A DNA stretch of 64,000 bases from Corythucha ciliata (Eukaryota; Arthropoda; Insecta; Hemiptera; Tingidae), in the NCBI GenBank assembly GCA_038030265.1, contig CM075941.1, positions 44,702,164 to 44,766,163 on the forward strand. The letters are read 5' to 3'. Positions within the stretch are counted from its first letter, which is position 1, and every line of letters begins with the position of its first letter. The translations under genes and the position numbers were made by a program. The notes under the pieces were generated by a model, which ran no database searches, was not told where the DNA came from, and saw nothing but the letters and a program-made list of their open reading frames with translations. This document shows, in pieces, positions 1 through 64,000 of this stretch.

Positions 1-650
1 TCGAAAAATGAAGCATTTTGATAGGTTGCTTAGGCTTCACGGACGCATATCGTAGGAAGCATAGAGTAGAAAAATGTGATGGTTTATAAAAATGTGTCAT
101 TTGTTTTGAAGCGCTTAAAGGAGACGTAAAGGTAAAGGTTGGTTTCTGAATACTGGCCACAATAAGAAAAACCAATGTAGGGTACCAAAAATGATAAGGG
201 GTAATTCTGTAACATTTCCTATCAAATTTCCTACCGGATAGTACATACCATGTTATTTCATTCATTTGATTCAAAATCAATGATGTCAGGTGACTTTTCC
301 ATAGAAAAACCGACGAGGAAAAGTAAAATAACCATTAAATAACATCCCCAAGAACACCGCCTCCCGTTTTTTGACAAAATCCAATTTTCCTAAAATCAAA
401 ATCTGAAATATATTTTGATAATTTTGACTAGGATTCAGGAGAGATTTAATTCTTAGTAATCACAATGATACATGGTCAAATCCTGCCTTTATTATTTCTT
501 CACATAAACTTGGTTTAAATAATTGAAAAATTCTACACCGATAAATCCACACAGACACAAAACAGCAAATTTCTTCAAACGAGATTAGGAAAAACAACAC
601 GATAAACTACAAAAAAGATACCTAGACAACTTATCCAAAATTTACGCACA
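1..650. other. AT-rich sequence without a recognised gene
   Basis: I see no open frame, RNA gene or clear repeat here. The sequence is AT-rich and ends at the TA dinucleotide flanking the first fold-back element. Confidence 0.5.
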
Positions 651-3600
651 TACAGGGTGTTTCAGGAGGAATGATCAGGACTTTGACCAGTCGTAGTACT
701 AACGAGGACGAACCAAAATAACCATATGAACATAGGGTCGCAAACGCTTCATTTCCGAGTTACAGGCATTTTTGTCATTTTTCGGCCAAACGCGTTCTTT
801 TCGTCAATAATCATTTCTAGCGTCCTAGCCATTCGTAACAGAACAATACCGATTACCTTTTTGAAAAGAGCACAAATTTTGGGTTTAAGAAACGCCGTTT
901 TAACTAACCAAACTAATGTTTAAGTATTTTATTTCTTGAAAAAGTGCAAATTTGATTTTTACCGTTTCCTTCAAAGACGAATCTTCCGACGTCTACGGTG
1001 GTAAAGGTACGGTTAAATTATTATAACAACATGTCGGTGTTGTAAGCTACAAAATGGCTTTTTAAATTTTTAAATCGACACATTTTTGACTGAGATACTA
1101 CAGCGAACGTTCAGAAATTCCTGATCAGATCATCAAATTAAGCCATATTGCGTCCACCACAAAAAAATAAAAATTAAAAACAGTTGTTTCCGCGTCAATC
1201 TTTGACTATGCAATCATAAATACTTTTGCGATACGCTGTAATGTTATTTAGATTGAAAATGACTCCCCCTCCCCCTCCCATTACAGCCCACCATCAGCCT
1301 TAACTACCCAACAACAAAAGAACAACTTTTAGATCATTGTGGTGAGATTTTGGATATTTCTGATGGGTAAGTGAGGAAGAGGGATGGGAGCAGGGGCGGA
1401 TACGCCCGAAGGGCCAGTGTGGCCGGAAGCCCGATGCCTGCCCCCCCCCCCAACTCTTTGACGGATTCCAGTCCTCCTGAGAAAACTGGTAACTACAGAT
1501 TAATTTTTCTCGGTAATGGTCCTTACAGAATCCCGGAACTGGCCTATTAAGCATAGGTACAATGAGACAAATGAGAAAACCTATCAAGTAGGGTTTTCTT
1601 AAAAACGGGACACCCTTCAACCCATGACTCAAGACACAATGCTGTTTTATAGCGTTTTTCGTTAATTTCAGCCGCGCTGATTAATTAGTGATTTTTCTCA
1701 ATATTGGCCGCAATTTTTGCAACTTTTAGCTATGGACTAGCGTTTTTTTTTTAGGTTTAGGCCCGAAGGTGCCTTCGGAAGCAACAGATTATTGTATTTT
1801 GCTGAATTTTAGCCCCGAGTCAGCGTTATTACTAAATTTTAGTCGTGAATTGGCGTTTTCTCCAATATAGTTGTGAATTAGCCGACTTTTTCATTTGAAT
1901 CCGCGAATGAACGTTTTTTCTTTACTTTATCCGCAAATAGTCCGATTTTTTTTTTTACAATTTTAGCTGAATTATTCTTTTCAATTAAGTCCGCGAAATA
2001 GGATTGTTTCAAGTTTAGCCGCTAAGTAGCGCTTTTTGTCAATTTCATTAGCGAATTAGCTATTTTTCTCAATTTCTGCTGTGGATGAGTGTACCTATGT
2101 CCCAATTTCAGCAACTAATTAGCCATTCTTCTCAATTTTAGTCGTGAATTAGCATTTTTCGAAAATTAGCTTTTCACTTTTTTATCCGCGAATGGGCGAT
2201 TTTCTGCAATTTCAGTTGCGAATTTGTCATTTTTCTCAATTTTAGCCCCAAATTAGCTTATTTTTTCTTCTTATAGCCTTAGTGGGTTTTCTTGCCTTTT
2301 AGCCCTTGAAGAAATGCAAAAACTGGGCCACGTCTCAATTTTACCAACAGCAAATTAGCGTTTTTTCTTCATTTTAGGCATAAAGTGGCATATATAAACC
2401 GCGAATAAGCGATTTTTTCTCAATTTCGGCCTGGATGTTTCATCTAGATATACCGCGAATAAAGCTTTTGAACAGTTTTGGCCACGAATACTAGCGATTT
2501 TTCCCAACTTTTTGCAGCGTTGGTACTTGCCTGCAAGAATAGCATATCAGTACGCCTTCTCATCTTTATCCGCTTACGGACGTAAAATAAAAAACTGGGG
2601 AGCAGCGTAGCATATCGCTTTTGTGGGCTAAATCGGTTATTCAGCTACACTCTTTGCTAATCACCTGCAAGCACTCCTACCCAGGTCGGATGGATTGAAA
2701 ATCGTCGAAAGGAGCCAATATCGCTGTCCAACTGCATGCCAAAAACTCGTTTTCACGTATACAAACATGATCATAGATCCTTAATATCCACATTTTTAGG
2801 CCCCTATATTGGGGAGCCCGGGGCGATCTGGCCCCCTCCGCGGATAAAGTACAGAAAAAGCGCTAATTCATGAATTGAGACAAATGGCTCATTAGCGGCT
2901 AAAATCAAGAAAAATACGAAATCACCGTAAAAACTCAGAAAAAACGATAATTCAACGCTGAAAAGGCGAAAAATCGCTAATCCGTGGCTAATTCACCGAT
3001 AAAATTGAGAAGCGCTGAAGTGAGGAAAAACGCTACTTTGCGATTTAAATGGACAAAACGTCAAATTCGCCGCTTCTAAAGGTAGCTTTGTGCCAGAAAG
3101 TGAAAAAATCGCTAATCCACAGCCAAATTCAGAAAAAGCTTTACGTAGTTCGCGACGAAAATTGGGGAAACCTCCAATTCGTGGCTGAAATCGAAATGCA
3201 CACAAATCTATAATTTTAGCGGCTAAAATGAGGAAAAACACTAATGTGTGGTTATAATCGTGAGGTAAGTTGAGAAAATTTGCTAATTCACAGAAAATTG
3301 AGAAAATGGCAAGCCAACTTTGCAGGAGGCAACTTTGCAGCCAATTAGCAAAAAGCGCTAATTTACGGCAAAAATTAGCCATTTTGCAATTTGCAAAAAT
3401 TAGCAAATAGAGCCATTTTGTAGCTTACAACACCGGCATGTTGTTATAATAACTTAACCGTACCTTTACCACCGTAGACGTCGGAAGATTCGTCTTTGAA
3501 GGAAACGGTAAAAATCAAATTTGCACTTTTTCGCTTTTTCAAGAAATAAAATAAAATAGTTAAACACTAGTTTGGTTAGTTAAAACAGCGTTTCTTAAAC

Positions 3601-3830
3601 CCAAAATTTGTGCTCTTTTCAGAAAAATAATCGGTATTGTTCTGTTACGAATGGCAAGGACGCTAGAAATAATTATTGACGAAAAGAACACGTTTGGCCG
3701 AAAAATGACAAAAATACCTAAAACTCGGAAACGAAGCGTTTGCGACCCTATGTTTATGGTGATTTTGGTTCGTCCTCGTTAGTACTAGGACTGGTGAAAG
3801 TCCTGATCATTCCTCCTGAAACACCCTGTA
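651..3830. mobile_element. Fold-back DNA transposon A, Tc1/mariner-like ends
   Basis: The element proper is 653-3828 and is flanked by TA on both sides (651-652 and 3829-3830), the target duplication expected for the Tc1/mariner superfamily. It starts CAGGGTGTTTCAGGA and ends with the inverse. The inverted repeats are long: about 653-1056 pairs with about 3411-3828, at high but imperfect identity. No transposase frame is visible, so it is non-autonomous. The interior is a ~30-bp minisatellite on the plus strand at about 1660-2590 and in reverse complement at about 2850-3410, so even the middle is roughly palindromic. Superfamily assignment rests on the TA flanks and on the related elements at 16169 and 26870, which keep transposase remnants. 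Confidence 0.75.
1660..3410. repeat. Minisatellite family 1, inside fold-back A
   Basis: These are degenerate units of about 29-31 bp with approximate consensus TTTCTCAATTTTAGCCGCG followed by AATTAGCG. They run on the plus strand to about 2590. From about 2850 the same unit appears in reverse complement (CGCTAATTC...AAAATTGAG). The flip coincides with the centre of the element. Confidence 0.7.
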
Positions 3831-5147
3831 TAACACCATCTCAGATACACCTTGAAAACCTTCAAACATGTAGGTGTGGTATTTATTAATAGGTAACTAT
3901 GTATTTATCAATAGTATTTATTTTGTTGACAAACGTACTGTAATTTACGATACAGTGATTTTGTCAGTATTATATCACTCGAGTGTCAGCTCGACAGTGA
4001 TATAAGACGGGCGTACCACCAACCAGGCAATTCGCACCAAGATGCTCAGGAGTCAGGTCAGGACCATTATTGGATATTATTTATCATTTTCTCATCAGTT
4101 AATTTCTACTTTTGTTCTTGCAGAGAGCTTAATTCGGATAAGGGGGGGGGGGGTTGCAAAAATGATTTTTTTTTCCGCTCTCCAAAATTGGAAACACGCG
4201 CCAAAAGAACTTCCAAGAGTGAGGAAGGTTGTAGAAAGCTAGCGCTTCAAATGGTTGAAGTAGCGAAATTGTTTAACACTCAGAAATATAGCAAATAGAG
4301 ATATTTATTTAGCCTGTATAAAATTACAATTCCCCCCCCCCCACAAAAACGTAATATTTACGCTCTGTAATCCTAGACCGAAGTCTCAAGAATCTCCAAG
4401 ACAACTTCAACGCTTCCTCTGTGCCTCATAGTAACAGCTTCTCATTGAATTGAGAGGCTCGGAATAGAACCACATACCCTTCATGACCATTTGTTAAATT
4501 ACTCTGGAATCTCTTCATAACGAATAAATCTTTCGCCTTTTACTAAAGATTTCCGTGGAGAGGTTCTACTATAATGAGTCTATAACAAATTTTTGGCAGA
4601 GGCTCGCCTTCGGGTGAGCCCTACAAATAGTTCAAATCCCCTACTGTGATACATCTCTGCATTGAACAAGGTAAATCGAAAATTCACGCGTCTTCAAATG
4701 GTCGCATAATGGAAATGCCCCACATACGCCCACGCGTTTTTATTTCACACATAGGACTGAGTGAAAAACCATGCAATTTGTGCTTTAGCTTAGGAGAAAC
4801 TGCAAGACATTCAAATCTTCCCACAGGTTGAATGAGTCATTCATGAGTTAAGTGGAGGGGGGGGGGGGTCAGGAAATCGAGAGGCCGTAGTTGATGGTGG
4901 TGCACTGCGGAATTCCCTTGAAGTAAGAGGGTAATGTTGGGAAACGGTGAATTAGGGAAAGGGGTCGAAGGGGTCTCTCTTCTCTGTCTTCTTCTTTTAG
5001 TCCATTTCATTCTGAAAATGCACTATTGGTCTCGTCGTGATGGAGGCAAACATGGGTCATGTAATGTTTTTTTCATGTTTCAGAACCTCTAGAACACGAA
5101 TTCAGTGGTCTCCGGAATTCATATATATATATATATATAACTTTATG
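3831..5147. other. Gene-free spacer
   Basis: No supported gene. A short dyad lies at about 3970-4010 (ATATCACTCGAGTG against CGACAGTGATATA). G-runs occur at about 4141 and 4858 and an AT dinucleotide run at about 5121-5138. Small open frames here have no recognisable content. Confidence 0.5.
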
Positions 5148-5362
5148 ACCGTTTTCTTGTTAGCACGATAACTCTCGTAGAAGTTAATTTAGCGGAACGC
5201 GGTTTGGCACAAAAATCAGGAGTCATACGACCTCGTTTGGTATTGTATTGGTCCAAATCGGTCGACTTGGTGGGGGGGGGGGGGTAATATGGCTTGAACT
5301 GGTAAAAAAATCACTAGAAATCACCAGTTGATTTTAGAAGCATTACATTCGGTACGATGATT
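5148..5362 (+). repeat. ~210-bp dispersed repeat, copy 1
   Basis: First of three similar copies; the others begin near 9796 and 10095. All share GCACGATAACTCTCG near the start, a shared TTTGGCACAAAAATCA stretch, a G-run of 10 or more after GGTGG, and AAATCACCAGTTGA near the end. I do not recognise the family and saw no terminal repeats or coding potential. Confidence 0.7.
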
Positions 5363-5439
5363 TCATTTTGAAGTAGCCTTTGATTCCAATTAAGTTCAGC
5401 TTAAACAAACCCGGCAGAGTACGAGGGAGGGTCAAACAT

Positions 5440-5555
5440 AAACGAAACAAATCATGGTCTCAACATTACTACTTTTGGGACGGCTTAGGGTATCCGTATA
5501 CAAAATGAAATGCACTCTTCCCGACCGCCAGCTGCCGGAGCGAAATTTTTTTTCA
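5440..5555 (+). repeat. Dispersed ~110-bp repeat around a CCGCCAGCTGCCGG core
   Basis: The segment from about 5445 to 5550 recurs in reverse complement at about 29820-29930 with near identity. Its core also resembles 10760-10800 and 10970-11000. It sits immediately before minisatellite family 1, so it may be the edge of a larger element. Confidence 0.55.
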
Positions 5556-7426
5556 CTTTTGGCCGCAAATTCAGCACTTTGTCACAAATTGCTTACTCGC
5601 AACTTTACCGGCGAATTAACTATTTTTCTCCTTTTTGGCCGTGATTTAACATTTTTATTCTAGTTTTGGCCATGAAAATTGCATCCAGAAACCGTGAGTG
5701 GGCAGTTTATCGATTTTAACACTAGATTTAGCATTATTGTAAATTTTGGCCGTGAATTCTGGGTTGTTCTCAATTCTAGCCGTCAATTCAAGAATTTTTC
5801 CCAATTTTAGTCGCAAATTCATCAGTTTTTCTCAATCTTGACTTTTAAAATAATTAAGGCTCTTCCCCATTTTTTACGCGATTTAGCGTTTTTCCCTCTT
5901 TTAGCCGGAAATTTGGTCATTTCTCAATTTTGACCGTGAATGAGCGTCCCTCTCAATTTAATAACTGTGGATTAGCGTTTCTTGAATTTTATACACAAAT
6001 CACCGCATTTCCAAAATTATAGTCGCAAAATTAGCTCTTTTCCTCATTTTTAGTCACGAATCAGCGTTTTTCTATTTTTTTAACCGCGGAAGAGCACTTT
6101 TTATTTTAGCCGCAAATTGGCGTTTTCCTCTCTTTCAGCCGCGATTCTGACTGTTTCTCCATTTTAGACGTGAATTAGCGTTTTTCTCATTTGAGCTGCG
6201 AATTATAGCGTTCTATTCAATTTTAGACTCGAATTATTGTGTTTCATTTTTTATTATTATTTTTTTTTTTTCAGTTCAGCTGCTTTAGCTCATTTTCTCA
6301 ACTTTAGCCACACGTGACCGTTCCATCTCAATTATAGCAGCAAAATAGCGCTTTTTCCTGACTTTAGCCGTAAATCAGTGCTTTTTCTCAATTTTATATC
6401 CACGAATTTAGGTGATTTCTTTATTTTGGCCGTTAATTGACGTTTTTCTCATTTTTAACTGCGAAATAGCACTTTTTATTCGATGTCACACGTGAATTAG
6501 CACGTTTTCCCAAATGTGGCCACGATCGGCCCTTTTTCACAGCCTTTTTCTTGATTGTAGCTGAAAATCAGCACTTTTAGCCGCAAATCAGCGGTTTTTC
6601 TCAATTTTGGAACGTCAATTTGCGCTTGTTCTCAATTCCACAATGTGAATTCATCCCTTTGTACTAATTTTAGCCATGAATTACTTTAACTGCGGATTCA
6701 GCGGTTTTTCTCAGTTTTAGTCACGAAATCAGCGTTTTTTTCTTGATTTTAGTTGTAACTACGCACTTATTTATCATTTAAGCCGCAAATAAGCTGCGAA
6801 TTAGCGCTTCTTTCCATTTTTGACTTGAGGTATCAATTTTTTTTCCATTTCAGCTGCAAATTAGCTCATTTTTTCAAGTTTAGCCACGCATGAGAGTTCC
6901 TTTGCAATTTTACCAGCGAAATAACGCTTTTTCTCGATTTTACCCGTTCATCAGCGCTTTTTATGCGAGCTCAGATCTTTTCCTTTAGTTCAACCGCGAA
7001 TTCAACGCTTTTCACAATTTTTGTCGGGAATTTCCGTGCCGCAAATTAGCTCATTTTCTCAATTTTAACCGCGTGAATTAACGTTCATCTCAGAGTAGCT
7101 GTGGAGGTGCACTATACATATATTGATTTCAGCCACGAATCGGCATTTTTTTTCAATTTTGGCCTGAAATCAGCGTTTAACTTTTTTTTTAGCCACACAT
7201 TTAGAGCTTCTGAATAATTTTAGCCGCTAATCAGTGCTTTACACAATTTCAGCCGCAATTTAGCCTCTTTTTCTTACTTTTAGCGGCTAATTGTAGCCTT
7301 AAAATGACGCTTTTTCTTTATTACAGCCCTGAATCTGCGTTTTTTTTCAACTTTGGCGCCCTTGAATTACCGCTTTTCCCCAATTTTAGCCATTGGAAAA
7401 AATTTTCAATTTTAGCCATTGACCAT
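5556..7426 (+). repeat. Minisatellite family 1 array
   Basis: About 1.9 kb of the same ~30-bp degenerate unit (CTCAATTTTAGCCGCGAATTAGCG-like), all on the plus strand. Units differ at many positions, so it is an old or error-prone expansion. It abuts the left inverted repeat of fold-back B at about 7427, exactly where B's expected CAGGGTG terminus is missing. Open frames across it are translations of the repeat. Confidence 0.7.
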
Positions 7427-9783
7427 CCAGGAGGAAACGTCAATACTTGCACATATTGTACTACTAAGTGGGGCGAACCAAAATGACTATATGGACATAG
7501 GGTCGGAAACGCTTTGTTTCAGAGTTGCAGGGAATTTAGTGTTTTTAAGCCAAATCACCTCTTTTCCACAAAAAGCGGTTTTAACGGACTAACCGTTCAA
7601 CATAGAACAAAATAAACTACATTTCTGAAAAGAGCACAAAATTTAACATTGGAAAAATCAGGAATAACATATTAAAATCATCTTTATGTACGTTTAGTTA
7701 TTTTTGGAAAAATCGAAAAAGTGTTACGTTGAATTTTCGTGTTTCAATAGGTGGGCATACACGAGCAGACATCTGTGGCAGATTTCATGTTTTTGACAGA
7801 TATCGGTGGTGAAAATTTGCTCGTTAGTGGCCAAGAAACGACGACAGATCAACCGTGATCGGCAAACGATATCGGTTGGAGTTCAAATCCGCCAGATGTG
7901 GTCTGCTGTGGTCCCCCACTAATCAACCGACTTCTTATGAGAGATATCTGGCAAACATAGATCGGCCGATTTCGAATCGGGCGTCGCCCCTTAACGCAAC
8001 GATTTTAACCACCGGAACTTCACTGAACGTGTATTTTCTATTATTTTATCATATGCAGTGGCGTAGGTAGGAATTTGTCCTGGGGGGGGGGGATCAGATT
8101 GAAATCTTAGAAGGGTGAGGGGAGGGGGGTAATTTCACATTTTAGTCATCATTCCACCTAGCCAGCACACTCTTGAATCTGGACATTTTGCTGGCCTCAT
8201 GATAGCCTCAATCTCTAAGTTAGGGGCGATTTTTGGACTCTACTCGCAAATTAGCGCTTTTTCGGCCGAGTGTATCGTTCTTCTCAATTTCATCCGCAGA
8301 TTAGCGGTTTTGCCCCACCCCCTCCCATAGCCATGAATTATTTTCTCAACTTTAGCAGCAAAGTATCGTTTTTATCCCGTGAGTGATGTTTCTTAATTAT
8401 CCACGAGTTTTGGCGTTTTCCTCAATTTTAGCAGCATATTACCGATTTTTTAAATTTTTTTTTACCAGGGGATTAGCACTTTTCTCAGTTTTAGCTGGAA
8501 ATTAACGTTTTTCTTAAGTGTTTTCCACAATATTAGCCGCAAAATAGGGGGACTTTTCATGAATTAGGATTTCGTTGGTTCACCATTCGCAATGCATGAG
8601 CGATTTTTCTCAGTTTACTCGCGAATTTGCGGTTTCTTCACCTATTGCCATAAATTGGCGCTTTTTTTCAATTTCAGCCTGAAAAGTTGCCTTCAGAATC
8701 CGCAAATTGGCGTATATTCCGTTTTTGGCGCAAATTAGAATTTTTCTCAATTTTAACCGCGAATTAGCGCTTTTTCTAAATTGTAGCGGCGACGCGTCGT
8801 AGCGTTTCAAACCTGTGAATTAGCGAATTTTCTCAATTTCAGTCACAAATTGGCGTTTGGCGCAATTTTAGCTGTAAATTGGCGCTTTTTTCCGTTTTTA
8901 GCCGTGAATTAGCAATTTACTCAATTTTTAGGCTTAAAATTAACCTTTCTCTTAATTTTTACCAGGCTGATTATTTTATTTTCTAAATATTACCCGCAAA
9001 TAAGCGGGTTTTCTCATTTTACCACCGCATTAGCAATTTTTTATAACTTTTATAGGTATAGATTATTGCTTCTCGGAAGTTCTAGCTGTGAATTAACCAT
9101 GCATGAATTTGCCATTTTCCTAAATTTTAGTCTAAAAAATGCCTTCAGAAGGTGCGAATTTTGTAAATTTTTTGTTCAAACCTTTTTCAAACCAAAAAAT
9201 TTACAACTATCCATCCATTTCTGTCAAAAAATCATCATTTTAAAATTATAAATTTCACGAGAATTAGCGATGTCTCTCAATTTTAGCAGCGAATTTTCGC
9301 TTTTTCTAAATTTTAGCAGCGTGGTAGCATTCACAACCCGAGCATTACCTACCGAGTTTTGTCAATGTTTGCCAAGAATTGGCGTTTGACTCAATTTAAG
9401 CTGCAAATTAGCCATTTTTTTCATTTTTAACTGGGAATTAGCACTTTTCCCCAATTTGAACTGAAAATTAACGTTTTTCTTATTTCTGGCTGTGCTTTTT
9501 GCTCCCAAAACATAAAGATGATTTTAATATGTTATTCCTGATTTTTCCAATGTTAAATTTTGCGCTCTTTTCAGAAATGTAGTTTATTTTGTTCTATGTT
9601 GAACGGTTAGTCCGTTAAGACCGCTTTTTGTGGAAAAGAGGTGATTTGGCTTAAAAACACTAAATTCCCTGTAACTCTGAAACAAAGCGTTTCCAACCCT
9701 ATGTCTATATAGTCATTTAGGTTCGCCCTACTTAGTAGTACAACATGTGGAAGTTTTGACGTTTCCTCCTGGAACACCCTGTA
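7427..9783. mobile_element. Fold-back DNA transposon B, left end lost
   Basis: The left inverted repeat at about 7427-7688 pairs with 9511-9781. The right end is complete: it closes with CACCCTG at 9775-9781 followed by TA. On the left the first ~10 bp (CAGGGTGTTC) are replaced by unrelated sequence, although CAGGAGGAAACG is kept. The sequence is a different subfamily from A but shares the same terminal layout. Positions 8230-9500 hold minisatellite family 1. No transposase is visible. Confidence 0.7.
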
Positions 9784-9795
9784 TATACATATATC

Positions 9796-10010
9796 TTTCT
9801 GGCCGTTTTCTTTTTAGCACGATAACTCTCGTAAAAGTTTATTTAGCGGAACGCGGTTTGGCACAAAAATCAGTAGTCATAAGACCCCGGTCGGTATTGC
9901 ATTTGGGACCAATCGATCGTGGTGGAGGGGGGGGGCTAATTTGGGCTTGAAATGGTCAAAAAATCACTACAAATCACCAGTTGATTCTAGAAGCATCATA
10001 TTCGGTACTC
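9796..10010 (+). repeat. ~210-bp dispersed repeat, copy 2
   Basis: Same orientation and layout as the copy at 5148, including the internal G-run after GGTGGA. It starts just outside the right end of fold-back B. Confidence 0.7.
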
Positions 10011-10094
10011 CATATTAGACTAGCCTTTGATTCTCATTTTAAATTTTTGAAAAAGTCAAGGTGAAGGGGGTGGTGCCCCCGGAGCGGAATTAAG

Positions 10095-10300
10095 TCTGTG
10101 GTCTTGTAGGCACGATAATGCTCGAAGAAATTAATTTAGTGGAACGCGCTTTGGCACAAAAATCAATGGTCATAAGTCTCCGGTCGGTATTCCATTTGGG
10201 CCCAATCGGTCGTGGTGGGGGGGGGGGGAATAGGGCTTTAAATGGTCAAAAAATCACTACAAATCACCAGTTGAATCTAGAAGCATCATATTCGGTAAAA
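10095..10300 (+). repeat. ~210-bp dispersed repeat, copy 3
   Basis: Direct repeat of the copies at 5148 and 9796. It matches copy 2 closely from the TTTGGCACAAAAATCA stretch through AAATCACTACAAATCACCAG and includes the G-run near 10217-10228. Confidence 0.7.
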
Positions 10301-10692
10301 CATCTGCAATTTGTCAGCTTTCCGACGATGTGCTACAACTGCCATCTACTGCTTTTAGTTCCACAGAAATCAGAAAGCAATCTGAAAAACATCGAGAGCC
10401 TAGGTTAAACTTCCATTTTAATTATCCAACTTTTTTTGCTCTTTCTGTATCAATTGTGTTAATAATGCCACTTTTCATCAATTGGGGATTATTGTTAGCA
10501 ATGGTCATTGTCTGCGGCATTGAGAAACAACAGAATTATTAATTAAACTCAAGAGAAAGGTGCACTCTTTTATTTTATAAAGCCTTTACTTCAAGTGTTC
10601 AAAATGGCCACCATTACTCTTAAGCACATCCTGGACACCTCTAAATTCAGTTGTAGTAATACGCAGGTTCCTCTCTCGTCACAGAATTTGGA

Positions 10693-11065
10693 TAGCACTA
10701 AAACCTAATCCAAAGCTATACGTTGAATCAAACTGATTATGCCCGCCTACCAAAGTAACAAAAAATGTCGCTCCGGCAGCTGGGGTGTCGGACTGTCGGA
10801 TAGAGTACATTTCACGAAATACGAATTTCGTTAATTTAACTAAATTTGCGATTATTCAGCAAGAATGGCTATAAAAATGTAGGGTAACAACGTGAAATAT
10901 TAATTAATGCCGAATAATAGCTAAATAACTGAAAACGTCGAAACTTGTAGTAGTGTAATGCACTTAACCCGACAGCCGGCGGCCGGAGCGACATTTTTTG
11001 TTACTTTGGTAGACGGGCATAATCAGTTTGATTCAACGTATAGCTTTGGATTAGGTTTTAGTGCT
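10693..11065. repeat. Small fold-back element, ~370 bp
   Basis: 10693-10780 is the inverse of about 10983-11065: AGCACTAAAACCTAATCC at one end and GGATTAGGTTTTAGTGCT at the other. The arms include GTTACTTTGGTAG and the CGGCAGCTG-type core shared with 5518-5550 and 29825-29850. It resembles a MITE; I could not define a target duplication. Confidence 0.65.
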
Positions 11066-11921
11066 TTTTATCACGTTAAAATCACAAAACTTGTTCAAAT
11101 TTTTCAGGTCAAAACAAGCGATTTTGAAGAGAAAAATCATTATTTTTTCTAAGAAATCGTAATTTCTGACGAAAAATCTCCAAACAACTAAGAAAACGCT
11201 TATGACTATTTTTGTAAAGGACACTTTGAAGATTTTTTTCTGAATCACGGGTTGTCCGTTCACTCAGATTTAGTGTGGGTAAACGGGGACTGACGTTTTT
11301 TGAAAAAAATTAATTCCCCGATTTGCACGACTTTGAGCCACATTTAAGGGCACATAAAATAGTTAACGTCTATCGAAAATGGCTAATCCTGACAGAACAT
11401 AGTGTGCTCTTTCCGAATCCATCACCAAAAGTTGCAAAAATTCAAATTAAATGCGAGTTTCTCGCCGTTAGTTTAAAAAAATGATGTAAGCCTTAAAAAT
11501 CGTTAGAAAAATCATATCTCGAAGGGTTTTGATTTTCGGACCATGGTGTATATGTTAATTTTGGTCACAAATGAGGCCTACTATCACCAAAAATATTTTG
11601 TCACACTTATCCCCTTCCACCCTGAATATTATTTATTTTTCCCGAAAACAGATTCGCACGAATCTCGTTCCCACTCTCAAATTCAGCTTCAATACTAATA
11701 GTAGACCAAAAAAAATAATTTTGGGGTCCTTTAAAAGGCCCTAAAATCGCCTAAAAATGCTCCTTTTACGTTAATTTTAGGAATTTAAAAAAACATGCAG
11801 GCTGGATATTTTTATCTTAGATTTACCTTATAGCAGTCTACTTTCATGAATTTTTTCAGAATTTTATCTTTGGTGCGTCACCGTCAAAAAATCGAAAAAC
11901 TGGAAAAGGGCCACATTACAG
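11066..11921. other. Gene-free spacer left of the palindrome
   Basis: No supported gene or repeat. Overlapping small frames on both strands carry no recognised motif. Its right edge at about 11922 is the left limit of homology to the right arm. Confidence 0.45.
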
Positions 11922-12828
11922 GGAACCGGGAAAGGGAAGGCATATACATCCCCGGAATGGCGGTGGCAGAGAGCCTGACATTGGAGAAATATGCGACGGT
12001 GTTCCAGGCGGAGGTTGCGGCCATAGAGGCCTGTGCAATTGAACTGGGACGGAAAGGTGTGACAAATAAGCGAATAACGATATACTCGGACAGCCGAGCC
12101 GCCCTCGGGGACCATTTCCAGGTCGGTGGTCAAGTCGGGGGCGGTGGGGGCCTGTAGAGCTAGTTTATCGGCATTTCTGACGGAGGGCAACACGGTTACA
12201 TTAGGGTGGGTACCAGGTCATGCTGGCATTCCCGGTAATGAGAAAGCAGACGAACTGGCCAAGACATGACAGAATATGTCGGCCCAGAACCAGTGGTGGG
12301 GATAGCAAGGGAAGTAGGACTCAGTGAAATCCGGGGTTGGGCGAAAGCGGAAGCCCAGGCACGATGGGAAGCAGAAGACCACTGCAGACAAGCGAAAGAG
12401 GGTATTAAAAGGTATGATGCCAACACGACAAAGTGGCTGGTAGGGTTGGGACGAAAGCAAACTAGAAAGATAGTAGGAATATTTACAGGGCACTTTGTAG
12501 TTCAGAGACACTTGCACATGATGGGGCTAATAGGGTGCCCTACATGTGAGAGGTGTGGAGTGGAGGAGGAGACAACGGGTCACTTAGTGAGAGAGTGTGA
12601 AGGGTTTGCGGCAGCGAGGTTTGCTGTATTTGGGAGGGACAGGTTGACGACCTAGAATTTACCAGGGCTCAGGGGGTCCGTGTACTGGAGTTTCCGGGGA
12701 GGGTGAGGAGGTTTGAGGAGCCGTGCTAGCCCCTCCGTGTCCGGGACCCGCTGGGTATGACGTAGGGGCCCAATTGGTGGCCTTGGCGTCGCCGGACTCG
12801 GCTTGGCCGGGACGCCCCCCCCCCCCAA
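11922..12828 (+). mobile_element. 3' fragment of RNase H non-LTR element (left arm)
   Basis: Inverted copy of the 3' end of the element at 25261-29075. Frames at 11990-12110, 12180-12270 and 12266-12655 cover the RNase H domain (YSDSRAAL, then WVPGHAGIPGNEKADELAK) and the C-terminal zinc knuckle (CPTCERC...H...C). It begins inside RNase H, after the FTDGSK motif that the right copy keeps, because palindrome homology starts there. A one-base deletion near 12648 shortens the last frame relative to the right arm. The 13-bp target duplicate of the right copy follows at 12829-12841, so this insertion predates the inverted duplication. Confidence 0.8.
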
Positions 12829-12841
12829 ATACCTAGAGACT

Positions 12842-14065
12842 TGAGTTACTTTCACACAACCTGACAATAACAAAGCGTAGAATGAATAGGTGCTTTGTAA
12901 GAATGTAGAAGAGAATATGAAAGCACGAGCAGTGTCTATCCATAAGATCTTTCCTGCTATGATATTATGTATTCCATGTGATATCCTCAGGGTCATCAGG
13001 CATCCGTGGAATTCATTACATCCTTTCGGCTTCAGAGTTCGGAGGTTAAACTCAGGTCTACCTGAAAAATGAAACGACGGAGCATCAGTTTAAGACTTGT
13101 GGTTAAGAGATAGTCCTTCCGAAAGTGAACCGATACAATGACCGCGTAGCAAAACTTCAGACTTGTTCAGCGCTTAGTCTTTTGCCGTTGCAAAACTGTC
13201 AATCTAGCTCAGCGCTGAGTAAGTGTTTAATAATCCAACAAAACATGTTCCGAGGTGTTTCGATAGCCTTTTTCATCGCGATGAAACATTTCTGCCCTCT
13301 TTTGTTCCAAGTTGCCATAAAAGTTCAAGGAAAGGAATATTATTAGTTTTTAAGTCATACAACTTGATTAATATTTTAATTTTAGAGTTTTGGATTATTG
13401 CAATAAGCCAAAAGCCTAAAAATAAAATATTAATGAAGGAAAGGAAGTTACTTACCTTCCGACTATGATAACGGGAAGGTGAAAACTCACAAATCACCGT
13501 TGCATAACTCCAGTAAGCACTTAATTCTACACTTCAGCGTTTAAACACGAGCCCCGAGTTTTGCAACGCAACCAATGTAATGCAATTTCAGAAGCAAAAC
13601 AATTTGAAAGTTGGTGTATAAAACAGCTTTTTGGAACTGGTTACGGAGGCGAATTTGATTGTCTTGAGACAGTCAAGCATTGACAGCACTGAAAATTCCC
13701 TTATGTTTAAAATTTATATATTTTATTTTTGTCACTAAAATTTTATGAAGTAGGAAAAGTGATTTAGACCAACAAGATATTGTTAATAATACATCATTTA
13801 TATAAGTTATTATCAGTGGTTGTAAGTTTGTAATGTAACCTTCGACTTTAGAGTCCTTTAGGCGATTTTAGAGTCCTCTGCATTGCAGTTGTTACACTAA
13901 ATTGTTGAATTTTGGGCATACATCGTATTTACGATTAATTTGCGACGACTAGCATGGACGTTGTTATAGGGACTCAAGAATTTGCTGAGAAGGGGGAGTG
14001 ATTGACTATTTCTAAAGGCAGACTGACCCTGTGTCCGAGGCGAGGAACGTCGCCATATTCAAGTT
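12842..14065. other. Left-arm U2 upstream flank
   Basis: No supported protein gene. Related segments with a CAGTTTTGCAACG core near GCGCTGA recur at about 13140-13215 and in modified form near 13500-13570. The minus strand contains GAAG followed by GTAAGT and, 45 nt on, a T-rich AG (about 13410-13460). This looks like a tiny intron, but no coding exon or RNA could be attached. The mirror image is 24024-25247. Confidence 0.45.
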
Positions 14066-14108
14066 GGGTACTCAGTGGGTCGGCTAGGGGTTTAATGTCT
14101 GAGTACCC
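14066..14108 (+). promoter_or_regulatory. Inverted repeat in the U2 promoter region
   Basis: GGGTACTCAG (14066-14075) pairs with CTGAGTACCC (14099-14108) across a 23-nt loop, at about -64 to -22 from the U2 5' end. Animal snRNA genes carry their proximal sequence element around -50 to -60, so this may overlap it. The assignment is positional only. The same dyad precedes the right-arm U2 (23981-24023). Confidence 0.4.
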
Positions 14109-14129
14109 ATTCAGCGACATGTTGTAGTT

Positions 14130-14317
14130 ATCGCTTCTCGGCCTTTTGGCTAAGATCAAAGTGTAGTATCTGTTCTTATCAGCTTAATCTCTGGTACGGC
14201 TCCCATTGGGGGCCCCTGAAGATTAAACTGATTTTTGGAAAATGACGGAGTGTTAGGGGCTTGCTCCACCTCTGTCGCGGGTTGACCCGGTATTGCAGTA
14301 CCTCCGGGAACGGCCCA
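14130..14317 (+). ncRNA. U2 snRNA: U2 spliceosomal snRNA, intact copy
   Basis: U2 pairs with the intron branch site in the spliceosome. The gene starts ATCGCTTCTCGGCCTTTTGG and keeps the branch-site-pairing GTAGTA (about nt 33-38). The conserved TCTGTTCTTATCAG follows. An Sm site (GATTTTTGG, about 14230) and stem-loop IV (ACCCGGTATTGCAGTACCTCCGGGAACGG in pieces) are also present. The length of about 188 nt matches the family. Stem-loops IIb and III differ from vertebrate U2 in sequence but still pair by eye (GGCTCCC with GGGGGCC; GACGGAG with CTCTGTC), which suggests a functional gene. The 3' end is set by comparison with U2 and could be off by a few bases. No 3' box was identified. Confidence 0.93.
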
Positions 14318-14464
14318 CAAATATTTCTCACTTTTGTCCTTCCTTTTAAATAATCTGATATGGAACATAACGCACATGAATCTTGAATTGACCACTGCAA
14401 AACCTAGCCCGCGGGGCCAATGTCCCCCTCGCATTATTTCTTGTCTTGTCTCCGAGCATAGCTG

Positions 14465-15910
14465 TTAACCCTTTGAGATTCATAAGGAGGCAACGTGAAC
14501 AATTTTCGTTTATTTTTCATTAGTTACGATCACACATATCATAATTTTGCCGGGAAGGTGATTTTTACACATTTACGTCGGGAGGGGGGGTAAGGGACAA
14601 ATGTGTCCCTACGGACCTAAAAGGAACTTTTTCAAAACAAAGAAAACATCTAACATATTTAGTTGAAAACGGGTTTATTTATCAGAAATAATGTAATAGC
14701 GTTTCCCATTTGCATGCAATTCTGCAACGGGGCAGTTTATTTCCACCCGCCTTCCATTATCATACCTGTATGATTCAACTGAGAGATGATCTCTCTCAAA
14801 AATGGACCACCATCAATTTTGAGGAGGTCTTTGGAAAGCCCACAGAACGGACATGTTTTTCTGATAATGGGACCATATCGGAGGCATTATAAATTCGGCA
14901 GAAATCGTCGCTGAATTATGGGAGAAATTTAAAAGAAGTCACTTTCGCCATTTGTGGAAAAACATAAAAAACACTGAGTTCGTTTACAGCAGTTCAAAAC
15001 ACTGTTTTCTGAAGTGAAATTTGGTGGTCTTTTCAAAACCGTCAACAGTTTTTTTCTAAGCCCAGCGGTTGGGCCGTAAAATCGAGTTTTTGGAGAAAAA
15101 GTAGGCAGTCGATGAAAAAACACAATTGTACGCATATCTCAGAAGGAAAGCATTTGCGACCCTATGTTCATAGGATCATTTTGGTCGCAAATACTTAGTA
15201 GGTACTACAACACACTTCAGTACTATGCATTTCCTCCTGAATCACCCTGTATACACCAAATGGCTCCCCCCTTTTGCTTCCTGCACAGTTTGGACCGCTC
15301 CAAAATAAGGTAGGCGAGCTCACTGAAATGACCCAAATTGACGCTTTTGACTGAGAGCTTCTAGTCCTCATCCCTATTATCAATATCTCCATTTAACAAT
15401 TATTGTTGGTCCTCCTAATCGTGCGATTTTCGGTCGTCTTCTTCATCTTTTTCTTCGGCAAACAAAAATGTTCGTATCTCCTGATCCGCCATATCAAATA
15501 TTCGAAACATATTTTAGACATTTTCAATGAAATAATATGCTGACTGGTCGTTCGGCAAAAACGTCCATACGCCCAAAAATAATTTGATGATGTGAAAAAC
15601 GGCAACCATCCGTTAAACAACCAGGTTTAAAATAGGACAGTTTATTTTGGGGTTTACGTTGATTTTTCAGATTTATCGTAATAAAAAAATAAAAATACAG
15701 AATGCAATTTTATGGGATTTATAAATTACAAATTAAATATGAATAGAGCATATTTCAGATTAGGACTGAGGGTGAAAAATAAGCACCAACTATGTCATTG
15801 ACGAAATGTCGATGTCCGATACAAATATAACGTGTTTTCCTAATTAGAAAAATAATCAAAATTATTTGATTTCCTGGGACACAAGTGTCCCATAGACCTC
15901 AAAGGGTTAA
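14465..15910. mobile_element. piggyBac-like non-autonomous element (left arm)
   Basis: 1438 bp (14469-15906) flanked by TTAA (14465-14468 and 15907-15910), with terminal CCCTTTGAG and CTCAAAGGG and subterminal GGGACA...TGTCCC dyads. These are hallmarks of the piggyBac superfamily. On the minus strand a short frame starts MADQEIRTFLFAEEKDEEDD near 15497 and stops soon after. It is an acidic N-terminus consistent with a transposase remnant. The end of a CAGGGTG-type fold-back element (about 15125-15250) is nested inside, but its other end was not found. The matching copy is at 17867-19312. Confidence 0.75.
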
Positions 15911-16166
15911 GGTGCGTTTACACAGAAGTGTCTGACATTTATGTAGCAACACTCATGTCTCGACATAAATGTAAAGTGTCTGACACTTCTATATTGACCG
16001 TACAAATTCTGATAAAAATGTCTGGAAGTTCGTGTTTACACCAAGGAAAGGAAGGGTTCCCCGCATTAAGGGGGTCATTCCGGAAGCAGGCGGTAATCAC
16101 TTGGGACCAAAAAAGAAAATTTTTACCGAAGCGCGTTTGTCCAAAATGTGTTTTCTTACCGAATTA

Positions 16167-17610
16167 TACAGGGTGTTTCAGGACAAATGCCGAATATTTT
16201 AATATGTTGTAGTACTAAGTAATTGCGACCAAAATCACCCTATTGATATAGGATCGCAAATGATTTCTCTTGAAGTTACAGGCACATTTGTGTATTTTTA
16301 GCCATTCGCTGTTTTTCCTCTTAAAAGACCGACTAAACCTTTTTTTGTACCCTTAAACTGCCGGCGTTTTTGAAAAGATCACACAATTTTACTTCAGAAA
16401 ATGTCGATCAACATCATTTTAGTTGCCTCCAAAAATTTCGGTAATTCGTTAAAAATGAAGAAAGAGGCGTTTTCGAATTTTTCTGTGTACGTCAACGCCA
16501 GTTTCTGACCAAGTGATCATTATGAAAATTGTTTGCCTATTTCAGTAAAACATCTCCATCTCGTGAGCTTTCAATTGTTTTTGAAGAATTGAAATCGGTC
16601 ATTTTATCATGAGATATTGTTCCTAACGTGTGAAAAAACACGGAGTAAGTCATCAATTAGGCATAGGTGAACCTTCCTTAAACGCGTTTGATAACAGAGT
16701 AAATTTGTTGGCTTTTGCTAATTAATCGGTTTAGTGAGGTCCAATAAGATCCCTCCCTACCATACCACACCACACATTCATAAAAATCGTCGCTGAATTA
16801 CTTTCGATTGCGGCATTGAGGTTTTCTTCCTCCCACTGGCGCCAGTTCGACTGTTGTTCATACCGTCTCGGGTAAACGTGGCTTCGTCCGAAAAAAGAGT
16901 AAGAGGAACGGAATACTGATTCTCAAACACCCAGTGCAAAAAAATAGAAAACGTTTGCAGTAAGGGGGAGGGGGGTAAATTTTTTGGGAGTTTTGTCCTT
17001 TGTCACTTAAAGTGCATTTCATTTAGAAAATTTAAGACAGGTTATCAAACTGAATAATCAGCAAAAACCAACTTTACTTTGTAATAACGCGTTAAAGGAA
17101 GTTTCACCTATGCCTTAATTGATGACTTACTCCGTGTTTTTTCACACGTTCGGAACAATATCTCATATAAAAATGAACCGATTTCAATTCTTCAAAAAAC
17201 AATTGAAAGCTCACGAGATGGAGATGTTTTACTGAAATAGGCAAACAATTTTCATAATGATCACTTGGTCAGAAACTGGCGTTGACGTACACAGAAAAAT
17301 TCGAAAACGCCTCTTTCTTCATTTTTAACGAATTACCGAAATTTTTGGAGGCAACTAAAATGATGTTGATCGACATTTTCTGAAGTAAAATTGTGTGATC
17401 TTTTCAAAAACGCCGGCAGTTTAAGGGTACAAAAAAAGGTTTAGTCGGTCTTTTAAGAGGAAAAACAGCGAATGGCTAAAAATACACAAATGTGCCTGTA
17501 ACTTCAAGAGAAATCATTTGCGACCCTATATCAATAGGGTGATTTTGGTCGCAATTACTTAGTACTACAACATATTAAAATATTCGGCATTTTTCCTGAA
17601 ACACCCTGTA
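16167..17610. mobile_element. Fold-back element C with transposase remnant, palindrome centre
   Basis: 1440 bp (16169-17608) with TA on each side and CAGGGTGTTTCAGGA termini. The inverted repeats span about 16169-16695 and 17090-17608, leaving a loop of about 390 bp. On the minus strand the loop (about 16950-16740) reads FLHWVFENQYSVPLTLFSDE then ATFTRDGMNNS, followed after frame changes by NVWCGM and LIGPH. That order (FxDE..F.RDG..N...NVW.G..G..LIGP) is the DDE catalytic region of Tc1/mariner-type transposases. It is frameshifted and lacks the N-terminus, so it is not functional. It forms the spacer of the large palindrome. Confidence 0.78.
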
Positions 17611-17866
17611 TAATTCGGTAAGAAAACACATTTTGGACAAACGCGCTTCGGTAAAAATTTTCTTTTTTGGTCCCAAGTGATTACCGCCTGCTTCCGGAAT
17701 GACCCCCTTAATGCGGGGAACCCTTCCTTTCCTTGGTGTAAACACGAACTTCCAGACATTTTTATCAGAATTTGTACGGTCAATATAGAAGTGTCAGACA
17801 CTTTACATTTATGTCGAGACATGAGTGTTGCTACATAAATGTCAGACACTTCTGTGTAAACGCACC

Positions 17867-19312
17867 TTAACCCTTTGAGGTCTATGGGACACTTGTGTCC
17901 CAGGAAATCAAATAATTTTGATTATTTTTCTAATTAGGAAAACACGTTATATTTGTATTGGACATCGACATTTCGTCAATGACATAGTTGGTGCTTATTT
18001 TTCACCCTCAGTCCTAATCTGAAATATGCTCTATTCATATTTAATTTGTAATTTATAAATCCCATAAAATTGCATTCTGTATTTTTATTTTTTTATTACG
18101 ATAAATCTGAAAAATCAACGTAAACCCCAAAATAAACTGTCCTATTTTAAACCTGGTTGTTTAACGGATGGTTGCCGTTTTTCACATCATCAAATTATTT
18201 TTGGGCGTATGGACGTTTTTGCCGAACGACCAGTCAGCATATTATTTCATTGAAAATGTCTAAAATATGTTTCGAATATTTGATATGGCGGATCAGGAGA
18301 TACGAACATTTTTGTTTGCCGAAGAAAAAGATGAAGAAGACGACCGAAAATCGCTCGATTAGGAGGACCAACAATAATTGTTAAACGGAGATATTGATAA
18401 TAGGGATGAGGACTAGAAGCTCTCAGTCAAAAGCGTCAATTTGGGTCATTTCAGTGAGCTCGCCTACCTTATTTTGGAGCGGTCCAAACTGTGCAGGAAG
18501 CAAAAGGGGGGAGCCATTTGGTGTATACAGGGTGATTCAGGAGGAAATGCATATACTGAAGTGTGTTGTAGTACCTACTAAGTATTTGCGACCAAAATGA
18601 TCCTATGAACATAGGGTCGCAAATGCTTTCCTTCTGAGATATGCGTACAATTGTGTTTTTTCATCGACTGCCTACTTTTTCTCCAAAAACTCGATTTTAC
18701 GGCCCAACCGCTGGGCTTAGAAAAAAACTGTTGACGGTTTTGAAAAGACCACCAAATTTCACTTCAGAAAACAGTGTTTTGAACTGCTGTAAACGAACTC
18801 AGTGTTTTTTATGTTTTTCCACAAATGGCGAAAGTGACTTCTTTTAAATTTCTCCCATAATTCAGCGACGATTTCTGCCGAATTTATAATGCCTCCGATA
18901 TGGTCCCATTATCAGAAAAACATGTCCGTTCTGTGGGCTTTCCAAAGACCTCCTCAAAATTGATGGTGGTCCATTTTTGAGAGAGATCATCTCTCAGTTG
19001 AATCATATACAGGTATGATAATGGAAGGCGGGTGGAAATAAACTGCCCCGTTGCAGAATTGCATGCAAATGGGAAACGCTATTACATTATTTCTGATAAA
19101 TAAAACCGTTTTCAACTAAATATGTTGGATGTTTTCTTTGTTTTGAAAAAGTTCCTTTTAGGTCCGTAGGGACACATTTGTCCCTTACCCCCCCTCCCGA
19201 CGTAAATGTGTAAAAATCACCTTCCGGCAAAATTATGATATGTGTGATCGTAACTAATGAAAAATAAACGAAAATTGTTCACGTTGCCTCCTTATGAATC
19301 TCAAAGGGTTAA
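17867..19312. mobile_element. piggyBac-like non-autonomous element (right arm)
   Basis: Inverted duplicate of 14465-15910, again 1438 bp between TTAA sites (17867-17870 and 19309-19312). The acidic N-terminal remnant starts with ATG near 18287 on the plus strand. The nested one-ended CAGGGTG terminus begins at 18528 after TA. It differs from the left copy by scattered single bases. Confidence 0.75.
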
Positions 19313-19587
19313 CAGCTATGCTCGGAGACAAGACAAGAAATAATGCGAGGGGGACATTGGCCCCGCGGGCTAGGTTTTGCAGTGGTCAATTCAAGATTCA
19401 TGTGCGTATGTTCCATATCAGATTATTTAAAAGGAAGGACAAAAGTGAGAAATATTTGTGGGCCGTTCCCGGAGGTACTGCAATACCGGGTCAACCCGCG
19501 ACAGAGGTGGAGCAAGCCCCTAACACTCCGTCATTTTCCAAAAATCAGTTTAATCTTCAGGGGCCCCCAATGGGAGCCGTACCAGAG

Positions 19588-19608
19588 ATTAAGCTGATAA
19601 GAACAGAT
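19588..19608. repeat. Target-site duplication, 3' side of U2 insertion
   Basis: A 21-bp sequence starting ATTAAGCTGATAAG, identical to 23901-23921. It corresponds to U2 nucleotides 39-59. Confidence 0.92.
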
Positions 19609-19797
19609 TTTTGTTTATTTTATCATATATACAATTTGTACATCGGTCAGTAAGTATAAACGAATTCCTCACTTAGTATTTGACAATTTGGAGGATTTGA
19701 ATGTAAATATTTACAGGAACAATTTGGATTTATACACTATATACAAGTTTAGTGGCAAAATATTTACAATGGTTAATATATTTACAAGGTAAAATAT

Positions 19798-22700
19798 TCA
19801 CATCATTGATTCGCTTTCAATGCTGGTGTCGATTAGCAGGTGGAAGCTGACATCATCGCCATCGATGTCGTCTTCGGCCTCGGTCTGCTCGATATTCTCG
19901 TCGTTGGAGGGCCAGGCTGCCTGCGCCATAGGACCACTCTCAGCCGGTAGGCCAGTGAGATGCCGCATATAGATAATGCGAGAGGCTGCGATGATGTCGG
20001 CAGTGATAAGGCGCTTCATCTTCTTGATGTAGCGTCGGCTGCCGAGGCGTTTAGCGTCTCGGTCGTTCTCAGGGTCCCAAGTTCCGAGGGCCCCGACGAT
20101 GATAGGGACTATCTTCACGCTGGGGAAGCGTTCGAGGAGCCTTGTCTTAACGGGCTCATATTTTTCTATTTTCCGTTCCCGAGCCGCTTGGAAGGCCTCT
20201 GGCCGATTCTCAAATGGGACGGTGACGTCGATGATCCAGGCCTCGTTTCTTTTGGATAGGACGAGGTCGGGGCGTAATCGTGAGCCATCGACGGAGGTGT
20301 TTTTGCCAATTACGCTGAATCCTGCGTAACGTGCGGCAGTTTCGAGTCGGTTCACTATTGAATTGTGTCGACTTTGGTATTGGGCGGAGTGGATTAGGCA
20401 GTGGTCAAGGACGTGGGCTAACGACTCGACGTGGCAGGGGCATCGTCGACATCCTCGAGGGTTGCCCAGGTGGTTGTTCCCATGGAGCGGGACGGTGCCG
20501 AGACGAGCGCGGTGAATGAATCGCCAGTCTGCGAACGCTAGGTATTGGCCTGTGTACGTGAAGTGACTGCTGTCTGGCGATTGTCGTAGGCAGTCAGCTA
20601 CCCGTCCTTGGTGAGGTTTCCTTCGGAGAGCAATGCCCCGCTGGAGCTGGAGTTGGTGACGAACCGTGTGGCATACTTTCCTGCGGCTTGACGGAGTGAT
20701 ATGGCTTTCCCCGATTGTGAGAGAAGTTTGTGCTTCGGAGAAAGACCATGTCACTGCCAGCCGCCGAGATGCAGCGCGGGCACGGGTCCATATATTGCCT
20801 GCTGTAGAACTTCGTGGGAGGGACGTATCTCCTGATAGAAAGTTCGAGCGTTGATCCGTCTGTTGTTCAGATTGGCGAGGTAGGGTGCGAGTGAGTTCGT
20901 CAGCGGCGATTCGTTGAATGGTCAGGTCCGGGCTTGTCAGGAGCTTGAAGGCTGTGTCGATGAGGGCAACGTCACTTTCCTCAGCGGCAATGGGCAAGCC
21001 GCAGAGGCCTTCTGATCTCGCCCCGTACAAATATTCGTTCGACGCCTCTTCTGGGAGGTTAAGCGTCTTTTTGACTTCAGGGCGGAATACGTTGTCTAGC
21101 CTGTCCCACGCTCCTTTAGGGAATTGGCCCATTCGCATGGAGAAATTCATCGCGGGGAACACAAAAGTCCGAAGGGCGTCCAAGCGTTGCCAGGGGGCGA
21201 GTTTTGATCGGAGGATCTTGAGTCCGGTCTCACAGATTTCCTCGATTGTGGCTTGAGGGTTGACGATGTGGAAGCCCACTGGTTGTCCGAGGAAGGAGTG
21301 TATATCACCGTCCGTGATGGGGACTAGCGGAGTTCCATCGATGATTATCATCGAGGGACGTAGACCTCGTGGCGTGGTTCCACTGATGTGGGCACTCCTG
21401 CATTTTGTTGGGTTAACTCTAAGTCCAAGTTGGTGAAATATGTATGTGGTAGTGTCAACATTGCGTTGAAGTGTAGCTTCATCCCCTGCTAGTAATGTGA
21501 CGTCATCGGCGTATGCTAGTATAGCAGGGCTTCCTTCATGGTATATGTGTTCCAGCGCTACGTTGATCGTGACATTGAAGAGGATGCCACTCAGAGGGCA
21601 TCCTTGGCGGACTCCACATAGGACGGGGATGGAAGGTGTCGACGTATCTCCGCATCGAACGGAGGTGGAGAGGTCCGTAAGAGCGTCCTGGAGGATGTCG
21701 CAAAAAGCGTCACCTGCTCCACGTTGACGGAAGGTGGCGATGATGGCGTCATGGGGCAGGGCACCGAAGGCGTTAGTTATGTCCAGCCAGGCGACGTATA
21801 GATTTTCACGCTGGGTCCGGGCCTGGTGGAGTAAGTGTTGTAGAGCATAGTTATGCTCTAGGACACCGTCGTAGGCCGTAAATCCTTTTTGCGCCGGGGA
21901 GAGGATGTTGTTCGCTGAGCACCACGACGCGACTCGGTCAGCCAGGAGTCCGGCGAACATCTTGTATAGTGTTGAAGAGAGGGCGATTGGTCTCCAGTCG
22001 GCCAGGGTTTCAGGATTCTCATTCTTAGGTATGAGAATTGTGGTCGATTTCTTCCACCTGGTAGGGATTCGGCGTTGTCGGAGACAGATGTTGAAAATTT
22101 GGGTCAGAACGTGAGCCTCAGGGTCCAATGTTTTCCAGGCATGGTAGTCAAGGCGGTCGGGGCCGGGGGCGGTGTTCTCGAAGCGAGATCTGCGGCGGGT
22201 GACCTCTTCATGGGTGAAGGGGGTCATGTTAATGGATTGATCAGCGTGAATGATGTCATCTAAGACGGCAGCGTCAAACTCACGTCGAGTCGCCCAGATG
22301 TTGTGGAAGTGGTCGGTGACTTCTTCGGCGGGGGCCATGCAGCGGGCTGTCTGGGATCCTACGATAGCTCGGATGGCTTTTCGCCGATTACGACGGTATA
22401 CACCCTGAATGGTCTTTGCGTCTTCGACATTGACGACTCGTGGGGGGGGTGTGGGGCCCTCGGTAGTGGCGAGCCTAAGGTGTTGTTGAGCAGCATTGAT
22501 GATTTCTGCAACGATGTCTTCGAAGGTGCTCCATGCGAGACGAGGTGAGGCGTACATGTGGCGCAATCGTGGCCCGAAGGCCGAGAGAGGCGATTCTAAT
22601 AAGGCACCGTCAGCTGCGGGTTCGAATATTCCGGTGAGGGGCTCTGGTTGGTGGTCGTGTTGCGGCGAATTTGTGGGGCTACGTCGTTGGCCGAATTGTA

Positions 22701-23469
22701 TGGGGGAACGCGGCGCCAGTGCGATAGATGGAGCCGGCGATTGTGGGATGTCGAATATGGATGGCTCCGTCTCGGGGTTGTCCGGAACGTTTGGAGGGGT
22801 TGCGGGTGGTATGACGAGCGGACTCAGGTTGTTCAAGGGGGTGGGAGGCCTTGGCGAAGATGACACGCTATTAATGTCTATGGGGGGCTCCAGGGGATGT
22901 CTCGCAGGTGGTGATGGTGGCTGGGAGTCCTCCTCGGGGATGTCGATCGGGAGAGGTTGGATTCGACGGCGGCGCGCCCGTGTTGCCGGCGCCGGAAGCT
23001 GAGCACGAGCAATGGCCCGCCGAGGGTTCATGATGTGTTCACCGACTACGTGGTTGTCCAGGCCCTTTTTTGTCGTGAAGACGTGAGGGCATTCTGGGCA
23101 TTGAAGGCATCCCGGGGGTGGTTCCATCTCCGGCCGAGGACTCCGACGCAGGCAAGAGTGAAGAGTTGGCCGGGATTGAAGCTCCGAGTTGCAGAGGGAG
23201 CAGATGTGACGAGTTTCAGTCCGTACATCGTGTGTGGCCTGGAGGTGTCGTCCCAGGGATTGGAGGCATGAAGTCCAAGCCTTGCTCGCAAAGCGATGAC
23301 CACACACCGGACACGCGAGGATCGTTTGTCCTGAAGGCAGTTGCGGCAGTGGGTGGTGGCAAGTGAGAACGCCATTATCGAGCTGTAGTCTCTCTTCGTG
23401 GTTTAGGAGGCGAACCGGCGCGTCCTGACTTTGACGAGAAATAGTTCGTAATTTAACACACTCACTGAA
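19798..23469 (-). CDS. Utopia-like ORF: zinc fingers, reverse transcriptase, RLE
   Basis: Predicted to nick U2 DNA and reverse-transcribe its own RNA there. The frame is open from 23469 (after two stops) to TGA at 19798. Numbering from the GTG at 23307 gives 1169 residues. C2H2 finger 1 is CPVC (just upstream) with H21 and H26; a C2HC finger has C36, C39, H50, C52; C2H2 finger 3 has C70, C73, H86, H91. A proline-rich linker spans about 100-260. RT motifs are motif A D509, GVRQGCPLSG at 565-574 and YADD at 599-602. The zinc knuckle is C953, C956, H965, C970. The restriction-like endonuclease has RPD (D1014), IDVT (D1027) and K1046 or K1049. All catalytic motifs are intact. No in-frame ATG precedes codon 61, which lies beyond finger 2, so initiation is probably non-AUG. 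Confidence 0.93.
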   Translation of the reverse strand, partial: FSECVKLRTISRQSQDAPVRLLNHEERLQLDNGVLTCHHPLPQLPSGQTILACPVCGHRFASKAWTSCLQSLGRHLQATHDVRTETRHICSLCNSELQSRPTLHSCLRRSPRPEMEPPPGCLQCPECPHVFTTKKGLDNHVVGEHIMNPRRAIARAQLPAPATRARRRRIQPLPIDIPEEDSQPPSPPARHPLEPPIDINSVSSSPRPPTPLNNLSPLVIPPATPPNVPDNPETEPSIFDIPQSPAPSIALAPRSPIQFGQRRSPTNSPQHDHQPEPLTGIFEPAADGALLESPLSAFGPRLRHMYASPRLAWSTFEDIVAEIINAAQQHLRLATTEGPTPPPRVVNVEDAKTIQGVYRRNRRKAIRAIVGSQTARCMAPAEEVTDHFHNIWATRREFDAAVLDDIIHADQSINMTPFTHEEVTRRRSRFENTAPGPDRLDYHAWKTLDPEAHVLTQIFNICLRQRRIPTRWKKSTTILIPKNENPETLADWRPIALSSTLYKMFAGLLADRVASWCSANNILSPAQKGFTAYDGVLEHNYALQHLLHQARTQRENLYVAWLDITNAFGALPHDAIIATFRQRGAGDAFCDILQDALTDLSTSVRCGDTSTPSIPVLCGVRQGCPLSGILFNVTINVALEHIYHEGSPAILAYADDVTLLAGDEATLQRNVDTTTYIFHQLGLRVNPTKCRSAHISGTTPRGLRPSMIIIDGTPLVPITDGDIHSFLGQPVGFHIVNPQATIEEICETGLKILRSKLAPWQRLDALRTFVFPAMNFSMRMGQFPKGAWDRLDNVFRPEVKKTLNLPEEASNEYLYGARSEGLCGLPIAAEESDVALIDTAFKLLTSPDLTIQRIAADELTRTLPRQSEQQTDQRSNFLSGDTSLPRSSTAGNIWTRARAASRRLAVTWSFSEAQTSLTIGESHITPSSRRKVCHTVRHQLQLQRGIALRRKPHQGRVADCLRQSPDSSHFTYTGQYLAFADWRFIHRARLGTVPLHGNNHLGNPRGCRRCPCHVESLAHVLDHCLIHSAQYQSRHNSIVNRLETAARYAGFSVIGKNTSVDGSRLRPDLVLSKRNEAWIIDVTVPFENRPEAFQAARERKIEKYEPVKTRLLERFPSVKIVPIIVGALGTWDPENDRDAKRLGSRRYIKKMKRLITADIIAASRIIYMRHLTGLPAESGPMAQAAWPSNDENIEQTEAEDDIDGDDVSFHLLIDTSIESESMM

Positions 23470-23482
23470 TTATTAACTCGCG

Positions 23483-23900
23483 TATTTTACTGGGATGCAT
23501 TTTCGCGACACATAACTACGCTTCAGATCAGAGTATAGCACTGTGGTGGCGGGGGTAAAGAAAAAGAACGGGCTGAAGGCCGGGAGAAAAGAAGATCAGT
23601 GGGTCGGGGTGAATGAGAAAGTGAGGAGGGTGAGACTAAAGTGAAGGTGAACAACAAGGGTGGAGAGCGGACTTGAAAAGTGAAGGTGAACAGTTCAAAC
23701 AGCTGAGGGTTACAAACAAAGTTTCATAGTGAAACCTGCTAGGTAGGCTAGATGCCGTTAGAGTGAGCTGAGGGCTCCTAGTTGGGGAACCGAGTGTTCC
23801 CACTGAAGGTGAAAGGCAAACACTTTTGGCTGAAGGCCTGACAAGAAAAACTACTCACAGGAGGTTCGCGTTGATGAGATCCAAGAGGGTGTACACTCTT
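23483..23900 (-). promoter_or_regulatory. 5'UTR of the U2-inserted retrotransposon
   Basis: Read on the minus strand it is CT-rich and contains repeated short motifs: TTCACCTTCA occurs three times (near 23810, 23690 and 23650) and GGCCTTCAGCC twice (near 23835 and 23572). The first 18 nt (23900-23883) can form a small stem, AAGAG with CTCTT. These may be promoter or RNA-processing signals, but no known ribozyme fold could be confirmed by eye. Confidence 0.5.
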
Positions 23901-23921
23901 ATTAAGCTGATAAGAACAGAT
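23901..23921. repeat. Target-site duplication, 5' side of U2 insertion
   Basis: Identical to 19588-19608. The intact equivalent in the other arm is 14168-14188. Confidence 0.92.
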
Positions 23922-24023
23922 ACTACACTTTGATCTTAGCCAAAAGGCCGAGAAGCGATAACTACAACATGTCGCTGAATGGGTACTCAGACATTAAACC
24001 CCTAGCCGACCCACTGAGTACCC

Positions 24024-25247
24024 AACTTGAAAATGGCGACGTTCCTCGCCTCGGACACAGGGTCAGTCTGCCTTTAGAAATAGTCAATCACTCCCCCTTC
24101 TCAGCAAATTCTTGAGTCCCTATAACAACGTTCATGCTAGTCGTCGCAAATTAATCGTAAATACGATGTATGCCCAAAATTCAACAATTTAGTGTAACAA
24201 CTGCAATGCAGAGGACTCTAAAATCGCCTAAAGGACTCTAAAGTCGAAGGTTACATTACAAACTTACAACCACTGATAATAACTTATATAAATGATGTAT
24301 TATTAACAATATCTTGTTGGTCTAAATCACTTTTCCTACTTCATAAAATTTTAGTGACAAAAATAAAATATATAAATTTTAAACATAAGGGAATTTTCAG
24401 TGCTGTCAATGCTTGACTGTCTCAAGACAATCAAATTCGCCTCCGTAACCAGTTCCAAAAAGCTGTTTTATACACCAACTTTCAAATTGTTTTGCTTCTG
24501 AAATTGCATTACATTGGTTGCGTTGCAAAACTCGGGGCTCGTGTTTAAACGCTGAAGTGTAGAATTAAGTGCTTACTGGAGGTATGCAACGGTGATTTGT
24601 GAGTTTTCACCTTCCCGTTATCATAGTCGGAAGGTAAGTAACTTCCTTTCCTTCATTAATATTTTATTTTTAGGCTTTTGGCTTATTGCAATAATCCAAA
24701 ACTCTAAAATTAAAATATTAATCAAGTTGTATGACTTAAAAACTAATAATATTCCTTTCCTTGAACTTTTATGGCAACTTGGAACAAAAGAGGGCAGAAA
24801 TGTTTCATCGCGATGAAAAAGGCTATCGAAACACCTCGGAACATGTTTTGTTGGATTATTAAACACTTACTCAGCGCTGAGCTAGATTGACAGTTTTGCA
24901 ACGGCAAAAGACTAAGCGCTGAACAAGTCTGAAGTTTTGCAACGCGGTCATTGTATCGGTTCACTTTCGGAAGGACTATCTCTTAACCACAAGTCTTAAA
25001 CTGATGCTCCGTCGTTTCATTTTTCAGGTAGACCTGAGTTTAACCTCCGAACTCTGAAGCCGAAAGGATGTAATGAATTCCACGGATGCCTGATGACCCT
25101 GAGGATATCACATGGAATACATAATATCATAGCAGGAAAGATCTTATGGATAGACACTGCTCGTGCTTTCATATTCTCTTCTACATTCTTACAAAGCACC
25201 TATTCATTCTACGCTTTGTTATTGTCAGGTTGTGTGAAAGTAACTCA
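24024..25247. other. Right-arm U2 upstream flank
   Basis: Mirror image of 12842-14065 with scattered differences, e.g. GGAGGTATGCAACGG here against the inverse of GTTGCATAACTCC there. No supported gene. The plus strand carries GGAAG followed by GTAAGT at about 24633, and a T-rich stretch ending in AG about 45 nt later. Confidence 0.45.
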
Positions 25248-26867
25248 AGTCTCTAGGTATTTGGGGGGGGGGGGGCGTCCCGGCCAAGCCGAGTCCGGCG
25301 ACGCCAAGGCCACCAATTGGGCCCCTACGTCATACCCAGCGGGTCCCGGACACGGAGGGGCTAGCACGGCTCCTCAAACCTCCTCACCCTCCCCGGAAAC
25401 TCCAGTACACGGACCCCCTGAGCCCTGGTAAATTCTAGGTCGGTCAACCTGTCCCTCCCAAATACAGCAAACCTCGCTGCCGCAAACCCCTCACACTCTC
25501 TCACTAAGTGACCCGTTGTCTCCTCCTCCACTCCACACCTCTCACATGTAGGGCAACCTATTAGCCCCATCATGTGCAAGTGTCTCTGAACTACAAAGTG
25601 CCCTGTAAATATTCCTACTATCTTTCTAGCTTGCTTTCGTCCCAACCCTACCAGCCACTTTGTCGTGTTGGCATCATACCTTTTAATACCCTCTTTCGCT
25701 TGTCTGCAGTGGTCTTCTGCTTCCCATCGTGCCTGGGCTTCCGCTTTCGCCCAACCCCGGATTTCACTGAGTCCTACTTCCCTTGCTATCCCCACCACTG
25801 GTTCTGGGCCGACATATTCTGTCATGTCTTGGCCAGTTCGTCTGCTTTCTCATTACCGGGAATGCCAGCATGACCTGGTACCCACCCTAATGTAACCGTG
25901 TTGCCCTCCGTCAGAAATGCCGATAAACTAGCTCTACAGGCCCCCACCGCCCCCGACTTGACCACCGACCTGGAAATGGTCCCCGAGGGCGGCTCGGCTG
26001 TCCGAGTATATCGTTATTCGCTTATTTGTCACACCTTTCCGTCCCAGTTCAATTGCACAGGCCTCTATGGCCGCAACCTCCGCCTGGAACACCGTCGCAT
26101 ATTTCTCCAACGTCAGGCTCTCTGCCACCCCCATTCCGGGGATGTATATGCCCGACCCAGCCTTCCCTTTCCCGGTTCCAATTTTTGAACCGTCCGTAAA
26201 ACACTTGATCTCTTCTGTATCCCTCCATTCCTCCCCCCTTGCCCGGTCTCCCGGGATAGTTTGTCATGATCGTTCTTGCAAAGTCCCCTTGTTTTTTACC
26301 ATTTGATCCGATCTCACGCCCGTGGACGGTGCCACTCTGCGGATGTGTTCTCGTATCCCTCCGTTTCCCATCTTCCCTGACATGCAGTCCAATCTGTATG
26401 CCGCTTCCATAGCCCGTGCCTGCAGTTCAAGGCTTAAGGGTTTTAGTCCCAGCATTATCTCCATCGGTCTTGTTGGTGTCGTTCTGAACGCCCCTAGGGT
26501 CGCCAGACAGGCCAGCCTTTGCACTCTGTCTTGTTTAGCTGCGTTTCCCTTTTTGTTCGCCGCCTTCCACAAAACCGTGGTCCCGTATAGGATCCTTGGT
26601 CGGATAATCCCCGTGTACAACCATAGGGTCATTTTGGGGTTCAGGCCCCATGTTTTCCCCACTACCCTTCTAACTTGACAAAAGGTGCCCATCGCCTTTC
26701 GTATCCCTTATGTGCTTCTCCCAGCTCAGTCGATGATCTAGCCACACCCCTAAATACTTAAATTCAGTTGTTAACTCCACCTCCTTGCCCCTAATCTGTA
26801 GAGTCTGAAGCCCCGCCTGTTCCTTTTGTGAGTGAACGCAACGCCGACTCTGTCGATTTCCCTGCTA

Positions 26868-28328
26868 TACAGGGTGTTTCAGGACGAATGCCGTATATTT
26901 TAGTATGTTGTAGTACTAAGTAATTGCGACCAAAATCACCCTTAACATAGGGTCGCGAATGATTTCTCTTCAAGTTACAGGCACATTTGTGTATTTTTAG
27001 CCACTTGATGTTTTTCCTCTAAAAAGTCGTTACAACAACTAAACCTTTTTTTGTACCCTTAAACTGCTGACTTTTTTGGAAAGATCACACAATTTTACTT
27101 CAGGAAATGTCGATCAACATCATTTTAGTTGCCTCCAAAAATTTCAGTAATTCGTTAAAAATGAAGAAAGAGGCGTTTTCGAATTTTCCTGTGCATGTCA
27201 ACGCCAGTTTCTGACCAAGTGATCATGGTGAACATTTTTCGCCAATTTCAGTTAAACATCTCCATCTCGTTAGCTTTCAATTGTTTTTTGAAGAATTGAA
27301 ATCGGTTCATTTTTATATGAGATATTGTTCCTAACGTGTGAAAAAACACGGAGTAAGTCATCAATTAAGGCATAGGTGAAACTTCCTTAAACGCGTTATT
27401 ACAAAGTAAAGTTGGTTTTTGCTGATTATTCAGTTTGATAACCTGTCTTAAATTTTCAAAATGAAATGCACTTTAAGTGACAAAGGACAAAACTCTCAAA
27501 AAATTTACCCCCCCCCCCTTACTGTAAACGTTTTCTATTTTTTTGCACTGGGTGTTCGAGAATCAGTTTTCCGTTCCTCTTACTCTTTTTTCGGACGATG
27601 CCACGTTTACCCGAGACGGTATGAACAACAGTCGAACTGGCGCCAGTGGGAGGAAGAAAACCTCAATGCCGCAATCGAAAGCAGTTCAGCGACGATTTTT
27701 ATGAATGTGTGGTGTGGTATGATAGGGAGGGATTTTATTGGACCTCACTAAACCGATTAATTAGCAAAAGCCAACAAATTTACTCTGTTATCAAACGCGT
27801 TTAAGGAAGGTTCACCAATGCCTAATTGATGACTTACTCCGTGTTTTTTCACAGGTTAGAACAATATCTCATGGATAAATGGACCGATTTCAATTTTTCA
27901 AAATCATTTGAAAGCTCTCAACACGGACATGTTATACTGAAATTGGCCGAAAAATTTTCACTATGATCACTTGGTCAGAAACTGGCGCTGACGTACTACA
28001 CTGGAAATTTGGAAAACGCCGCTTTCTTCATTTTTAACGAATTACTGAAATTTTTGGAGGCAACTAAAATGGTGTTGATCGACATTTTCTGAAGTAAAAT
28101 TGTGTGATCTTTTCAAAAACGCCGGCATTTTAAGGGTACAAAAAAAGGTTTAGTCGGTGTAAGGTCTTCTTAGAGGAAAAACAGCGAGTGGCTAAAAATA
28201 CACAAATGTGCCTGTGTAACTTCAAGAGAAATCATTTGCGACCCAATGTCAATAGGGTGATTTTGGTCGCAATTACTTAGTACTACAACATATTAAAATA
28301 TACGGCATTCGTCCAGAAACTCCCTGTA
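26868..28328. mobile_element. Fold-back element D with transposase remnant
   Basis: 1457 bp (26870-28326), TA on each side, same family as element C. It is inserted in retrotransposon E. Long inverted repeats flank a central block. Its plus strand at about 27530-27750 carries the same DDE-transposase remnant as C (GVRESVFRSSYSFF in one frame; RQWEEENLNAAIES...NVWCGMIGRD.IGP in the next). The right terminus is mutated to CTCCCTG. E's reverse transcriptase continues on either side but lacks its catalytic core, so the insertion sits at or near a deletion junction. Confidence 0.75.
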
Positions 28329-28809
28329 TATGCATGCTGCCTAGGGTGATATGGTCTACTTTTACCTATGCCCTCCCGAATGTACCCGTCTAACGTCTTC
28401 TCCGTCAACCTCATCATTACCAAACTTGAACTTATGGGCCTAAAGTTTCCGGCCCTATCATGCGTCCCTCCACCTTCAGGTATGAACGATACTCTCACCC
28501 TTTTCCGAGATTTAACGAAGAGCCTCCTTATCCTTTCCTGAGCCCGTCCTCATGCCCTCTGCAGCATGCATGGGTATACACCGTCGATTCCCGGTGCTTT
28601 ATATTGGCCCATCGATTTTAGGGCCCATCTGAAGCGCTCTTTATTAATAATAGCGTCGCTCTCTTTCATCGTTCCTTCATGTTCCACTCTACGCTGGCTG
28701 GGCACAACCTCTTCCTCCTCACAACCTGGAAAATGCGCGCTTAATAACGACTCCAAAATTTTCCAACTTTCTACCATTACTTCACCTGACGGCTCAATAA
28801 TTGTGCCTC

Positions 28810-28887
28810 AGGCCCGGCGCACACTAGGAGAAAAAAGACGCCGACGCGCGAGTCGGCGTCTTTTTTCTCCCAGTGTGCGCCGGGCCT
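28810..28887. repeat. 78-bp near-perfect hairpin
   Basis: AGGCCCGGCGCACACTAGGAG at the left end is mirrored at the right (CTCCCAGTGTGCGCC then GGGCCT), with the inner arms GACGCCGAC and GTCGGCGTC around a 5-6 nt loop. It is GC-rich at both ends and lies inside the pre-RT part of element E, whose frame resumes outside it. It is probably a miniature snap-back insertion. No clear target duplication was seen. Confidence 0.75.
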
Positions 28888-29242
28888 AAGAGTTATCCTC
28901 CTTTACTATGCGGTTTAGTCTTGCCGCCTCCCGCGTGCTCTCCACCTCTTCGCCAAAACTCCTCCACGACTTTCTCTTCTCTCTCCGAATTGCACTCTTG
29001 TACTCCTTCCGCGCCCGGTGATACGTCTCCCATTCCTCGTCTCTATCCGTTCTCTTAGCCCCGCTCAACGACGAGAGTCTCTAGGTATACATTATACACT
29101 GGCCATAAGAGCCATCAATTGTACAAACTTCAACGGATAGGCTGTTTACATTCACTATTATTCTGCATAGAATGACGATACATTGTAATTTGTACTCAGG
29201 AGCTACGCATTCGCTCGGGAACTTGAGTATGCTGCAAACGCG

Positions 29243-29438
29243 CTCCTTCACACTTAGATTCCGGAGTCGGATACTTTCGTAGTGGATTTTAAGGTTCGGC
29301 TTAATTAAGCCTAACTTCGTTTACATAAAATAGAATGCATTTTTTCCCTCAAGTATGACTTAATTATAAGCCGAACCTTAATCCGAGGTGGTGAAATCCA
29401 CTATTAGTATTCGATTCCGGAATCTAAGTGTGAAGGAG
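29243..29438. repeat. 196-bp MITE-like inverted-repeat element
   Basis: It starts CTCCTTCACACTTAGATTCC and ends with the inverse. Arms of roughly 60-70 bp continue inward through TTAAGGTTCGGCTTAA and its complement, with small loops. No coding capacity. Confidence 0.7.
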
Positions 29439-30299
29439 AGCCTTGACTGTAGTGTATTTTTAAAATACGTATTTTCTCCCTCATTTTTCAGACACCAAAA
29501 CATTTTCCGTGAATGACTATCCACCACGGTTGACCATTTTCCCCCAGAGACTCACTAATACATAACACTGGATTGTGAAATATGTACCGATTAATCAGCT
29601 AAGACTAATGTGAATTTATCCCTGATGAAAACATTGGCCTCCGGATCAGACAAATCGTCTGTAAAAGTGTGAAATTCAAATACATACCTAGCTAAAATTA
29701 AGAGAGAGAGATAGCTAAATTAGCGTTATTCGCAATTTGAACAGCAAAATAGCCCAAAACCTGGCAAAGATCAGTCCGGAATACTGGTTAATTTCCAGAC
29801 AGAAGGAGAAACAAAAAAATTTCGCTCCGGCAGCTGGCGGTCGGAAAGAGTGCATTTCATTCCGTATACGGATACCCTAAGCCGTCCCAGAAGTAATAAT
29901 TTTGATACCATAATTTGTTTCTTTAAGCCGAACTTCTTCCTCTTTTTTCACCACCCTTTATTATATTTTTACCCTTTATTATTCACCATATTTTATTATA
30001 TTTTTTCTTGATAATTTTATTATTTAATTTTGATAATAATTATTAAAAACGAATATTAATAATATGAAAATTAAGAGCATCTCTTATGAAAATTTCTCCA
30101 TTTTTTATTTTGTACATTTTTCCCTTGTTTTGTGTGTGCGTTATTTTTTTGCCCTTCTTCCATTTTTCCGTCACCAATTTTGAGATTTATGTCAATAAAC
30201 TACGCCAGAAATCAATAGGTGTCTCGTGTTTTTCAAGCACGAATTTGAGGTTTCTAGAAAAAAGTCCTTATAAGAAGGCGATTTAAAAATACAATTTTC
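29439..30299. other. AT-rich gene-free spacer
   Basis: No supported gene. About 29820-29930 is a reverse-complement copy of the small repeat at 5440-5555. Positions 29950-30080 are very AT-rich with repeated TTTATTAT-type words. Confidence 0.5.
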
Positions 30300-31130
30300 A
30301 TGGTGATACTATGCGCCAACTTTTCTGAAAAAATGTGATCTCCGAAAGCACCTGTTGAGGAGCAATTGAGCTTCAAAGTGTCGTGAACATGGGTTGAATT
30401 TTGAACAAGTTTGACTTTGTTGCAGGATATCTGAGCACGTATAGAGCAAAATGGAATGGAATGCCTAAATTCTAATAGTAAAAAGTCCGCTCTTTACAAT
30501 GGTACCGTCAGATTTGACCTTAGAGCCTCCGGTTACTATGCAACGGCCACTTTAAAAAAAAAAAAAAAAACGAGGCAAAATCAAAAAGTACTTAAATACT
30601 GAATATCTCGGAAAATAATGAGAATCTATGGTCACAGGGGTCGTTTTTAGGCCATTTGAAGTGCAGAATCACCGGGCGAAATATTGCCCTCTATTTTTTG
30701 AACACCCTGTTTAAAAATGGTGTTTTAAAAATGGACGTCAATATTTTGCCCTCTTAATGTACGACCGAAATGGGTCAAAATTAGCCGTATTGACCATAGT
30801 CCGATTCCTAATAATTTCCGAGATATTTAGGAAATAAGTACTTTTGTAATGAACGTTGTTTTTATGGATAACATCACTCGTAGCTTGGCAACCAGAGCTC
30901 TCACACCAAATTCAATGCCACCATTGAAAAGGGCAGACTTTTTCCCTTTGGAATTCGTGTTGTTCAATTCAATTTCGTTCGCACGCACTGAGGAAATCAG
31001 CTGCCAACTCAAAATCATGTTCAATTTTGCCATCTTTGCTCAGACGGTCAGAAGTCAGATTTCTGCTCAACATGTGCTTTCACATGAGGAGATGACATTT
31101 TTTTAGAAAAGTTGGCGCACAGTATCATAA
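30300..31130. repeat. Degenerate ~830-bp fold-back element
   Basis: GATACTATGCGCCAACTTTTCT near 30304 is the inverse of AGAAAAGTTGGCGCACAGTATC near 31103. Matching inner segments occur at 30465-30545 with 30880-30960 and at 30590-30700 with 30720-30840. The centre near 30710 reads AACACCCTGTTTAAAAATGG. It is more diverged than elements A-D, so probably older. Confidence 0.6.
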
Positions 31131-31249
31131 TCAAAAACACTTATTCATCCCCACCCCTTAACTACATTTTCCCCCAAATTTCTCTATTCATCCTTTCAAA
31201 AAACGCAGCAGGCATCCCCAATTAATAGTTTAAGAGCTAGCGACAGTCC

Positions 31250-32890
31250 CATTCAACCGGAAGAACATAGTCACTAAAGGTGTGCAAAATGATGGCATTT
31301 GACCCCCTATTTACGAGTCCGGAAGTCTGCCATGCTGTATCTGGGGCCTAAGGATTTTATAGCTAACTAAAGTCCTTAATTCGGGACATGTATTTAACCA
31401 GAAGAACATAGTCCAGAAACTAGTCTAATTCGAAAGGTTTTATGGAGCTGATTACGAATCTTATCGTCTGCCTGGGGCATTTGCTCTCTGTGGCTCGCCA
31501 AACTCACGAAATTCAGTAAACTTTAATTAACCGGAAGAACATAATCCTGAAACTGGTCTTATTCGAAAGGATCTATGGAGATGATTACAAATATAATCGT
31601 TTACCGGCGTCTGCGTGGAGCATTTTGCCCTCGGTGGCCAGTAAACTCCTTAAATCAGGGATATTAATTAACCGGTAGAACTAAGTCCGGAAAATGGTCT
31701 TTTGCGACACGTTTCATGTGGCTGAATACGAAAATGATCTTCTGCCTGGGGCACTTGCCCTTAGTGACCAGTCAAACTGCACCGGAGGAAAATGATTAAC
31801 CGGAAGAACATAGTCCTGAAACTAGTTTCATTCGAAAGGTTTTATGGAGCTGATTACGAATACGATCATCTGTCGCCGTCTGCCTGGGGCATTTGCCCTC
31901 TGTGGCTCGCCAAACTCACTTAATTCGGTAAATTTTAATTAACCGGAAGAGCACAGTCCTGAAACTGGTCTTATCAGATACGTTTTATGGAGATAAAAAT
32001 CTTTCGAATGAGATTAGTTTCAGGACTATGTTCTTCCGGTTAATCATTATCCCTCTGTGCAGTTTGACTGGTCACTGAGGGAAAGTGCCCCAGGCAGACA
32101 ATCATTTTCGTATTCAGCCCCATAAAACCTGTTGCATAGAACCATTTTCCGGACTTATTTTTTTCGGTTAAGAGTAATATCCCTGGTGTAGGAAGTTTGA
32201 CCGGCCACCGAGGGCAAATGCACCAGGCTGACGTCGCCAGACGATTATATTTGTTATCATTCCCATAAATTCTACGGAATAAGACCAGTTTCAGGACTAT
32301 GTTCTTCCGGTTAATTAAAAATTCCCAAATTATGTGGGTTTAGCGAGCCACAGAGGGCAAATGCCCCAGGCAGACACCAGCAGACGATCATCTTCGTATT
32401 CAGCCACATAGAACCAGAAGCAAAAGACCATTTTCCGGATTTAGTTCATCCGGTTAATTAATATTCCTGATTTAGGGAGTTTGATTGGCCACTGAGGGCA
32501 AATGCCCCAGGTAGACGGCGGCAAACGATCATATTCGTAATCATCTCCATGAATTCTATCGAATAAGACCAGTTTCGGGACTATGTTCTTCCAGTTATTT
32601 AAAATTTTAGCAAATTTCGAGAGCTTGGCGAGCCACAGAGGGCAAATGCCCCAGGCAGACGGTGGCGGACGATCATATTTGTAATCAGCTCCATAAAACC
32701 TTTCGAATGAGACTAGTATCACGACTATTTTCTTCCGGTTAATCATTTTCCCTCTGTGCAGTTTGATAAGTCACTGAGGGCAAGTGCCCCAAGCATCAGA
32801 CACCGGCAGACGATCACTTTCGTATTCACCCACAAGAAACCTGCCGCATAAGACAATACTCCGGACTTAGTTTTCCCGGTTAATTAACGT
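31250..32890. repeat. 140-bp satellite in two converging arrays
   Basis: About six monomers of 130-142 bp run forward from 31250 to about 31985, marked by GGAAGAACATAGTCCTGAAAC. About seven run in reverse complement from there to 32890, marked by GGACTATGTTCTTCCGG. Two monomer variants largely alternate (CTGAAACTGGTC and CCGGAAAATGGTC types). Shared internal words are CTGCCTGGGGCATTTGCCCTC and TTAATTAACCGG. Minus-strand frames in the array simply translate the monomer. Confidence 0.8.
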
Positions 32891-33257
32891 GGACTGACTT
32901 CGACCGCGAAACCAATTTCCCGGACGGGGACCCGAGAAAAACGGATAACTGGCAACTTTACCAAAACTCCAAAATGGCCAGAAATTTGATATTGGATGAA
33001 ACTGTGTATTTTAGCGTTTGATGACACTGAGAATCATAAAATCTGACGAGCCGTTGAAGAGCCTCTCCCTGTGAAGCCGAGGTTTTCGGCCACTATGCGC
33101 GACTAACCTCTCTGGAACCGAGAAAATCAGAAGAATAATGGGCACAGACATGCGACTTATTTCCTAAACGAATAAGGCAAATTCCCACCAAAAACACGCT
33201 AAATAAATCGCGACTAAGGGCTATGAACAGCCCGCATTTTTCTATTTAGTTCAAGCG
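32891..33257. other. Rab2 3' flank
   Basis: It probably contains the Rab2 3'UTR on the minus strand; no canonical AATAAA was found close to the stop. Positions 33045-33100 (GAGCCGTTGAAGAGCCTCTC...) match the start of the dispersed family at 35355 and 38390. Confidence 0.45.
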
Positions 33258-33893
<636 letters not shown>

Positions 33894-33930
33894 TTACAAA
33901 TGTATCAAAAAGTTTAAAACGATATTTCCA

Positions 33931-34011
33931 CTGACCAACAGAAAATTGGATTGCTCCAGCAAATAAACAAATAAGTTCGTTAATGAAAAAAGATTAGAGT
34001 TAAAAACTTAC
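33931..34011 (-). other. Inferred Rab2 5'UTR intron
   Basis: On the minus strand CATCTG is followed by GTAAGTTTTTAACTC at 34011, and a T-rich TTTTCTGTTGGTCAG ends at 33931. An 81-nt intron would leave 37 nt of leader before the ATG. Inferred from splice consensus only. Confidence 0.55.
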
Positions 34012-34351
34012 CAGATGAAACTGAACCAATTCATCATTTTTTCGCTAACTAAGTAACGAAACTGAGTACATAATTTGATTTACACCCATTCAATCAATCA
34101 CGAAGCACGAAAGAAATGAGTCCGAAAAACGCTGCAAAAGCAAAAATTAAAAAAGCAGAAATACATCGGGACACAACTGACACAAGCTTTCAACCGCGGC
34201 GCCGCTCAACTGGCACACGACACGAACGTCATAAACTAACCTTCTGTTTGTGGAAGGTTGCAACTGTTATCCACGTGATTTGTGATGTTTATTTACCTGG
34301 TTGCGGTGAATTTTGAGTAATTTTCATACTGTTGGTCTAATTTTTTTCCCA
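34012..34351. promoter_or_regulatory. Putative bidirectional promoter, Rab2/THADA
   Basis: About 340 bp between the inferred Rab2 5'UTR exon (minus strand) and the THADA start codon (plus strand). It is free of the repeats seen elsewhere and includes a GC-rich CCGCGGCGCCGC block near 34193-34204. No TATA box could be assigned. The head-to-head spacing suggests a shared promoter. Confidence 0.45.
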
Positions 34352-34550
34352 ATGGGGAAAGTTAAGAAATGCGGCGAAAAACAAGATTTGAGTGGCATTA
34401 TAAAGAGATTCGGTGTGTTGAAAAATTGTGGAAAGCTTTGAGTGTTCTCTCTTCTACTTAATTTTCATTCCTCAAACAGGTAACATTCAACTTTTAGAAG
34501 AGGTCGTACACGCACCCTCGTTGGAATGTCAAATTTCTGCTTTGAAAGAG
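34352..34550 (+). CDS. THADA: THADA exons 1-2
   Basis: Exon 1 is 34352-34412 (M G K V K K..., a lysine-rich start like vertebrate THADA) and ends before GTGTGT. Exon 2 is 34480-34550 ([16 protein letters not shown]...) between CTCAAACAG and GTAAGA. Exon 1 ends with one base of a codon and exon 2 supplies the other two. If exon 1 read on, it would hit TGA at about 34439. Exon 1 is the least certain part of the model because it is short. Confidence 0.7.
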
Positions 34551-37500
34551 GTAAGAGCCAGTCTTATCGACTACTGTCCCTTGGGACACTCCGAGGAGCG
34601 TCTTCACTACGGATGGTTCCGTAAACGTCCAAAACGGATAGGAACTCAGAAAGTGTTATCCCCTCCCCCCCCCCATAGGACCAAGAATTCTCCTCCGTTA
34701 GATGGTCTCCTTAATCTGATGGTGCCAAAAACCATTCAGCCGAGACACACATTACCTGCCTGGGACCGGACTCTATTATGGTAGGACTATTTTATGGCTC
34801 CCGAAGCTTATCCTGATAACCAGCTTGGGACGCAAAGCACAGGGTCATCATCTGAGTTACCAGGCTCCATTTGGGCCTCTCATGAAGCCCGAAATTCGCG
34901 CAGACGATAGGTCTGTTCCAGCAAGGTGTTTGGAACATGTTCCGAGCAGAGTTGCTATGGGACTACCCAATAAAATTAAGTTGATTAAATTTTATTGGTT
35001 GGTCCCATGCCAACTCTGCTCCAAACATGTTCCAAACACCTTGCTGGATAGGCCAGGGCATTCCATTGCACGTCCCATTCGCCTATTTCATAATTCGGTC
35101 AGCGCTGTCGTTGGCCACTTGGGAACTAGCTCATGTGGGCAGTCTTCTAATAGTTTCTAGTAGAAATCACCCACAACAACTGTTTCCCTAAATGGCCAAC
35201 TACAGTGCTGCCGGAAATATGATCAAGGCGAATTGTCGCTTCATCTCTGTCTTCGAAACAGTCCATTTATTCCCAGAATCACATTTTTCCGGCACCCAAA
35301 ACATCTTCTGTGTGTGACTCAACCCCAAAACTGAACCCCAAACGGATTCCAAACCAGACGAGCCGTTGAAGGGGTTCTCCGTGTGATTCCAGTGATTTGT
35401 GCCCATTTTCCGGGGCACCACGAATATTTTACAGTGGACAGCGCCCAGGTGTTCATCAGCCCTTGACGTCCGAGGAAAAGCCTCAAAACACAATCGGCCA
35501 ACGCTGGCCTGCCGTGGAGCGGAGAAATTCCTGCTGGTTAGCTTGTTAAATCCACCGCAACGAAAAGCTGGTTCCAAAACTTCCAATTTTGCTTAAGCTG
35601 GACTTGCATTCGCTTAAATCAACAGCCGAAGACTCGAATTACAAAAACCTCTTACCAATAATGCACCAACCACAAAAAACGGTAACTACAAGAAACACTC
35701 AACCACGAAATGCTCTAACCACAAAAGCTTGATTCCCAAAAAGCTCGAATCACTAAAATGCTGTAACCTGATCAAACGAAGTCCAACCAAAGAAAACTTG
35801 AACCCAAAGAGACCAAACGCCGGAAGCTGCAACCCCAAAATGGTCTAACCACCAAATAAATTAATCACAGAAAGCAGCTAACCCTAAAATACGCAAATTA
35901 CAAAACGCTCCAACCACAAGATCCTCCAACAACAGAAAACTCTAACCACAAAAACCTCTAACCAAAACAACACTTAACCACAACACTTAAAGGTTGGACC
36001 CTAAAAAGCTCTAACCACAGAAAGCCTTGACTACTAGAACTCTAACCACTGAAAAAGTGAAGCACAAAAACTAGGATCACGCCCATTTTCATTCTAAGAA
36101 TAAAATTATCACATGCCCAATGTAAGTTTTAGAAAATGTATACCAGAATCCGGGACAAACTGCTTCCGGGATGGGACGGTTGGCAACTCTAGCTAACACC
36201 CTGTGTCCAAGATCTCCAGAGAAAATGACCCTGAAACTTGCAATTTCCTAAAAATTGTGCCGAAAACGTCCGATTTCGCAGAAATTTGCCTTAAAAATGT
36301 TTCAAATGCTGTTAGGGGCATGGCGTACTGGGCTCGAGTTCCATCGTAGCGGCTATCTCTGCGAACCCATAAAAAGTAAATGAAATACAATTACACGGAA
36401 TCACAACACAAATTGTGGTTCTTACAATTTCACGGAAATTTAGCCCCAAAACTTGCAGTTATTTCAAAATTGAGGCTCGAAATTTGCATTTTAGCAATAA
36501 TTAAGACCCGAAACTTGCATTTTAACTAAAAGTGTGCCTGAAAACGTCCAATATCGCAGAAATTTACCTCCAAAATGTAGCAAATTTATTATAGAGGCCA
36601 GGCGTATGGGCCTCGCGTCATAGCGGGCTAGTCCGGTGAACCCACAAAAAAACAATTTATATCGTACAATTTCACGGAAATTGAGCACCAAAACTTGCAA
36701 TTATTCCGAAATTAAGGCCCGCCGCAAATTGAGCCCACGCGTGGGTCACCCAAGCTGAAAAAACAGTTGAAAATTGATAGTTTTCTAACTGTTTTTTGAG
36801 CTTGTGTGAGCCACGCGTGAGCTCAATTTGCGGCGTGCCCAAGGCCCGTAACTTACAATTTGGCTGAAATTATGACCCGAAATTTGCAAATTAACTAAAA
36901 CTGCGCCTGAAAACCTCCAATTTCGTAGGGATTTGCCTCCAAAACGTTGCCAATTTGTTTCCCAAGTTGTTGAAGACCTAGCGCGGCGAATGGGCCTTGA
37001 AGTCCGTCGTAGCGGGCTAGCCCGGCGAACCCACAATAAACAATTAAAAACTTACAATATCACGGAAATTTATCACCAAAACTTGCAATTTATCCGTAAT
37101 TAAGGCCAGTAACTTACAATTTTCCTGAAATTAGGACCCGAAATGTGTATTTTCGCAAGAATTAAGACCCGAAACTTGCATTTTAGCCGAAATCATATCC
37201 GAACTTCCTATTTCGATGTTAGTCGTCACCAGGTCTCCGCTACAAAAATGTTCCGTACACTGTAATTTTGCTTTAATTTTTTGTGGATATTTTCTTTCAA
37301 AATGTTGCAATTTTGCGGCTATTCATCAAAAGACTTTGGGTCCTGTCGCGGCTGGCTAGCCGAGGGGCCTCGGTCTCTTACAAAAAAGGCCATAAACTTG
37401 ATTTCGACAAATTGCGAGGTAACTTTCAATTTGCAATTTGCTGGATATTTAAAGCTGAAACTTACGATTCGCAGTTTTTATACCAGAATGGTGCCATTCT

Positions 37501-40500
37501 GTGAATATTTCTCTCAATTTTAATTGCAGGTGAAAATTGGAAAGTTTTTTCTTAATTTTATCTGCGAATTGAAGCTTTTTCTCAATTTTATCCGCGAATT
37601 TGCGATTTTCTAAATTTTAGCGGCGAATTAGTGATGTCTTTTTAATTTTAGCGTTCAATCAGAGTTTTTTATCCCTTTTTGGCCGCGGACTCGACCCAAG
37701 AACGGCACATTAGGGATTTTCATAATTTTAGCCGCAAATTAGCGATTTTTTCCCCTTCTATCGATGAATTAGCGCTTTCTCACTTCTGTTATCCACGAAG
37801 TTGCCTCTATAAACCGCGAAAAAGAGTTTTATAATGTTGTTGTCGAACTGACGTTTTCTTAGGTTTGGTCGTTAAGTGACTTTGCGAAAAAATTGACATT
37901 TTTTCTGTGGAAACACTGTTTTTTGGGCGGAATTTCAAGATTATTTTGTTTCTTTAAAGGTCGGAATGTTCAGCTTTGATGCTAATGAGCCAGTTTGATG
38001 GAGAAATTTACGATTCCTATTGTATCTGGTTTCGAACGAAGACGAGTTGAAGATAAGTTGAGTTGAAGCCCTCTCATTGCTACGCCCTTGCTACCATTTA
38101 GCTTAACGAAACAGCAAGGCCCCGTGATTCAGGCGATTTTGGCCGCTTTGGCCAATTTTCCGGGGCTTGCGAATTATCCCGTGGACAGTGGCCATGTGAT
38201 GGTTTGCTCTAACGGCCCGCTTAGGGGCGTCTTGGCCAACACTGTCTGCACTCGTCGGCTAAACCTGGTCTGAGGGACTCGTAAACGGCCTTTGGCTCAG
38301 ATTACGGCTATTTGAGAAAATTGGCCAAAAATTACGCCCACCCAACCACGGGCGTTTGCGTCACGAGAAGTCCGAAAATGAATCAAATAAGCCATTGAAG
38401 GGGTTCTCCCTGTGATTCCGGTGATTTTTGCAGCTTTGGCCCATCTAGGAAAATTCCAGGGGCATCCCACGAATTTTTTCGTAGACGGTGGCCACGATAT
38501 GGTCATCGGCCCTGATGTCCAACAGAAAAGCGCCTCGACGCAGTCGGCCGTCGCTGGCCCCTCTCTGTGGAGTGTAGAAATTCGGCCGATACGACCTACG
38601 CGAAAGATCGAGCCAATACCGTGACCCAATGGGTCCATTCTTATAGCTTTTAACAACGCCATCAGAAGGCTATAATAATCGTGGAAATGTTGAATCCCGA
38701 GTCCTCGCTAGGCTTATGGCCTTAATCGCATAAATAATGAGTCGATTTCGCCGTATTTTGAGGACGAAGAAAGATTTTCCAAATTATACCTCACCCCTTT
38801 TAATCCCATTTTCGGCACCTAGGTACCCAAACATCTCCCAGGCAACCAAGCACCAGAAACTGAGGCGTTACTGACAGCTATTTTGGAAATCGTTCTAAAA
38901 TTTGAAGTAAAAAACCCACTGAGGATAGCAAGCGTTAAGTGAGTTATTTCGTTACTTATTAAAATAATTAAATTAAAGAGATTAAACTTGTTAAATTTTG
39001 TGGCACAGCGTTTTACAGTCTCTGCCTGAGTCGTATAAATCGAGTCTTGACAGTAAATTCGAAGCCGTTTTACTGGGTTTATTGGGCGCTAGTTTAGACA
39101 TTGACAACATTAATAATACGATAAATTTTACTACAAGTTTAAATAATATTGTCTGCGAGTCACAACTCGGCTCCCGAGTTTTAAATTATTTGAAAGAAGC
39201 CTTGGAGGAATGCTTGGGGAAGCTCAGGTAAAAAACCGTGAACATTAAGCGCACAATTTCAGAGTTTTACGTGTAAAATAATTCGTCCTAGGATCGAATT
39301 GGGACCGCAGGACCGACTCAGCATCATCGACTGCGTTCACAATGGCGTTCGTTGTGCGATTATGTTCAGCCAGAAACTATCCGGCCCGTCTGTCGATTTC
39401 AAAGATCTCGCCCGACGAATGATACAAGACTCTCAGTTTCCACTGAACGTTCGGTCGAACTGCTCGATCCTACTCGTCCTGTCGTTTGAATCGTTCGATT
39501 ATAGCAGCGTATGTGTGTCCCTTCATTTAAAAATTTTACGAAAAAAAAGTTCGAAAGTTGACGGGGCATGCGCAGAATTCTGGCAGTCGCGTGGTCCTCG
39601 CGCTTGGGGCGTTGTAACGAATATTTCAAAAAGAGACAACTTTTGTTTAGATACGAGGATTTATGGGCGAAATAGACTCGTTTAGCGAGTTATTTTTAAT
39701 TTACGGACCTTTGAGCTTGGGATCATCGAAGGATTTATCTCTGAGTTATAGCGATCTGGAGGGATTTTTCGAGCGAATCATGTCGATAGAGTCGAGGTGA
39801 GCTCAAATAAAAAGAAGAGAAAAAAAATATTCGCATTTTGTGAACAAACTTTTCCCAGGAATTCAGCCGATTGTCAGTTGTTACTGCTGTCAAGTCGGTG
39901 CTTGCGTCTAGCTGTGAAGTGCCTAACGCAAGCCCCTCGGACAGAATTGTTGCAGCACTTATTGGACTTAATTTGGTGTCACCTGGAGCATTTCATGGAC
40001 TCAGTTCGACACTTAGCATTAACAACTTTAAACGATCTGGTTGAGATCGGTTTAAAAACGGGTAAGTGATCATAAAGCTATTAAAATTGGGTTTATGTCT
40101 ACTTTTTTTTTTCAGAGAACCAAGTCATCATAGAGGCGATTAAAACTCAGATAATGAAAACTCCAACTGAAAGGCGTTCAAAACACGCTGGAATCACCTC
40201 CCTTATCGGCCACGTACCCATAATTGACCTTTTGGGCAGTTCAAACAATTTGGCCACCAGTTTATTAGACGCGGCTTCGTGTAACGCCGGTTTAAATCAC
40301 GTAAATAATCGTGTCACAGCATTACGTGACGTGTTGTAGCCATTTGATTCGTACAATAACACCCGTTAAAACCACACAGGCCGTCAGCTCTCTGGAGGCT
40401 CTTATGGTTCAGCACTACAAAGAGTGCGATAAAATGAGTTGGTTCGAATACTGGTGCGAACCACTTTTGGCTAAAATTAAAAGCGACGGTTTAAACGCGG

Positions 40501-43500
40501 GACTCGAGAAAATTTTAACCGCCGCTCTCAGGACACATCCGGAGACGCTGGACAGAATTTCAAGGTGCTCGAATGAAATATTTACTATGCACGTGAACCT
40601 GACCCGAACTATAACGCGAAAAACGACGAAAACGGTTCTAGTCGCTTGTTTACGTTTATTTAGCCAACATTATGCTAAAGCTAATCTTTGTGAACGCGTT
40701 GCTAGGCTATTAAACGTTTCGTTGGTTAAAATGTCAATAGCGTTAACGTTAGCGCTAGCGGAGCAGTTTGCAAAATCTCTCTATTTTTTTGTGTGTTTAG
40801 TATTTCGAAAAATTATGTTTTTAAAAAAATGTTATGGGTGCGGCCAACTTGACGCAACACGACCCATGAACGAAATCGTTTGTTTAGCGCCATTTCTTGA
40901 CTTAACTTCGTTTGTTTAGCAATATTTTTCGTTTGTTTAGCATTCCACAACATTATTTATTTGAAAAAAACATTGATGGTTTGGCCAAGTTTACGAACCA
41001 ATGAACGAACAAACGAAATCGTTTGTTTAGCGCCATTTCTAGTCTAAAAATCGTTTGTTTACGTTTGTCTAGCCAAAATTTTCGTCCGACATTTTGTGAT
41101 TTTAAAAAAAATAGGTGAGTGCGACCAACTTATCGCACCCCGACACATGATCGAAATTGTTTGTTTAGTGCCATTTCCAGTCTTTACATGGTTTTCTTAC
41201 GTTAGTTTAGCCAATATTTTTGTTTGTTTAGCCTTTCAAGTACTTTGAACAACAAACAAACTTGAGTGCGGCCAGCTTCCCGCTCTCCGACGCATAGACG
41301 AAATCGTTTGTTTCGCGGCATATCTCAACGTAAAATCATTTGTTTACGTTTGCTTAGCCATATTTTTCATTTGAAAAAAAAAAAAAAAAAAACATTTATG
41401 GTTTGGCCAAGTTCTCGAACCAATAAACGAACAAACGAAATCGTTTGTTTAGCGCCATTTCTAGTCTAAAAATCGTTTGTTTAACCAAAATGTTCGTTTC
41501 GTTAGTCTTTCAATTCAAGTGCTTTTAACAACAAACAAACTTGGGCGCGGCTCGCTTCACGCTCCCAGACCTATGATCGAAATCGTTTGTTTAGCGGCAT
41601 ATCTCAACGTAAAATAGTTTTTTTTTCCGTTTGTTCAGCCATATTTTTCGTCTGCTTAGCTTTTTTATTCATTTTAATTTTATTTACTTGAAAAAAACGT
41701 TGATTTGATTGATTTTCTATTGAAAAAAAAAGTATTTGAAGAAAAAAAAAAAAAATATTGATGATTATGGCAAATTTACGCAACCTGGCCTTTGAACGAA
41801 ACGTTCAACGTTCACAACGAAGAACGTTGTGAAACGTTTGTTTTGCGCCATTTCTAGTCGTAACATCGTTTGTTTAGCATTTAAAGTACTTTGAACATTG
41901 GGTGCGGCTAGAGTCACGCTCCCTGTCCCATGAACAAAATCGTTCATTTAGCAGCATATCTGAACGAGAAATTGTTTGCCAAAATTTTAGTTTGTTTAGC
42001 ATTTCGAAACGTGGTTTTTAAAAGAAATAGATTGTTGCGGCCAACTTCATGCAACCCGACTCATGATCGAAATCGTTTGTTTAGCCTTCCAATTACTCAG
42101 AAGAAACAAACAAACTTGGTTGCGGTCAGCTTCACGCTCTCCGCCGCATGGACGCGGCATATCTCCGCGTAAAATCGTTTGTTTACGTTTGTTCGTTGTC
42201 CAAAGTACCTACTTGAAAGGCTAAACTAAAGAAATTTTGGCTACACAAACGTAAAAAAATGTTTTTTAATCGTAACAAAATGACTAGAACACGCTAACAA
42301 ACGATTTCGTTCATGATTCGGGTTACGTAAACTTTGGCAAACCATACATTTTTGTCTAAAAAAATATAAAATAACGTTTTGAAATGCTAAACAAACGAAA
42401 AATATGACTCAATAGACGATTTCACGTTGAGACGTGCCACTAAACAAACGATTTCGTTCATTGGTCGGGTTGAGTGAAGTTGGCCGCACACATCTATTTT
42501 TTTTTAAACTATTTTTCGAAATACCAAATGAGCGAAAAATGTGGCTAAACAAACGATTTTACGTTGAGATATGCCGCTAAACAAATGATTTCGTTCATGG
42601 GTCGGGGAGCGTGAAGCTAGCCACACCCAAGTTTGTTTGTTGTTTTGTTGTTCAAAGTACTTGAAAGGCTAAACAAACGAATATTTGGGGGCTAAACAAA
42701 CGATTTCAAGACTAAAAATTGTGCTAAACAAGCGATTTTCTTCATGGGCGAGGTTGCGTGAAGTTGGCCGCACCCATCTATTTTTTTAAAAAAAACGTGT
42801 TTTGAAATGCTAAACAAACGATAATTTTGGCTAAACAAACGATAATTTTTGCTAAACAAACGATAATTTCGACTAAACAAACGATAATTTTGGCTAAACA
42901 AACGATAATTTTGGCTAAACAATCGTAAACAAACGAATAGGACGGTTTTATGGGCAGAATTTTGAAATGAATTCACTTCCGGCAGGCTGTCGACAATGGA
43001 CAATAGCCACGTTTGCACATTTCTCACTAGCACCAAAATCGCTATCAAGTACGACTTATCGCCCAAATCTGACAGACTGAGCCGATTATTGAGCCAATGC
43101 GTTTACCATGAGAGTGATGAGGTTTGTCCTTGAAGTCTCCTTCAAGGGAGTTAGTGATTAGTGATTACTCTCTAGTTTCAAACTGTGGTCACAATGAGCT
43201 ACTGAATTTCAGTTGTCTGGTTGGTCGCAGGCTTGAAGCTCGGGTCGCTACAACCCTCCACCCCTCCCCTACCAACACTTAATTAAAAATTTAATTCTTA
43301 GGTTAGAATGTCGTGCTTCGCCCTGGTTACCGAGAGTCGTAAATCCAGCGAAGACTTCGCTGAAAATGATTTAAACTTCGTTAAACAGATCGTGTTCTAC
43401 AATTTCGACAACCATAATCCAGCATTCATGCAAAGCACAATTGCCTACTTTAAAAAAGTGAGTTTTGGAGCCGTAAAAATGACCTAACCCTTATTTAACC

Positions 43501-46500
43501 GGTGGGGAAAACCCTAAACCCGGAATGCTCATCAGTTTATAGCCCGATTCAAGGAAAGTCGCCTAAAAATTCTCAGGGAAAAATCAAATACTTCCGAATC
43601 AAAACTGAAGGCCTATAAGGAGTTTCTTGAGTGGCTGTTTCAAATCTGTTTTGACAATTTACTGTCTGGGGCGAACTATCCGCGTCGAAAAACCACTCTC
43701 GCAATACTCGATTTGTGCGCTGATCACGGGTTCCTCTCTGACGTCACAGAGGAACGACTGTGCGCTCTTATGACTCTGTTGGCTGATCCGTACGAAGAGA
43801 ATAAATTGATCGTTAAAAAATTATTAAAGGATTATGGGAGTGAGTTTTTCAAGGTAAATAACCTCAAGGAATGGTGGAAGGGTGGGGGGGCAGAAACTAA
43901 ATGGACATTTTTCAGGATCCTAATTTCGTCAAATCATACTTGGAGAAAGCCCTGAAAATGGCCGCGGGGATTCGACCGACGGACACAGCGACAGCCGCCT
44001 ACTGTATGGGACTTCTCGCGGGCGCGACTGGAGCTGATTTCACGTTATTGTTGCCCGACAAAACAGTGGTGGTGTACGTTTGGAAGCCGTTTTCCCAACC
44101 ACCCCGTGCAGGACCGGAAGTGAATGAGGTTCGCTCTTTTTTCAGGGAAAATATTTCGGCGTACGCGTGCGTGTGTATCACGATAGACAAATTAAAACGC
44201 GACAGACTGGTAGCCGAGCAAAGCTTGTTGAAAGCCGCGGCAACTGGACCACTGTACGGACTTATTCACGTCATCCGACACCTGTTGAATTGTGTTGATT
44301 TCAGGTGAATCCTCTAGAAACGTTCTTTTATTTCTTCTAAAAAACAAAATTTGCAGATCTCTGAATCATAAAAACGATGCTGTTGTCTGGCGGTCGACAA
44401 TCGAGGATTTATTAAATTTACTGTTCGACTGTAATCGCCTTCTAACGCCCATTGTGAACAGCGCGTCCCCTGAAGGGCACCTTCCAATGGATTTGGATTA
44501 TGGTACGTACACAATGAACTCTTGAAGAGTTTACGTTACTAACTGCCCCCTTGACTTTAAAAAGATGTGTCTTTTCTGGACGAATCAACGCCAAATGTGA
44601 CGTCTCAAATGGTTCTATTATGCTCCTGGAGGACTGTCAAAGAGGTGTCGCTCATTTTTGGTGATCTAGTGGAGAGGCTGCCTATTTTGAACCGTAGTGA
44701 TGAAGGTTAGTGTGACGTCTTTTCGACGAATTTTCAAATTTTAAGCAGTATATGACCAAATAATACTATAGGATGGCTGGTTTTGGGGGTAGTAAAGAGA
44801 ACATAGACTGATCCGCCGCGTGGTAGGGTGTCCGAATCCACAGGGATGTGCTCTGCAGGGGCGGATTAAGGGGGATGCCTGTTAGGCACAGAAAATCGCC
44901 TATTCTTGGCCAGGGGGAAGGAAAAAGCTATTTCGCTGCTAAAACCGGGAAAACCCGCTAATTCATTTAGCTAAAATTAAAAAAAGCTCTCGTTTGCAGC
45001 TGAACTTGAGGGGACAACACTAATTCATGGTTATACTTGAGAAAACGCGTTAATTCACTACTGTAATAAAGAAAACCCGCTAATTCGTGGCTAAAATTGA
45101 GAAAAGGCGATCGTTCACGGGGCGAATTTGAGGGAAAACACTCATTCGCAGCTAAAATAGAGAAAAAACTCCGGTTCGAGGTTTCTTGATGAAACTTTCA
45201 GGCCAAAATCGAAAAGAATGGCTAATTTGGTGTTTTCAAGGGCAAGTTTGCACCTAAAACCGAGAAATATCACTCATTCGGGCACTGGCGGACCTGCTCC
45301 CATCAGGGCCCGTGGTGGAAATCACCAAGATCCCCCCCCCCCCAAGTTGAGTTTTATCCACTTGAGCAGCAAATTAGCAATAACTGTTCTCAGTTTGAGC
45401 TGCGAATTATCGTTTTTCTTACGTATTTTCCTCAATATTAGCCGCCAAGTATCAGGTTTATCCACATTTTTGCCATAAATCGCATTTTTTGTTCAACATG
45501 CCCTATGAATTATCGATTTTTCTCAGCCGCAAGCGGTTTTTTAAAATTTACAGTCATAAGTTGGCGCTATGTCTCAATTTTAACCACTAAGATTCCTTCA
45601 GAAGCCGCGAATTGGTGTATTTTAAATTTGTGATGCAAATTGAAATGCTCCTCAATTTTACCCGTGGATACTGCTTTTTCTCAATTTTAGCCACGAATTG
45701 GCGTTTTCCTCAATTTTAGCTGCGATTTTTTGTTTTCATTTTTAGCATCGAACTTAGCTTTTTTTTTACAATTTAGGCTGAAAATTAGCCTTTCTCCAAA
45801 TTTTAGAAAGGCTAAAAATGGATTTTTTCAATATTAGCCGCGAATTAGCATTTGTTTAAATTTTTCGCTATGGATTAGCGCTGTTTTTCAGTTTGAACCT
45901 TGAAGCTTTTAGAAGCTACGGATTTTTGTTTTCTCATTTTTAGCTGTGATTTAGTTATTTTTTTCATTTGTACCCAATTTTAGTGGTTTTAGGTATTTGC
46001 AGCGATTTTTCTAAATTTTAGCTGTTAAATAGCGTTTTCTGCTACTTGTGCGACGAACCATATGCGATATGCGAATTGTGCGATAAATGCGGATTTTTTT
46101 ACGCAATAATTTCCGTTGTGAACTTGCCATTTTTGCCTAATTTTAACCCTAATTAGCATTGCTTTTGTCAATATTAGCAACAATTTTTTTCACTTGTACA
46201 GTTTTCAATTAGCAGCGTGTTTTCTCAATTTTAAAAGGCTTGTTCACTCGTAGAATTGAGAAAAAACACTAATTTGCCGATGACATTAAGAAAAAAACGC
46301 CTGTTCGCGGTTTTTGGAGGCACCTCCGCGGTTAAAATTGAGACAAAGTCAGAATTGGAAGCAACTTCGTCGCTGAAATTGTGACTAAGTGCTCGAGTGC
46401 TGTTGCGCTTTTTTCCAAGTCAGCGCCTCAAGTTGAGAATAAGAGCAAATTAGTGACAGTGGCTTGTACCGAAAAATCTGTGACTTTTTGCTCTAAATCA

Positions 46501-49500
46501 GCAATTTTATGTACAAAATTAGCCATTTTTCCAATACTGTCATCTATTTCTGTACGATATCAACCCATTTCCCGAAAATTAACAATGTTCTCAAAAAGCA
46601 GGCATACTATTCAAATCCGCCATTTATATACAAATCAGTGCTATATCGTTCAAAATCAGCCATTTTTCGTAAAATCCACCATTTTCTCGTGAATCTGGTA
46701 ATTTTGCAAATTTTACAAATGTAGTAGATAGAATGTAGTCAGATTCGGCTTGAAGTTACATGAAAATCGACACCCCACACCCTATTAACCTCAAAACCTT
46801 TGAAAGCACCTTGAAAACCTTGAAATTAAACAAAAAATCCCCATTTCGGACCTGCTTTTGATCAAACTGATCAGATGTTAGGACCAACTAGATCCCAAAT
46901 GGAGTCTATGTTAGAAAAAACGAGTTTTTTCGAGCAATCCTAGGGCAAGATATGTCGCGGATGGCGAACGGACATTCCAGAAATCGAATGTAGACATGTT
47001 AAAGCGTACACAGAAAACGTTTGAGGGGGGGGGGAGGTTGTAAACATTTTTTCCTGACCGAAAACTTAGATCTCAACCAAACATAGTAGAAAATGTAGAT
47101 TTTAAACAAAAAATGGCTGATTTTGTGCAAAAAATGGAGAATTTTTGGAAAATAAATGAATCAGAGAAAAATTACCGATTTGAGTAAAATTGCAGATTTA
47201 GAGAAAAATGACCGACAATGACTGATTTTAAACTACTAGAGTTTTCCGTTTGCTTAAAATTCTGCTCTGGAATTTTCACCCGTCTTTCTGATTAAATGGA
47301 TTTTAATTATTAACCCGTCACCAGTCTTTATGTTTTAATTCAGATCGGACAGGTGGAAATGAATTGCTCCACCACAGATTTCTGTATAAATGGAAAACGC
47401 TATAAGAATGGCTGATTTGGTGCAAAAATCAGCAGATATTAAACAAAAAAAGTCTGATTTCCGGGGAAAACGGCGGATTTTGAGTAAAAATGGCTGATTT
47501 AGAAAAAAATGCTGATTTTTGCACCGCCATCCTCCATCCGTCATTCTTAGTTTAAAATCAGCCATTATTAGTAATTTGTCTCCAAATCAGCAATTTTTCC
47601 TCAAGATCAGTCATTATTCAAAAAATCAGCAATTTTCATCTAAATCCGCTGTTTTCGCCAGAAATAAGCAATTTTTGTCGTGATCTGCTGATTTCTGCTC
47701 CGCCATTCTTATCTTTAGTTTGAAATCAGCCATTTTTAGTCATTTTTCTCTAAATCTGCAATTTTACTCAAATTAGTTATTTTTCTCTAAATCGGTTATT
47801 TTCCAAAAAATCAGGCATTGGCGTCAAAATCAACCACGTTTAACTTGTCAATTTGTTGTCACAAAATCAGGCATTTTGTTTAAAATCTGTCGTTTTTTTC
47901 ATAATTCATGCGTTTTCCAGAAAACCGGTCATTTTCACGAATCAGGTGTTCGTAAAAGTCTGATTTGTCTATTTAAAAATTAAAAAATCAGCTATTTAAG
48001 TCAAAATCAGCCATTTTCCTAGAAATGTGCCATTTTTTTCGAAATTCGTCCTTTTTTTTGTACATAATGAAAGAAAAATATTACGGAAATACCCTAATTC
48101 ATGGCTTTATTTGTTGCTACATTTAAGAATAATCGCTAATTCGCGGCTAGTTCACGGCTAGAATGGAGATAACGCGCTAATTCACGGCAAAAATGAAAAC
48201 TCAAATTTGTGGCCAAAATTGAGATATAGCGCTAACTCTCGGCTAATATTGAGGGAATCCTATTCAGCCATTTAGAGAGAGTGTTTTCTCGAATCTCGAT
48301 GCACTATAAAAAAAAAAAAAAAAAAAAAAATTGAAAAAAAAAAACAAAAAAAAAAAAAAACGCTAATTCAATAGTGGCTATTTTACGGCTAACGATAAGA
48401 TTTATTTTTAAAATGCTAATGTGCAGTTCTTGGGTAAGTCTGCGGCTAAAATTGAGAAAAATCATTAATTAAGAAAAATCAGCCATTTATTGTTTAATGT
48501 CTGTCGTTTTTATAAATCATTTTCCCCAGCCATTTTCCAGGAAACCAATTTTTTCTAAAATGTCAAAATCAGCCATTTTCCTAGATTTTTTTTCCAAAAT
48601 TTCCTTTTTTTGCACAAAATGAACGAAAACCATTAGAAATGTACGCTAATATGCTAATGGCTTTATTTGAGAAAACGCGTTAATTCGCTGCTAAACTAGA
48701 GAATAATAGCTATTTTGCGTCTAAAATTGCGGTAACGCGCTAATTCCAGGCTGAAATAAAAATAAAAACGTAAATTTGTGGCTAAAATTGATTAAAAAAT
48801 CACTAATTTGTGATTTCTCGAATCTCGATGCAATTTAATGAATAAGGAAAAATTGAGAAAAATTTCCAATTCATGATGTGTAGAGGCTATTTTACGGCTA
48901 AAATTTATTTATAAAATGCCAATGTGCAGTTCTTAGGGCAAGTCTGTGACTAAAATTAAGAAAAATCACTATATCGCAGTTTAGATTGACAAAAACGCTC
49001 CTTATTCGCGGCAAAAATCGAGAAAATGCCAATTCGCAGTTTCCGGAGGCAACTTCGTGGCTTCGAGCCAATCCATGGCTAGAAGTGAAAAAATACGTTA
49101 ATGTGAGGCTAAAATTGAAACGAAGAGAAAAACTGAAAATGTATTTTACCAGGAAAACCGAGAATAATAAAATTAATCATGTGTGAATGATGACACAGCA
49201 TAATTTAAAAAAAATAATGATGTTATGAAATGCAAAACAGACGAAAATATGGCTAAACAAACGAAAACATGGCTGAAAAAATTGAAATATGGCTAAACAA
49301 ACGTAAACAAAAGATTTCAAGTACAAATATGACGCTGTACAAACGATTTCGGTCATGGGTCGGGAAGCGTGAAGCTAGACGCAACCAAGTCTCTTTATTG
49401 TTTGAAGGACTTGAGGGCCTAAACAAACGTAATTAAACGATATTAAGACTAGAAATGGCGCTAGACAAACGATTCTGATCATGGGTTGGGCTCGTGTTTC

Positions 49501-52500
49501 GAAATACTAAACAAACGAAAACTTTGGCTCGACAAACGTAAACAAACGAATAGGGCCGTTTTCGCGGTTTTTTGCGTTATGGGTCGGTTCAGGTTTGCAT
49601 GCATCTAATATGCGGCTTCTCGACACAATTTCATGATCGAAATTTAGAAAAATCTCTAATTTTGAGGCTAAAATAAAGTAAAAGCGACAAATCACGGCCA
49701 AAATTGATGAAAAGTGGTCATGCTCAGCTACATTTGATATGTATTTTGTACTTGGCAAAACGCACATGTGGGTCAAACTCGGCAAACGGCTTTAGCAAAC
49801 TTGGTCAATGACGCTTTACCTCTACAAATTATCGTATTATGAATGAACCCGGTACAAAAGTCCGTCATCCGTTAGAACGAATTTTTTCCTATCAGCCACT
49901 TTTTAAATCCGTCAGATCTGCCGGGAAATCCGTCAAATTGGCAACGCTGCATTTCAATCGAGGAGAGTTCGTATTAACCACATCCAAATGGAACCCTTTT
50001 CTGGTTAGGAAATACCGAAAAGCCAAGTTTGCTAGCCAAGTATCCAGAGCTGGGTGACACTCATTAGAATGAACTAAACTTCAGGTCCAGAGATGGTTTG
50101 GGGAAGAAAAAAAGTTGTCTATAGGAGCCAGCAGGGCAAATGTCTGGGGAAGTGAGCAATTTTGGCCTCTATTGGTGGGTTGAGATCTTTTTCTAAAAAT
50201 TCCCGTAATTCAATCCAGGAGACGAAGGAATTCTTGAAGAAGAACGAGTCGTTGAAATTGGAAATCACTTGAGCGGGCTACTGTGTGAGACCAAACATCG
50301 GGGGGCTTTTGAACAGGCATTTGTCGGTTACTGCAAAGTGACGTCGATGATGTGGAGGTAAATCAGTACTTACCGTTATATTCGCGTCTTAACTGAGACC
50401 GAAATTTCGATCATATAGGTCGGCTAACGCTCGATTGCACAAGTTACCCGGTCAATGGCTCGACGAGATTCTGGATGAAATTGCGTCCAATGAAAAACTC
50501 AGTTCGACTCGGCGAAGTGCCGGTGTTCCATTCATCATTCAGGTACTTTCAGGCTTGAGCGGCGAGGAGAGGGCGGCTTTCCAATGTTTTCCATTTTCGT
50601 GCGTTTCCAGGCTCTAATTTGTACGCAAGTCAAACTGGAAAACAAACACTTTCACGATTGCGTTTGTCGGCTCCTAGACCTTGCCCAACCAACTGCAACG
50701 ACACCTCAGACTGTGTCTCACGCACTGAATGTTCTTCGCGCTGTGTTTCGCAATAGCACTTTGGGTGAACTTGTGAGTCCGTACGTCGCCCAGGGATTTA
50801 CAGTGGCCATTCATGGTTTCAATTCAGACTCTTGGATGGTAGAAATCAACGAAAAATTCCTAGTGTCCAAAGGCTATAACGTCTTCTTTTTTTTCTTTTA
50901 GGTTAGAAATTCAGCCACTTTGCTCCTGAGCGCGCTTATGGCCCGGGTTTTCGGAGTTCCCCGACTGAAAACAACGGTGGACGAAATCAGCTGGAAGAAT
51001 AAGCTGTCCGGAAGATTATTTTTCCAAAGATATCCGTCGCTATTTCAAGTTCTTTTGGAACACCTGTCAAAGGCGAGTGAGAATCTCATGTATCCGGCTA
51101 TTTATCCGGTTCTTTTAATACTCGGTCGCCTCTATCTTTCGTCTCTGGAGGGAACGGACTCTAATTTAGAGGTTAGTTGCCTTATGGTATTTTGTGGTGA
51201 GGATTTAATGAATGATTCGTTCTTTTTAGTTGAACAAATTCATCCCTCATATATTCACGTGCTCGAAAAGTGCTGTTTACAAAACGAGGGCTCTTGCCGC
51301 ATCGGCCATTGTTCCTCTAATCACGCCTAATCTGTTTGAGCCACATTTAAACTTTATATTTGATGAAATTTCAGAGACAAACAAAGAAAATTATGTTCAC
51401 GGACTGCTTCTTCAAGTAAGTATCTTGTTTTGTGTGACTCGGTGATACGTTCTAACCAAAGTAATTTCTAGGTCAACGAACTTTTCCGAAATAACAAGAA
51501 CCTTCTGGATAAAACAAGCGACAAATCAAAGTGGATGTCGGCAGTCGGAGAGATCCTGGCACAAAACAATCGGTCCCACTTGACCAAATCCTGTTGCTTG
51601 CAACTTCTTCAGTACGCCGACCCTGCCGAACAAAAAAAATACTTGACCACCGTCCAAGACGACATCCACTTCTCGATACTGCACAGCCCCGGTATTGACG
51701 ACTATCTATCGTGGATCACTCGGCTCACTCTAACCAATGAGCCGACTGTCGAAAGATTTTCACTGTTTCTATCGCACTCGAATTACGACGTTAGAAACAC
51801 CGCGAGCGTGATTTTCATCGACATTCTGTCCGAGAATGGCGAGCGATTCACCGACTCGAATGAGCTGGCTTCGATCGTGGCTCAACAACTTTTGGAACAT
51901 GAAACGACTCATCATGAGGATAACCTAAAAGTGTTGAAGATAGCGTCCTTGTTCCCTCTAGTTTTTAACCATTTAAAACACCACCCGTCTTTGGTTTTAT
52001 TTTTTGGGACGATATGCGAAAATGGACCCGTAGAATTGAGACACTTGTCTCTTGACTGCCTCGCCACCTATTTGTCAACTTCAGTGAGTTCTGTTTTATA
52101 CCGTATAAACTCGAATTATTGGCCATAATTAGAATTTTTCTTACAGGAAACTATGAGTTTAACCCGACCTGAAGTTAGCAAAATACTCCGATTATTATGG
52201 GATTTCTCAAAAGACGAGTCTAACGTCGAGTGTCGACGCTCAGCGGCTGCTCTCATCCAGAAAATTGGAAGCAAGTTTTTTCATTTGATTCACACAGTGG
52301 GGGATTACGCGCTGCCGGCGTATCACTGGACGGTCATTCGACTCATGACAGACGAAGACGACGGTGTCAGGGCCTCGACTAGAGAGAAGGACGTCGTTCC
52401 GTTGAGAGCTGTTCAACTTTATTTGAAACAATTAACGGAACACGACGCTATGGGCACGGGACTGCGGGTGTTGTTCAGTTTAAGTTGGCAGTGTGCCCGG

Positions 52501-52995
52501 GAATTGCACGGTACAACTGTCGACGTTGACGATGATGAGGTAAACGAAGAAACTTCACTACACATTTCAATTGCCGAGCAGGCTTCTTACGCTCTGTGGG
52601 TACCTGCTCGGCCAATCAAAACGTTCCAGCTTTCTACAATACTAACCCCGACTCTCTCTTTCCTTCAGGACCGAGTGTTTGACAAAAGCCTATCGAACAA
52701 TTATCTCGGTGGCACACTCTTTACGTCCATTCTCACAGTTCTGGAGGACTGTGTCGGTCACAAAATTATTGACGAGGGATTCGCCTCAAGCGAAGTGATT
52801 CTTCTGGATGAATCAGTCGTCAATGGAAGGACTGAATTTTTGTCATCGCCCGCTTCGGACTCATTTGCCGAGTGCGATGTAAGTGAACTAACTTTAAAAT
52901 TGCTCCCTTTGTCAAATAGTGAAGTTTACAACGTGTTGTTTGGATCAAAAATTGGAAAATTAAGATCTTTGCGGCAAAGAATAGTTGAGCAGTGA
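34352..52995 (+). CDS. THADA: THADA / Trm732 homologue, 22 modelled exons
   Basis: Homologue of THADA, the metazoan counterpart of yeast Trm732, which partners the Trm7/FTSJ1 methyltransferase for 2'-O-methylation of tRNA position 32; fly THADA also affects calcium pumps and lipid storage. It is an armadillo/HEAT-like protein with the DUF2428 core. I joined 22 exons by GT-AG and reading phase; every junction is phase-consistent, giving 4860 nt (1619 codons plus TGA), shorter than human THADA at about 1950. Recognised blocks in family order include [40 protein letters not shown] and [19 protein letters not shown]. Introns are mostly 45-150 nt, with three of 2.7-5.5 kb full of repeats. One stretch (about 80 residues after exon 9 in vertebrates) appears to be missing or was not found. 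Confidence 0.92.
34918..35047. repeat. 130-bp hairpin element in THADA intron 2
   Basis: CCAGCAAGGTGTTTGGAACA at 34918 is mirrored by TGTTCCAAACACCTTGCTGG ending at 35047. The arms meet near 34982 (CCCAATAAAATTAA...TTAAATTTTATTGG). Identity between arms is about 90% by eye. It is non-coding and MITE-like. Confidence 0.75.
35200..35600 (+). repeat. Unclassified dispersed repeat, copy in intron 2 (left)
   Basis: Positions 35355-35500 (CCGTTGAAGGGGTTCTCC, then TGTGATTCCAGTGATTTG, then GTGGACAG...) match 38390-38640, partly 38100-38280, and a short piece at 33045-33100. All are on the plus strand. Minus-strand frames in two copies share the words ITGIT.RTPS and TADCV, so it may be an old coding element, but no known domain is recognisable. 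Confidence 0.55.
35600..36070 (+). repeat. Minisatellite family 6, ~16-17 bp
   Basis: Degenerate tandem units like CTCTAACCACAAAAAG, with about 25 copies. Most units keep AACCACAAAA. Confidence 0.65.
36180..37500 (+). repeat. Minisatellite family 3, ~30-bp units
   Basis: Degenerate units such as CCCGAAACTTGCAATTTCG followed by CGGAAATT. A longer periodicity is superimposed: blocks with TAGCGGGCTAGCCCGGCGAACCC recur at about 36340, 36620 and 37010, about 280-390 bp apart. The same family occupies 56000-57600. Confidence 0.65.
36722..36840. repeat. Hairpin insertion inside minisatellite family 3
   Basis: CCGCAAATTGAGC...CACGCGTG on the left is mirrored by CACGCGTGAGCTCAATTTGCGG on the right, with inner arms AAACAGTT and AACTGTTT. 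AAGGCCCG occurs on both sides (36714-36721, 36841-36848). It could be an 8-bp target duplication, but it is also part of the host repeat unit, so that evidence is weak. Confidence 0.65.
37500..37870 (+). repeat. Minisatellite family 1, short array in intron 2
   Basis: Plus-strand units of CTCAATTTTATCCGCGAATTTGCG type, the same family as in fold-backs A and B. Confidence 0.65.
38090..38650 (+). repeat. Unclassified dispersed repeat, two tandem copies
   Basis: 38100-38280 and 38390-38640 are two diverged direct copies sharing GTGATTC.GG.GATTTT, TTTGGCC, the GTGGACAGTGGCCA / GTAGACGGTGGCCA block and an ATGGT...GGCCC stretch. The longer one matches 35355-35500. Confidence 0.55.
38823..40592 (+). 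CDS. THADA: THADA exons 3-9
   Basis: Exons: 38823-38938, 39009-39227, 39292-39508, 39651-39796, 39859-40061, 40116-40300, 40380-40592. Each is bounded by AG and GT (GTGAGT, GTAAAA, GTATGT, GTGAGC, GTAAGT, GTAAAT, GTGAAC) and phases join exactly. Translation covers the N-terminal helical repeats: [20 protein letters not shown], then [38 protein letters not shown] and [14 protein letters not shown], in the family order. The end of exon 9 is uncertain: the frame stays open to 40919, and GTGCTC at 40565 is an alternative donor. Confidence 0.88.
40593..43301 (+). other. THADA intron 9 with minisatellite family 5
   Basis: 2.7 kb, mostly units built on AAATCGTTTGTTTAGC and related CGTTTGTTTACGTTTG words, with longer ~200-bp blocks (GGGTGCGGCCAACTT...). 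From about 42200 the units are in reverse complement (GCTAAACAAACGATTT) up to about 42950. The last stretch is five clean ~30-bp copies at 42810-42915. From 42960 to 43301 no repeat is evident. Confidence 0.75.
43302..44705 (+). CDS. THADA: THADA exons 10-14
   Basis: Exons: 43302-43457, 43536-43853, 43916-44304, 44357-44502, 44565-44705. The translation matches THADA order: [91 protein letters not shown]. Within exon 12 a GTACGT at 44074 and TTTTTTCAG ending at 44145 outline a 72-nt segment that is in frame and free of stops. The family has no matching residues that I can recall, so it is probably a small intron, and then exon 12 is two exons. I left it in the coding count. Confidence 0.88.
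44890..46370. repeat. Minisatellite family 1 with orientation switches
   Basis: Reverse-complement units (CGCTAATTCGTGGCTAAAATTGAG) run from 44930 to about 45240. Plus-strand units (CTCAATTTTAGCCACGAATTGGCG) run from 45370 to about 46240, then reverse again to 46370. Confidence 0.65.
46370..48060. repeat. Minisatellite family 4 (AAATCAGCCATTTTT)
   Basis: Degenerate units around AAAATCAGCCATTTTTC, plus strand at 46440-46700 and 47570-48060. Between them, about 47100-47560, the reverse complement (AAAAATGGCTGATTT) dominates. Confidence 0.65.
48090..49150 (-). repeat. Minisatellite family 1, reverse orientation
   Basis: CGCTAATTCACGGCTAAAATTGAGAAAA-type units, interrupted by A-runs (48309-48360) and a family 4 stretch (48470-48620). 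Two ~600-bp halves (from about 48230 and about 48820) share CTCGAATCTCGATGCA and GCCAATGTGCAGTTCTT-like landmarks, so the array includes a larger duplication. Confidence 0.6.
49200..49560 (-). repeat. Minisatellite family 5, second site
   Basis: GGCTAAACAAACGAAA-type units with the GGGTCGGGAAGCGTGAAGCTAG block also found in intron 9, in the orientation of 42200-42950. Confidence 0.6.
50219..52995 (+). CDS. THADA: THADA exons 15-22, including the DUF2428 core
   Basis: Exons: 50219-50357, 50419-50542, 50611-50838, 50902-51171, 51230-51415, 51472-52083, 52147-52539, 52669-52995 (TGA). This part carries the most conserved THADA/Trm732 segment: [42 protein letters not shown] and [15 protein letters not shown], which is the DUF2428 signature. 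[14 protein letters not shown] and VHGLLLQV segments follow. The intron 52540-52668 (129 nt, GTAAAC to TTCCTTCAG) is a multiple of three and has no stop. I treat it as an intron because the flanking residues (DVDDDE and DRVFDKSL) align better when joined. Confidence 0.92.
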
Positions 52996-53330
52996 AGTAA
53001 ATAATTTTTTTTAATTTCTTACTAATTTCAACAATGTTGATTATCCTCTACCTCTAGATCCCTTGTGAGACCATTTACCGAACAAAATCCAAAGGAGAGG
53101 TGAAAGGCAAACAAGAAAATGTTAAAACAAGAAAATTTCACAGAATTTCACATTTTTCCCCCAAAGGTAAAATTTCTAGCTTACTGGCTAATTTTAAAGA
53201 GAAATTTCAAGGCTCTGGCTTTTTTAAAAAACAAAATATCGCAGGGTTCAGACGTGGGTGCAAGATTTGGTCAAGAGAGAGGCTTGGAAATTGTGTGCTT
53301 CGCTCTACTAAATGGCTTGATAGCCATTCA
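52996..53330. other. THADA 3' flank
   Basis: Immediately after the stop is an A/T-rich stretch likely to be 3'UTR. No canonical AATAAA was found nearby. Nothing else recognised. Confidence 0.4.
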
Positions 53331-54520
53331 CTGCCTAAAAATAGCTAAACTAGCTGTTCCCACCCTAAAAATGGCTAAACTGACTATAACCGCTCCCCAA
53401 AATGGCAAAACTGACGATTCGCGCTTTAAAAATAGCCATAGGGACTTCACGCGCCCTAAAAAGTGGCTAGACTTACGGTTCCTGCAGCTCTGAAAATGCT
53501 TGAAAAGATCACGATTCCCGCTCTAAAAATGGCTAGATCGACCGTTCGCGCGCTAAAAATAGCCAAAAATAGCGATTCCCGCTCTTAAAGGGGCCAAACC
53601 GACTTCACAGGTCCTATAAATGGAAAAACCGACGACTCATGCTCTGAAAAATATTACACTGGCTATTCACTCTCTATAAAAATGACCATATTACTGACAA
53701 TTTGCGCCTTAGAAATGGCAAAACTGTTTGCGTTCTCAAAATGGTTAAACTAACTGAGTTCGTACTTTACAATTGACTAAACGGACGGATTGATGCCTTA
53801 GAAATCAACACAGTGGCAGTTTGCGCCGTAAAAATTGCCAATCTGGCTATGAACGATCCAAAATTGGTAAAACTGAGTCTATGCGGCCTAATGAATGGTT
53901 ACACTGGCGATTCGCACTTTAAAAATCCCTAAGCATAATGATTCCTGTTTTGAAAATGGCAAAATCGACCATTCGCGCGTCAAAAATGGACAAACTGAGC
54001 TTTCACGCTGATTCGTGCCCGAAAAACTGGCTATTTACGCCCTGAAAATGACCAAACTGATCGTTTGCGCCCTACTTAGGCTACCTAGACGATTCGCGCC
54101 TCCAAAGTGGCTATCTGCAAAGAAAAACACCACACTTCCATTCCCGTAGGGAACATGGAAGTAAAAATGACCAGACATGGCTATTCGCGCCCTGAAAGCG
54201 ATAAACTGACCACTTGCGTTTGCGCACCGAGCGTGGTCCGTCGTCACCCGTACCTACCAACTGATCGACCCTTCCCCCCCACCCGGCATTGGTTATATTC
54301 TCCTCAAAGACTGGATAAACGGACTATTCTTGCGCTATAAAATGTCTTTACGGGCAAATCACGCCCTAAAAATGGCTAAACGCACCATTCGTGACCGTGA
54401 GATGGCGAAAATTACCATTCGTGCTGCAAAACTGGACAAACTGAGCCCCCACGCCAATAAAATGGCTAAAACTGCAGACGATTTGTGCCCTAAAAATAGT
54501 CAAATAAATCATTTGCCCCT
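53330..54520 (+). repeat. Minisatellite family 2, ~30-bp units
   Basis: Degenerate units such as CTAAAAATGGCTAAACTGACGATTCGCGCC, about 30 bp each. All are on the plus strand. A shorter stretch of the same family appears at about 61610-61770. Confidence 0.65.
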
Positions 54521-55999
54521 TAGAGATGGCTCGCTGACTGATTTGCTGCTCCAGTCACTCGTTCTCCACCGATGGTCTATTTCCCCTCACCTCTTCAATA
54601 TTAGTTACTGCAATACTTCCTCGAGCTAGCTCGGTCGTGCCCTCGTGCCATAAAATGACTTGACTGGCTCAAGCCCCCTGAGCCCCTTCCAGGACCCGTG
54701 CCCGTCAGGGTTGGCCTTTTCAAAATGCGATTACGCAGAGTGTGGCCCTTTCAAAAGAAATTCGCGGGGATCCTTCGACTCAAAAGAGCAATTTACATCT
54801 TCCAATGAAAAGAAAAAAAAAAAAATCGCAATTTCACAAGATAGGAAGATTGCACCACCCCCCTACCCCCCACGGTAAACAGCTTTGCAATTTAGCCACT
54901 CAAATACCAATTTGGCGCGTCAAACTTCATTAAAATTGTTGGCTGCTACAAATACATAATTTCGCGGTCTGAGAAATTTCATGGGCCTGGCTTTTTTCAA
55001 AAACGAAATTTCGCCGAGTTGGACCATTAAAAACCAAAATCGTCGGATTTGACTACCCAAAAAATCAATTTGACGAGTTTTGGGCCACAAGAAAAACCAA
55101 TTCGGCACATCACAATAAAATTTCGTGCAGTTAGGTCGTTCAAGAACAATTTTTAGGTGTTAGCTCCTTAAAAAAAATTAGTGGGGCTGCTCCCTCAAAA
55201 ATCCAATTGCGTGGTTACACCTCCCCCCAGGGTGACCCTTCGCACCCAACGCCTATGGGAGGGGGGGGGAGGAATCACGGTTTCGGCTCATTAAAAACCA
55301 GTAGTGGGCATTAATTCTTTAACTCCCTGAAAATTCAAAACTTCGGGGAGTTAACCACAAAAACCTAACCTATAAAAAAACCTAAACTTCCCTGTGCCCA
55401 CCTTGTGCCTTGTGTTTAGCCCAATCAGGTACTTTCGGGTAGCATCCCCTCTCAAGACTTTTGGACACCCTCCTCCAGCCGCAGAAACTTCCATTGCCCC
55501 CCCCCCCCCACAATGACTTTTTGATCTTCCCCCTCCCACAGCGTCAGAATTAGACGTCCATAGGCCAGAGATGCCTGATAGTACGTAAAGTTTTTACTGT
55601 AGATTTACAGTTTTAGTGCTGGTCTACAGGTCTTCTACAGGAACTTCTACAGTTTTTCTCACCCGTAAAGTAGAAAATGTTCAATAACTCGTTCTTTATT
55701 GGCGACCGTAATTTCAAAAGGCGAATATTACACTCTGGGTTGGACGGGGAAGAATAAGCGTCCCCCTCTCACAAAACTTGCACGTTTGTTTATTTACGTT
55801 CAAGTTACCTACTCTTTCGTGCGCGGTGTTCTATGTTTAGTCGGCCTTATTTCAATCATGGGCGTAGCTAGCTCTTGACAGAAGAGTGTCCGGCTTTTCG
55901 CATTCCCCTGAGCCCTCGCGAGCGCGTCTCTCAACAATCAACGCGTTGGACGTGACAGGGGGCCGGCTAGCCTGGAGCTGTGCCGCAAAAAAAAAGAAA
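54521..55999. other. Low-complexity, gene-free region
   Basis: 54900-55220 has loosely periodic AAAAACCAATTTCG...AGTTGG words, perhaps a further decayed minisatellite. C- and G-runs occur at 55261-55270 and 55498-55510. No supported gene. Confidence 0.45.
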
Positions 56000-57600
56000 A
56001 AAAAAGGCACCGTCACTTACAATTTTTCTTAAATTGAAAATTAAGACCCTAAACTTGCTTTTACGCAGAAATTGAGACCCCAACCTGTCTATTTTGCGGG
56101 TATTCAGCCAAGAATTCACTGTTATTTGGCTTCGAATGATATAGGTAAGTATGCTGTTGTTCATCAAGCTTTGGACGCTCTCGATGTTGGCTGGGCTGGG
56201 GATCGCTAACACAGAAAAAAAAAAACCGGAATTTCGCTGAAATAAGGACCTAAAACTTGCAATTTCGAAGATTTTTGCCTCTAAAATGTTGACATTTTGT
56301 TGAAGACATACATATTAGCCTCGTCAGCCTATGACGCCGTACATAGTGGCCGGCTAGCCCGTGGTCTAAGCCCACAAAAAACAATTCCAAACTTGTAATT
56401 TCACGGATATTCACGGGTAACTGGCAATTTTGCTAAAAATAAGACCCGAAAATCGAATTTTTGTAAGAGTTAAGACCCAAAACTTTCAATTTCGTGGACA
56501 ATCAGGCAATAAACGTCCTATTTCTAAAGTAATCGTTGGACTATGAGCGGTGTTGGGGTTGGCCATCTTAAGGTTCACGCCCAGTAAAAAAAAAAAAAAA
56601 AAAAAAAAAATCCACGAAACTTACAATTTCACGAATATTCAGCCAAGAAGCATCAAATTTCGCGGATATTTAGGTATGTTGGACATAAAAGGTCCGAACC
56701 TTGCAATTTCGCGAAAATAAATAACAAAGACTAGCGAATTCGTGGTGAATTTCGCTATAGCCTTGCCCAGGACCCACGGCCGCTAAAAAAAAAGGTCCGG
56801 AACGTTCAATGTCGTTAAAATTAAGACGTGAAACTCGATCGCAATACCGAAAACATCCATTTTCGTGGATATTCAACTCAAAATTTACGTTTGGTAAGGT
56901 GTAATTTTACGTTATTCTCAGACTTTTGGGCGCTTCATCGTAGTCCGGATTCCACGATCATTCTACAAAAAGCCCTGAAAATTGAAACTTCACGAAAATG
57001 GATACTAGAAATTTGTAGTTTCGTGAAAGTTAAGACCGTGAAACTAGCGATTAGGCGAATATTCAGATCCGAAACTCGCAACAGCACGAATATTCAGCTA
57101 TAGGAAACTTCCAGTGTCGAGGATATTTGGCGTCTGACTTTGGGCACTGTCGTGGCCGCCAATCCCGTGTTCCGCAACCTCGTGAAAAACAGGCCCTAAA
57201 CTTGCAATTATGCCGAATTTTAGCTTTTAGCTCCGAGAGATGTATAATTTTAGGCTAAATTTTCCAGGAGGCTGGCCCAGCACCAGTGACAAAAAAAAAA
57301 AAAAAAAAACTTGTCATTTTTCTGAAATCGACTGCGATTATTCATCCAGAACTTCCAATTTTGCTCCAAAATTTGCCTCCAAAATGTTGCACAATTTTGC
57401 TGCTATTCGTGAGACTTTGAGCACTCCCCGGCTAGCTCGGGTTCTACGATCACGCCAGGAAAAAAAAACAAAAAACCTCATTCCCGAATATAAGCCTGCA
57501 ATAGTCATTGGGATTCATCTGACTTGTGCTCACGTGAAGCTGCTCATCCCTCAAGATCAAAACCTGGCTACGCCCCTGACGTGAAATAGTTATTTTGCTG
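56000..57600 (+). repeat. Minisatellite family 3, second site
   Basis: Same ~30-bp CCCGAAACTTGCAATTTCG-type unit as 36180-37500, with A-runs at 56586-56610 and 57290-57309. The longer blocks ending in GGCTAGCC...CACAAAAAA also recur here, with a spacing of about 200-300 bp. Confidence 0.6.
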
Positions 57601-57970
57601 CTTTTAGTCAAGATTTAGAGCTTTTTTCTAATTTCAGTCGCGAATTAGTTATTTTCCCTAACTTTATTATTCGCGGTCTTTCGCTCCATAATTTCCTTAG
57701 TACCATAATTTCATAGTTTTGGCTCTTTCAAACCCTATAGTTTCGTAGTTATCGTTCTTTCAAAACCTAATTTATTCCTACCTGAAACGCTAAAAGTGGT
57801 TGTGTGAGCGGACCTCCGTCAAAAGCTTCCAGTGTCGAGGATATTTGCTGTAGTCTGGCTTTTCGTCTGACTTTGGCCACTGTCGTGGCCGCCAATCCCG
57901 TGTTCCGCAACTTCGTGAAAAACAGGCCCTAAACCTGCAATTTTGCTGAATTTTAGCTCCGAGAGATGTA
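57109..57970 (+). repeat. Direct duplication of ~130 bp
   Basis: 57109-57250 and 57827-57970 share CTTCCAGTGTCGAGGATATT, the CACTGTCGTGGCCGCCAATC block and the AAAAACAGGCCCTAAAC block, ending in TTTTAGCTCCGAGAGATGTA. The second copy has a ~20-bp insertion. Confidence 0.7.
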
Positions 57971-60900
57971 GTGTTGTTCTCCTATTGTCCTATTTTTCGT
58001 ACCGGGCGTCCTCGGAAACCAACGTTTATATTTGGTTACCCTTACCCGAAATATCTGTTGGAGCCGTTATTAAGGCTAGGTTCCCCCGCCCTGAACTTGC
58101 AATATTTGGCGGTTATTCGGCGTATCAGCCTTCCGTAACCAAGTGATCCAAAAATGTAGAGCCTAAAAAATCCAATTTTACGGATTTTTGTTATTTCCAA
58201 CCCTTTTATGGATTTTTACGCTTTTCAAAAATTTCGTGGCTCTTTGAAACCAAGAGAACAACAATTTCAATATTAAACTGATTTTTGCAGGCGTCCTACA
58301 TTCCGTCACAAACGTTTCATGCCAGGCGTCCTCGGAAACAACGTTTACATCTGTTCCCCCTATGTGGGAGGGGGGGGGGCTCAATTTATATTTGCTGGGG
58401 TGATCATTTTATATTCAGGAACTCAGGAAGGAAGTATAAAAATGTAATCAAGCTGAGATTTGAGGGAAAATAACGTTAGATAGCGTTTAATCCTTGAGTA
58501 CAGTAGTGTGTTATTGTGTGCGTCCTTTACAAACCAGACAGGATATGGGTGTGTGTGTGAGTATATACTCTCTTGTAAAGTCCCGCGTACCCATCTCCTT
58601 CTATACACGTTCCTGCGTTCCTTTTTTGTTGTTGTTATTCCTCTCGCTCTTTCTCATTGGTAATCCTTTGAGAAGAGCCCCCTCTACCTTTTCCCCCTTA
58701 CATACCCGTTCACTCAGTCCACACGTCCCGTTAATAGTTTTTTTCAGATTTTAGTAACCTCCGACGGCTTCGTCGGTTCGGAAGATCGTGGGAAACCCGA
58801 TTGGTTTTTTTTTTTACGGGGGTTTTTATGGCGTGTACCTGTTGTTTTGTGTGCCTGGGAGGTTGTGTTTCCACGGGTCAGTGAGTTTTTTTTTCCATCT
58901 TTTTGGTGTGACGTGTGTGTAAAGTGTGTGGATCTATTTGTGAGAGTGAAAAAAAGTGAAGTGATCGAGGGTCAAGACACCAACCGGCAGTTATGAGGTG
59001 ATTTGGATGAAATTATCGAGAAAAAACAAAAGTATTTGTGATTTCGTTAACTAAAAATTTGTTTAATTCTTTTTAAAAGCCGGCTATATTCCCCTGCGAT
59101 ATGTCAACATTCGCATGGATCCGAAACATGTTCCGGTTTTTCCTAAACTTGTTGCATATTTCACAACCGAACCATTCATGTTAGTCTAATCTGGGGTTCT
59201 TAGGTCTATTCCCTGAATTCCCTCTGTAAAAACTATTTCTGCCCTTATTCATTCATGTAAAGTACGTTATAACGAAGTCTTCCTAACTTGACATTCACTG
59301 AGACCTCCCTTCCATCCCGTCACCACTCATCCATCACCATCGCTGTCCCTATGCCCTTCTCTTAATCAAAAAGTTCCAGCTTGATTGGACTTGAATAAGG
59401 TCCACTCCTCCCCTCTAAAACGAAAAAGGCGACTGGAGTCCATTTGTGAATAACAAACAAATTCATTGGACTTCCATAACGGAATTAGTAAGGAGAAAAG
59501 CTTAATTTTCGAGTTGAAATGTGCAACTTCTTGAGGCAATTTGCCGGTGGATTGAATTAGTTGTTAGTCACGTGACGAAAGCAAAGGTTTTTGTATCAAT
59601 AACAGACCAATTTTTAAAAAATGCTCATCTACTCCACTTGCCTCTGGCCTTCTCAATTACAGTGCTATTTCATTATTTTTAAACCGGCTGTATCCCCCCC
59701 CCCCTTCAAGGAATATTGCTACAATACGTATAGCATGCGAAGGTAAAAAAAGAAAGCTGATTTTATTGAGGATGCATAACTCTTGGGCCTCATCCCCCCT
59801 CCTCCCTGCGCCATTGACACCACCATCCTCAAGACACATATATTTTCATATCAATGACACTAAAAATGTCTCGTTTGACTGGTCCCAACGTACCAGTGTA
59901 TTTTCTTTTTCTATAGTTTCTACAACTTTACTAACTCTCTTTTTCTGCGGTTTTTCAAAAAGATGGGAAAAGCAATATAACTGTCGGAAATATTAAGTGT
60001 GGCTGTGTACTTTCTCTGCAGCCCCCCCCCCCACCAACCCCCTTTGCAAACATCGTCGCTGGTTTATGATAAATCCGAAAGATTAAATAAAAACTCAAGA
60101 AGAAGAAGAAAAAAGTTTTAGCGATTTCTTGATAACTTCTGGAAATCGGCAAAAGTAGTGTCAAGGACATCAAGACCCTCTTTGTTTTTATGCAACATTA
60201 TATATCGTTTTTGTGTAGGTACGAGAACGACACACATCTGCTGTCTCCCCGAACTCTTTTGTGCTACATTTTTCCCATGTCGGTACCGGCAGGTGCCCCC
60301 CCCACCCGTCGCTTCCAGCACTTCACCATCGAGAAGCATTCGCGTGAAAATGCCCGATCGTTAACAGACTCTAAACTGGCATCGTTAACCTTTTTCATTA
60401 AACGTTGTCATTTCTCTTTTTACCCTCAGGCCGTTTTTTAATACAGGGGGAGGGTTGGGGTTGGGGAGGGGACCGTTTGAGTTCGAACTTTTACGACGGA
60501 AAAGTATAAAAAAAGGTATTCCCCTCTGTGTCTAAATATAGTTGGCGAGTGAGACTGTTCGTTTGATGGGGTCGCGGGGTGGGATGGGGTGTTGAGGGGT
60601 GGGTGATTACGCCATTTCAGAATTCCTTTCTCCCCCCCCCTCCCCACATCACCAATCACTAACACTCAATCCCTTTTACAACATCTAACCAAACCCAACA
60701 AAACTACGATGGATAAGAGTTATAATGTTTACTTGTGTGCGTGCATGTTGTAAAGTAGGACGCAACACCTATATAGCGGCAAAAAGTCGTTAAAAGAAGG
60801 GTATATCATTCCTGCGGCGGATCCTGCAGTGCTCCTATATGCAGCACTTTCTCTCCGGGTCGCGCCTGAGAAACGAGAAAATAATTACAAGTTGCTGTAG

Positions 60901-61570
60901 CCCCCCCCCCCCATGTGTACCTTCAATTTTCTTTGAATTGTAGGACACGAAATATTTGTACCAGAGCCACGAAACCTATAGCGTGGGATGTACGTCTTTT
61001 GGTCCGAAACCCCTAAAAAAAAAATGAAAAGGAGAAGAAGATCAGGTGCCACCTGTGGTCTGCAGTCGTTAACGCCGCAGTCGGGGAACACTAATTAAAA
61101 GTTTGCTCATTGAAACAGTCATAACAGGGTCCGGTTGACACTGTAAATTATTAAATGAAATGTGGGACTCGTTCTTAGAGCGTTACATCGGCGTTTTAAA
61201 AGTTGTTATGGAAAAACCCACTTCCCTAATCGGTCACATCCCTTTCTGAGGGTTTTCTCTCTCACTCTCTCTCTACTTACGCGTTCGATCGTTCACGCTA
61301 TTTCTGGGTCGTGCGATTTCTAAGAATAGTTCTTAGGTAAAAATTTAGTTTTGTACTTTTGACGGCTGTAACTCGAAATCGTACAACGGTACGCCCGTGG
61401 GGAGGGTTTTGGGGGTCAGAACTCCTCCCAGAGTACTTCAGCCCACCCAATGCCCGAGAAATAACAAAAAAAAAGAAAAAATATTTATAAAATAAATAAA
61501 CATGTAGAAGTAAAAGAGCAAACACAAAAAAACAAACAAACAAACAAGCTAACGAAAAAAAAAAAAATTT
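57971..61570. other. Gene-free region, lower repeat density
   Basis: 3.6 kb with no supported gene. CT-rich and TG-rich tracts lie at 58480-58980. GGCGTCCTCGGAAAC followed by AACGTTTA occurs at 58008 and 58325. C-runs occur at 59694, 60020 and 60901. It could hold promoter or 5'UTR sequence of a gene outside the window, but I cannot support an exon. Confidence 0.4.
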
Positions 61571-61609
61571 GTTTCGCTTAAAACTACTAAAGTTTAAAGT
61601 ACTAATGAG

Positions 61610-61770
61610 GCTTGACCATTTGCGCCCCAAAATAGCCATGCTGTCGATTCCCGCTCTAAAAATATTCAAACTGAATTTAAGAACCCTAAAAATTGATAAT
61701 TTACGCCTTCACAATGCCTGACCAGGTGACTCCTGCCCCAAAAAATGTCAAAATCCACCATTCGCGCCAT
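61610..61770 (+). repeat. Minisatellite family 2, short stretch
   Basis: Units of the AAAATGGCTAAACTGACGATTCGCG type, decayed, e.g. CCAAAATAGCCATGCTGTCGATTCCC. Confidence 0.5.
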
Positions 61771-62079
61771 AGGCGTAGCCAGAGGGGGCAGGGGTAGGCA
61801 GCTGCCCAACCCCTGGACTCAAAAGCGCAGATTCGGTGGGGCGGTTGCCCATCCCTAGATGCATTCTGTATTGAATACGAAAGATCTCGGTTCTACAAAA
61901 TTGTACTTTTCTACAAAAGAACAACAAGGAAGAGTCAATCATATGTTGATTACACAACATTTCTTCCCCTCAATGACGGTTGGCTATTCGTCAGGCCTGA
62001 AACGATTGGGAGGCCTACGAATCCTTGCTGAGCGCCGAAGAGAAATTTCAATTGGCGGAGTTCTCAAGTCCTGCGGCGC
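61771..62079. other. Flank of the gypsy element
   Basis: No recognised long terminal repeat, polypurine tract or gene. The 3' boundary of the retroelement could not be placed. Confidence 0.4.
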
Positions 62080-64000
62080 TGGACTTATTGTCCAATCGTT
62101 TGGTTGTTCCAAACGAATTTGAGGTGGAGAAGTTGGAGAAGGGCATGGTATCCTATATGTGGATCATGAGACGGAGCTTTATGAAATCGGATTCGTCTTC
62201 TGGAACTTTCTTCCCCCTTTGTAAATTGATTTAAAGTTCCGTTTTCCTGAAAATGTTTGATTTGGTCAATGTGTCGTTTGTATTGTCGATTTTCACACTC
62301 AATGCCGTAATGCAAGTCCCCAAGTCCTTTCCGCCACTTTTTGTCTCGATTTCCTGATAAGATTTCCTGATATCTGATTTTCCTTGAGCTCCCGAAATGT
62401 AGGTTTGAACGATATTTGTTGTTTTGATACAACTCTCGTTTCGACGCCTGACGGCCGTAAGAGATCCAGTTTCATCAGAACATTACGCCCTAAGAAAAGT
62501 AGGGCTGGAGAATCGTTAGTTGTTGAATGGGGCGCACGCCTGTACCTTTGCAAAACCACGTTCAAATTTTGTCTCAATGTTGCAGGGGTCGTATTCATCG
62601 CTTTTAAGGCATTTTTTACGGTTCCAACACAACGTTCCGCTTGACCGTTCGTGAAGGATGATACGGTGCAATTCGCTTGTGATAACTTACGCCGGACGAT
62701 TTTAAGAACGATTTAAATTCGTCCGACGTGAATTGTGGGCCGTTATCCGAGACTACTGTGACAGGAACGCCGTACGAAGAGAACAATCGGTCAAGTATAC
62801 CAATTGTGGAAGAAGAAGTGGTTGAATTTACCACTAAGACATCGAGCCGTTTGCTGTAATTTCGGCGGAGCATGAGAATTCTCGGCACAGGCGGAACATT
62901 TTCGTGCTCGAAGTTCAATGTCAGAATCAATGCCCGGCCAGTAAACGAATGATCGAGCCATCCCTTTTATTTTAACGATTCCAAGGTGTCCAGTATGAAG
63001 ATCATCCAAAATTAAACCCTGGAGAGAAGGTGGAACGACTACACGATGCTCAAACAGGAGACACCCAGAGGACAATGTGTAGTTAACTTCAAGAGCTTTA
63101 AAGTTGTGGCGAGATAGTTCCTGTCCCCCATTTCGAGAATTTGAATTAGTTTACCAAGGTTTCTTTTGATATTCTGTCGGCTCGAACGGGAAGCTGATCT
63201 ATTTGTGCGAGCATTAAATTTTCAAATTCGTCCTCTTCATTTATTTTGTTGAGATAGTGGTTACTAGGAAGAGTAAACAGCATTTACATTCTCCGACGAT
63301 CTTTTGAAGGCGACATCGAAATTAAAGTGAGACAGATAATCGGCGTACGACTGATGCACAAAATTGGTAAGGACTTCTCGGAGCATCGAAGCGGTCGGAG
63401 CGTCGCAAATCGCAGCGATATGTTTGTCCGACTTGTGAATTCCATTAGTGTCAATTTTATGCCCGAGAAATTCGACTGAGTTAGCGAAAAATATGCACTT
63501 GCTTCGGTTAAGTTTGAGGCCGTGCGTTTTGAGGCGATCAAATAATTCCCCTAAAACTTGAAACACGCCAGAAAAAGATTTACCAAATGCCAAAATGACA
63601 TCAAAGAAGACAAGCGTCTTTTTGAGTCCACGTAGGACCTCCTCGATGCGACGTTGCCAAATAGCTGGTATTAGCAACCCCATAAACAGCGCGGTTAGGA
63701 CGAATCAGACCATGTGTTGTAGTATTGAGTGTCAGAGCGTGGCTAAATTCTTCGTCTACTGTAAGATGACTGTAAGCATCCGTTAAATCTAGGTGACAAA
63801 ACAATTTAGCTCCCTTAAGTTGGTTGAAAATATGTTCTGCTCGGGGAATGGGGTGCTCCGTCAATGACCATTCGCTGATTAAGAGTGGGTTTATAGTTTC
63901 CAGTTATCTGGATTTTACCATTTTTCTTCGTTTGTAGTACCAGATTGGTCTGTTAATTGGTAAGATCATTCGCTTTTCATCCGTTTTGGGTTGAACCCGG
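62080..64000 (-). mobile_element. Degenerate Ty3/gypsy pol fragment, continues past window
   Basis: On the minus strand, from the right edge, it reads RT (about 63990-63350), a remnant of RNase H (about 63340-63280), and integrase (about 63075-62640). An integrase C-terminal tail follows (about 62600-62085). The integrase has the HX3H...CX2C-type zinc motif near 63000-62930 and the SDNGPQF core motif near 62740. The type is that of the K02A2.6-like proteins common in invertebrates (Mag lineage). There are several frameshifts. The usual YLDD at the RT centre is altered, and most of RNase H is deleted between the thumb and its last motif. It is not functional. Confidence 0.85.

Follow-up and report, generated by a model that had tools for sequence, protein, structure and literature searches.

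A Utopia-type non-LTR retrotransposon with a 20-21-bp target duplication in a U2 snRNA gene of the lace bug Corythucha ciliata

In Kojima and Jurka (2015; PMC4640811), Utopia elements are described with NeSL and YURE as relatives in the published tree, with a 3' flank that begins at U2 nt 39, with hosts that include the aphid Acyrthosiphon pisum (Hemiptera) and with a target duplication of 20 bp in reptiles but none in arthropods. The paper also reports a tandem insertion of Utopia in Nasonia, looser specificity of Utopia in reptiles and some ants, and use of the same U2 site by Keno, which has an apurinic-type endonuclease; the persistence of several U2-only families on about ten intact targets is said there to be hard to explain. 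In a second paper (PMC13188248), elements without a Myb domain are classed as Utopia rather than R2. A report of Utopia in C. ciliata was not among the matches listed for open-licence papers (Utopia with U2 snRNA, springtail, NeSL since 2016, Hemiptera), and the word 'retrotransposon' did not occur in the main text of the published C. ciliata genome paper. The element described below, which lies in a U2 snRNA gene of this lace bug, is full-length and very probably belongs to Utopia, a lineage of non-LTR retrotransposons with a restriction-type endonuclease, as judged from its junctions, its domains and a reverse transcriptase (RT) tree that contained no named Utopia rows. This identity, U2-targeting and with a restriction-like endonuclease, had been proposed in a first-pass annotation of the DNA and is supported by the junctions, the domains and an RT outside the R2 rows.

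The window (i.e., the whole stretch of 64,000 nucleotides analysed, on contig C5) contains a minus-strand U2 snRNA gene split by an element of 4,292 bp at 19609-23900, which has the same sense as U2. An Rfam scan of the window gave one intact U2 gene at 14130-14323 on the plus strand (180.6 bits); two further matches to U2, at 19453-19639 and 23859-23959 of the minus strand, were partial. By alignment, the 5' part of the interrupted gene (local nt 1-59) occupies 23901-23959 and the 3' part (local nt 39-194) 19453-19608, both on the minus strand and both identical to the intact gene. The 21 letters ATCTGTTCTTATCAGCTTAAT were found at both ends of the element, at 23901-23921 next to its 5' end and at 19588-19608 next to its 3' end, and form a perfect target site duplication, the length of which is given as 20-21 bp because the leading A of the repeat is indistinguishable from the A-rich 3' end of the element and could belong to it. 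Since the local gene has one additional A relative to the Rfam consensus, the repeat begins at consensus nt 38 (A) or 39 (T). With this adjoining A ambiguous, the unambiguous 3' flank begins within the U2 gene at consensus nt 39 (TCTG), i.e., at the nucleotide published for Utopia. The size, place and sense orientation of the element had thus been anticipated almost to the base by the first-pass annotation, as had the duplication, given there as 21 bp of U2 nt 39-59.

The gene lies in one arm of a palindrome identified by self-comparison (arm without the element, 11939-16732; spacer, 16733-17046; arm with the element, 17047-26152), and the intact gene at 14130-14323 lies in the opposite arm. 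When the flanks of the element were joined without it, they aligned in one piece (query 1-4641) with the intact inverted U2 arm at 99.1% identity over 4,650 columns. The element is thus present in one arm only, and the other arm represents the empty site. Assembly-wide, the exact 20-mer target was found at eight sites, of which four are in intact U2 genes and the other four are at Utopia junctions, two of these being the ends of the window element. Because the joined flanks match the intact arm and the exact 20-mer occurs only at U2 genes and Utopia junctions, chance insertion was considered excluded. Twelve 20-mers with two mismatches were found, compared with two for a reversed control pattern; as further U2-like targets these were rejected, four of the 12 that were fetched being one unrelated palindromic repeat and several of the remaining eight having identical letters.

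The specificity of insertion was also evident from other copies in the assembly (400.9 Mb, 57 contigs, built from PacBio CLR reads). A protein search gave at least 40 matches, a lower bound, of which nine were Utopia-like and fell in four places, with the window copy on C5, two pieces on C1, five on C6 and one on C2. Eight more belong to a cluster at C2:29.99-30.59 Mb, described below. Another 23 were weaker matches, among them two (L052 and L047) with frames that by eye resemble APE-type elements and that fall among APE-type rows in the RT tree. Two Utopia families were distinguished, with 46-63% protein identity between them, depending on the piece; within family 2, the copies on C2 and C6 match at 91% over 1,343 columns. 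Element ends were searched separately from the protein, with counts that are again lower bounds and with family 2 covered for its 3' ends. The 3' end of family 1 was found in the window copy and as a 45-bp piece of a 3'-truncated C1 copy, its 5' ends on C5 and C6, and the 3' ends of family 2 on C2 and C6. All three intact 3' ends, from two families (C5 window, C6 and C2), run into U2 at the identical nucleotide. U2 nt 59, which is 20-21 bp beyond the 3' junction, precedes each of the two intact 5' ends of family 1 (C5 and C6). The genome-wide search for element ends joined to U2 that had been suggested with the first-pass annotation therefore came out in its favour. No intact element end at an unrelated site was found in the assembly among 3' ends of both families and 5' ends of family 1.

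On C6 the insertions are stacked, such that a family-2 3' end, a 21-bp piece of U2 and a family-1 5' end follow in direct succession, and the 21 bp that precede the family-1 5' end there are the same as in the window. Neither the C6 nor the C1 copy of family 1 bears on the 3' site, since the former is truncated and covers, with gaps, element nt 1 to about 2379, and the latter has neither end. That a non-specific element lies in U2 by accident, or that the locus is an assembly join, might be argued from the less specific Utopia of reptiles and some ants (PMC4640811) and from an assembly of PacBio CLR reads. Such an origin is nevertheless extremely unlikely given the U2 site at every intact 3' end (3/3) and intact family-1 5' end (2/2) found, the recurrence of these 21 bp directly ahead of a family-1 5' end on a different chromosome and the empty site in the intact arm.

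Within the element, all features lie on the minus strand, and a 5' untranslated region of 431 nt (23470-23900) and a 3' untranslated region of 189 nt (19609-19797), terminating ...AATAAACAAAA, flank a single frame of 1,223 codons and a stop (23469-19798). The initial 18 nt of the element (AAGAGTGTACACCCTCTT, window 23883-23900) form an imperfect palindrome that is unchanged in the C6 copy. No HDV-type ribozyme was among the Rfam matches at E up to 5 for the 5' end of the element (23300-23960), which consisted of U2 and one weak snoRNA match far under cut-off. The frame is open throughout and has no Met before codon 115, upstream of which zinc fingers 1 and 2 are encoded; translation may begin at a non-AUG codon, or the original start may have been lost. 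The first-pass description of the ORF as apparently intact thus holds for the open frame of 1,223 codons and not for its start.

Fingers, RT and PD-(D/E)xK endonuclease, as listed in the first-pass annotation, were recovered by a Pfam match to RVT_1, by motifs and by alignment to R2 proteins. At the N-terminus, a zinc-finger-like motif (CPVC...H...H, 23230-23313) is aligned with homologues and is followed by a second cluster (CxxC...H, 23158-23202) and by C2H2 finger 3 (23035-23100; motif and PF00096, E 0.011); finger 3 scores under the Pfam cut-off, and fingers 1 and 2 were assigned by motif and alignment only. The central RT domain (RVT_1, 21388-22032, E 1.7e-26) includes AYADD at 21502-21516. 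Toward the C-terminus, a CCHC knuckle (20398-20451) lies upstream of a restriction-like endonuclease core motif, RPD-x12-DVT (20221-20274), both assigned by motif and alignment. In an alignment of seven rows, columns of C, H, P and D were invariant, those in the endonuclease core being P, D and D. The RT region and residues 996-1151 also matched R2 proteins of known structure by sequence alignment, residues 996-1151 corresponding to the R2 C-terminus. One to three N-terminal zinc fingers, a central RT and one C-terminal zinc motif are thus predicted, in the Utopia order, as is a C-terminal PD-(D/E)xK endonuclease of the restriction-like type expected of Utopia.

Pfam was run at E up to 1 on residues 55-1223, and within that range no endonuclease model scored and no apurinic-type endonuclease domain appeared. 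Nor was Myb matched there, although the same library gave a below-cut-off Myb match in P0009, and the element accordingly falls on the Utopia side of the no-Myb distinction from R2 drawn in PMC13188248. Pfam also gave no Ulp1 protease (C48) domain in the element, although the same library scored C48 in P0029. An AlphaFold2 model of the element protein, built with a 15-row alignment, had a mean pLDDT of 74.7, and in a Foldseek comparison of the model with the PDB the top seven matches were all R2 proteins (E 9.5e-45 to 4.6e-34), followed by LINE-1 (1.3e-21); with rmsd values of 7.5-31.5 and ranges not given, these matches indicate likeness of overall architecture and not of the endonuclease alone. 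An alternative is Keno (Tx1 clade), which uses an apurinic-type endonuclease and targets the identical U2 site, but the probability of this reading is negligible, since the Pfam run just described lacked an apurinic-type domain, the C-terminus carries CCHC and RPD/D motifs and aligns to R2, and the window RT is apart from the four APE-type rows of the RT tree.

For this tree, 37 RT candidates were assembled (22 of 30 proteins found, 12 loci of the genome itself, two R2 regions from the PDB and the window element), of which 32 became rows, three being too short and two dropped as fragments; none of the rows is a named Utopia, NeSL, HERO or Keno RT. The window RT fell in a clade of 16 rows (100/99) made up of aphid, adelgid, spider and springtail rows and one unnamed row, the named rows all being from arthropods. 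The eight R2 rows, which include R2-like elements of the same genome, were on one side of a branch (99/94) and the window RT was not among them. Rows closest to the window RT by path were aphid and adelgid elements not named as Utopia, and its position within the clade is a fork. The RT phylogeny called for by the first-pass annotation was thus answered in part: the window RT is outside the R2 rows and separate from the four APE-type rows, in a tree without named Utopia, NeSL or HERO rows. Placement was unsure for P0016, P0028 and P0030, which had long end branches; P0016, considered as an oomycete-type Utopia, was rejected, its RNase H being placed after the RT.

The composition of this tree leaves some room for a separate restriction-endonuclease lineage outside Utopia that evolved independently to the same U2 site, as Keno did with another endonuclease. 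Keno is proof that this site can be chosen twice (PMC4640811), and a 20-21-bp duplication is unlike what is stated there for arthropods. Such a lineage is nonetheless improbable, since the endonuclease type, the 3' junction nucleotide and the domain order are all as published for Utopia and since the closest RT rows by path are aphid and adelgid elements, one aphid being a published Utopia host (same paper). Membership in the Utopia lineage thus remains much the better reading of the window element.

An R2-like cluster was also noted at C2:29.99-30.60 Mb, where eight loci (L034-L036, L038-L040, L042 and L043) form several groups by RT. Pieces of 28S rRNA were present at four of the eight, and the six loci placed in the tree fell with R2. 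A remnant of Utopia family 2 with U2 nt 39-99 lies inside the region of this cluster.

The U2 account of the assembly comprises four intact genes, one split gene, two remnants at Utopia junctions and the two Utopia families, and three of the four intact genes are within palindromes. The arms of the window palindrome are about 4.8 kb, element apart, and outside U2 they differ by 25 substitutions in 4,591 aligned bases (9/2,191 and 16/2,400) and 17 gap positions. The palindrome on C1 (C1:52789920-52807205) contains two intact U2 genes in 7.8-kb arms that are 99.8% alike. These arms also hold a stretch that matches the U5 region of the window at about 89%, whereas the window palindrome excludes its U5 gene (4499-4620, Rfam), and the two palindromes are thus of different extent. 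Self-comparison within 3.2 kb of the C6 U2 gene revealed no palindrome. An interrupted, truncated family-1 fragment on C1 (L024/L025, C1:52807203-52812044; 98.3% over 2,849 columns) meets the C1 palindrome at its outer edge; this junction is at element nt 3985, with 2 bp shared. A single fragment at a palindrome edge can be due to chance. Two differently bounded U2 palindromes, together with a 98% Utopia fragment exactly at the C1 edge, nevertheless raise the idea, which is doubtful and forms no part of the basis for the Utopia assignment, that Utopia cutting shapes its own target, in that repeated cleavage of U2 would break the locus and seed inverted duplications, and the resulting palindromes would supply a nearby intact U2 for gene conversion that also refills the empty target needed by the element.

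Other features of the window include an open single-exon Rab-like GTPase frame (33258-33893; family recognised by eye) and exons of a HEAT-type, putatively THADA-like gene at about 34422-52995. On the chromosome-size contig C2, a nearly perfect copy of mitochondrial COX1 was noted (L057, C2:28402495-28403835) that, under the invertebrate mitochondrial code, matches a record tagged Corythucha ciliata (CORCT; UniRef cluster labelled Tingidae) without a difference over 447 aa, the next being 98% (Corythucha) and 95% (Stephanitis) among the best 120 of 7,998. A springtail or spider host, to which the initial protein matches pointed, was rejected on this COX1 evidence.

Six solo U2 5' fragments were found far from U2 genes (L013, L014, L016, L017, L018 and C6:5855150-5855183). 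A pattern of U2 nt 5-38 with up to three mismatches, which also catches longer fragments and misses shorter ones, gave 11 matches (these six and five U2 genes) and none for the control. In the five fragments with flanks read, U2 ends at about nt 35-41, at the branch-site-pairing GUAGUA, and in the sixth seemingly near nt 33. Direct repeats were 17 bp in one fragment (the start of which matches U2 AGTATC) and 8 bp in another, and no convincing repeat was seen in three, two of which had repeats away from the edges and one none at all. From their sequences, the solo fragments look like tailless retropseudogenes primed inside U2, a kind of pseudogene reportedly described for mammals (PMC5322556). 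That they are duplication-free Utopia 5' junctions was rejected, RT-like matches being present in only two of five loci of 9.9 kb (L013 and L018; 21-41% identity); in L018 the RT-like piece is roughly 250 bp from the U2 fragment on the opposite strand, and its best match is an APE-type element. At C6:11742329-11742487 (L008/L015), a U2 fragment of nt 64-180 adjoins what appears by eye to be the integrase of an LTR retrotransposon.

To the observed position, orientation, domain order and duplication of the window element, and the same junctions on other chromosomes, a course of integration may be added by analogy with R2-type elements. The RNA of the element, which may be transcribed together with U2 from the U2 promoter, would associate with the protein that it encodes. 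The zinc fingers of this protein would read the U2 DNA, and the endonuclease would nick the bottom strand at consensus nt 38/39, immediately 3' of GUAGUA, which pairs with the branch site. The RT would then copy the element 3' end starting from this nick, and a cut of the top strand about 20 bp downstream would give the 20-21-bp duplication. In the split gene, U2 nt 1-59 still follow the native upstream sequence, but the gene should be dead because it is severed from the Sm site and the 3' stem-loops, a loss of one U2 gene that the host can afford because other U2 copies exist. A compact account of this kind in one species, with its small target set, allows direct tests of target supply, turnover and gene conversion, and an enzyme with such specificity for a single conserved site is also of interest to work on targeted insertion.

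Compared with known systems, the element differs from NeSL and YURE in the lack of an Ulp1 protease domain and in a target that is U2 rather than a spliced leader or U2 satellite; the NeSL combination of Ulp1-type protease and spliced-leader target is thus absent. Keno (Tx1 clade) shares the U2 site but has an apurinic-type endonuclease as opposed to the restriction-like enzyme predicted here. R2 has a similar overall protein architecture and includes the closest solved structures, but its target is 28S rDNA, whereas the C. ciliata element lies in U2, gave no Myb match and has an RT outside the R2 rows, so that neither R2 target nor R2 clade applies. With Utopia (NeSL clade; PMC4640811) it shares the U2 site and the identical 3' junction nucleotide, a single ORF with N-terminal fingers, central RT, C-terminal zinc motif and, as predicted, restriction-like endonuclease, as well as low copy number, more than one family per genome and a tandem insertion like that published for Nasonia. 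It differs from published Utopia in having no RNase H or protease domain and in its setting, a heteropteran host in which four intact U2 genes were found, three of them in palindromes. What had been taken as an additional host is new as a suborder (Heteroptera) and not as an order, since Hemiptera is already represented by A. pisum (PMC4640811). The more notable point is the 20-21-bp duplication, because the same paper states that arthropod Utopia make none; this feature varies in the lineage and does not define it, and a duplication of about 20 bp here suggests that top-strand cutting varies within arthropods.
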